A stretch of DNA of 35,911 nt from Elusimicrobiota bacterium (GTDB lineage Bacteria; Elusimicrobiota; Elusimicrobia; Elusimicrobiales; Elusimicrobiaceae): the NCBI GenBank assembly GCA_031262415.1, contig JAISHT010000058.1:1-35911 (forward strand), in the 5' to 3' direction. Positions within the stretch are counted from its first letter, which is position 1; every line of letters begins with the position of its first letter. The position numbers and the translations under genes are program-made. Shown one piece after another: positions 1 through 35,911 of the stretch. A model generated the notes under the pieces. That model was not told the DNA's origin. It was given only the letters and a program-made list of their open reading frames with translations, and searched no databases.

Positions 1-47
1 TTAGATAATTGAGCCACACAAAAAACCCCGCGGCTCAATTATCCTAA
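1..47. repeat. Imperfect inverted repeat enclosing a half-terminator-like loop
   Basis: A 15-base arm (1-15) is complementary to 32-47 with one extra base in the right arm. The 16-base loop contains an A-run followed by CCCCGC, which looks like the left half of the rho-independent terminators used elsewhere in this window (for example 6396-6425), but the matching right half is absent. It may be a transcription terminator, the end of a mobile element, or a scar. The element touches the left edge, so its true extent is not known. Confidence 0.5.
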
Positions 48-174
48 AGTCTCATATGTCTTTGATGTTTTACATGAAAATCTAAAAGTTATAGCTAAAA
101 ACAAACTAATACCAACTGAAACCCGCCGCTTTTCTAGCCCAGCCATCAAAAAAATATGGACATTGTTATCATAA
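13..174 (+). pseudogene. Unrecognised C-terminal coding remnant
   Basis: From position 13 an open frame runs to a TAA at 172-174, after an in-frame TGA at 10-12. The 53-residue translation is protein-like (charged and hydrophobic residues alternate; it contains VLHENLKVIAKNK and ends KKIWTLLS) but has no plausible start codon with a ribosome site. I do not recognise the family. It may be the tail of a gene truncated at the inverted repeat at 1-47, or chance. No function is proposed. Confidence 0.3.
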
Positions 175-190
175 TATTATAACCTAATCT
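163..190 (+). promoter_or_regulatory. Possible promoter of the ferritin-like gene
   Basis: TTGTTA at 163-168 is followed after 16 bases by TAATCT at 185-190, giving a leader of about 25-30 bases before the ATG at 224. The -35 hexamer is identical to that proposed for folD. The -10 is only a moderate match, so this is tentative. Confidence 0.35.
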
Positions 191-223
191 ATATAGAAAC
201 CAATATAGTAATAGGAGGGTTTT

Positions 224-721
224 ATGGGAAAGAAAGCACGTGAAATTTTAGAAAAAAGAGGAATGAAAGTAGACGAGCTCATTAAAAAACTAAACAGAGC
301 TTACGCCGACGAATGGCTTGCCTATATCCAATATTGGACAGGCGCCCAAGTGGCCGAAGGTTTAATGCGCCCCAACATTGAAGCCGAAATGATGGAGCAC
401 GCTAACGAAGAATTGGGCCACGCCAAAAAAGTTTGTGATAGAATTATAGAACTTGGCGGCACGCCGATTTTGGACCCGAAAGATTATTTCAAACAAACAA
501 ATTGCGGCTATGATGTCCCCAAAAACTTCAGCACAAAAGCCTTGCTCAAACAAAATATTGACGCTGAAAGATGCGCAATTGCCGTCTATAATGATATTGT
601 GGAGTATGCAAGAAAGGGCGGCGATACCGTTACTTTCCACATCGCCCGCAGCATTATGCAAGACGAAATGGAGCACGAGCAGGATCTTGAAGATTTGTTG
701 ACAGATATTACGGTTAAATAA
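224..721 (+). CDS. Ferritin-like diiron protein (bacterioferritin/Dps-like)
   Basis: A 165-residue four-helix ferritin-like protein, expected in the cytoplasm, likely oxidising and storing iron or removing peroxide. The diiron ligand pattern is complete: Glu30 (DEWLAYIQY), Glu63-x2-His66 (EELGHA), Glu115 (DAERCA) and Glu148-x2-His151 (DEMEHE). This is a bacterioferritin-type site rather than the inter-subunit site of classical Dps. Cys71, Cys94 and Cys117 lie close to the ligands in sequence, reminiscent of the Dps-like (DPSL, 'thioferritin') group, which carries a cysteine pair near the metal site; that subgrouping is inference. No haem-binding Met is assigned. The start is supported by TAGGAGG at 212-218, five bases upstream. 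The gene is monocistronic, closed by a strong terminator at 787-818. An oxidative-stress role fits an anaerobe but nothing in the sequence proves it. Confidence 0.88.
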   Translation: MGKKAREILEKRGMKVDELIKKLNRAYADEWLAYIQYWTGAQVAEGLMRPNIEAEMMEHANEELGHAKKVCDRIIELGGTPILDPKDYFKQTNCGYDVPKNFSTKALLKQNIDAERCAIAVYNDIVEYARKGGDTVTFHIARSIMQDEMEHEQDLEDLLTDITVK

Positions 722-786
722 GCCGCAAAAAATCTGTTGCAAATTAAAAGATAAATATTGCAGAAAGAATACTGAAATATAAATTT

Positions 787-818
787 AACCCCCGCTAAAT
801 TGTTAGCGGGGGTTTTCT
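787..818. terminator. Rho-independent terminator, ferritin-like gene / rmuC
   Basis: A perfect 12-bp stem (787-798 with 803-814), loop ATTG, GC-rich core CCCCCGC, A-run on the left and T-run on the right. It lies between the convergent ferritin-like gene and rmuC and could serve both. Confidence 0.9.
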
Positions 819-870
819 ATAAAGAAAGGTTGTGGCGTTAGAAGAGGCGCCAGAAGAGAAATAGGCTTGT

Positions 871-2151
871 TTAGCTTATGTTTTCCTCTTCAACAACGGG
901 GTCAATATCAACGGGGTCGTCAGCGGAAAGCTCTCCAGCTGGGCTATTCATATTATCTATGCTACCCGCACTATCCGCCTCAATACTTAAATGCTCCACA
1001 TTAGTTAAAGCCCTGTTTATTTGCCTTGTTCTTTTGCCGGAAAGTTCGCCAAGGGTAGCGTCGGCCGTGCGGATTTGCTTTTGAGCCTTTTCAAGCGCCG
1101 CTCCAAAAGTAATAAATTCTTTTTTAACTCTCTTTAAAACTTCCCAAACTTCTTGCGAGCGTTTTTCAATAGCCAGCGTTTTAAAACCAAATAATAATGA
1201 TGATAATACGGCCGATAGCGTCGTCGGGCCAACGGGGGTTATTTTGTATTTAGTTAAAAGTTCTTCAAAAAGGGCAGGGTCCCGCAGGACTTCGGCGTAA
1301 AGGCCCTCCGTCGGCAAAAACATAAGGGCAAAATCTGTTGTTTTGGGGGGGAAGATATATTTATCGTGTATATCTTTTGCAAAAGCGCGGATATTTTTTA
1401 TAAAAGATTTGCGCGCGGTTTCTATGCTTTCCTTGTCCTCAGCTTCCAAAATGCGGTTGTAATCTTCAATAGGAAACTTGCTGTCAATTGGCAGCAATAC
1501 AGGTTTTTCGCCCTCGCCATTACCCGGCAATTTAACAACAAACTCAACGCGTTTGTCGCTTTGTATTTCAACATTTTTATCATATTGCGACGGGGGTAAA
1601 ATATCGGATAATATTTTCTCAAGCCTTACCTCGCCGTATGTGCCGCGTTCTTTTACATTTGTTAAAGCGTTTTTTAGGCTTTTAGCGTCGGCGGCAAGGT
1701 TCTTCATTTCGCCAAGTCCTTGTTGCACATTATCAAGCTGTTTGCGGACTATTTCAAAAGATTGCGTTAAGCGGGTTTCCAGCGTTTTTTGAAGTTTCTC
1801 GTCAACAATTCCTTGCATTTGCTCAAGCCGCTTTTCATTACTTTCTTGCAAGGATTTCATTTTAACTTCCAAAGTTTCGGCAACTTTACCCAGTTGTTTA
1901 TTTGTTTCTTCACGATTATTTTGCAAGGTTTTTTGTATGCTGTCTTGTATTATGCTAAAGCGTTCAAATTGCACGGTAGTGGCTTTGGATATTTGGTTTT
2001 CAACGCCTTCTCTTTGCTCAATTGCGGAGTTTTTTAGTAGCAGCGTAATTTCGCCCAAATCCATTTTTTTGTTTTTAGTAAGTTGCAGTAAAATTACCGC
2101 CGCCAGTAAAATTACGCCGAGTATTGAAAAAATTAAAATAGCAGTTTGCAT
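871..2151 (-). CDS. rmuC: RmuC family DNA recombination protein
   Basis: RmuC family protein (PF02646), a predicted membrane-anchored, nuclease-like protein associated in E. coli with limiting recombination at inverted repeats; its biochemical activity is poorly defined. The chosen start gives 426 residues: an N-terminal membrane segment (about residues 2-22), a long coiled coil (about 50-170), then the RmuC domain with GTYGEVRLEKIL, the LLPIDSKFP motif, FLPTEGLYAEV and the signature PTTLSAVLSSL. A reading frame extends 60 codons further upstream, but the start at 2151 is preferred because AAGGAAGG lies about 6 bases before it and the extension overlaps the divergent gene. The C-terminal 40 residues are acidic and variable. 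It stands alone between the terminator at 787-818 and a divergent HAD gene. Confidence 0.92.
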   Translation of the reverse strand: MQTAILIFSILGVILLAAVILLQLTKNKKMDLGEITLLLKNSAIEQREGVENQISKATTVQFERFSIIQDSIQKTLQNNREETNKQLGKVAETLEVKMKSLQESNEKRLEQMQGIVDEKLQKTLETRLTQSFEIVRKQLDNVQQGLGEMKNLAADAKSLKNALTNVKERGTYGEVRLEKILSDILPPSQYDKNVEIQSDKRVEFVVKLPGNGEGEKPVLLPIDSKFPIEDYNRILEAEDKESIETARKSFIKNIRAFAKDIHDKYIFPPKTTDFALMFLPTEGLYAEVLRDPALFEELLTKYKITPVGPTTLSAVLSSLLFGFKTLAIEKRSQEVWEVLKRVKKEFITFGAALEKAQKQIRTADATLGELSGKRTRQINRALTNVEHLSIEADSAGSIDNMNSPAGELSADDPVDIDPVVEEENIS

Positions 2152-2238
2152 ATAAAACCTTCCTTTTAATATTAATTTAAAGTTATTTTGTAAAATAAAA
2201 ACTTTGCCGTTGCGATGTGTTCTTTTACATAATAATAG

Positions 2239-2250
2239 TATAATTTTTAT
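2239..2250 (+). promoter_or_regulatory. -10 element placed for a leaderless HAD transcript
   Basis: A consensus TATAAT at 2239-2244 ends six bases before the ATG at 2251, so transcription would begin at about the start codon. No Shine-Dalgarno sequence is visible before the ATG. No good -35 hexamer is found at the usual distance (2216-2221 is TGTGTT). Confidence 0.5.
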
Positions 2251-2949
2251 ATGTATAAAGATATTAAAGTTATAGGCTTTGACGCTGACGATACCCTTTG
2301 GCACAATGAAAATATTTTTGCCTTTGCGCACAAAGAATTTGTAAAACTAATGCAAAAATACGCCAAAGACGAAAAAATAGAGCAAGAACTTACCGCTCTA
2401 GAAATTGAAAACTTGCCGCTTTATGGCTACGGCGTAAAATCCTTTACGCTTTCTATGCTAGAGGCCGCCCTTAAAATAACTAAAAATAAAATACAAGGTA
2501 GTGAGGTAGAGGCAATAGTCGCCCTTGGGCGGCATATGATAAATGCCCCAATTGTCTTGCTTGACGGCGTGGCCGACACCTTAAAAACACTTTCAAAAAA
2601 CTATAAATTAATAGTTGTAACAAAAGGCGATTTGCTTGACCAGGAGCGTAAATTAGCCAAATCAAACATAAGCAAATATTTTGACCATATTGAAATTATG
2701 AGCGAGAAAACCCCCGCCGCTTACCTAAACCTTACCGATGAGCTGGATATAAACCCAAAAGAGTTTTTGATGGTGGGTAATTCCGTTAAATCAGATATAA
2801 TCCCCGCCATAGAAATTGGCGCAAGCGCAGTGCTGGTGCCTTTTGAAGTTGTGGGTATCCACGAAAGAGCGGATAAAGAAACTATTTTTAGCGAAAATTT
2901 TAAAGAAGTAAAAAACATAACCGAGCTTGTAAACTTGCTTAAAAGTTAA
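2251..2949 (+). CDS. HAD-superfamily hydrolase (subfamily IA)
   Basis: A 232-residue cytoplasmic haloacid-dehalogenase-fold phosphatase. All four HAD motifs are visible: motif I DADDT with nucleophile Asp11 and acid/base Asp13, motif II Thr124 (VVTKGD), motif III Lys153 (SEKTPAAY), motif IV GNSVKSD with Asp182. The helical cap between motifs I and II (about residues 17-95) marks subfamily IA. The Trp after motif I (DDTLW) recalls YjjG-type nucleotidases and related small-phosphate-ester phosphatases, but substrate cannot be read from sequence. There is no Shine-Dalgarno site and a TATAAT ends six bases before the ATG, so translation is probably leaderless. It is followed after 24 bases by the chrA pair, with which it may be co-transcribed. 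Confidence 0.88.
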   Translation: MYKDIKVIGFDADDTLWHNENIFAFAHKEFVKLMQKYAKDEKIEQELTALEIENLPLYGYGVKSFTLSMLEAALKITKNKIQGSEVEAIVALGRHMINAPIVLLDGVADTLKTLSKNYKLIVVTKGDLLDQERKLAKSNISKYFDHIEIMSEKTPAAYLNLTDELDINPKEFLMVGNSVKSDIIPAIEIGASAVLVPFEVVGIHERADKETIFSENFKEVKNITELVNLLKS

Positions 2950-2973
2950 ATTAGTAAAAATTAAATTATTTAA

Positions 2974-3528
2974 ATGCTAAAACAAAAAACCAGCCTTTTT
3001 GAACTTTTTATAACATTTGCCAAAATAAGCGTTATGACTTTTGGCGGCGGCTATGCTATGTTGCCGCTAATAGAGCGGGAGCTAGTCGCTAAAAAACACT
3101 GGATAGACCAAAAAGATTTGCTTGAATTTTTTGCTGTTTCGCAAATAACCCCCGGCGTTATAGCGGTTAATGCCGCCTCGTTAATTGGGCAACGCCGCCG
3201 TGGAATAATAGGTCTTGTAGCCGCAACGCTTGGCGTGGCGGCCCCGTCCGTAATAATTATAACTATAGTAGCCGCTTTTCTTAGCAATATAATGCAATTT
3301 GAAATTGTGGGCAATATTTTTGCGGCGTTGCGTATTGCGGTAGCGGCATTAATTATAAATGCGCTTTTTCCGCTTTTCAAAAAAGGCATAACGGGCATTT
3401 TTACGGGACTGCTTTTTTTAATAACTTTTATTGCTTTTTATTTTTTTAAAATATCCCCGATACTACTGGTTATTTTATGCGCCGCCGCTACTTTAATTGT
3501 TGCTAAAGCAAAGGGGGCGTTAAAATGA
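2974..3528 (+). CDS. chrA: Chromate transporter, short-chain ChrA subunit 1
   Basis: A 184-residue inner-membrane protein of the CHR family (PF02417), half the length of classical ChrA. The N-terminal signature FAKISVMTFGGGYAMLPLIE (about residues 12-31) and the later FFAVSQITPGVIAVNAAS are typical of the family; about five to six membrane segments follow. Short-chain CHR proteins are encoded in tandem pairs and thought to act as heterodimers of opposite topology. The stop codon overlaps the start of the partner gene by four bases (ATGA), implying translational coupling. The start at 2974 has no clear ribosome site. Family members export chromate, but many homologues have other or unknown anion substrates, and nothing here is resistance-specific. 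Confidence 0.88.
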   Translation: MLKQKTSLFELFITFAKISVMTFGGGYAMLPLIERELVAKKHWIDQKDLLEFFAVSQITPGVIAVNAASLIGQRRRGIIGLVAATLGVAAPSVIIITIVAAFLSNIMQFEIVGNIFAALRIAVAALIINALFPLFKKGITGIFTGLLFLITFIAFYFFKISPILLVILCAAATLIVAKAKGALK

Positions 3529-4088
3529 TTTTGCTTGCTCTCTACCTAGACTTTTTTAAAATAGGCCTTTTTGCCTTAGGCGGCGGGCTAGCCACAATTC
3601 CTTTTATATACGAACTTGGCTACAGCGCGGGCTTTTTTAACGCAAGCGAGATAGCAAATATGATTGCCGTAGCGCAAAGTATGCCCGGGCCAATTGGCAT
3701 AAATATGGCCTCTTATGCAGGTTTTAAAGTTGCCGGTTTTTGGGGGGCGGTGTCCGCCGCTCTTGGCGTGATAACTGCGCCGATGATAACTATTGCCATA
3801 ATTGCCAAAGCCTTGCAAAAATTTATACATAATAAATATGCGGCGGTTGCTTTTGGCGGGGCTATAGCCTGCGTTTGCGCTTTAATAAGCGCAGCGGTTT
3901 TTGATATGTTAAAAACGGCACTACTTCGCCCAGAAATTACGCAGACTTTAGAAGGATTAGTAGACGCAATTGCTATGAAAAATATAATATTTTTTATAGT
4001 AATATTTTTTGCAATTCGCAAATTTAAATGGCACCCATTTATTTATATTTGCCTGGCGGCTTGCGGTGGGTGTTTTGTAAAATTTTAA
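3525..4088 (+). CDS. chrA: Chromate transporter, short-chain ChrA subunit 2
   Basis: The 187-residue second half of a split CHR transporter (PF02417). It begins with the paralogous signature DFFKIGLFALGGGLATIPFI and contains IAVAQSMPGPIGINMASYAG, the equivalent of the QITPGVIAVN motif in the first subunit. Its ATG lies inside the stop codon of the preceding gene, so the two are almost certainly made together as a heterodimer. Five to six hydrophobic segments reach the C-terminus. No regulator of the chrB type is nearby. The next gene starts 64 bases on with its own ribosome site and probably its own promoter. Confidence 0.88.
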   Translation: MILLALYLDFFKIGLFALGGGLATIPFIYELGYSAGFFNASEIANMIAVAQSMPGPIGINMASYAGFKVAGFWGAVSAALGVITAPMITIAIIAKALQKFIHNKYAAVAFGGAIACVCALISAAVFDMLKTALLRPEITQTLEGLVDAIAMKNIIFFIVIFFAIRKFKWHPFIYICLAACGGCFVKF

Positions 4089-4109
4089 AACATATTTAAA
4101 TAAATTAAA

Positions 4110-4115
4110 TATAAT
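4110..4115 (+). promoter_or_regulatory. Possible -10 of the outer-membrane barrel gene
   Basis: TATAAT at 4110-4115 lies in the AT-rich gap after the second chrA gene, 37 bases before the ATG at 4153. There is no convincing -35 hexamer, so only the -10 is claimed. Confidence 0.35.
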
Positions 4116-4152
4116 GCTTATAGGTTAACTTTATAAATTAATTGGAGAAGAT

Positions 4153-4905
4153 ATGAAGAAAAAACTATCCGTTGTTTTGTTTATGCTGTGTTTTGGCTTT
4201 GGCTTAGCCAATGCTTTAGTTATACAAGAATACGCCGTGCGTGGCGTAAGGCCGTCTGATAGAGTATCCTCGCTTGAGTTTAACCCCGAGATTGATGTAA
4301 GCGACGATTCCCGTGGGGAATCCACCTCGCTCTTAACGGTTAAATATTATCAAGATATTAAAGATAAATACAGCATTGGTATAGAAGTGCCCGGCGCGCG
4401 CTACGAGTCGCCCGAAAAATCAAGAACAGGCCTTGGCGATATTTTGCTAGCCGCTTCTTACACGCAGGCTTTTGATAATTTCTCTATGGTTTTTCTTATG
4501 GAAAATACTTTGCCCACCGCTACAGACGATACTTTGGGCACAGGCAAGTGGTATGTTGATTTCAGCGCCGCATTTGATATTTCCTTTACCGATAATATCT
4601 TTTTTGCCACAGGCTACAAGTATTATGTATCCATACTTGGCGACGATAGCAGAAACAATATTAACCGTAGTCGTGTAAGGGGTATTTTGGGCTATATGAC
4701 AGATAGCACATTTTATGTTTTGCTGGATAATCTCTACCATATTGATTTTGAAAATTCCTCCCAAGCTTATATTTTAGATGTTGAGTTTGGTATGATGTTG
4801 GAAAATGACCTTTCGCTTTATATCAAACCGGGCTGGCAGCTTGGCGGCGCAAAGCATATTAAAGATTGGTCCTTAAGTTTTGGCGTAAAACTATTAAACT
4901 TATAA
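4153..4905 (+). CDS. Predicted outer-membrane beta-barrel protein (MetA-like)
   Basis: A 250-residue exported protein. The N-terminal 21 residues are a classic signal peptide (KKK, hydrophobic core, cleavage near ANA/LV). The rest alternates polar and hydrophobic residues in about ten strands (for example SIGIEVPGARY, NFSMVFLMENTLP, NIFFATGYKYYV) and ends in an amphipathic strand, as expected for a barrel. The TGLGDILLAASY-like segment and the following LPTATDDTLGTGKW resemble the 'phenol MetA degradation' outer-membrane family (PF13557), whose members are putative small-molecule channels; that assignment is moderate. TTGGAGA lies just upstream of the ATG. The gene stands alone with a strong terminator behind it, so its substrate cannot be inferred from neighbours. 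Confidence 0.72.
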   Translation: MKKKLSVVLFMLCFGFGLANALVIQEYAVRGVRPSDRVSSLEFNPEIDVSDDSRGESTSLLTVKYYQDIKDKYSIGIEVPGARYESPEKSRTGLGDILLAASYTQAFDNFSMVFLMENTLPTATDDTLGTGKWYVDFSAAFDISFTDNIFFATGYKYYVSILGDDSRNNINRSRVRGILGYMTDSTFYVLLDNLYHIDFENSSQAYILDVEFGMMLENDLSLYIKPGWQLGGAKHIKDWSLSFGVKLLNL

Positions 4906-4941
4906 TTTATTTACTCTGTTAAATCTAAGTTTTAGATAGAC

Positions 4942-4975
4942 AAAACGCCCCGCTTAATTTTAAGCGGGGCGTTTT
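4942..4975. terminator. Bidirectional rho-independent terminator
   Basis: A perfect 15-bp stem (4942-4956 with 4961-4975) with loop ATTT, A-run on the left and T-run on the right. It serves the barrel gene and the convergent POT transporter gene. The stem is nearly identical to that at 32917-32949. Confidence 0.93.
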
Positions 4976-4988
4976 CTAGTTTTGAAAA

Positions 4989-6293
4989 CTACTTTATGCC
5001 GTGCATCCACTTTTTAATTTTACCTGATAAGCCCCATATTAATAAAGCGCACACAAGCGATAATATTGCCGGCACGGAAAAGAGTTGCACCAATTTTCCG
5101 TCTTCATAATTGCCCGCAAAAACGCCGCCAAGCAGCCCGCCAAAGAAATTGCCCGTAAACCAAACGCCCATAAACATAGCGGCGTATTTGGCTGGGGCAA
5201 GTTTTGTTATCATAGAAAGCCCGACGGGGGACATACAAAGCTCGCCAAGCACGCATACAAAATATAAGCTGGCTAGCCAAAAAATGCTAACGGGTTGCCC
5301 GCTTTTTTGATACACATAAGCGCCAACGGTTATTATTAAGAAAGATACGCCAAGTAGCGCCATACCCCAGGCAAATTTAGCGGGGGTAGAAGGCTCTTTT
5401 GCGCCAAGTTTGCCCCAAAGCCAAGCAAAAACAGGCGCCATAATAATAACAAACAAAGGCGGCAGTGCTTGCAAATAACCAACAGGCATTTGCCAGCCAA
5501 ATAAACTTGTATCGGTTGCCCTTTGCGCAAATAACATTAAAGAGGAGCCGGACTGCTCATAAAAAGCCCAAAAGAAGATAGCAAAAAACGCAAATATTAA
5601 AATGGCTTTTATTCTATCTTTTTCTTGCGCTGTTAGTGGTTTTTTAGGGGCGGGTTTGCCGTCAAGGTGTTCTGGCGCGGGCTTGTTGCCAATATGTTTT
5701 AATTGTTTGTTTTGTATAGCCAAAAACCAAACTAAACCAATTGCCATACCAAGGCCTGCAGCAATAAAGCCGTATTTAAAATCAATCTTTTCGCCAAGGT
5801 AGCTGCAAACTAAAGGGGCCAAAAATGCGCCTAAGTTAATAGCCATATAAAAAATGGTGAAAGCGGCGTCCCGCCTAGAGTCATTTTCCTCGTAAAGATC
5901 GCCGACTAAAGAAGTGATATTAGGCTTTAAAAAACCCGTGCCAAAAATTATTAAAATAAGGCCGAGGCTAAAAGCTATCGTTGCATTAATAAAACCATAG
6001 CTAGCAATGATAAACTGCCCAAGAATCATTAATACTGCGCCTAGTATAATGGAAGATTTTTTATTTAAAAACTGATCTGCCACAAAACCGCCAAGCACAG
6101 GCGTTAAGTAAACAACAGCTATAAAAATGCCAAAGATATGCATAGCTGTTTTATCATTAAAGCCAAGCGCAGGGCTTATCATAAACAAGACGAGCAAAGT
6201 GCGCGCGCCGTAGAAACAGAACCTTTCCCACATTTCAATGCCAGAGAGCATAAATAATGCCGCTGGCTGGGCCTTCTTTTTGTTGTCAACCAT
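4989..6293 (-). CDS. POT/PTR family proton-dependent oligopeptide transporter
   Basis: An inner-membrane di/tripeptide:proton symporter of the major facilitator superfamily (POT/PTR2). The 434-residue form shows the helix-1 motif ExxERFxxYG (EMWERFCFYGARTLL), the PTR2 signature FTIFYMAINLGAF, about 12-14 membrane helices, a basic Pro/Lys-rich loop in the middle (PAPEHLDGKPAPKK) and the late PVGLSMITKLAP motif. The start at 6293 is chosen because a GAGG lies upstream (spacing is long, about 14 bases) and a TATAAT lies 43-49 bases upstream; a 34-codon extension would begin upstream of that promoter and is not family-like. With the adjacent M3 carboxypeptidase it suggests peptide scavenging. The two are separated by a terminator. 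Confidence 0.9.
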   Translation of the reverse strand: MVDNKKKAQPAALFMLSGIEMWERFCFYGARTLLVLFMISPALGFNDKTAMHIFGIFIAVVYLTPVLGGFVADQFLNKKSSIILGAVLMILGQFIIASYGFINATIAFSLGLILIIFGTGFLKPNITSLVGDLYEENDSRRDAAFTIFYMAINLGAFLAPLVCSYLGEKIDFKYGFIAAGLGMAIGLVWFLAIQNKQLKHIGNKPAPEHLDGKPAPKKPLTAQEKDRIKAILIFAFFAIFFWAFYEQSGSSLMLFAQRATDTSLFGWQMPVGYLQALPPLFVIIMAPVFAWLWGKLGAKEPSTPAKFAWGMALLGVSFLIITVGAYVYQKSGQPVSIFWLASLYFVCVLGELCMSPVGLSMITKLAPAKYAAMFMGVWFTGNFFGGLLGGVFAGNYEDGKLVQLFSVPAILSLVCALLIWGLSGKIKKWMHGIK

Positions 6294-6336
6294 ATTATTA
6301 TTTTTTACCTCAACAGAAGATGAACTATCTAAAATA

Positions 6337-6342
6337 ATTATA
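6337..6342 (-). promoter_or_regulatory. -10 element of the POT transporter gene
   Basis: TATAAT reads on the reverse strand at 6342-6337, between the upstream terminator (6396-6425) and the start at 6293. A weak ATTGCC lies about 15 bases further upstream. Confidence 0.45.
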
Positions 6343-6395
6343 TCACAAAAAAACACGGGCAATATGTGGCTTTTGAGGAAGCTTTTTAAGCGCAA

Positions 6396-6425
6396 AAAAC
6401 CCCGCGCTTATATGCGCGGGGTTTT
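6396..6425. terminator. Rho-independent terminator after the M3 peptidase gene
   Basis: A perfect 12-bp stem (6396-6407 with 6414-6425), loop TTATAT, core CCCCGCGC. It lies 22 bases past the stop codon of the reverse-strand M3 peptidase gene and upstream of the POT promoter, so it insulates the two units. Confidence 0.92.
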
Positions 6426-6447
6426 AGAGAATTGTTTTACTATTTTG

Positions 6448-8499
6448 TTATTTTACTTTTACGCCGAAGTTTTTTAAGAAAGCTTTATTATTATAAGGCC
6501 TGCCTAAAAACTTTTCTACCATAGCGTTTGGATCTTGCGTGATGCCGGGCGTGTAAATATATTGCCTTAACTTCATACCAAGATCTTTGTTATCCAAACC
6601 CTCTTTTTCAAAGACGGAGAAGATATCGTCTGCAATAACAAGCGACCAAGCGTAAACATAATAACCGACATCATAAGGATCCGTTAGCGACATTATGTGC
6701 GAGAAATTTGCCTGCGGATAAGTGCCGGGCGTAAGCGGGACAAGGTAAATTTCCTTCATCAATTTGCCGTAAAGTTTTGTCGTATCAACGGGCTTGTTTG
6801 ATTTATGATATTGATAATCCAACTGGCCTAGGAAGTTTTGCCTTAACATCGGCAAAGCCGAGCCGACATTTTTGCTCTTTTGCAAATTGGCTATCATATC
6901 GTCAGGCAACTGCTCTCCCGTCTTATAATGCTTAGATATTTTCTTTAGGATTTTTGTGTCCCACGCCCAATTTTCAAGTAATTGAGAGTGCGCTTCTATG
7001 TAATCCCAAGTAATATTATCGCCGCCCAAAGTTGCGTATTTGGGGTGCGTTAAAGACATTTGCAGGACATGGCCAAACTCGTGGAACAAGGTTTCAACTT
7101 CGCTATGATCAAGCAGCGAGGGCAGGCCGTTGCCGGGGGGATTTAAGTTGGACGCTATGACGACAGACGGCGTTTGATAGCTGCCGTCAGCTTTTAAGAA
7201 ACCGTCAACAAAGCTCCAGCAAGCCGCATGGGTATATTTACCTTCGCGCGGATAAAGGTCCATATAAAAGTTTGAAATATGTTCGCCGCTGGCGGTATCT
7301 TTAATTTTATATGTTATAACATCTTTATGCCATTTTGGGAGAGTTGCTTTCTCAAAAGTAAGGCCAAAGAGATTGCCAAAAGTATCTAACATACCGTCAA
7401 TAATATGGTCCGTTGGCAAATATTCTTTGATTTTATCATTATCAACATTGTAATTAAGCTTTTTATAAAGGGCGCTGTAATAAGGCATATCCCAAAGATA
7501 AAAACCATCGGTTTTTTCTCCCACGGTTAAATCTTTTAAAGCCTGATATTCTTTTAACTCTTTTTTGCCAATGGGCTTTAAATTCTTTTCTATATCTTTT
7601 AAGAATTTTTTAAGAGTTTTTTCGTCTTTTGCCATACGGTCTTCTAAGACATATTGAGGGTGGTCTTTATAACCTAGTAGCCTTGAAGTTGTGGAGCGTT
7701 CCATTAAAACCGCCTCCAAAAGCTTTACATTTTCCGTGCCGCCGCGGTTTGCAAACTTTATTTGCAATTCTTTGCGGGCGGCTTCGTTTTTTGCATTAGC
7801 CATAAATGGATTGTAGTCGGGATATTTAAGCGTTACAATGTATTTTCCCTCAGGCGTTTTGTTTAAGCGGTTGATGTAGACATCGCTCATACCGTCAAGC
7901 TCCTGGCGGGTAAGTTCAAGCTGGTCCTTATGTTGCAAAAGGTTTACATTAAACTGAGTGATATTAGCCATTTTTTCATTATTTAAAACGGCGTAATCAG
8001 CGGCTTTTTGCTCGTCAAGTTCTGCGCCGGCTCGTTTAAATTTGTTAAGCCAGAAGTTAAGTAAGCGTTGCTCTTCGTTTTCAAGAGCGGGCTTAGTGTC
8101 TGCATATTCTTTAAGGGCATTATAAATATCTTTCCTTGCAAGTATGCTTGCTTTAAACTGATTGCCCTTTGCCTCTAGCTGAGAGGCGGCTTTTCGCACG
8201 CCGTCGTCGCCGTGGAAATAGGCTAAAAGAGCAAGTGGTTTTGCCACATACCAATAGCCTGTATAGGCGCGCTCAAAAGCAAGCAGCGTATTATCAAAAG
8301 TCCGCTCGCTGGGCGCTATATTTATTACGCTTTGGACATTTTTATCAAACTCCGCCGCCGCTTCGCTTTCTAGCGAAAGGACTTCCTTTGGAGTGTAGTT
8401 AAAACGCAAGTTGTCTTTTTGATACATCTTATTCATAGCTCCCCCGAAAGCCAAATTGGCCATGAGTAGGCCGCCGAGTAGTAAGGATAGTTTCTTCAT
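6448..8499 (-). CDS. dcp: M3 family zinc peptidase (peptidyl-dipeptidase Dcp-like), exported
   Basis: A 683-residue zinc metallopeptidase of family M3, close to peptidyl-dipeptidase Dcp, which removes C-terminal dipeptides from short peptides. The zinc site is complete: His473-Glu474-x2-His477 (HEFGH), then Glu502 (DYIEAHSQLLENW), the family spacing. The C-terminal HIMSLTDPYDVGYYVYAWS block carries the substrate-binding His/Tyr residues. Length matches the family (about 680). The first 20 residues (KKLSLLLGGLLMANLAFGG) look like a signal peptide, so this version probably acts in the periplasm, whereas E. coli Dcp is mainly cytoplasmic. AAGGAGA lies 5 bases before the ATG. Together with the neighbouring POT transporter it would supply dipeptides for uptake. 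Confidence 0.93.
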   Translation of the reverse strand: MKKLSLLLGGLLMANLAFGGAMNKMYQKDNLRFNYTPKEVLSLESEAAAEFDKNVQSVINIAPSERTFDNTLLAFERAYTGYWYVAKPLALLAYFHGDDGVRKAASQLEAKGNQFKASILARKDIYNALKEYADTKPALENEEQRLLNFWLNKFKRAGAELDEQKAADYAVLNNEKMANITQFNVNLLQHKDQLELTRQELDGMSDVYINRLNKTPEGKYIVTLKYPDYNPFMANAKNEAARKELQIKFANRGGTENVKLLEAVLMERSTTSRLLGYKDHPQYVLEDRMAKDEKTLKKFLKDIEKNLKPIGKKELKEYQALKDLTVGEKTDGFYLWDMPYYSALYKKLNYNVDNDKIKEYLPTDHIIDGMLDTFGNLFGLTFEKATLPKWHKDVITYKIKDTASGEHISNFYMDLYPREGKYTHAACWSFVDGFLKADGSYQTPSVVIASNLNPPGNGLPSLLDHSEVETLFHEFGHVLQMSLTHPKYATLGGDNITWDYIEAHSQLLENWAWDTKILKKISKHYKTGEQLPDDMIANLQKSKNVGSALPMLRQNFLGQLDYQYHKSNKPVDTTKLYGKLMKEIYLVPLTPGTYPQANFSHIMSLTDPYDVGYYVYAWSLVIADDIFSVFEKEGLDNKDLGMKLRQYIYTPGITQDPNAMVEKFLGRPYNNKAFLKNFGVKVK

Positions 8500-8649
8500 T
8501 TATTCTCCTTTTACAGCAGGTATAAGCCCATTCTATAATATTTTTGAACTATTAAAATAGTATTTAATGCAACAGTTAATCGCAGAAGCAAAAAAAATAG
8601 CGAAATATCAAACAAAAGCAAATGAATGTAATTAACAAATTGAAGATAT

Positions 8650-9543
8650 TTACTTTATAATATATACGCCTGCCGTATTTTCTATTATTTTGCTCGTAGA
8701 AGGGGCAATTTGGAAGGTATAATCTATGGCGTGATATAGAGATAAGGTTGCATCTTGCAGTTGTTGGTTTTTTTCCAATGGGATTATAGAAAATCCTTTT
8801 TTATTTAATTCCTCTATACACAGAGGTCGTCCGTGATCTTTATGTTTATTATGCTGTCCAAGCCATTTGGCGATATCGGCAGCTTTTTTAGGGGGTATGT
8901 TTTGGTATTTTGTCAGCCATTCTTTAACTAAAATTATGGAGCGGTTTACAGCATTTTTGCATTCTGTTATTTTTGAGGGGGCATATTGTTGCAATATAAA
9001 TTGCCATGCAAAAGCATTGTTCCGATTCTCAGCGCATTCTTTTTTTGCTGTCTCAAATTGATCAATAATAGCTTGTGCTGGATAAAAATCAATTTGCCCA
9101 TTATTATTAACGAATGGCATTTGCGGGTCTATTGGGCCTAAAAAAGAATTTTTACCCATATATATTCTATTGCAAGCACAGCACCACATTGTTCCTGCGG
9201 AGTACGCAAACATTGGGACAATAACATCTATATTATCAAACTGCGTCCTTATATACTTAACTATTGATTCTATCGCATTTGTTTCTCCACCTGGAGTATG
9301 TAAGACTATGCAAACTTCTTTCTTTTCTTTATTAATGCCATAACACATGCTCATAAAAGAATGTATATCTTCCCGAGAAATACCAGAAGTTATTTTGTTA
9401 AAATTAGCAGCATATATAATAACAGGTTTTTTAATTTGGTCTGATAGAGATTTAAGGTATTTTCTTCTAACACAATCAACCGCTGTGTTCAGCGGTTGAT
9501 TGCAACCTTTAATTTCTAATAGTATATCTTGGGCTATAGGCAT
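8650..9543 (-). CDS. SDH family Clp-fold serine proteinase
   Basis: A 297-residue protein of the serine-dehydrogenase-proteinase family (PF01972), in the ClpP/crotonase/SppA fold group. The oxyanion-hole loop TPGG is at 83-86, the nucleophile is Ser115 in AYSAGT, and LGPIDPQ at 135-141 is the family signature. A His-rich stretch (HNKHKDHGRPL, 231-241) matches the region carrying the other catalytic residues. There is no signal peptide or membrane helix. Codon use differs from neighbours (GGT/GGA for Gly, AGA/AGG for Arg, where the surroundings favour GGC), suggesting acquisition by transfer. Its ATG overlaps the stop of a 36-aa gene (TAATG), implying coupling. A perfect hairpin sits in codons 14-24. 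The substrate is unknown. Confidence 0.82.
   Translation of the reverse strand: MPIAQDILLEIKGCNQPLNTAVDCVRRKYLKSLSDQIKKPVIIYAANFNKITSGISREDIHSFMSMCYGINKEKKEVCIVLHTPGGETNAIESIVKYIRTQFDNIDVIVPMFAYSAGTMWCCACNRIYMGKNSFLGPIDPQMPFVNNNGQIDFYPAQAIIDQFETAKKECAENRNNAFAWQFILQQYAPSKITECKNAVNRSIILVKEWLTKYQNIPPKKAADIAKWLGQHNKHKDHGRPLCIEELNKKGFSIIPLEKNQQLQDATLSLYHAIDYTFQIAPSTSKIIENTAGVYIIK
9473..9502. repeat. Perfect 13-bp hairpin inside the SDH protease gene
   Basis: Arms 9473-9485 and 9490-9502 are perfectly complementary with a four-base loop. The hairpin lies in the coding region about 40-70 bases downstream of the start codon and has no adjoining T-run, so it is not a standard terminator. Confidence 0.8.
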
Positions 9544-9653
9544 TAGCGATTCTCTTTTTGAATAGTTGAATAGAAAGACAAATAATCACTTGTCCCTATA
9601 GGGGTTATCTTGGCATTTGTGGAAAGTCTCTCTTTATTCTCTTTTTTTGCCAT
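9543..9653 (-). CDS. Small protein (36 aa) coupled to the SDH protease
   Basis: A 36-residue hydrophilic, Lys/Thr/Ser-rich peptide beginning MAKKENKERLS and ending STIQKENR. No known domain is recognised. The start at 9653 is chosen because GGGAGG lies four bases upstream; the longer in-frame reading (to 9758) would start upstream of the predicted transcription start near 9724 and is rejected. The stop codon overlaps the ATG of the protease gene in the arrangement TAATG, so it probably controls or accompanies translation of the protease. It could be a leader peptide, a protease partner or a substrate; the sequence does not say. Confidence 0.55.
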   Translation of the reverse strand: MAKKENKERLSTNAKITPIGTSDYLSFYSTIQKENR

Positions 9654-9730
9654 ATTGCCTCCCATTTTTAAGGAAAACCAACTTGAATAAGTCGCTGTTT
9701 GTGCCCTTAAAACAATATGTTTATATAAAT

Positions 9731-9758
9731 ATTGTACCAGTTTTTGGAACATTATCAA
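9731..9758 (-). promoter_or_regulatory. Promoter of the 36-aa peptide / SDH protease unit
   Basis: On the reverse strand TTGATA (9758-9753) is followed after 16 bases by TACAAT (9736-9731). Transcription would begin near 9724, giving a leader of about 70 bases. Confidence 0.6.
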
Positions 9759-9851
9759 TATCCTTTTTAAAATACTGACGATTCCCCCAAAACACTTATA
9801 CCATATTTTTACGACAAATAAACAAACTACTGCGGCTGCCGCAAATAGGCA
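9759..9851. other. Intergenic spacer without recognisable gene
   Basis: About 90 AT-rich bases between the protease unit's promoter and the terminator of the RND operon. A short palindrome TGCGGCTGCCGCA is present near 9835. No coding signal was found. Confidence 0.5.
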
Positions 9852-9892
9852 AACAAAAAACGCATCTAAAAAGAAAAGATGCGTTTTTTGTT
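9852..9892 (-). terminator. Terminator of the RND efflux operon
   Basis: A perfect 16-bp stem (9852-9867 with 9877-9892) built on GCATC/GATGC and an A6/T6 flank, with a nine-base loop. It lies 37 bases beyond the stop codon of the outer-membrane channel gene. Confidence 0.9.
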
Positions 9893-9929
9893 ATGTAAAT
9901 ATTAGCCTAAAACATTGCTTTGTTAAGCC

Positions 9930-11459
9930 TTATTTTGCCGCTGCGTCCGCTTTTTTGGGCTCTGCGGTTTTGCCGCTTGCGGCCGTTGCCGTAACGCCGC
10001 CTTTAAGAGTGGTTTCAGCGGGGGCGTCAAGATCGGCCTTTTTAGTTTTAGCGTCGGCGCTTTCGTGTATTTGCAAGGTATTATCGGCAGAGTTGCCTGT
10101 TAAACCGCCGCCCAAAGCTTTGCTTATGGCGACTACGGCATTAAGCTCGTTTTGCATGGCGCTGGCTTCGTCAATTTGGGCTTGCAAGAAATTGCGTTCA
10201 ACATCTAAAACATCAAGCATAGAAACTAAGCCTGCGTCGTATTGCTTTTTAACAAGGTCCAAACTGCGATTTAGCGCTTTGCTTTGGCTATGTAGAGCAT
10301 TAAAGCTCTGCCTGTTTAAACGGTTGGCAACTATAGCGTCGTAAGTTTCTTTAAAAGCATTTTGAACGGTTTTTTGATAATTGGCTACTAGCTCACGCTC
10401 TTTTGCGGAATATTCTTCAACTTGGGCTTTTATTTTGCCGCCTTCAAAAATTGGGCCGCTTAAGTTGGCGGCAAAATTCCAAAGGCCGCCGCTAAAGAGA
10501 TCTGTTAAAGAGGCGCTTTGTATACCGCCAGATGCCGTAAGTGAAATATCTGGGAAATAAGCAGCGCGGGCAACGCCTATGTTTGCATTTGCTTCAACTA
10601 GTTGATATTCCGCCACACGAATATCAGGCCTGTTTTCCAAAATGTTAGAAGGCACTTCTGCTGGAATATTTGGCACTATTGTAATTTCGGCAAGTTCCTT
10701 ACCCCTTTCTATTTTATTTTCAACTATTTGCCTCGGCGAACCGCCGATTAAAACAGAAAGCGCAGTTTCGTTTTGGGAAAGTGTTTTTTGTAATTCTATT
10801 AAAGAGGCTTGCACGCTATCTCTTTCGGCTTCCATACGGCGAAGGTCAAGCTCGCCAACAAGGCCGTTTTCGTAGCGGGTTTTGTAAATACGCACGGTTT
10901 CCTGACGGGCGTCTAAAGTCCTTTGCGTGGTGGCTATTTGCGAATCCAAAGTGCGAACGGTAAAATAAGCTTTTGCGACATCTGCCGTAAGCGTTAGGCG
11001 AACAACATCTCTTTGAGCTTCCGATTGCAAAAGTCTTGCACGGGCGGCTTGGTTTAAATTTCTGTATTTACCCCAGAGGTCAAGCTCGTAAGAGAAGGCT
11101 AAGCCGGCGGAATAGTCTTTAGCCTCGCCTTCAGCGGCCGAGCCGCCTGTCGCTAGGCCAGCTGCGCTAGCGGCTACGGCGGGTTTGGAATCTGCCGTTA
11201 CGACGCCTGCATCTGCTCTAGCCTGATCCACCCTAGCCATGGCCATAAGCAAGTCATTGTTATAGGAAAGGGCGGTATCTTCCAGTTTGTTTAAAGTATC
11301 ATCGTTAAATATGCTCCACCATTTCTGTTGGGTAAAAACGCTATAATCTTCAAGATCTTGTTGATCTGGCAAATCCAAATCCGGGCGTTTGTATTTTGCG
11401 GCAAAATTACAAGAGGCTATAAAAGCCACGCTTGTTAAAAGAAGTATTAATTTTCTCAT
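9930..11459 (-). CDS. RND efflux outer-membrane lipoprotein (OprM/NodT family)
   Basis: The 509-residue outer-membrane channel of a tripartite drug-efflux pump. The lipoprotein signal MRKLILLLTSVAFIASC places the acylated Cys at residue 17. Two outer-membrane efflux repeats follow (about residues 60-250 and 270-450), including the helical pair motifs MARVDQARADAG and VEANANIGVARAAYFPDISLTASGG, typical of the OprM trimeric tunnel. The last 50 residues, after the family's usual end, are a low-complexity Lys/Ala/Thr tail. The gene overlaps the pump gene by four bases (ATGA), so it is the third gene of the operon, ending at the terminator at 9852-9892. Substrates cannot be predicted. Confidence 0.93.
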   Translation of the reverse strand: MRKLILLLTSVAFIASCNFAAKYKRPDLDLPDQQDLEDYSVFTQQKWWSIFNDDTLNKLEDTALSYNNDLLMAMARVDQARADAGVVTADSKPAVAASAAGLATGGSAAEGEAKDYSAGLAFSYELDLWGKYRNLNQAARARLLQSEAQRDVVRLTLTADVAKAYFTVRTLDSQIATTQRTLDARQETVRIYKTRYENGLVGELDLRRMEAERDSVQASLIELQKTLSQNETALSVLIGGSPRQIVENKIERGKELAEITIVPNIPAEVPSNILENRPDIRVAEYQLVEANANIGVARAAYFPDISLTASGGIQSASLTDLFSGGLWNFAANLSGPIFEGGKIKAQVEEYSAKERELVANYQKTVQNAFKETYDAIVANRLNRQSFNALHSQSKALNRSLDLVKKQYDAGLVSMLDVLDVERNFLQAQIDEASAMQNELNAVVAISKALGGGLTGNSADNTLQIHESADAKTKKADLDAPAETTLKGGVTATAASGKTAEPKKADAAAK

Positions 11460-14400
11460 ATTTTATTTTCCTGTTCCTGTTCTGGTTTATCTTTTATGCC
11501 TGCCATTTTTGAAAATAGCACAAAGAAGAGCGGCACGAAGATAGGCGCAAGCAAAGTTGCCCCTAACATACCGCAAACTACCGCTGTGCCAATAGAATGC
11601 CTGCTTGCTGCGCCGGCTCCGCTACTAAGCATTAGCGGCAAACAACCTAAGATGAAAGCAAGCGAGGTCATTACAATAGGTCTAAAGCGTAGTTTTGAGG
11701 CTTGCAAGGCCGCCTCTGCTAAACTTAAGCCTTGTTTTTGCATATCAACGGCAAATTCTACAATCAAAATAGCGTTTTTAGCCGCTAGACCAATAAGCGC
11801 AACAAGGGCTATTTGGAAGTAAATATCATTGTATAAACCCCTTGCAAAAACGCCTATAAGCGCGCCAAATAAAGCAAATGGCACTGCGCCAAGCACGGCA
11901 AACGGCAGCGACCAACGCTCGTATTGAGCAGCTAAAATTAAGAAGACGACGAGCAATGCAAGCAGCATAATTACTGCGCTAGAAGAGCCGCTGCTCTTTT
12001 CTTGATAAGTGGTGCCAAACCAAGAAAGGGCAAAATCTGCGCCTAAAACATCGTTTGCAACCTCTTCCATAGCGGCAATGGCCTCGCCGGAGCTATAGCC
12101 AGATGCCGGCGTGCCCATAATTTTGGCAGCGGGGAAGACATTGAACCGCTCAACAGAATCTGCGCCTGTCATCAACTTAAGTTCTGCTAGCGATGACATT
12201 GGTATCATAGAGCCGCTTTGCGACCTTACAAAAATTTCTTGCAATTGCTCCGGCCTTGCGCGAAAATCGCCACGGGCCTGCATAATTACTTTGAAGCTTC
12301 TGCCAAATTTAGTGAAGTCGTTAATGTATAAGGTGCCAAAAGTTGATTGCATGGTAGCGTATAAATCGGAAATATTAACGCCCATAGATTTGGCCCTTAT
12401 TTCATTAGTTTCCATAGAATATTGAGGCGTATTGGTGGAGAAGGTTGTCGTTACGGAAGCTAGCTCCGGCCTTTTGCCTGCGGCTAAAACATATTCGTTA
12501 ACTTTTGCCGCCAAAACCTTACTATCTCCGGAGCCTTTATTTTGAATATAACCTTCAAGGCCGCCGGTTGTGCTTAGGCCCATAATAGCGGGCGGGTTAA
12601 ACGGCATAAAGAAAGCATTAGCTATTTGGCTGTTTACTTCTGCGCCTAATTTTTTAATAAGACCGGCTGCGCTTTGGCCTTTGCCTTTACGCTCGTCCCA
12701 AGGCTTCAAAAGAATAAAGAACGAGCCATTATTGGACTTTAAGCTTGAAGTTAACATATCATAGCCAGAAAGGCCCATTTCTTGGTCAACAGATTTTTCT
12801 TGCAAAATAATATCTTCAACTTTAGATACCGCCGCTTGTGTTTTTTGCAGAGAAGTGCCCGGGTCTAACATTAAAGAAGCCATAAACATACCTTGATCTT
12901 CATCGGGCAGCAATGCGCCGGGGACAGTTTTAAACAATACTAACAAGCTAACAAGCAATATAGCTATTAAAACTAGCGAGAGTTTTACTTTACTCAGGAA
13001 GAATGCCACTATAGTATTGTAGCTATTTGTTATTTTGGCAAACATTCTATCAAAAGCGGCAAAAAAACCGTGGTCTTTATGCTCGGTAGGTTTTAAGAGC
13101 AAAACGCAAAGAGCGGGGGTAAGAGTCAAAGCCACAATGCCCGATATTACCACTGAAACCGCAATAGTAATAGCAAATTGCTTATACATTTCCCCAGTAA
13201 AGCCGCCCATAAAAGCAACCGGGACGAAGACTGAACAAAGCACAAGCACAATAGCAATAACAGGGCCCGTAACTTCAGACATAGCCTTTATAGTAGCTTC
13301 TTTAACGGGCAATTTTTCCTCGTGCATAATACGCTCTACGTTTTCCATAACAACAATAGCGTCGTCAACCACTATACCTATTGCCAAAACTACGCCAAAT
13401 AGCGTTAAAGTATTAATAGAGAAACCAAAAGCTAACATACCCGCAAATGCGCCCACTATAGAAACAGGCACGGCTAAACACGGGATTAATGTAGCCCGCC
13501 AGTTTTTAAGGAAGATAAAAACCACAAAGAAAACTAGAACCATAGCCTCAAACAAAGTATGCAAAACTTCTTTAATGGATTCTGTTACGAAGATAGTTGT
13601 ATCATAAGTTACTTTATAATCAATACCATTTGGCAACTTTTTGGCAAGCTCTTTCATTTTTGCATTAACTTCTTTGGCGGTTTGCACGGAATTTGCGCCG
13701 GGAGCAAGATAAATGCCTATTGGCACAGAGGGTTGTTTATTATTGCTTCCAATAAATTCATAAGTCTGCGAGCCTAGCTCAAGATCAGCGACATCTTTTA
13801 AACGTAAAGTGGAGCCGTCGGGATTGGCGCGGATAATAATATCGCCAAACTCTTCAGGAGTTTCCAAGCGGCCGGGGGCGATGATAGAATAAACTCTATC
13901 AAGATTTTCCGGCACGGGCGGCTGGCCTATTTTGCCAGCGGCGCGCTGCGCATTTTGTTCTTTTACGGCATTGTAAATATCTGTAGTAGTAAGTTTTAAG
14001 CGGGACAATATATCAGGCTTTAGCCAAATGCGTATGGAATAATCGTTTGCGCTCATAACAGAAGCGTCGCCAACGCCGTCTAAACGCTTTAACTCGTCAA
14101 TAATATTAATCAAAGCATAGTTGCCTATATAGGTAGTATCGTAAATATTATCAGGCGAGGTAAGCGAAATAATTTGCAAAATAGAAGAAGATTTTTTATC
14201 AACCATAACCCCGTAATCTTGCACATCAGAGGGCAAAGAAGAAAGGGCGGATTGAACCCTGTTGTTTACGTCCATCATAGCAAGGTCTGGGTCTTTACCT
14301 ACTTTAAAGTAAACAAGCAATGTCATATCGCCGCTGGCGGCGGATATGGAGTTCATATAAATCATATCGGTAACGCCGTTTATTTGCTGCTCCAGCGGAG

Positions 14401-14587
14401 CGGCGACGGTTGTTGAAATAACCTCAGGGCTTGCGCCGGGGTATTTTGCCGTTACGGATATTGAGGGCGGGGTTAAATCTGGATATTGCTCAATAGGCAG
14501 GTTAAGTATTGAAACTGCGCCCGCCAAAAGTATAAGCAAGGAAATAACTGTAGAAAATATTGGCCTTTCTATAAAAAATTTGGACAT
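11456..14587 (-). CDS. RND multidrug efflux inner-membrane pump (HAE1/AcrB family)
   Basis: A 1043-residue inner-membrane proton-driven pump of the hydrophobe/amphiphile efflux (HAE1) family, the length of AcrB/MexB. It begins with the standard SKFFIERPIFSTVISLLI helix; the proton-relay pair Asp408-Asp409 sits in GIVVDDAIVVMENVER and the partner Lys in LAAKNAILIVEF of helix 10. The second family signature GPVIAIVLVLCSVFVPVAFM and the mirrored C-terminal half are intact, with two large periplasmic loops. The start is three bases after the adaptor gene's stop. Adaptor, pump and channel in one transcript form a self-contained tripartite system. No TetR- or MarR-type regulator is adjacent. Confidence 0.96.
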   Translation of the reverse strand: MSKFFIERPIFSTVISLLILLAGAVSILNLPIEQYPDLTPPSISVTAKYPGASPEVISTTVAAPLEQQINGVTDMIYMNSISAASGDMTLLVYFKVGKDPDLAMMDVNNRVQSALSSLPSDVQDYGVMVDKKSSSILQIISLTSPDNIYDTTYIGNYALINIIDELKRLDGVGDASVMSANDYSIRIWLKPDILSRLKLTTTDIYNAVKEQNAQRAAGKIGQPPVPENLDRVYSIIAPGRLETPEEFGDIIIRANPDGSTLRLKDVADLELGSQTYEFIGSNNKQPSVPIGIYLAPGANSVQTAKEVNAKMKELAKKLPNGIDYKVTYDTTIFVTESIKEVLHTLFEAMVLVFFVVFIFLKNWRATLIPCLAVPVSIVGAFAGMLAFGFSINTLTLFGVVLAIGIVVDDAIVVMENVERIMHEEKLPVKEATIKAMSEVTGPVIAIVLVLCSVFVPVAFMGGFTGEMYKQFAITIAVSVVISGIVALTLTPALCVLLLKPTEHKDHGFFAAFDRMFAKITNSYNTIVAFFLSKVKLSLVLIAILLVSLLVLFKTVPGALLPDEDQGMFMASLMLDPGTSLQKTQAAVSKVEDIILQEKSVDQEMGLSGYDMLTSSLKSNNGSFFILLKPWDERKGKGQSAAGLIKKLGAEVNSQIANAFFMPFNPPAIMGLSTTGGLEGYIQNKGSGDSKVLAAKVNEYVLAAGKRPELASVTTTFSTNTPQYSMETNEIRAKSMGVNISDLYATMQSTFGTLYINDFTKFGRSFKVIMQARGDFRARPEQLQEIFVRSQSGSMIPMSSLAELKLMTGADSVERFNVFPAAKIMGTPASGYSSGEAIAAMEEVANDVLGADFALSWFGTTYQEKSSGSSSAVIMLLALLVVFLILAAQYERWSLPFAVLGAVPFALFGALIGVFARGLYNDIYFQIALVALIGLAAKNAILIVEFAVDMQKQGLSLAEAALQASKLRFRPIVMTSLAFILGCLPLMLSSGAGAASRHSIGTAVVCGMLGATLLAPIFVPLFFVLFSKMAGIKDKPEQEQENKI

Positions 14588-14590
14588 ATT

Positions 14591-15916
14591 TTACTCCGCC
14601 GCAGCAACTTGCGCTTGTGCCGTTGCCTCAGGCTGAACTTGCGTTGCCGTGTCGGCTGTTGCCGCCACTGCCGCCGCAGTAGCTTGCTGCGTAATTTGGT
14701 TAGATAAAGTTTGCATAGGATCTTCTGTTTTATCCAAATTAGCAACGGGTTTAGGTTGAATGGAGCTTATATCAAGCTCTTTCATTTCCCCTTTAACGGG
14801 GCTGCCGGGCTTAACTTTTAATACGCCAGAAGATATAACAACATCGCCATCTTGCAAGCCTTCAACTATAGCAAAATCTTTATAATTGGTGGACTCTACG
14901 GGTTTTAAATTAGCCGTGCCGTTAGCGTCAATAACATATACCATATTGCCTTGCGCTGTGCTTAATACTGCGCCTTGTGGCACTATCATAGCGTTTTCAT
15001 AATTAATGCCTTTTAAAATAATTGTTACAAACTGGCCGGGTTGAAGGGCGCGGCTTTTTTCTGGGTTAGGCAAAGTCGCTTTTATAGAAATTGTGCCGGT
15101 GTTTTGATCTTCGCTAGAGTCAACAAATTTAAGAGAGCCGGTATGGGGGAAGATATTGCCATCTGGCATAACTACCTGCACTTGCATAATACCTTGCCCT
15201 ATTCCTTTTGTAAGGTCGCCATCAACGCTAAATTTGCCGTCTTTATAATTGCGAAGCAAATTATGCCATTGGCTGCTGGGCACGGAAAAGCGTATTTCAA
15301 GCGGGTCTATTTGAACTATATTAAGCAGGAAGCTAGCATCGCCTATGGTGGAAATTAAATTGCCTTCGTCGTATTTATCATTGCGGGTAACGCCGGAAGT
15401 TGGGGCTAATACTTTGGTATAGGTAAGTTCTATATTAGCGTCGTCCACAGTTCCTTGGGCAACTTGTAAATTGGCTTTAGCCCTTTCGTAAGCGGAGAGA
15501 GAATCATCGTGGTCTTTTTGGCTTACGGCATTTTCCTTATAAAGCTTTTTCATTCTATTATAATCGCGTTTTGTGCGGTTAACTTCGGTTTGGGCTTGGG
15601 CTAAAGTGCCTTCTGCTTTTTTAAGAGCGGTTTCATATTGGCTTGGGTCTATTTGGAAAAGCTGCACGCCTTCTTCAACATAATCGCCTTCTTTAAAAAA
15701 TTTCTTCTTTAATATACCGCCAACTTGCGCGCGCACATCAACATCAATAGAGCCTACAATTTGCGCCGGGTATTCAACGTCCCACGGCACGGTTGTTTTT
15801 ACTACTTTAATAGTTTCAACCAGCGGGGCTGCGCTTGTAGCTTGTTTTTTGCTATCGCATGCGCTAAAAGATATTAAGACAAATAAAGCCAAAAGGCCTG
15901 TGCAAACTTTTTTCAT
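14591..15916 (-). CDS. RND efflux periplasmic adaptor (membrane-fusion) lipoprotein
   Basis: The 441-residue periplasmic adaptor (AcrA/MexA family) linking the inner-membrane pump to the outer-membrane channel. The start at 15916 is set by GGAGAG seven bases upstream; it gives a lipoprotein signal ending SFSAC with the lipidated Cys at residue 20. The lipoyl/barrel-sandwich half-motif VRAQVGGILKKKFFKEGD, the alpha-hairpin (about residues 90-160, AQTEVNRTKRDYNRMKKLY), the second half-motif PTSGVTRNDKYDEGN and the beta-barrel domain follow in the normal order. The last 60 residues are Ala/Gln/Thr-rich and unlike the family. It is the first gene of the operon and is divergent from folD. Confidence 0.95.
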   Translation of the reverse strand: MKKVCTGLLALFVLISFSACDSKKQATSAAPLVETIKVVKTTVPWDVEYPAQIVGSIDVDVRAQVGGILKKKFFKEGDYVEEGVQLFQIDPSQYETALKKAEGTLAQAQTEVNRTKRDYNRMKKLYKENAVSQKDHDDSLSAYERAKANLQVAQGTVDDANIELTYTKVLAPTSGVTRNDKYDEGNLISTIGDASFLLNIVQIDPLEIRFSVPSSQWHNLLRNYKDGKFSVDGDLTKGIGQGIMQVQVVMPDGNIFPHTGSLKFVDSSEDQNTGTISIKATLPNPEKSRALQPGQFVTIILKGINYENAMIVPQGAVLSTAQGNMVYVIDANGTANLKPVESTNYKDFAIVEGLQDGDVVISSGVLKVKPGSPVKGEMKELDISSIQPKPVANLDKTEDPMQTLSNQITQQATAAAVAATADTATQVQPEATAQAQVAAAE

Positions 15917-15950
15917 ACACTCTCCATTTTCATTAAATAAAACCATATAA

Positions 15951-15981
15951 ATTATACTATACAATATTTTTTAGTTTGTAA
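15951..15981 (-). promoter_or_regulatory. Probable promoter of the RND efflux operon
   Basis: On the reverse strand TATAAT (15956-15951) is preceded at 19 bases by TTACAA (15981-15976). This gives a leader of about 28 bases before the adaptor gene. The -10 is consensus; the spacing is slightly long. Confidence 0.45.
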
Positions 15982-16008
15982 GTGTTTAGAAAATTTGAAA
16001 AATGCCAT

Positions 16009-16043
16009 TTGTTAGGAGGCTATTTTTTTTGTAATATATAGAT
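16009..16043 (+). promoter_or_regulatory. Promoter of the pur-pyr operon, placed for leaderless folD
   Basis: TTGTTA at 16009-16014 is followed after exactly 17 bases by TAATAT at 16032-16037. The ATG of folD begins six bases after the -10, so the message would start at the start codon. An AGGAGG at 16014-16019 is 24 bases from the ATG, too far to act as a ribosome site. The stretch TTGTAATATATA (16029-16040) recurs upstream of purF. Confidence 0.6.
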
Positions 16044-16913
16044 ATGATATTGGAAGGCAAAACCCTATCAACGCAAATTCGCAGCACTCTAAAAAGTAGA
16101 ATTGAGGCTTGCCAGCAAAAACTGGGCCGTCCGCTAAAACTAGTCGGCGTGGCGTGGCAAGGCGGCTATGCGTCTTATTTATACCTTAAAAAAGAAGTTG
16201 AAGCCGCCGCAAAGCTGGGAGTGCAAGGCCAAGTTGTTGATATAGAACAAAACACCACTTTAGAAGATTTTGTCAATTTAATTAAAAAACTTTCCGCAGA
16301 CGATAATATTGATGCAATTTTAATACCCAAACCTTTGCCTAAACACCTAGATACGCCCGCCGCTTGGGAGGCTCTAGACCCCGCTAAAGATATTGACGGC
16401 GCAGCCGTTTTAAATATTGGCAGGCTCTTTTTATGCAAAACCGCTAGCGAAATTGAAAATATGCAAGACTTTGCGCCGTGCACGGCTAAAGCGGTTTTAA
16501 AATTGCTAGAGTATCATAAAATCCCGCTAAGTGGCGTTGAAACCGCTGTTATTGGCAGAAGCGGCACCGTCGGCAAGCCCGCAGCCCATATGCTTACTTG
16601 CCAAAATGCAACGGTAAAAATTTGCCACTCCAAAACAAAAGATATAAAGGCCTCGCTCTCTTCTTGCGATATTGTGATATGCGCCATAGGCTCGCCAAGG
16701 TTTTTAAAAGCCGATATGATAAAAGAAGGCGCAGTGGTGGTTGATGTCGGCACTAATGAGGACGAAAACGGCTGCTATTGCGGCGATGTTGATTATGAGG
16801 CAGTTTCAAAAAAAGCTTCAGCCATAAGCCCCGTGCCCGGCGGCGTCGGCCCGCTCACCCTAACATTTTTGCTGGAAAATATTGTTATAGCTGCTGAAAG
16901 GAAGATAAAATGA
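16044..16913 (+). CDS. folD: FolD-like methylene-THF dehydrogenase with substituted cyclohydrolase residues
   Basis: A 289-residue member of the FolD family, which oxidises 5,10-methylene-THF with NADP and hydrolyses the product to 10-formyl-THF, the one-carbon donor for PurN and PurH. The Rossmann part is normal: VIGRSGTVGKP (169-179), AIGSPRFLKADMIKEGAVVVDVG and SPVPGGVGPLT. In the catalytic part Tyr47 and Asp118 are kept, but an ungapped alignment with E. coli FolD puts Glu51 at the catalytic Lys54 and Pro95 at Gln98 (ILIPKPLPKHLD); FHP after KDVDG is AAV and PCTP is PCTA. It may be a dehydrogenase only, or have a changed activity. It is first in the long pur-pyr operon and overlaps purC by four bases. 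Confidence 0.82.
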   Translation: MILEGKTLSTQIRSTLKSRIEACQQKLGRPLKLVGVAWQGGYASYLYLKKEVEAAAKLGVQGQVVDIEQNTTLEDFVNLIKKLSADDNIDAILIPKPLPKHLDTPAAWEALDPAKDIDGAAVLNIGRLFLCKTASEIENMQDFAPCTAKAVLKLLEYHKIPLSGVETAVIGRSGTVGKPAAHMLTCQNATVKICHSKTKDIKASLSSCDIVICAIGSPRFLKADMIKEGAVVVDVGTNEDENGCYCGDVDYEAVSKKASAISPVPGGVGPLTLTFLLENIVIAAERKIK

Positions 16914-17791
16914 CCAAACAATTAAACCTGCCTTTACTTAGAAAGGGCAAAGTTCGCGAAGTTTATGACTTGCAAGACAAATTATTAATAGTTGCTTCTG
17001 ACAGAGTTTCCACATTTGACCATATCTTACCCACGCAAATACCGGGTAAAGGCAAAATATTAAGCAAAATAAGCAATTTTTGGTTTAAAACCACAAAAGG
17101 TATTGTTCAAAACCATCTTATTTCAGACAATATTGACGAAATTAATAAAGTTTTACCCGCTGATGTCCAGCTTGATAAAGAATATTACGGGGGCAGAACA
17201 GTTTTAGTTAAAAAAGCCCAGCGCATTGATTTTGAATGCGTCGTGCGTGGATATATTGCAGGCTCGGCTTGGGAAGAGTATAAAAAACAAGGCACTGTTT
17301 GCGGCCAAAAAATGCCGCAGGGTTTATTAAACGCCCAAAAACTTGAAAGCCCAATTTTTACCCCCGCCGCCAAAAATGACGAGGGCCACGATGAAAATGT
17401 CCCCTTCTCTTATATGGAAGAAAAACTTGGCGCAAAACTTGCCGCTGAAATTAAAGAAAAAAGCATTGCCCTCTATAACTTTGGGGAGCAATATTTAAAA
17501 GAGCGGGGCATAATACTAGCCGATACTAAATTTGAGTTTGGTTTAATAAACGGCGAACTTATTTTGATTGACGAGGTTTTGACGCCGGATTCTTCCCGCT
17601 TTTGGGACGCCGCCCATTATAAACCGGGCAGCAACCCCGCCAGCTTTGATAAGCAATTTATACGCGACTATATGGAGCAAACCGGTTGGGATAAAAACAG
17701 CGTTCCCCCGGCGATGAGCCAAGAAATTGTCAACGGCGCCGTAGCAAAATATAACGAGGCGTTAGAAAGAATTACCAAAGGCAGCCTATAA
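16910..17791 (+). CDS. purC: Phosphoribosylaminoimidazole-succinocarboxamide synthase
   Basis: The SAICAR synthetase of de novo purine synthesis (CAIR + Asp + ATP). The 293-residue protein has the length of the yeast/proteobacterial long form. It shows the ATP-site N-terminus GKVREVYD (13-20), ASDRVSTFD, the VVRGYIAGSAWEEY motif, PIFTPAAKNDEGHDEN, ILADTKFEFG and the signature LIDEVLTPDSSRFW; all appear intact. The start overlaps the folD stop (ATGA). The last codons and the stop form the 5' arm and loop of a hairpin with a T7 run, which may attenuate transcription into the following purS gene. The PurE product upstream in the pathway is also encoded in this operon. Confidence 0.96.
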   Translation: MTKQLNLPLLRKGKVREVYDLQDKLLIVASDRVSTFDHILPTQIPGKGKILSKISNFWFKTTKGIVQNHLISDNIDEINKVLPADVQLDKEYYGGRTVLVKKAQRIDFECVVRGYIAGSAWEEYKKQGTVCGQKMPQGLLNAQKLESPIFTPAAKNDEGHDENVPFSYMEEKLGAKLAAEIKEKSIALYNFGEQYLKERGIILADTKFEFGLINGELILIDEVLTPDSSRFWDAAHYKPGSNPASFDKQFIRDYMEQTGWDKNSVPPAMSQEIVNGAVAKYNEALERITKGSL

Positions 17792-17807
17792 ACGGCTGTC
17801 TTTTTTT
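17778..17807 (+). terminator. Possible intra-operon attenuator with the purC stop codon in its loop
   Basis: A 9-bp stem (17778-17786 with 17794-17802, one G-T wobble), loop TATAAAC containing the purC stop TAA, and a T7 run at 17801-17807. It has the form of an intrinsic terminator but sits between co-directional genes of one pathway. Confidence 0.6.
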
Positions 17808-17836
17808 AGCTTTAAACTTTTTGACAGGAGAAGAGA

Positions 17837-18292
17837 ATGGAAAGTTTTGTTGAAGTCTTTTACAAAAAAAATTACGGCGATAGAAAAATTATCCGCATAA
17901 AAAACCGCCTTGCTAGCGTGGGCCTTAAAAATATAAAAGAAATTATCCCAAGCACTATTTATAAAATCAGCGGGGATTATTCTGCGGCGCAAATTAAAAA
18001 AATTGCCCAAAATTTACTAACGGACCCTGTCCTTGAAACAAACCAAATAGGCCTAAGCAAGCCAAAAGATTTTTATAAAGTTGAAGTTTGGATAAGAGAT
18101 AGCTCTACAGATGTCGTCGGCGAAAGCGTAAAATACGCCGTTGCCGCTTTGGGCGAAAGTTTGCCGCTAGGCGTAAGGGTGGGCAATAGTTTTGCTATTA
18201 AAGGTTCTTTTACAAAACCGCAGCTAGAAGCGGCTGTTAAAAAAACATTTGTCAATGAAGTTGTAAATAAATTTACGATAGAGGGTTTTTAA
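17837..18292 (+). CDS. purS: Tandem-duplicated PurS (FGAM synthase small subunit)
   Basis: The accessory subunit of formylglycinamidine ribonucleotide synthase, which bridges PurL and PurQ and aids ammonia transfer. Usual PurS is about 80 residues; this is 151 and contains two copies. Copy 1 (about residues 3-72) begins FVEVFYKKN and ends LLTDPVLETNQIG. Copy 2 (about 80-151) begins YKVEVWIRDSSTDVVGESV, continues VRVGNSFAIKG and ends VNKFTIEGF, and is a clear PurS match. The arrangement equals the N-terminal module of fused PurSL proteins, here as a separate gene. CAGGAGA precedes the ATG; purL starts one base after the stop, so the two are translationally coupled. Confidence 0.85.
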   Translation: MESFVEVFYKKNYGDRKIIRIKNRLASVGLKNIKEIIPSTIYKISGDYSAAQIKKIAQNLLTDPVLETNQIGLSKPKDFYKVEVWIRDSSTDVVGESVKYAVAALGESLPLGVRVGNSFAIKGSFTKPQLEAAVKKTFVNEVVNKFTIEGF

Positions 18293-18293
18293 T

Positions 18294-20684
18294 ATGGAAA
18301 GAAAGCTTAAAGATTTTACTTCTTTATCCGCCTCGGCTTTATGCGCTTTGCAGGGCAATTGCGGTTGGAGTTTGTGCGAAGCCGAAATGTTAGCGGCGCA
18401 AAAATATTTTAAAACTATTGGCCGCGCGCCGACGCAGGCTGAAATGGAAACAGTAGCGCAAACTTGGTCTGAGCATTGCAAACATAAAACTTTTAACGAC
18501 CCTATTTCCTTTCAAAACGGCAATAAAAAAGAACTTATTAAAGAGGGCCTTTTTAAAAGCACGGTTTATAAAGCTACAAAAAAATTAAATAAGAAATGGT
18601 GCCTTTCCGTCTTCAAAGATAATGCCGGCGTAATTGAATTTGGCAAAGATAAAAAATGGGCGCTAGCCTTTAAGGCGGAAACGCACAATCACCCTTGCGC
18701 AGTTGAGCCTTACGGCGGGGCGGAAACTGGCGTCGGTGGCGTTGTGCGCGATATTTTAGGCGTTGGCCTTGGCGCAAAACCCGTTGTAAATACAGATATT
18801 TTTTGCTTTGCGCCGCCAAATTATTCCAAAAAATTACCGCCTGCCGCTTTGCACCCAAAACGCATTATCAACGGCGTTATTGACGGCGTGCGTGATTATG
18901 GCAACCGCCTAGGCATTCCAACGGCGGCCGGCGCAGTTTGGTACGATGATGACTTTGCTCTTAATCCTTTAGTATTTGTCGGCACTATTGGCATAATGCC
19001 AACTTGGGCCGTGCATAAAAAAGTTTATCCGGGCGATTTAGTCGTGGCTATCGGCGGCAGAACTGGGCGGGACGGGCTGCACGGCGCAACATTTTCTAGC
19101 GCAGTTATTGAAGACGCTAGCGAAGTATCCGCAGTGCAAATAGGCCACGCCATTAACGAAAAAAAGGTTTTAGACGCCATGATGAAATTGCAAGCCAAAA
19201 AACTTTATAGAGCCGTTACCGATTGCGGCGCAGGCGGGTTTTCCTCCGCCATTGGCGAGCTTGGCAGCGAGTGCGGCGTTAATATAGACCTTAAAAAAGC
19301 CATTTTGAAAGAGTCAAAAATACAGCCTTGGGAAATTTGGGTTTCGGAATCACAAGAGCGTATGATACTTTGCGTGCCGCCCAAAAACTTAAAAGCGGTT
19401 GAAAAAATCCTAAAAGCGGAAGATTGCGAATATGCCGTCTTAGGTAAATTTACCAAAACAAATAAACTTGAAGTTTATTTTGGCAAAGATAAAATTGTTG
19501 ATTTGGATAATTATTTCCTCCACGGCGGCGTGCCTAAAATTGTGCGCCGCGCCATTTGGCAAACGCCAAAACTTAAAGCCTCCAAACTTAATTTGCCCGC
19601 CAAAAAATACGGCGAACTTTTGCAAAAATGCTTAGCCAATTTAAACGCCTGTTCTAGAGAAGCCATTATCCGCCAATACGACCACGAAGTGCAAGGCGGC
19701 ACGGTGGTAAAGCCATTGCAAGGCATTAAACACGACGGCCCGGGCGACGCTTCCGTTATTTGGCCTGTAAGCGCAACGGGCAATCAAAAAGATTTCAACG
19801 GTTTTGCGGTTTCACACGGCATTAATCCGGAAATTGGCAAGAGCGACCCATATCAAATGGCTCTTAATTGCTGCGACGAGGCCGTGCGTAATTTGCTTTG
19901 CGTTGGGGCAGATATTAATAAAACCGCTTTCCTAGATAATTTCTGCTGGGGTAGCCCGGAAAACCCCAAACTTATGGGTGCGTTAGTTTTAACGGCCAAA
20001 GGCTGCTACGACGGGGCATTAGCTTACGGCGCGCCGTTTATATCGGGCAAAGATAGTTTTTACAATCAAAGTAAAGACGCCGCTGGCAAAGATTTGCCCG
20101 TGCCATCAACCATTTTAATTTCAGCAACTGCGCCTGTTTATGATGTGCGCCGCGCCATAACAATGGATTTAAAAGAAGCAGGCAATGACTTATATATTGT
20201 CGGCCTAACTAAGGACGAACTTGGCCGCTCAACCGCCGCCCAAATACTTGGCATAAAAGATACTTTTGTCCCGGTAGTTGACGCAAAATCAGCTTTAGCG
20301 GCATACAAAAAAATATACGGAGCAATGCAAAAAGGTTTAATTAAAACCGCTCACGATTTAAGCCAAGGCGGGCTTGCTGGCGCGCTAGCGGAAATGGCTT
20401 TTAGCGGCGGGCTTGGCGCAGAAATCAACTTAAACGCTTTGCCTTGCAAAGGCAAACTTTCAGACGGCCAAAAGCTGTTTAGCGAAAGCGCTAGCCGCAT
20501 AATACTTGAAGCCAGCCCAAAAGACGCGGCGGCAATTTCCAAAGCATTAAAAGGCAGCGTTTTTGTAAAAATAGGCAAAGTGTCTGAGGGCAAAAAACTT
20601 GTAGTAAAATACGGCAAAAAAGAAATAATTGCCCAGGATATTAACAAGCTTAAAAAAAGCTGGCAGAGCACAGCGGTTATGTAA
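18294..20684 (+). CDS. purL: Phosphoribosylformylglycinamidine synthase, large subunit
   Basis: The ATP-dependent catalytic subunit converting FGAR to FGAM with ammonia from PurQ. At 796 residues it is longer than B. subtilis PurL (about 740) and matches the PurL part of PurSL fusions. HCKHKTF is at 61-67, ETHNHP at 129-134, and the nucleotide-binding GGAETGVGGVVRD follows; the second half repeats the fold with GDASVIWPVS, DPYQMAL and DEAVRNLLCVGAD. The linker-helix type N-terminus (EAEMLAAQKYF, PTQAEMETVAQTWSEHCKHKTF) is typical of the group. It begins one base after purS. Nothing essential appears lost. Confidence 0.95.
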   Translation: MERKLKDFTSLSASALCALQGNCGWSLCEAEMLAAQKYFKTIGRAPTQAEMETVAQTWSEHCKHKTFNDPISFQNGNKKELIKEGLFKSTVYKATKKLNKKWCLSVFKDNAGVIEFGKDKKWALAFKAETHNHPCAVEPYGGAETGVGGVVRDILGVGLGAKPVVNTDIFCFAPPNYSKKLPPAALHPKRIINGVIDGVRDYGNRLGIPTAAGAVWYDDDFALNPLVFVGTIGIMPTWAVHKKVYPGDLVVAIGGRTGRDGLHGATFSSAVIEDASEVSAVQIGHAINEKKVLDAMMKLQAKKLYRAVTDCGAGGFSSAIGELGSECGVNIDLKKAILKESKIQPWEIWVSESQERMILCVPPKNLKAVEKILKAEDCEYAVLGKFTKTNKLEVYFGKDKIVDLDNYFLHGGVPKIVRRAIWQTPKLKASKLNLPAKKYGELLQKCLANLNACSREAIIRQYDHEVQGGTVVKPLQGIKHDGPGDASVIWPVSATGNQKDFNGFAVSHGINPEIGKSDPYQMALNCCDEAVRNLLCVGADINKTAFLDNFCWGSPENPKLMGALVLTAKGCYDGALAYGAPFISGKDSFYNQSKDAAGKDLPVPSTILISATAPVYDVRRAITMDLKEAGNDLYIVGLTKDELGRSTAAQILGIKDTFVPVVDAKSALAAYKKIYGAMQKGLIKTAHDLSQGGLAGALAEMAFSGGLGAEINLNALPCKGKLSDGQKLFSESASRIILEASPKDAAAISKALKGSVFVKIGKVSEGKKLVVKYGKKEIIAQDINKLKKSWQSTAVM

Positions 20685-20724
20685 AGTTGTTTTTACAAAC
20701 ATTAATAAAAATTTGGGAGTTTAT

Positions 20725-21477
20725 ATGAAAAAGAAAGCTAAAGCTTTAGTTGTTAGAACAGCGGGCATAAATTGCGATATTGAAACAAAACTTGCGCTAG
20801 AAAAAGCAGGCGCAGTAGCCGAGCTTATTCATACTAATGAAATAACTTCAGGCAAAACAAAAATATTAAATTATGATATTTTAATTTTCCCCGGCGGATT
20901 TTCTTACGGCGATGATATTGCCGGCGGTAAAATATGGTCTGTTCATATTGATAAGGTTTACGCAGATGTAAAAAAGTTTATTGATTCTGGCCGCCCGGTT
21001 ATGGGTATTTGCAATGGCTTTCAAGTTTTAACAAAACTTGGTTTCTTGCCAGAAAGTAAAGATAAAAAACAAACCGCAAGTTTAACTTTTAACGATAGCG
21101 GCGTCTTTATAGATAAATGGGTGGAGCTTAAAGTTAATAAAAACAGCCCGTGTATCTTTACTAAAAATCTTAACGACATTATAGAATTGCCCATAGCCCA
21201 CGGCGAAGGCAAAATAGTTATTGACGATAAAACAGTTTTAGAAGAGCTCAAAAAAAATAATTATATCCCGCTTACTTATGTAGATAATCCAAACGGCAGC
21301 GTGCTTGATATTGCCGGCGTTTGCAATAAACGGGGCAATTGTTTTGGCCTTATGCCTCACCCCGAGCGTTATGCAAGCCCGCTTCATCACCCGTCTTGGA
21401 CAAGGCCGCAAATGCAAAAAGTAAAAGCCGCAGGCCTAGAGTTCTTTAAAAATGCGGTAGAGTATTTAAAAGATTAA
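20725..21477 (+). CDS. purQ: Phosphoribosylformylglycinamidine synthase, glutaminase subunit
   Basis: A class I (triad) glutamine amidotransferase supplying ammonia to PurL. In the 250-residue form the catalytic triad is complete: Cys96 in MGICNGFQVL, and His212 and Glu214 in LMPHPERYASP. PGGFSYGDDIAGGKI (56-70) is the PurQ-specific motif. The start is set by GGGAG before the ATG at 20725; a 32-codon extension overlapping the end of purL is rejected. There is a 40-base gap after purL. An intact PurQ glutaminase contrasts with the damaged glutaminase of the PurF encoded next. Confidence 0.95.
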   Translation: MKKKAKALVVRTAGINCDIETKLALEKAGAVAELIHTNEITSGKTKILNYDILIFPGGFSYGDDIAGGKIWSVHIDKVYADVKKFIDSGRPVMGICNGFQVLTKLGFLPESKDKKQTASLTFNDSGVFIDKWVELKVNKNSPCIFTKNLNDIIELPIAHGEGKIVIDDKTVLEELKKNNYIPLTYVDNPNGSVLDIAGVCNKRGNCFGLMPHPERYASPLHHPSWTRPQMQKVKAAGLEFFKNAVEYLKD

Positions 21478-21489
21478 AAAATAATTTAC

Positions 21490-21516
21490 TTGTAATATAT
21501 AAACGGAGGATATGTG
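21490..21516 (+). promoter_or_regulatory. purF ribosome site and GTG start, with a repeated -10-like motif
   Basis: GGAGG at 21505-21509 lies four bases before GTG at 21514 and only two before ATG at 21512. The ATG frame meets a stop at its fifth codon (TAA), so GTG must be the start. TTGTAATATATA at 21490-21501 is identical to the folD -10 region, but no -35 hexamer is seen here. Confidence 0.5.
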
Positions 21517-22890
21517 GGCGGTATAATAGGCATACAAGGCAAAAAAAATGCGGCGGAGTTAACGCAAATTGGCTTGTTCTCGCTTCAACATCGTGGGCAA
21601 GAATCTTGCGGAATAGCGGCCTATGACGCAAAGGCAAAAATATTTAATGCGCATAAAAGCAGCGGTTTAGTTTCGCACGCTTTCCCGGCCGATATTTTAG
21701 CCCAGCTTCAAGGGCAAAGCGCTATTGGCCATGTTCGCTACCCAACCTCAGGCGCAAAGTTTGGATTGCAAGACGCTCAGCCATTTGTCTTTCGCTCGCT
21801 TCTTGGCGATATTGCCATTGCTTTAAGCGGCAATATTATTAATGTTGAGCCTCTGCTAGAAAAAATGCGCAAAAGGGGCGCAATACTTCAACACTCTTCA
21901 GAAACAGAGCTTATTATCCATCTAATTGCTCAAGAACGTAGCGGCTTTGAGCCCGCTATAAAAAAAGCTTTGCGGCAAATAGAAGGCGGCTTTAGCGCAG
22001 TTATGTTGTTTGGCGATAAATTAATAGCTTTCCGTGATCCAAACGGAATTCGTCCCCTAGTGCTTGGCAAAAAAGATAATACTTATATGGTTTCCTCCGA
22101 AACCGCCGCAATAGAAGTTATGGGCGGCAAGTATCTGCGTGATATTAAACCTGCCGAGCTGATAATAATTGAAGACGGCAAACTTAAAACAAGTTTTTAT
22201 ACAAAGCCCGCAAAAACGCATAATTGTATTTTTGAGCAGGTTTATCTCTCCCGTCCCGATTCTGTTATTCGTGGGCATTCTGTAGCAGATGCTCGTATGG
22301 AAATGGGCAAAAAGTTAGCCCGTCAAATGCAAGGCATAAAGGCTGATTTAGTTATGCCTGTGCCCGATTCTGGCATTTTTGCCGCCTTAGGTTTTGCAAA
22401 AGAATCAGGCTTACCTTTTGAAATGGGACTGGTTAGAAATCACTATATGGGCCGCTCTTTCTTAAAAAGCGTGCAAAATATGCGCGAGCAAGTTGTAAGG
22501 CTGAAACTTCTGCCAATTTTTGATATTGTGCGCGGCAAAGATATTATTTTAGTGGACGATTCCTTAGTGCGTGGCACAACGGCTAAACAGCTTATTAAAA
22601 TTTTAAAGGAACACGGCGCGCGTAAAGTGCATTTTGCCGTTACCAGCCCGCCAATTGTCGCCCCGTGCTTTTACGGTATAAATACGCCAAGCCAAAAAGA
22701 ACTTATTGCTTGCACTCACACCCATGAGCAAATTAAAGAAGAGCTTGGCGTTGAAACTATGACTTTTATTACGCAGGAAAATGCCGCAGTAGCTTGCGGC
22801 GCAAAAGAAGGGCCCGCTGGATATTGCAACTCTTGCTTTACGGGTAAATATATAAGTAAAATTTCAAAAGAAACTATGGATAAAAGATGA
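21514..22890 (+). CDS. purF: Amidophosphoribosyltransferase, 4Fe-4S type, glutaminase site lost
   Basis: PurF normally makes phosphoribosylamine from PRPP and glutamine. In this 458-residue protein the phosphoribosyltransferase half is intact: RPDSVIRGHSVADARMEMG, VPDSGIFAALG and the PRPP loop ILVDDSLVRGTT (345-356). Four cysteines match the B. subtilis-type Fe-S ligands: Cys238, Cys385, Cys438, Cys441. In the N-terminal glutaminase the position of nucleophile Cys1 is Gly2 (MGGIIGI for MCGIIGI), oxyanion Asn101 is Ser105 (ALSGNIIN for AHNGNLVN) and Asp127 is Glu130; Arg75 in HVRYPTSG is kept. It therefore should not hydrolyse glutamine by the known mechanism and probably uses free ammonia or a partner. 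GTG start; overlaps purD by four bases. Confidence 0.93.
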   Translation: MGGIIGIQGKKNAAELTQIGLFSLQHRGQESCGIAAYDAKAKIFNAHKSSGLVSHAFPADILAQLQGQSAIGHVRYPTSGAKFGLQDAQPFVFRSLLGDIAIALSGNIINVEPLLEKMRKRGAILQHSSETELIIHLIAQERSGFEPAIKKALRQIEGGFSAVMLFGDKLIAFRDPNGIRPLVLGKKDNTYMVSSETAAIEVMGGKYLRDIKPAELIIIEDGKLKTSFYTKPAKTHNCIFEQVYLSRPDSVIRGHSVADARMEMGKKLARQMQGIKADLVMPVPDSGIFAALGFAKESGLPFEMGLVRNHYMGRSFLKSVQNMREQVVRLKLLPIFDIVRGKDIILVDDSLVRGTTAKQLIKILKEHGARKVHFAVTSPPIVAPCFYGINTPSQKELIACTHTHEQIKEELGVETMTFITQENAAVACGAKEGPAGYCNSCFTGKYISKISKETMDKR

Positions 22891-24146
22891 AGATACTTGT
22901 TATAGGCACAGCAGGCAGAGAGCACGCTTTAGCGTGGAAATTAGCACAAAGCCCAAAGGCTACGCTAGTTTACACTTCTGTTATGGCGGCGGCCTCACTA
23001 GAGCAGGGCGGAAAAATAAAATTTAACCCTGCCGATATTAGCACAAACGATAAAGTTATTGCTTTTTGCCAAGCAGAGGCAATTGACCTTGTTGTAATAG
23101 GGCCCGAGGCTCCTCTTGCAGCGGGGCTAGCGGACGCTTTACGCCAAGTTGGCATAAAAGTTTTTGGCGCAGTTAAAGCGGGAGCAATGCTTGAGTCTTC
23201 AAAAGAATATTCCAAAAAATTTATGGATAAATATTTTATCCCAACAGCGGCCTATAAAAGTTTTACCGACGCAGACGAGGCTTTAAAATATATTGAAACT
23301 TTAACCCCGCCAATTGTAATTAAGGCCGATGGACTGGCCGCAGGCAAAGGCGTTAATATTTGCCTTAGCAAAGAAAATGCCGCAAAAACTATAAACGATT
23401 TTATGGTGGAAGGAGTGTTTGGCGGCAGCGGCAGTAAAGTTGTTGTGGAAGAATTCCTTGAAGGCCGTGAGGCCAGCATAATAGCTTTTATTGACGGCGA
23501 TACTTACAAAACTATGCCTGTTAGCCGCGACCATAAAAGACTGCTGGACGGCGACCTTGGCCCGAACACCGGCGGCATGGGCGTATACTCGCCCGTTTTG
23601 GATATAACAGAAGAAGATATTGATTTTATAAGAGAGCATGTTTTTGATAAAGCCATAAAAGGCCTTAAAGCCGAGGGCGTGGATTATTGCGGCATTTTAT
23701 ACGCCGGCATAATGAAAGGCCCCAAAGGCATTAATGTGCTTGAGTTTAATGCAAGATCCGGCGACCCTGAAACTCAGGCTATTTTACCGCTCTTAGAGCA
23801 GGATTTGCTTGAGCTTATTTTGGCTTGCGTAAATAAAAATCTAAAAGATTTTGCCCTGTCAGCTATTAATAAAACTTCTGTTTGCATTACTTTGGCGGGG
23901 CGAGATTACCCCGTTAGCGGCAGTAAGGGGCTAGAAATTACTGGTCTAGACAAAGTGCAAGACGTTTTAGTCTTCCACGCTGGAACCAAGTTAGAAAATG
24001 GTAAAACATATACAAACGGCGGCCGTGTTTTAAGCGTGGTTGCCTTGGGCGAAAACTTGGCCGATGCTCGCCAAAAAGCCTACGCAGAAATTGCAAAAAT
24101 TAATTTTGACGGTATGCAATATCGCCGTGATATAGGAGAAGAATAA
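22887..24146 (+). CDS. purD: Phosphoribosylamine-glycine ligase (GARS)
   Basis: The ATP-grasp ligase joining phosphoribosylamine (PRA) and glycine. The 419-residue length is normal. The ATP-grasp core is intact: PIVIKADGLAAGKGV, VEEFLEGREASI, SRDHKRLLDGDLGPNTGGMG and LEFNARSGDPETQ (the usual Phe before GDPE is Ser). The N-terminal PRA-site domain is divergent: GTAGREHA replaces the usual G(N/S)GGREHA, and VYTSVMAAASLE stands where VYVAPGNAGTAL is almost universal; GAVKAGAMLESSK replaces GPT-type sequence. It overlaps purF (ATGA), so the two enzymes that make and use unstable PRA are coupled. Still very probably PurD. Confidence 0.92.
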   Translation: MKILVIGTAGREHALAWKLAQSPKATLVYTSVMAAASLEQGGKIKFNPADISTNDKVIAFCQAEAIDLVVIGPEAPLAAGLADALRQVGIKVFGAVKAGAMLESSKEYSKKFMDKYFIPTAAYKSFTDADEALKYIETLTPPIVIKADGLAAGKGVNICLSKENAAKTINDFMVEGVFGGSGSKVVVEEFLEGREASIIAFIDGDTYKTMPVSRDHKRLLDGDLGPNTGGMGVYSPVLDITEEDIDFIREHVFDKAIKGLKAEGVDYCGILYAGIMKGPKGINVLEFNARSGDPETQAILPLLEQDLLELILACVNKNLKDFALSAINKTSVCITLAGRDYPVSGSKGLEITGLDKVQDVLVFHAGTKLENGKTYTNGGRVLSVVALGENLADARQKAYAEIAKINFDGMQYRRDIGEE

Positions 24147-24148
24147 AT

Positions 24149-24619
24149 ATGAAAAAAGCGCAAGTTTTAATTTTAATGGGCAGCGATAGCGATATGCCTA
24201 TTATGCAAAAAGCTCAGGAAGTTTTAAATGATTTTGGCGTAAACAGCGCAGTTAAAATTTGCTCGGCTCATCGCTCTCCAAATTTTTTGCATAAATTAAT
24301 GGAAGAATATAAAGACGCAGATGTTTTTATTGCCGGCGCAGGTATGGCGGCGCATTTGGCGGGCGTTGTACGTAGTTTAACAGTAAAGCCTGTTATAGGC
24401 GTGCCTTTAAACAGCGGCGCATTAAAAGGCGTTGACGCATTGCTAAGCACCGTTCAAATGCCTAGCGGTATGCCGGTAGCCACAGTTGCAATAGACGGCG
24501 CAAAAAACGCAGGCTTTTTAGCCTTGCAAATTTTAGCATTAAACGACGCAGCCCTTACGCAAAAACTTGCAGATTACAGGGTCAAGATGGAAAATGATGT
24601 TATAGGTAAAAACAAATAG
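24149..24619 (+). CDS. purE: N5-carboxyaminoimidazole ribonucleotide mutase
   Basis: PurE rearranges N5-CAIR to CAIR (class I) or carboxylates AIR directly (class II). The 156-residue protein has the phosphate-site motif GSDSD at 11-15 and the catalytic His41 in SAHRSP. The loop GAGMAAHLAG replaces the common GAGGAAHLPG, and GVPLNSGALKGVDALLSTVQMP is standard for class I. Class I requires PurK, which is not in this window. The gene begins two bases after purD. Confidence 0.93.
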   Translation: MKKAQVLILMGSDSDMPIMQKAQEVLNDFGVNSAVKICSAHRSPNFLHKLMEEYKDADVFIAGAGMAAHLAGVVRSLTVKPVIGVPLNSGALKGVDALLSTVQMPSGMPVATVAIDGAKNAGFLALQILALNDAALTQKLADYRVKMENDVIGKNK

Positions 24620-24631
24620 GAGCTATTTAAA

Positions 24632-25591
24632 ATGTCCACTTACAAAAAAGCAGGCGTAGATATAATTTTAGGCGATAAATTTGCAGATTTTATTGCAACA
24701 AAAGCAAAAGGTATAGGCGGATTTGCCGGCCTTTACCCATTGCCAATTAATAAAGAATACAGCCTTGTCGGCTCAACAGACGGCGTTGGCACAAAACTTA
24801 AACTTGCCTTTATTTTAAATAAGCACGATACTATTGGCATAGATTTGGTGGCTATGTGCGTTAATGATTTGGTTGTTTGCGGAGCAACGCCGCTTTTCTT
24901 TTTAGATTACTATGCAACTGGTAAATTAGATTTAGCGACATCTAAAAAAATTATCAGCGGTATTTTGGACGGTTGCAAACAAGCAAATTGCGCCTTAATC
25001 GGCGGGGAAACGGCCGAAATGCCCGGTTTTTATCAAAAAGGCGAATATGATTTGGCGGGCTTTTCCGTAGGCATAGTAAAAAATAGCGAGCTTATTGACG
25101 GACGCAAAATTAAAGCGGGCGATGTTTTGCTTGCGCTGCCTTCAAGCGGATTTCATAGTAATGGGTTTTCTTTGGTGCGTAATGTTTTTGCAAAAGAATT
25201 AAAAAAATACGCTAAACAACTAATCACGCCTACTAGAATTTATGTTAAAGATATTTTAAAACTTAAAGCCGGCCTTGCTAAAACTAAAAAAGAAATTTTA
25301 GGTATGGCTCATATCACGGGTTCGGGTTTGCCGGGCAATGTCCCACGCTTTTTACCCAAAAATGTTGCCGCTGTTTTAGATACTAAAACTTGGCAAGCGC
25401 CCTCTATAATTAAAACTTTACAGAAAAAGGGTAAAGTATCTGATAAAGATATGTATGATACTTTCAATATGGGCCTTGGTATGGTTATTTGCGTTAAAAA
25501 AGACGCTGTTGCTAGCGCAAAGAAAATTTTGCCTGAATTAATAGAAGTTGGTTATATAACAAAAGGTAAACAGGAAGTTATTTTAAAATAA
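24632..25591 (+). CDS. purM: Phosphoribosylformylglycinamidine cyclo-ligase
   Basis: AIR synthetase, closing the imidazole ring from FGAM with ATP. The 319-residue protein shows YKKAGVDI at the N-terminus, GSTDGVGTK (47-55), MCVNDLVVCGATPLFFLDYYATG, GGETAEMPGFY and the C-terminal HITGSGLPGNVPRFLP and DMYDTFNMGLGM motifs, all typical. It is slightly shorter than the usual 340-350 residues. AGGAG precedes the ATG; purE ends 12 bases upstream. Confidence 0.95.
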   Translation: MSTYKKAGVDIILGDKFADFIATKAKGIGGFAGLYPLPINKEYSLVGSTDGVGTKLKLAFILNKHDTIGIDLVAMCVNDLVVCGATPLFFLDYYATGKLDLATSKKIISGILDGCKQANCALIGGETAEMPGFYQKGEYDLAGFSVGIVKNSELIDGRKIKAGDVLLALPSSGFHSNGFSLVRNVFAKELKKYAKQLITPTRIYVKDILKLKAGLAKTKKEILGMAHITGSGLPGNVPRFLPKNVAAVLDTKTWQAPSIIKTLQKKGKVSDKDMYDTFNMGLGMVICVKKDAVASAKKILPELIEVGYITKGKQEVILK

Positions 25592-25612
25592 ACATTTTAA
25601 AATAAAGATAAA

Positions 25613-26158
25613 ATGAAAAAAATAATAGTTTTCGCCTCAGGCAGCGGGAGCAACTTTCAAGCGCTAGCGGAGGCTTGCCAAAATAGTAAAAAAGAGAGCA
25701 TTGTTTTACTTGTAGCCTCAAAAAAAGGAATAGGGGCTATAGAAAAAGCAAAAAACTTTAATATACCTGTTTTCATTGAGGCTAGCGGCGATTTAACCGA
25801 AGAGCTTAAAAAATTTAAGCCAGATTTAATTTGCCTAGCCGGCTATTTAAAAAAGATACCGCCAAGCATTTTAGCTCTTTGTCCTATTATGAATATACAC
25901 CCCGCCCTGCTGCCAAAATACGGCGGCAAAGGTATGCACGGGATATATGTGCACGAGGCGGTTTTAAAAAGTGGAGATAAAATAAGCGGCGCAACGGTTC
26001 ATTTTATAGATGAAGAATATGATAAAGGCAAAATAATTTTGCAAAAAAGCGCGCCTGTTTTGGCGGGCGATACGCCGCAAACTTTGGCTAAACGGGTATT
26101 AGAGGTGGAGCATCAAATTTACCCAGCCGCCGTTAAAGAATTTTTTGAAAATAATTAA
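25613..26158 (+). CDS. purN: Phosphoribosylglycinamide formyltransferase
   Basis: The 10-formyl-THF-dependent GAR transformylase, 181 residues. The catalytic residues are present: Asn94 and His96 in MNIHPALLPKYGGKGMHG and Asp133 in FIDEEYDKG. The phosphate loop ASGSGSNFQAL is at 8-18. It needs 10-formyl-THF, which makes the changed FolD at the head of this operon notable. It starts 21 bases after purM without an obvious Shine-Dalgarno site, so translation may depend on coupling. Confidence 0.95.
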   Translation: MKKIIVFASGSGSNFQALAEACQNSKKESIVLLVASKKGIGAIEKAKNFNIPVFIEASGDLTEELKKFKPDLICLAGYLKKIPPSILALCPIMNIHPALLPKYGGKGMHGIYVHEAVLKSGDKISGATVHFIDEEYDKGKIILQKSAPVLAGDTPQTLAKRVLEVEHQIYPAAVKEFFENN

Positions 26159-26189
26159 ATTTTGAAAAATAATTAAAAGAGGTTTTTAA

Positions 26190-27731
26190 ATGCAAACAAG
26201 TATTAAAAGGGCTTTAATTTCAGTATCAGATAAAACGGGCCTAGGCGATTTCGCTAAAGGTTTGCGCGAGCTTGGCGTTGAGCTAATTTCAACTAGCGGC
26301 ACCGCTAAATTTTTAAAAGAGGCGGGCTTGCCTGTTAGGGATTTAAGCAGTCTTACTAATTTCCCCGAAATTTTAGAAGGCAGGGTAAAAACTTTGCACC
26401 CAAAAGTCCACGGCGGTATTTTGTTTAAACGGGACGATAAAGAGCATACTAAAACTGTAGAGGAGCTTGGCATAGAGCCAATTGATATGGTTGTTGTCAA
26501 TTTGTATCCATTTAGGGAAACCGCCGCCAAAGCTAAAGAAAGTTTTGCCCCAGAAGTTATTGAAAATATTGATATTGGCGGCCCTTCTATGGTGCGTAGC
26601 GCGGCAAAAAACTTTAAAGATGTCGCTATAATTTGCCGCCCGCAGGATTATGAGGCTGTTTTAAAAGAACTTAAAGAAACAAAAAATCTTTCTTATCAAA
26701 CACGGCAAAAACTTTGCGTTGAAGCATTCTCTCACACCGCTTCTTACGACGCTGCAATAGCAACCGAGTTCCAAAAGGGCCTAGGCATAAAATATCCCGA
26801 AACAAAAATTATTGCGCTTGAAAAATTGCAATCTCTTCGCTACGGCGAAAATCCGCATCAAGCCGCCGCTCTCTATACCCAAAGCCACGGTTTTGCCTTT
26901 GAACAGCTTCACGGTAAAGAACTATCTTACAACAATATTTTAGACGCTTTTGGCACTTGGGATAATGTTAATGAATTTGAAGTTCCAGCTTGCGTTATTT
27001 TTAAACATATTACGCCTTGCGGCATTGGCACGGGAGCGGATATAAAAGAAGCTTTTGAAAATGCCTGGCGTAGCGATCCTAAATCCGCCTACGGCGGCAT
27101 AATTGCCTTTAACAGGCCGCTAAATGGCGAGACGGCGGAGCTTATAAAATCGTTTTTTGTAGAAGCAATTTGCGCCCCGGATTTTGACGAGCAGGCGCTT
27201 GAAATTTTGCAAAAAAAGAAAAATCTGCGTCTATTAAAACGCAAAACCCCTATAAGCAGCCGCCCGCTCTTAAAATCAATAGGCGACGAGGTTTTGCTTC
27301 AAGACCCTAATCAAATTTTATTTAAAGAAGCTTTAATCTGCCCAACAAAAAGGCAACCGACAAAAGAAGAAGAAACCGCCCTTAAATTTGCTTGGGCTTG
27401 CGTTAAACACATAAAATCAAACGCTATTGTTTTAACTTCAAAAAACGCTACTATAGGCATTGGCGCAGGGCAAATGAGCCGTGTTGACGCTGTTAAAATG
27501 GCGGGCATTAAATATAGCGAGTATCAAGAAACTAATGCAAAACCTAGCTTGTTAGTTTTAGCGTCCGATGCGTTCTTCCCATTTAGAGACGGCGTTGATC
27601 TTGCCGCCGAATTTGGCATTAGCGCAATTATAAACCCCGGCGGCTCTATACGGGACGAGGAAGTAATAAAAGCTTGCGACGAGCATAATATCGCTATGCT
27701 CTTTACAGGTATTAGGCATTTTAGGCATTAA
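26190..27731 (+). CDS. purH: Bifunctional AICAR formyltransferase / IMP cyclohydrolase
   Basis: The last two steps to IMP. The 513-residue protein has the N-terminal cyclohydrolase domain (SVSDKTGL, the RVKTLHPKVHGGIL motif, IDIGGPSMVRSAAKN) and the C-terminal formyltransferase domain (SLRYGENPHQAA, the Lys-His pair in VIFKHITPCG, KSNAIVLT, IGIGAGQMSRVDA, DAFFPFRDG and NPGGSIRDEEVI). All key blocks are present. The leader AGAGG precedes the ATG within a 17-base sequence that is repeated before pyrR. purN ends 31 bases upstream; pyrR follows after 11 bases, joining the purine and pyrimidine parts. Confidence 0.96.
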   Translation: MQTSIKRALISVSDKTGLGDFAKGLRELGVELISTSGTAKFLKEAGLPVRDLSSLTNFPEILEGRVKTLHPKVHGGILFKRDDKEHTKTVEELGIEPIDMVVVNLYPFRETAAKAKESFAPEVIENIDIGGPSMVRSAAKNFKDVAIICRPQDYEAVLKELKETKNLSYQTRQKLCVEAFSHTASYDAAIATEFQKGLGIKYPETKIIALEKLQSLRYGENPHQAAALYTQSHGFAFEQLHGKELSYNNILDAFGTWDNVNEFEVPACVIFKHITPCGIGTGADIKEAFENAWRSDPKSAYGGIIAFNRPLNGETAELIKSFFVEAICAPDFDEQALEILQKKKNLRLLKRKTPISSRPLLKSIGDEVLLQDPNQILFKEALICPTKRQPTKEEETALKFAWACVKHIKSNAIVLTSKNATIGIGAGQMSRVDAVKMAGIKYSEYQETNAKPSLLVLASDAFFPFRDGVDLAAEFGISAIINPGGSIRDEEVIKACDEHNIAMLFTGIRHFRH

Positions 27732-27742
27732 AAGAGGTTTTT

Positions 27743-28282
27743 ATGGAAAAAGTAATACAAACTGCCGACGCTATTGAAAAAACTCTTCAACGTATGGCGT
27801 ATGAAATTATGGAAAAGCACGAAAGCGTTGATAATATCGTTTTTGTGGGTATACGCACAAGGGGCGTTTATCTGGCAAAAAGGTTAAAAGAAAAATTTGA
27901 TAAAGCCGCCTCAAAAAATGCTCCTATTGGCGAGCTTGATATTACGCTTTACCGAGATGATTTAAGCCAAATAGCCGATGCGCCCGTAATCAAAGCTACC
28001 ACTATAAATTTTGATATTAACGGCAAAAATATAATACTTACAGACGATGTTTTGTATACGGGCAGGACAATACGCGCCGCATTAACGGAACTTGCCGATT
28101 TTGGCCGCCCAGCAAGTATAGAACTAGCAGTCTTAATAGACCGTGGACATAGAGAGCTTCCAATAAGCGCAAATTATATTGGCAAGTCAGTGCCGACATC
28201 TCGCAAAGAATTTATCCAAGTAAAACTAAAAGAAGAAGACAAAGAAGATATTGTGATACTAGGAGAGAGAAATGACCGATAA
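27743..28282 (+). CDS. pyrR: PyrR bifunctional regulator / uracil phosphoribosyltransferase
   Basis: PyrR binds UMP/PRPP and, in Gram-positive and some other bacteria, an RNA hairpin in pyr leaders to cause attenuation; it also has uracil phosphoribosyltransferase activity. The 179-residue protein carries the PRPP loop IILTDDVLYTGRTI (97-110), VGIRTRGVYLAKRL and LDITLYRDD, all PyrR-specific. It is the first pyr gene. I could not recognise a PyrR-binding hairpin before it: only 11 bases separate it from purH. A target elsewhere, for example at carAB, is possible. It overlaps pyrB by 11 bases. Confidence 0.94.
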   Translation: MEKVIQTADAIEKTLQRMAYEIMEKHESVDNIVFVGIRTRGVYLAKRLKEKFDKAASKNAPIGELDITLYRDDLSQIADAPVIKATTINFDINGKNIILTDDVLYTGRTIRAALTELADFGRPASIELAVLIDRGHRELPISANYIGKSVPTSRKEFIQVKLKEEDKEDIVILGERNDR

Positions 28283-29228
28283 ATTTATCTGGACCAAAAA
28301 AGACCTCTTAGGCATTGAATATTTATCCGCAGCGGAAATTGAGCATATTTTAGATACCGCCGCCTCGTTTAAAGAAGTTTCCACCCGCGATATTAAAAAA
28401 GTGCCCGCCCTAAGAGGCAAGACGGCGGCCAACCTTTTTTACGAGCCTTCCACCCGCACTAGAGTAAGTTTTGAAGTGGCCGAAAAGCGGCTTTCTTGCG
28501 ATGTTATTAATATGGATATGAAAGCAAGCAGCGTTTTAAAAGGCGAAACTTTGGCCGATACGGGTCGTAATCTTGAAGCCTTAAAAATTGATGTTTTTAT
28601 AATCCGCCACACTTACGCAGGCGCGGCAAATGTTTTAAGTAAATTTGTAAAAGGCAGCGTTATTAATGCCGGCGACGGCAAACACGAGCACCCAACCCAA
28701 GCCCTTTTGGATATGTATACTTTGCGGGAGAAATTTGGCAAAATCAAAGGCCTTAATGTGGCCATTATTGGCGATATTTCTCATTCCCGTGTGGCTCGCT
28801 CAAATATTTGGGGGCTTAGAAAACTTGGGGCAAATGTGGTGTTATGCGCGCCCGAAATTATCTTGCCAAAATACGCCCGTGAGTTTGGCGTAAAAGTTAC
28901 CAGCAATATAGACGAGGCTTTAAAAGACGCCCACGCCATTAATGTATTGCGTATGCAATTTGAAAGGGACGATATAAAATCTTTCCCAACGCCAAGCGAA
29001 TATTTTAAAAATTATGGCATTACAAAAGAAAGGCTTAAAAAATGCCGCCCGGATATTGTAGTTATGCACCCGGGCCCAATGAATAGGGGGCTTGAAATAA
29101 GCTCCGATGTCGCCGACGGTAAAAATTCCGTTATTTTAGAGCAAGTTACAAATGGCATTGCCGTTCGTATGGCAGTGCTTTTCTTAACAATCACCGCCAA
29201 AAGGGGGGAAAATGAAATACTTAATTAA
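28272..29228 (+). CDS. pyrB: Aspartate carbamoyltransferase catalytic chain
   Basis: Catalyses carbamoyl phosphate + Asp to carbamoyl aspartate, second step of UMP synthesis. In 318 residues the carbamoyl-phosphate loop STRTR is at 60-64, Lys90 lies in SSVLKGET, the motif IIRHTYAG follows, then GDGKHEHPTQALLDMYT (about 134-150) and the C-terminal HPGPMNRG. No regulatory chain (PyrI) gene is present, so it is expected to be the unregulated PyrR-associated type. The start lies 11 bases inside pyrR and the end 17 bases inside pyrC. Confidence 0.96.
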   Translation: MTDKFIWTKKDLLGIEYLSAAEIEHILDTAASFKEVSTRDIKKVPALRGKTAANLFYEPSTRTRVSFEVAEKRLSCDVINMDMKASSVLKGETLADTGRNLEALKIDVFIIRHTYAGAANVLSKFVKGSVINAGDGKHEHPTQALLDMYTLREKFGKIKGLNVAIIGDISHSRVARSNIWGLRKLGANVVLCAPEIILPKYAREFGVKVTSNIDEALKDAHAINVLRMQFERDDIKSFPTPSEYFKNYGITKERLKKCRPDIVVMHPGPMNRGLEISSDVADGKNSVILEQVTNGIAVRMAVLFLTITAKRGENEILN

Positions 29229-30507
29229 AAACGCCCGCATTATTGACCCGTCAAATAATTTTGATAAAGTAGCCGACTTGTTAATTGAAGACGGCAAAAT
29301 TGCCAAAATAGAGGCGGATATTAAAGCTAAAGACGCTAAAATTATTGACGCTAGCGGCCTAGTTTGCGCCCCCGGTTTTATTGACTTGCATACTCATCTT
29401 AGGGAACCCGGCTTTGAAGGTAAAGAAACAATTTTTTCCGGCACTCGTTCAGCCGCTAAAGGCGGATACACAACCGTTTGTATGATGCCAAATACTAACC
29501 CAACCGTTGACAATATTCAAACAGTTAAATTAGTAAAAGAAATAATAAAAAAAGACGCCTTAGTTAATGTGCAAATTGTTGCCGCCGCTACTCTTGCTAG
29601 AAAAGGCGAAACTTTAACCGATTATATTGCCTTAAAAAAAGAGGGCGTAGCCGCTTTGTCTGACGACGGCTCGCCAGTTGAAAATACTGAAGTTATGAGG
29701 CAAGTTTTAATTGAAGCCGCCCGTGCTGGTTTACCCGTTGCCTCTCACGCTGAGGATTTAAAACTCGCCAAAAACGGCGTTATGAACGATGGCTTTATCT
29801 CAAGCAAACTTGGCCTTAACGGTATTTCAAACGCCTCTGAATACAAAGCTATAGAGCGGGAAATTGCTGTAGCAAAAGAAACAAAAACGCCGCTTCACAT
29901 TTGCCATATTTCAACAAAAGAATCTTGCGAGTTAATTAAAAAAGCAAAAGCAGATGGTATTAAAATTACCGCCGAGGCTACGCCGCATCACTTTACCTTA
30001 ACGGAAAAAGAGTGCGAAGATTTTAGCGGCAATACAAAAATGAACCCGCCGCTACGCAGTCAAGGTGACGCGGAAGCCGTAAAGCAAGCTTTAAAAGATG
30101 GCACGCTTGACGCTATCGCCACAGACCACGCTCCGCACGCCCCGCACGAAAAGGAAGTAGAATTTGACCTTGCTCTATTTGGCATTATTGGGCTAGAAAC
30201 GGCTTTCCCCCTTGCCTATCAAACGCTGGTTGAAAGCGGGCTTATAACTTTAAATAAATTAATAGAGCTAATGTCTGTTAACCCTGCTAAAATTTTCAAA
30301 ATTCCCGGCGGCAATTTGGCGGTTGGGAGTAAAGCAGATATTGTCTTGCTTGATTTAAATAAAGAATGGATTTATAGTAAGGACGAAATTTTATCCTCCA
30401 GTCGCAATACGCCCTATATCGGGCGTAAAATGAAAGGCTCGCCCGCGCATACTTTTGTCAGTGGCCGCCATATTTTTAAAGAAGGGCAAATAAATGAAGA
30501 ATTTTAA
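29212..30507 (+). CDS. pyrC: Dihydroorotase (type I)
   Basis: Zinc enzyme cyclising carbamoyl aspartate to dihydroorotate. The 431-residue length and the DLHTHLREPGFEGKET motif (metal ligands His60 and His62) identify the long type I form that pairs with PyrB. The other metal or substrate residues are present: SDDGSPV, ASHAED, HICHIST and ATDHAPH. The N- and C-terminal composite beta domain is complete. The start overlaps pyrB by 17 bases; the end overlaps pyrK by 14. Confidence 0.96.
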   Translation: MKYLIKNARIIDPSNNFDKVADLLIEDGKIAKIEADIKAKDAKIIDASGLVCAPGFIDLHTHLREPGFEGKETIFSGTRSAAKGGYTTVCMMPNTNPTVDNIQTVKLVKEIIKKDALVNVQIVAAATLARKGETLTDYIALKKEGVAALSDDGSPVENTEVMRQVLIEAARAGLPVASHAEDLKLAKNGVMNDGFISSKLGLNGISNASEYKAIEREIAVAKETKTPLHICHISTKESCELIKKAKADGIKITAEATPHHFTLTEKECEDFSGNTKMNPPLRSQGDAEAVKQALKDGTLDAIATDHAPHAPHEKEVEFDLALFGIIGLETAFPLAYQTLVESGLITLNKLIELMSVNPAKIFKIPGGNLAVGSKADIVLLDLNKEWIYSKDEILSSSRNTPYIGRKMKGSPAHTFVSGRHIFKEGQINEEF

Positions 30508-31267
30508 AGCAAAAATAATTGAAAACAAACAGGTTGCGCCGCAAATTTACAACCTTAAATTTGAAGCCCCAAAACTTGCCGCCGAGGCTAAGCCCGGCCA
30601 GTTTGTAGAAGCGCTTTGCAAAGGCTCAGGCGCGCCGTTTTTGCGCCGCCCCTTTGGCGTGCATATGGCCGATACAAAAAGCGGTGTTTGCGAGATTTTG
30701 TTTCGCATAGCCGGCCGTGGAACGGAGCTTTTAAGCCAAATGTCAGCAGGCGATTTTTTGGATATAACAGGCCCGCTTGGCAATGATTTTGAAATTAATA
30801 AAGGCAAAAAACATTTTATTGCAGGCGGCGGTATGGGCATTGCCCCACTGCTTTTTTTAGCTAAAGCAATTTGGCAAACGGGCGAGCAGGCAAAAATATT
30901 TTTAGCCGCAAAAACTGCCGCTGATATTGCCCGCCTTGATATTTTTAAAAATTTTGGCGAAGTTATTTTATCAACGGAAGACGGCTCTCTTGGCGAAAAA
31001 TGTTTAATTGATACCCCGCTTGAGCGAGCTTTAAAAACAGAACAAAACGCCGCTTTATATGCCTGCGGCCCGCGCCCAATGCTACGCTGCGTAGCTGAGC
31101 TAGGGGCAAAATATCAAACGCCAACGCAAGTTTCGCTTGAAGAAAAAATGGCTTGCGGTATGGGCGTTTGCCAAGGTTGCCCAGTTGAGGTTAAAAATAA
31201 AGATACCAAGTATAAAATGGTTTGCAAAGACGGCCCCGTGTTTAATGCGGAGGATATTGTATGGTAA
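30494..31267 (+). CDS. pyrK: Dihydroorotate dehydrogenase electron-transfer subunit
   Basis: The FAD and 2Fe-2S subunit that lets class 1B PyrD use NAD. In 257 residues the FAD-binding motif RRPFGVH is at 51-57, the nucleotide loop GGGMGIAPLL at 111-120, and CGPRPML precedes the cluster. The 2Fe-2S ligands are Cys221, Cys226, Cys229 and Cys244. It overlaps pyrD by seven bases, as expected for the heterotetramer partner. The pair indicates NAD-linked, quinone-independent dihydroorotate oxidation, common in anaerobes and Gram-positive bacteria. Confidence 0.95.
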   Translation: MKNFKAKIIENKQVAPQIYNLKFEAPKLAAEAKPGQFVEALCKGSGAPFLRRPFGVHMADTKSGVCEILFRIAGRGTELLSQMSAGDFLDITGPLGNDFEINKGKKHFIAGGGMGIAPLLFLAKAIWQTGEQAKIFLAAKTAADIARLDIFKNFGEVILSTEDGSLGEKCLIDTPLERALKTEQNAALYACGPRPMLRCVAELGAKYQTPTQVSLEEKMACGMGVCQGCPVEVKNKDTKYKMVCKDGPVFNAEDIVW

Positions 31268-32172
31268 AGACAAAAATAGCTTCTTTAGAACTTAAAAACC
31301 CTGTTATGAGCGCAAGCGGCACCTTTGGCTACGGCAAGGAATTTGCCGAGTTTTTTGACCTTGGGCAACTAGGCGCAGTTGTGTGCAAAACCATCACTTT
31401 AAAACAGCGTTTTGGCAATAAGCCGCCCCGTATTACCGATACTCCTTACGGTATGGTAAATTCCATAGGGCTAGAAAATAATGGCGTTGAATATTTTATA
31501 AAAACCGCTTTGCCATTCCTTAAAAATTACGATACAAAAGTTGTTGTTAGCATAGCGGGCAATAATGCGGCCGAATATGGCGAGCTTGCAAAAATTTTGG
31601 ATACAGAAGATACTGTTAGCGCAATTGAAATTAATTTATCTTGCCCAAATGTTGCGCACGGGCAAAATAAATGTTTGTTTAGCCAATGTCATATAAGCAG
31701 TCAAGATATTGTCGCCCAGGTGCGTAAAAACACAAAAAAACCTATTTTTGCAAAATTGTCCGCCCAAGTGTCCGATATAACCCCAGTAGCTAAAGCGTGC
31801 GAGGCCGCCGGCGCAGATGCTCTTACCCTAATAAACACTTTACCCGCCTTAGCGGTTGATTTAAAAACCCGCAAGCCGATGTTAGGTAATGTTTTTGGCG
31901 GGCTTAGCGGCGGAGCTATAAAACCCGTTGCTCTAAAGTTTGTTTGGGAAGCCTATAATGCCGTCAAAATACCGATAATTGCAAGCGGCGGTATTATGAA
32001 CGCAACTGACGCCCTTGAATTTATTTTATGCGGCGCAAGCGCAGTGCAAATTGGCAGCGCAAATTTTGTCAACCCGCTAGCCTGCCCCGAAATCGTAAAA
32101 GGTATTGAAACTTGTTTTGAAGAAAATAAAATAAAAGATATTAATGAATTAAGAGGAAAATTAAAACTATGA
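31261..32172 (+). CDS. pyrD: Dihydroorotate dehydrogenase, class 1B catalytic subunit
   Basis: The FMN enzyme oxidising dihydroorotate to orotate. The 303-residue protein has MSASGTFGYGKEF at the N-terminus, the class 1 catalytic base Cys128 in EINLSCPNVAHG, FAKLSAQVSDI, and the FMN phosphate site IASGGIMNATDALEFILCGASAVQIG. Cys rather than Ser as base, and the adjacent pyrK, establish class 1B; there is no membrane-targeting extension. The stop overlaps pyrF by four bases. Confidence 0.96.
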   Translation: MVKTKIASLELKNPVMSASGTFGYGKEFAEFFDLGQLGAVVCKTITLKQRFGNKPPRITDTPYGMVNSIGLENNGVEYFIKTALPFLKNYDTKVVVSIAGNNAAEYGELAKILDTEDTVSAIEINLSCPNVAHGQNKCLFSQCHISSQDIVAQVRKNTKKPIFAKLSAQVSDITPVAKACEAAGADALTLINTLPALAVDLKTRKPMLGNVFGGLSGGAIKPVALKFVWEAYNAVKIPIIASGGIMNATDALEFILCGASAVQIGSANFVNPLACPEIVKGIETCFEENKIKDINELRGKLKL

Positions 32173-32873
32173 AACCAGCAGATAAAATTATAGTAGCTTT
32201 AGATGTTAAGACGGAAAAAGAAGCCTTAGCTTTAGTAAAAAAACTAAAAGGCAAAGTTGGCGTTTTTAAAATAGGTAAAGAACTTTTTACAGCTTGCGGG
32301 CCTGCTATAGTTAAAAAAGTGCAAAAATTAGGCGGCAAGGTTTTTTTAGATTTAAAATTTCACGATATTCCAAATACCGTAGCTAAAGCGGTTTTGCAAG
32401 CTACAAAACTTGGCGTTTATATGATGACCATACACACAAGCGGCGGCGTTGAAATGATGAAGGCCGCAACTCAAGCCGCCAAAGAAGCCGCCCCAAAAGG
32501 CAAAGCTCCAATACTACTTGGCGTAACTATTTTAACTAGTTTAGACGATAAAACTTTAAAGGAAATTGGCTTTAAATATACGCCTGAGCAAATGGTTATT
32601 AGGCTTGCAAAAATGGCAAAAGCCGCAGGGCTTGGCGGTATAGTATCATCTCCAAAAGAAGTTAAAAAACTGCGTAAAGCCTTAGGGGCAAGTATGTTTT
32701 TAGTAACGCCCGGCATACGCCCAATATGGGCGGCGGTAGGCGACCAAAAAAGAATAATGACGCCAAAAGACGCCGTTAAAGCGGGTGTAGATTTTATGGT
32801 AATAGGCCGCCCAATAACCGCCAGCAAAAACCCAGCCCAAGCGGCTGATTTAATTGCAAAAGAAATAGCATAA
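32169..32873 (+). CDS. pyrF: Orotidine 5'-phosphate decarboxylase
   Basis: Final step to UMP. In 234 residues the catalytic tetrad region DLKFHDIPNT is at 61-70 (Asp61, Lys63, Asp66), with VALDVKTEKEAL at the N-terminus and TPGIRPIWAAVGDQKRIMTPKDAVKAGVDFMVIGRPIT carrying the phosphate-gripper Arg and GR motif. It is the last gene of the long operon and is followed 43 bases later by a strong terminator. Its partner pyrE is convergent on the other strand. Confidence 0.96.
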   Translation: MKPADKIIVALDVKTEKEALALVKKLKGKVGVFKIGKELFTACGPAIVKKVQKLGGKVFLDLKFHDIPNTVAKAVLQATKLGVYMMTIHTSGGVEMMKAATQAAKEAAPKGKAPILLGVTILTSLDDKTLKEIGFKYTPEQMVIRLAKMAKAAGLGGIVSSPKEVKKLRKALGASMFLVTPGIRPIWAAVGDQKRIMTPKDAVKAGVDFMVIGRPITASKNPAQAADLIAKEIA

Positions 32874-32916
32874 AATGAGTTGATATTTTAGCTGTTAGGC
32901 CGCTTTAAACAAAACA

Positions 32917-32949
32917 AAAACGCCCTGCTTAATATAAGCGGGGCGTTTT
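32917..32949. terminator. Bidirectional terminator, pur-pyr operon / pyrE
   Basis: A 15-bp stem (32917-32931 with 32935-32949, one G-T wobble), three-base loop, A-run and T-run. It matches the terminator at 4942-4975 except for one stem base and the loop. It ends the pur-pyr operon and probably pyrE on the other strand. Confidence 0.9.
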
Positions 32950-33022
32950 CTGCTAGATACAACAAAACTTCTTGTTTAAAAAGTTTTTGCTTAAAACTTT
33001 TACTTAAATTTTAGACTAATCT
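32950..33022. other. Spacer between terminator and pyrE end
   Basis: AT-rich bases with several related A/T tracts (AAGTTTTTGCTTAAAAC and neighbours). No coding or RNA signal is seen. Confidence 0.4.
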
Positions 33023-33598
33023 TTATTTAAAAACTCTGCTGCCGGGCTTTACCAAAGGCTCGCCTTTTTTGCACATTGGGCAGGCGGTTTCGTCGTAAGT
33101 TTCAACTTCAACGGCGGCCATGGTAGCAAGCGGCACGCCAAAATCAACATTACCATTGCTTCTATCTATTAAAGAGGCGCAGGCAACAACTTTTGCGCCG
33201 CCAGCATTAATAACTTCTATAACTTCTTTTGTGCTTTTGCCGGTTGTAACGACATCTTCGGCAATTAAGCAGCGTTCGCCCTTTTCCAAAGCAAAGCCGC
33301 GGCGAAGCATAACCTGCCCGTCAACTCTCTCTGTAAAAATGCCGCGCACGCCAAGTTGCCTTGCAAGTTCGTAAGCAATAATAACGCCGCCCATAGCCGG
33401 GCCAATAACAACATCTATTTTAATATCTTTAAGTTTTTGGGCTAACTCTTTGCATAATTTTTCTGAAAGAGCAGGGTGTTGCAAAACTTTTGCGCATTGC
33501 AAATATTTTGAGCTGTGTAGTCCGCTAGAAAGTTTAAAATGGCCTTCCAAGAGGGCGCCACTGTCTTTAAAAATCTGTAAAACTTCTTCTTTTGTCAT
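33023..33598 (-). CDS. pyrE: Orotate phosphoribosyltransferase
   Basis: Converts orotate and PRPP to OMP, the substrate of the PyrF encoded convergently. In 191 residues it shows the FKLSSGLHSSKYL orotate loop (21-33), IGPAMGGVIIAYELA and the PRPP motif LIAEDVVTTGKST (111-123). The C-terminal Cys173-Pro-Met-Cys176 plus KKGEPLVKPGSRVF is the form found in the thermus/archaea-like OPRTase group; whether the cysteines bind metal is unknown. AGGAGA precedes the ATG. It is the only pyr gene here outside the operon, with its own promoter. Confidence 0.95.
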   Translation of the reverse strand: MTKEEVLQIFKDSGALLEGHFKLSSGLHSSKYLQCAKVLQHPALSEKLCKELAQKLKDIKIDVVIGPAMGGVIIAYELARQLGVRGIFTERVDGQVMLRRGFALEKGERCLIAEDVVTTGKSTKEVIEVINAGGAKVVACASLIDRSNGNVDFGVPLATMAAVEVETYDETACPMCKKGEPLVKPGSRVFK

Positions 33599-33627
33599 AA
33601 CAAATCTCCTAAAATATTATTATTGAT

Positions 33628-33633
33628 ATTATA
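33628..33633 (-). promoter_or_regulatory. Possible -10 of pyrE
   Basis: TATAAT on the reverse strand (33633-33628), 30 bases upstream of the start codon. No convincing -35 is seen. It nearly abuts the divergent promoter at 33640-33669. Confidence 0.35.
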
Positions 33634-33639
33634 ACTTTT

Positions 33640-33669
33640 TTAACAGAGCTAGGCGGAAAGTTATATAAT
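33640..33669 (+). promoter_or_regulatory. Promoter of the NlpE-like lipoprotein gene
   Basis: TTAACA at 33640-33645 is followed after 18 bases by a consensus TATAAT at 33664-33669. The leader would be about 20 bases and includes AGAGGA, 7 bases before the ATG. Confidence 0.6.
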
Positions 33670-33695
33670 GAAATTATATTTTTAGAGGATATTTT

Positions 33696-34094
33696 ATGAA
33701 ACATTTATTTGCTTTTTTTATTTTTAGTCTTTTTTTGTTTGGGTGCAGCGTCCCGTCTACTCCAAAGAACACGCAAGATTTGTTAAAAAATTATACAGGT
33801 ACTTTTGCAGGCCTTTTGCCTTGCGCCGATTGCAGTGGGCTAGACAGCGAGCTTCATCTAAACTCTGATTATACTTTTAAACTTACCGAAACTTACCTTG
33901 AAAAAGGCGGCCCGTTTATAACAACCGGCGTTTGGAGCCCTATTAAAGACTTTAAAGCCGTGAAACTTGTTTCTGACGAAACCCCACCCGCAACATCTTT
34001 CTACGGTTTTATTAATAAAGATACTATTCTTTGGCTGGACTCTAATGCTGAAGTAATTGAAAGCAATTTTAACTACAAACTAAACAGAATTTAA
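33696..34094 (+). CDS. NlpE-like (N-terminal domain) lipoprotein
   Basis: A 132-residue lipoprotein: signal peptide with lipobox FLFGC (acylated Cys17), then one NlpE N-terminal-type domain (PF04170). The family block YTGTFAGLLPCADCSGLDSELHL carries the Cys43-x-x-Cys46 pair, followed by YTFKLTETYLEKG and TTGVWSPI. E. coli NlpE is an outer-membrane sensor activating the Cpx response; this single-domain form lacks the C-terminal OB domain and may have no signalling role. The gene is alone between pyrE and a terminator. Confidence 0.82.
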   Translation: MKHLFAFFIFSLFLFGCSVPSTPKNTQDLLKNYTGTFAGLLPCADCSGLDSELHLNSDYTFKLTETYLEKGGPFITTGVWSPIKDFKAVKLVSDETPPATSFYGFINKDTILWLDSNAEVIESNFNYKLNRI

Positions 34095-34117
34095 ACGGTG
34101 ATTTTATAACTAAATAA

Positions 34118-34142
34118 CCCCCGCTAAAGTTTTTAGCGGGGG
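34118..34142. terminator. Terminator between nlpE-like and fadL-like genes
   Basis: A perfect 11-bp stem (34118-34128 with 34132-34142), loop GTT. The core CCCCCGCTAA/TTAGCGGGGG is the same as at 787-818. The T-run is poor on the + strand (CATTCATT). Confidence 0.75.
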
Positions 34143-34170
34143 CATTCATTATCAGACAGTCTATAAGCTA

Positions 34171-35394
34171 TTAAAATTTATATTTTACGCTTGCGCCCAT
34201 TAAATGGCTTGAGCCGTTTTTATACGAAACGGGTATTCCACTCGGGCCGGGATCTGTTGTGCCAGATAGGCTTGTGCCTATAAGGTAAGTATAGGAAAGA
34301 TCCAAAACCACATCTTTAAACAAGTTTAAACCTGCGCCAACGCCGAAGAGATGCCTATCGTTTACAGGTATCATAACGTCCATATAATCATTGTTAACGG
34401 GAGCTTTATCAAAAATATAGCTGCCTCGCAAAGTTACTACTTTAGATAAAGTATATTCTGCGCCCATACCTATTCTAAAAGTATCTTTCCACTCTTTCTT
34501 TTCGCTTTTAGTGCCGGAAGTGGACGGGCTGCGGGGCATTTTGTCAAAATTGATAGCAATTTCATCAAAGCTGCTCCAGAAGATATTCATCCAATTAAAC
34601 TCAATTAAAAGTTTTTCTATAGGCCTATAAGAAACGCCAAAAGCAATTTGAGCGGGCAAATTAATAGTGCCGTTAGCGTCGCCATTTTGGAACATAGGCG
34701 CTTGCGTATTATAAGTTGCGGTGCCGTCTAGGGCTTGTTTAATTCTAAAGCGGTAGCTTACGCCAAAGTTAACTTTTTCGTTAGCTTTATATGCTAAGGC
34801 GACCATAGGGGCAAGGCCAATGCTATCGCCCTCTACATTTAAATCAATTCCGCCCATAGCTGGGGTAACGCGGTTGCCTTTTTCAAATTTAAAATACATA
34901 ACTTCCAGCGCAGCTGCGGCCGAAAGCCTGTCCGTTACCTGATAAGCAACTGTTGGCTGCACGGAAAATGATTCCACGCCAACTTTATAAGTGCTGGTTG
35001 CGCCTGCCCAATTTTTATCGGGGTATTCATTGCTCAGCCCAAAACGGGGGAAGACGCCAATACCGGCGTACCAACGTTCGGTAAGTTCTTGGGTATAAAA
35101 GAAGGTTGGCAAAGTCCACCAAGCTCTGTTTGGGGTTGCTGTTTGTCCATTATAAGTAGCTTGGGCAAGGGCGGTAACTTCCGTTACGCCCAGTTGTATT
35201 TGCGAGCCTTTCAAATCAGTTATCAAGGCTGGGTTTAAAGCTAAAGAAGCAGGTTCTGCCGGGCCTGCCATTACTGCGCCACCTAAAGCATTGCCTCTTG
35301 CGCTAAACTCGTATAAGCCAAAGCCTGCGCTAAAAGCATTTGTTGCCGCTAAAGCAAAAGGTATTGCCGCTGCGGCGATTTTACTTAAGTTCAT
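34171..35394 (-). CDS. OmpP1/FadL/TodX family outer-membrane transporter
   Basis: A 407-residue outer-membrane beta-barrel for hydrophobic substrates such as long-chain fatty acids. The signal peptide (about 1-22, cleavage near AFSA) is followed by the FadL hatch-type N-terminus GFGLYEFSARGNALGGAVMAG and SLALNPALI, in which the Asn-Pro-Ala motif is diagnostic. The remainder alternates barrel strands (for example PMVALAYKANEKVNFGVSY) and ends YKF, a C-terminal aromatic as needed for barrel insertion. AGGAGG lies five bases before the ATG and is preceded at once by a small hairpin. The gene is monocistronic. Natural substrate is not inferable. Confidence 0.9.
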   Translation of the reverse strand: MNLSKIAAAAIPFALAATNAFSAGFGLYEFSARGNALGGAVMAGPAEPASLALNPALITDLKGSQIQLGVTEVTALAQATYNGQTATPNRAWWTLPTFFYTQELTERWYAGIGVFPRFGLSNEYPDKNWAGATSTYKVGVESFSVQPTVAYQVTDRLSAAAALEVMYFKFEKGNRVTPAMGGIDLNVEGDSIGLAPMVALAYKANEKVNFGVSYRFRIKQALDGTATYNTQAPMFQNGDANGTINLPAQIAFGVSYRPIEKLLIEFNWMNIFWSSFDEIAINFDKMPRSPSTSGTKSEKKEWKDTFRIGMGAEYTLSKVVTLRGSYIFDKAPVNNDYMDVMIPVNDRHLFGVGAGLNLFKDVVLDLSYTYLIGTSLSGTTDPGPSGIPVSYKNGSSHLMGASVKYKF

Positions 35395-35404
35395 TTTTCC
35401 TCCT

Positions 35405-35440
35405 AAAGGCTCTAATTGCCTTTGTTGGGCCCACTTGGGC
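35405..35440 (-). promoter_or_regulatory. Two small hairpins in the fadL-like leader
   Basis: AAAGGC/GCCTTT (35405-35410 with 35418-35423) ends next to the AGGAGG of the fadL-like gene, and GCCC/GGGC (35429-35432 with 35437-35440) lies just upstream in the leader. They could affect ribosome access, but both are short. Confidence 0.35.
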
Positions 35441-35488
35441 TAAATAGGCACCTAAAGTAGATGCCCATATATAAATTTTACAAAAAAA

Positions 35489-35512
35489 CCACGGCTTTAT
35501 AAAAGCCGTGGC
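35489..35512 (-). terminator. Terminator of the MscS-family gene
   Basis: A 10-bp stem (35489-35498 with 35503-35512), loop ATAA, core CCACGGC. The A7 run at 35482-35488 becomes a T-run on the reverse strand, so it acts on the gene ending at 35542. Confidence 0.85.
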
Positions 35513-35541
35513 TAAAGAATTAGGGCAAAATATATTAAAAA

Positions 35542-35911
35542 TTATTCGCCATAAAGCTGGTAAACTTTTAGGTCAAAAACACTTATGATAGCTAGGAAAT
35601 GGTCAAAAATATCTGATTGTATATTTTCATAAGGAACCCAGTTTGTATTTGATGAAAATGCATATATTTCCAAAGGCAAGCCCTGCGGAGTTGGGGCAAG
35701 CTGGCGTACCATACAGGTAAATTTATCGGAAATATAAGGATTTTTCTTGAGATAATTAAAGCAATAAGCGCGAAAAGTGCCAATATTGCTTAGGCGGCGG
35801 GTATTATATGGGCCAGCGTCTTTGCCGGCATTCTTTTTTATATCATTTTCTTTTGCTTCAAGATAATCCCGCAACAAATCTATTTGTTTTAGCTTTTCAA
35901 TATCAGCTTCA
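35542..35911 (-). CDS. MscS-family mechanosensitive channel, C-terminal part
   Basis: The C-terminal 122 residues of a gene that continues beyond the right edge; the reading frame is open to 35911, so the true start is outside. The block RRLSNIGTFRAYCFNYLKKNP, then VRQLAPTPQGLPLEIYAFSSNTNW and IQSDIFDHFLAII matches the cytoplasmic C-terminal domain of YbdG-type MscS relatives, which act in osmotic protection of the inner membrane. The pore helix is not in the window. A terminator follows 30 bases after the stop. Confidence 0.85.
   Translation of the reverse strand, partial: EADIEKLKQIDLLRDYLEAKENDIKKNAGKDAGPYNTRRLSNIGTFRAYCFNYLKKNPYISDKFTCMVRQLAPTPQGLPLEIYAFSSNTNWVPYENIQSDIFDHFLAIISVFDLKVYQLYGE

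What the first reader, a model, noticed from the sequence alone, without database searches (positions are those of the whole stretch)
21514..22890. PurF with an intact phosphoribosyltransferase but a dismantled glutaminase site
Read directly: the residue at the nucleophile Cys1 position is Gly (MGGIIGI), the oxyanion-hole Asn101 is Ser (ALSGNIIN in place of AHNGNLVN) and Asp127 is Glu (SSETELII), while Arg73 and the PRPP loop are retained and all four Fe-S cysteines are present. It is established that Cys1 is essential for glutamine hydrolysis and that PurF can use ammonia. Three separate changes argue against a sequencing error, although the Cys-to-Gly change alone could be one T-to-G substitution (TGC to GGC). 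Inference: an ammonia-dependent or partner-fed PurF in an ammonia-rich habitat.
Basis: partly seen in the sequence, partly recalled or inferred. Interest (0 to 1): 0.78.

Follow-up and report, generated by a model that had tools for sequence, protein, structure and literature searches.

The report
Bacterial PurF lacking its glutaminase site
In one family of insect-gut bacteria, the enzyme that starts purine synthesis has a duplicate, kept in the purine operon, that has lost every key residue for taking nitrogen from glutamine but keeps the rest of the enzyme, so it most likely uses free ammonia; similar cysteine-less copies were known only from some archaea.

Summary
The 458-codon purF at 21514-22890 has Gly for Cys1, Leu-Ser for His100-Asn101 and Glu for Asp127, with Arg73, the PRPP loop and the Fe-S cysteines intact. 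It is not an assembly error: six genomes in two genera of one Elusimicrobiota family carry the same protein (64-70% identical to the window's) with identical replacements, and no other genome of the class does. Seven columns separate this clade from all canonical PurF compared; four are catalytic or glutamine-binding residues. The glutaminase domain is under purifying selection (dN/dS about 0.1) and is predicted to fold normally. The gene is one of a paralogue pair born within the family. The dead copy holds the ancestral purL-purQ-purF-purD slot; a canonical copy (MCG/AHNGN/SD) sits alone elsewhere in three genomes, with an in-frame TAA in this one, and was not found in three incomplete genomes. 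Best explanation: an ammonia-dependent PRPP aminotransferase, a bacterial, independently evolved counterpart of the crenarchaeal PurF' described in 2011. No assay exists. A mixed oligomer with canonical PurF, or a sensor role for the old pocket, is not excluded. A complete genome in the set is probably Elusimicrobium minutum, a cultured species, so it is testable.

The parts
21514..22890 (+). purF': glutaminase-dead PurF paralogue, GTG start, 458 aa
   Evidence: TIGR01134 434 bits
21517..21519 (+). GGC, Gly at the Cys1 nucleophile position (invariant in 6/6 clade members)
21736..21738 (+). Arg75 = E. coli Arg73, glutamine carboxylate ligand, retained
21772..21774 (+). Asp87 where the canonical sequences compared have Asn (clade-invariant replacement)
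21823..21828 (+). Leu-Ser replacing His100-Asn101 (oxyanion hole), clade-invariant
21901..21903 (+). Glu replacing Asp127, clade-invariant
22552..22581 (+). PRPP-binding loop VDDSLVRGTT, retained
22225..22227 (+). first Fe-S ligand cysteine (Cys238); the others are Cys385, 438, 441
18294..20684 (+). purL, operon neighbour
20629..21477 (+). purQ, class-I glutaminase with intact Cys (GICNGF): the step-4 glutaminase is not dismantled
22887..24146 (+). purD, start overlaps the purF' stop (ATGA): consumer of the product
16910..27731 (+). pur operon purC-S-L-Q-F'-D-E-M-N-H

Best explanation
The gene encodes an ammonia-dependent phosphoribosylpyrophosphate aminotransferase (PurF'). purF was duplicated in the Elusimicrobiaceae lineage. 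The copy that kept the operon slot lost the glutamine-hydrolysing residues but kept the fold, the interdomain residues Arg73/Tyr74, the PRPP loop and the Fe-S site. In a host gut with high ammonia, NH3 would reach the PRT site directly or through the old channel, react with PRPP to give phosphoribosylamine, and PurD, encoded by the overlapping next gene, would take up that labile product. The separate canonical, glutamine-using copy would serve as a low-ammonia back-up and is dispensable in some lineages. Shown by sequence: clade-wide fixation, paralogy, operon position, purifying selection, intact PRT motifs. Inferred: ammonia as substrate, the entry route, the back-up role.
For: Six of six clade members share Gly1, Leu-Ser and Glu127. 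The clade has 100/100 support and is sister to canonical Elusimicrobiaceae PurF (joint 100/98; 96/88). dN/dS of the glutaminase domain is 0.106-0.111, like canonical (0.115-0.123), so it is not decaying. PRPP loop, Arg73, Tyr74 (5/6) and four Fe-S Cys are kept. AlphaFold model pLDDT 88, pTM 0.87, TM 0.92 to B. subtilis PurF. Operon position is conserved. Cys1-replaced E. coli PurF retains ammonia activity (PMC3261824). No Amt transporter in 8/8 genomes, with 14/14 controls positive. Termite guts hold 69-900 umol ammonia per g dry weight (PMC4675541). No PurF-type glutaminase other than GlmS and canonical PurF.
Against: No biochemistry. Glutamine synthetase is present and PurQ and GlmS keep their Cys, so glutamine is still used for other steps. 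Canonical PurF coexists in three genomes. An invariant proline of the PRT flexible loop (E. coli Pro337) is lost in all six, and two members have RGTQ instead of RGTT, so PRT catalysis may also be altered. Strict conservation of the changed pocket (ALSGN, SSETE) is more than a merely unused pocket would need.
Confidence: 0.6

Rival explanations
1. Mixed oligomer: PurF' and canonical PurF co-assemble (PurF is a homotetramer elsewhere); the canonical subunit hydrolyses glutamine and the complex shares ammonia, or PurF' acts as regulatory or PRT subunit.
For: Both copies coexist in G000, G015 and G018 and descend from one duplication within the family; the fold is retained.
Against: Canonical is not found in G009, G023, G025 (83, 88, 66% complete) and in G000 it carries an in-frame TAA. 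The canonical copy keeps both active sites, so there is no complementary loss. The genes are not linked.
Confidence: 0.17
2. Regulatory pseudo-enzyme: the old glutamine pocket, with its new invariant residues, binds a ligand (glutamate, glutamine or another amino acid) without hydrolysis and tunes PRT activity or another pur enzyme.
For: The altered pocket is as strictly conserved as an active site, with Arg73 and Thr76 kept.
Against: The PRPP and Fe-S motifs are also conserved, as expected of a working PRT. In genomes with no canonical copy found, some PurF activity is needed for the otherwise complete pathway.
Confidence: 0.15
3. Decaying gene: the canonical copy does the work and purF' is on the way out.
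For: The family is losing purine synthesis: 82 of 90 genomes have no PurF match.
Against: dN/dS about 0.1 in both domains, no stops in 6/6, identical replacements across two genera, operon position kept. It is the canonical copy that carries the stop in this genome.
Confidence: 0.04
4. Sequencing or assembly error at the N-terminus.
For: One T-to-G change, or a 2-base difference at ATGTG(GG)CGGT, could hide a Cys in this MAG taken alone.
Against: Five other assemblies, one of them a complete genome, show the same residues, including three positions far from the start.
Confidence: 0.01

Closest known systems
Crenarchaeal PurF' (Brown et al. 2011, Biol Direct, PMC3261824)
   Same: Paralogue of PurF without the N-terminal Cys (Ala or Val in many), coexisting with a canonical PurF and located near purine genes; those authors suggested, without testing, an ammonia-dependent aminotransferase.
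   Different: Independent origin: the Elusimicrobiaceae copy is sister to Elusimicrobiaceae canonical PurF. Here Gly replaces Cys, and His100, Asn101 and Asp127 are also replaced; the dead copy alone holds the operon slot. Crenarchaeal sequences could not be fetched, so no direct alignment was made.
Methanocorpusculum labreanum Mlab_0150 (same paper)
   Same: Extra PurF copy with Ser at Cys1.
   Different: Single species, recent duplicate; judged by those authors probably not the working enzyme.
Canonical PurF / GPATase (B. subtilis 1ao0, E. coli 1ecb)
   Same: Fold, PRPP loop, Fe-S cysteines (B. subtilis type), Arg73; 41% identity and TM 0.92 to 1ao0.
   Different: No Cys1, Asn101 or Asp127; cannot be a glutamine-hydrolysing enzyme by the known mechanism.
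Carbamoyl phosphate synthetase 1 (ureotelic vertebrates; PMC4655335)
   Same: Works-like analogue: a glutamine amidotransferase whose glutaminase domain is kept but dead, running on ammonia, while other CPS types use glutamine.
   Different: Class-I glutaminase, unrelated reaction; needs N-acetylglutamate.

Membership tests
PurF family (amidophosphoribosyltransferase, TIGR01134) | full-length match above the curated cut-off, PurF fold | tested here: met
   434 vs 350 bits; TM 0.92 to 1ao0
PurF family (amidophosphoribosyltransferase, TIGR01134) | PRPP loop VDDS(I/L)VRGTT and four Fe-S cysteines | tested here: met
   (RGTQ in two clade members)
Glutamine-dependent PurF (EC 2.4.2.14) | N-terminal Cys nucleophile, Asn101 oxyanion hole, Asp127 | tested here: not met
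   Gly, Ser, Glu in 6/6
PurF' (Cys-less PurF paralogue) | paralogue of PurF lacking Cys1, with a canonical PurF in the genome | tested here: met
   G000, G015, G018 have both, though the G000 canonical copy has an in-frame TAA; canonical not found in three incomplete genomes
PurF' (Cys-less PurF paralogue) | located with purine genes | tested here: met
   purL-Q-F'-D order in window, G015, G018, G023, G025 (other genes intervene in some); the G009 contig shows no pur neighbour
PurF' (Cys-less PurF paralogue) | same clade as crenarchaeal PurF' | not tested
   no Thermoproteota sequence was reachable; nesting within Elusimicrobiota argues for separate origin
Ammonia-dependent aminotransferase | PRPP + NH3 to phosphoribosylamine without glutamine | not testable with these tools
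   needs an enzyme assay

The most novel reading that the evidence does not exclude
The glutaminase pocket was not just lost but rebuilt: the invariant Leu-Ser, Asp83, Glu127 and retained Arg73 form a new binding site (an amino-acid or nitrogen-status sensor, or an ammonia entry), making PurF' a nitrogen-sensing first enzyme of purine synthesis, possibly within a mixed oligomer with canonical PurF.
Probability: 0.2. Interest if true: 0.75.

Novelty: new variant of a known kind. Interest (0 to 1): 0.56.

Why it matters
Whether natural PurF-like enzymes run on ammonia was left open when crenarchaeal PurF' was described without an assay. This is a bacterial, independently evolved case under clear purifying selection, in the pur operon itself, with both copies in a complete genome that is probably a cultured species (Elusimicrobium minutum). 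It makes the question testable and would parallel, for purines, the change from glutamine-using to ammonia-using carbamoyl phosphate synthetase.

Tried and rejected
Assembly error: rejected. Alternative upstream start restoring a Cys: the six codons before the start read YINGGY after a stop, no Cys. Downstream Cys33 (HRGQESCGI) as substitute nucleophile: not conserved (Ser in G018) and present in some canonical proteins too. Free-standing glutaminase partner: only GlmS found, with intact Cys. Complementary loss in the canonical copy (canonical = glutaminase only): not seen, both its sites intact. An apparent PurF N-terminus in G020 was GlmS. Proving real absence of canonical PurF in G025, G023 and G009 by synteny with the G018 carB region: that site is not shared, so it shows only that no purF is there. 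Viral contigs: no match. Crenarchaeal sequences could not be fetched. The Herlemann 2009 and Geissinger 2009 papers are not held.

Full report
Observation. The ORF at 21514-22890 (+, GTG start, 458 aa) is PurF: TIGR01134 at 434 bits against a cut-off of 350, nearest solved structure B. subtilis 1ao0. In E. coli numbering the nucleophile Cys1 is Gly, His100-Asn101 is Leu-Ser and Asp127 is Glu. Arg73, Tyr74, the PRPP loop VDDSLVRGTT and the four Fe-S cysteines are kept.

Not an error. The window lies in a 1.23-Mb, 89%-complete MAG. Five further genomes of the same family encode the same protein at 64-70% identity. One of them, G018, is a single contig of 1,643,562 bp; from memory this matches Elusimicrobium minutum Pei191, which would make the family Elusimicrobiaceae. 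Public titles show the other four are Elusimicrobiota MAGs; Lab288 is the soil-feeding termite Labiotermes (PMC7024585), and the other sample codes look like termite samples by their naming (inference). All six have (M/V)GG(I/V)IG, ALSGN and SSETE. Against 24 canonical sequences only seven columns are fixed and different: C1G, F4I, N83D (absolute only in this sample; E. coli has Glu there), H100L, N101S, D127E and one helix position, L421A in B. subtilis numbering.

Distribution. In 235 genomes of the class, the next-best PurF after the six and their own canonical paralogues is 49-51% identical; the 18 order-level sequences read are all MCG/AHNGN. A scan of 85,462 species genomes with the altered region found the four public MAGs at 67-74% identity and then dropped to 48% or less, all those retaining Cys where readable. 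That scan used two peptide patterns, so PurF proteins that lost the site in other ways would be missed. Viral contigs had none.

Paralogy. The genome also holds a canonical PurF (MCGIFGI, AHNGN, SDSE) on contig C30, 53% identical, with one in-frame TAA where relatives read on, so it is either a recent pseudogene or an error. G015 and G018 also hold both copies; G012 shows a canonical fragment; G009, G023 and G025 show only the dead form, but they are 83, 88 and 66% complete. In trees the dead clade (100/100) is sister to the family's canonical clade (joint support 96/88, 100/98), inside Elusimicrobiota. So the duplication, or loss followed by regain from a near relative, happened in this lineage and not by transfer from archaea. 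The dead-copy tree follows the genera; the canonical tree does not (G000 groups with G018), which suggests transfer or differential loss of the canonical copy.

Operon. In sister families the slot purL-purQ-purF-purD holds canonical purF. In this family it holds the dead copy, and the canonical gene is solitary at three different places, next to carAB in G018.

Selection and structure. dN/dS in the glutaminase domain of the dead clade is 0.106-0.111, like canonical copies (0.115-0.123). An AlphaFold model (pLDDT 88, pTM 0.87) matches 1ao0 with TM 0.92. The pocket segment is strongly conserved within the clade. One caution: an invariant Pro of the PRT flexible loop is lost in all six, and two members have RGTQ in the PRPP loop.

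Mechanism. Cys1-replaced E. coli PurF cannot use glutamine but still uses ammonia (PMC3261824, citing Mei and Zalkin 1989). Tyr74 and Ile335 line the channel and Arg73 binds the glutamine carboxylate (PMC7953260); Arg73 is kept in all six, Tyr74 in five, and the 335 position stays aliphatic. Hence ammonia-dependent phosphoribosylamine synthesis is the most likely activity. Context: no Amt ammonium transporter in 8 of 8 genomes with 14 of 14 controls positive, although most free-living Endomicrobiaceae of the same phylum have AmtB (PMC11257099); glutamine synthetase in 7 of 8, so glutamine is still made; termite guts hold high ammonia (PMC4675541). PurQ and GlmS keep their cysteines, so the loss is specific to PurF among those checked. 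That specificity does not by itself explain why only this step was switched.

Known relatives. Brown et al. 2011 (PMC3261824) described crenarchaeal PurF', a Cys-less paralogue near purine genes, and suggested ammonia dependence. This finding is the same kind of thing, bacterial and separately evolved. CPS1 is the functional parallel (PMC4655335). I found no paper on the Elusimicrobia case in the held library, but the E. minutum genome papers are not held, so prior mention cannot be excluded.

Noticed in passing
window 17837-18292: PurS is 151 aa with two PurS-like halves (NCBIfam PurS match at residues 1-71, Pfam PurS at 81-149): a tandem-fused PurS, also about 150 aa in relatives.
   Followed up: partly
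L002 1389-1391 (G000:C30): In-frame TAA in the canonical purF of the same genome, in the PRT flexible loop; reading frame otherwise intact on both sides.
   Followed up: partly
L033 8505-9107; L035 1067-2143 and 6467-7123; L037 2608-3920; L039 7198-8607 and 12450-13574: Relatives have unrelated genes (secreted or lipoprotein-like, a trypsin-like protease, a possible GIY-YIG nuclease) inserted inside the pur operon, mostly between purL and purQ; the window operon has none.
   Followed up: no
family survey: 82 of 90 genomes of the family have no PurF match at 1e-30: purine synthesis is widely lost, and kept in a few members of which those identifiable are insect-gut.
   Followed up: partly
G150:C23:22201-23577 and G153:C101:105784-107160: Two order-level genomes carry a second, divergent PurF (41% identity); active-site residues not read.
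   Followed up: no
L117, L123, L124: Divergent PurF proteins with His100 replaced (SFNGN, TSNGD, ASNGD) but Cys1 and Asn101 kept.
   Followed up: no
window 27743-33598: The pur operon runs into a pyr cluster (pyrR identified by NCBIfam; pyrB, pyrC, pyrK, pyrD, pyrF and, on the other strand, pyrE by reading only).
   Followed up: no
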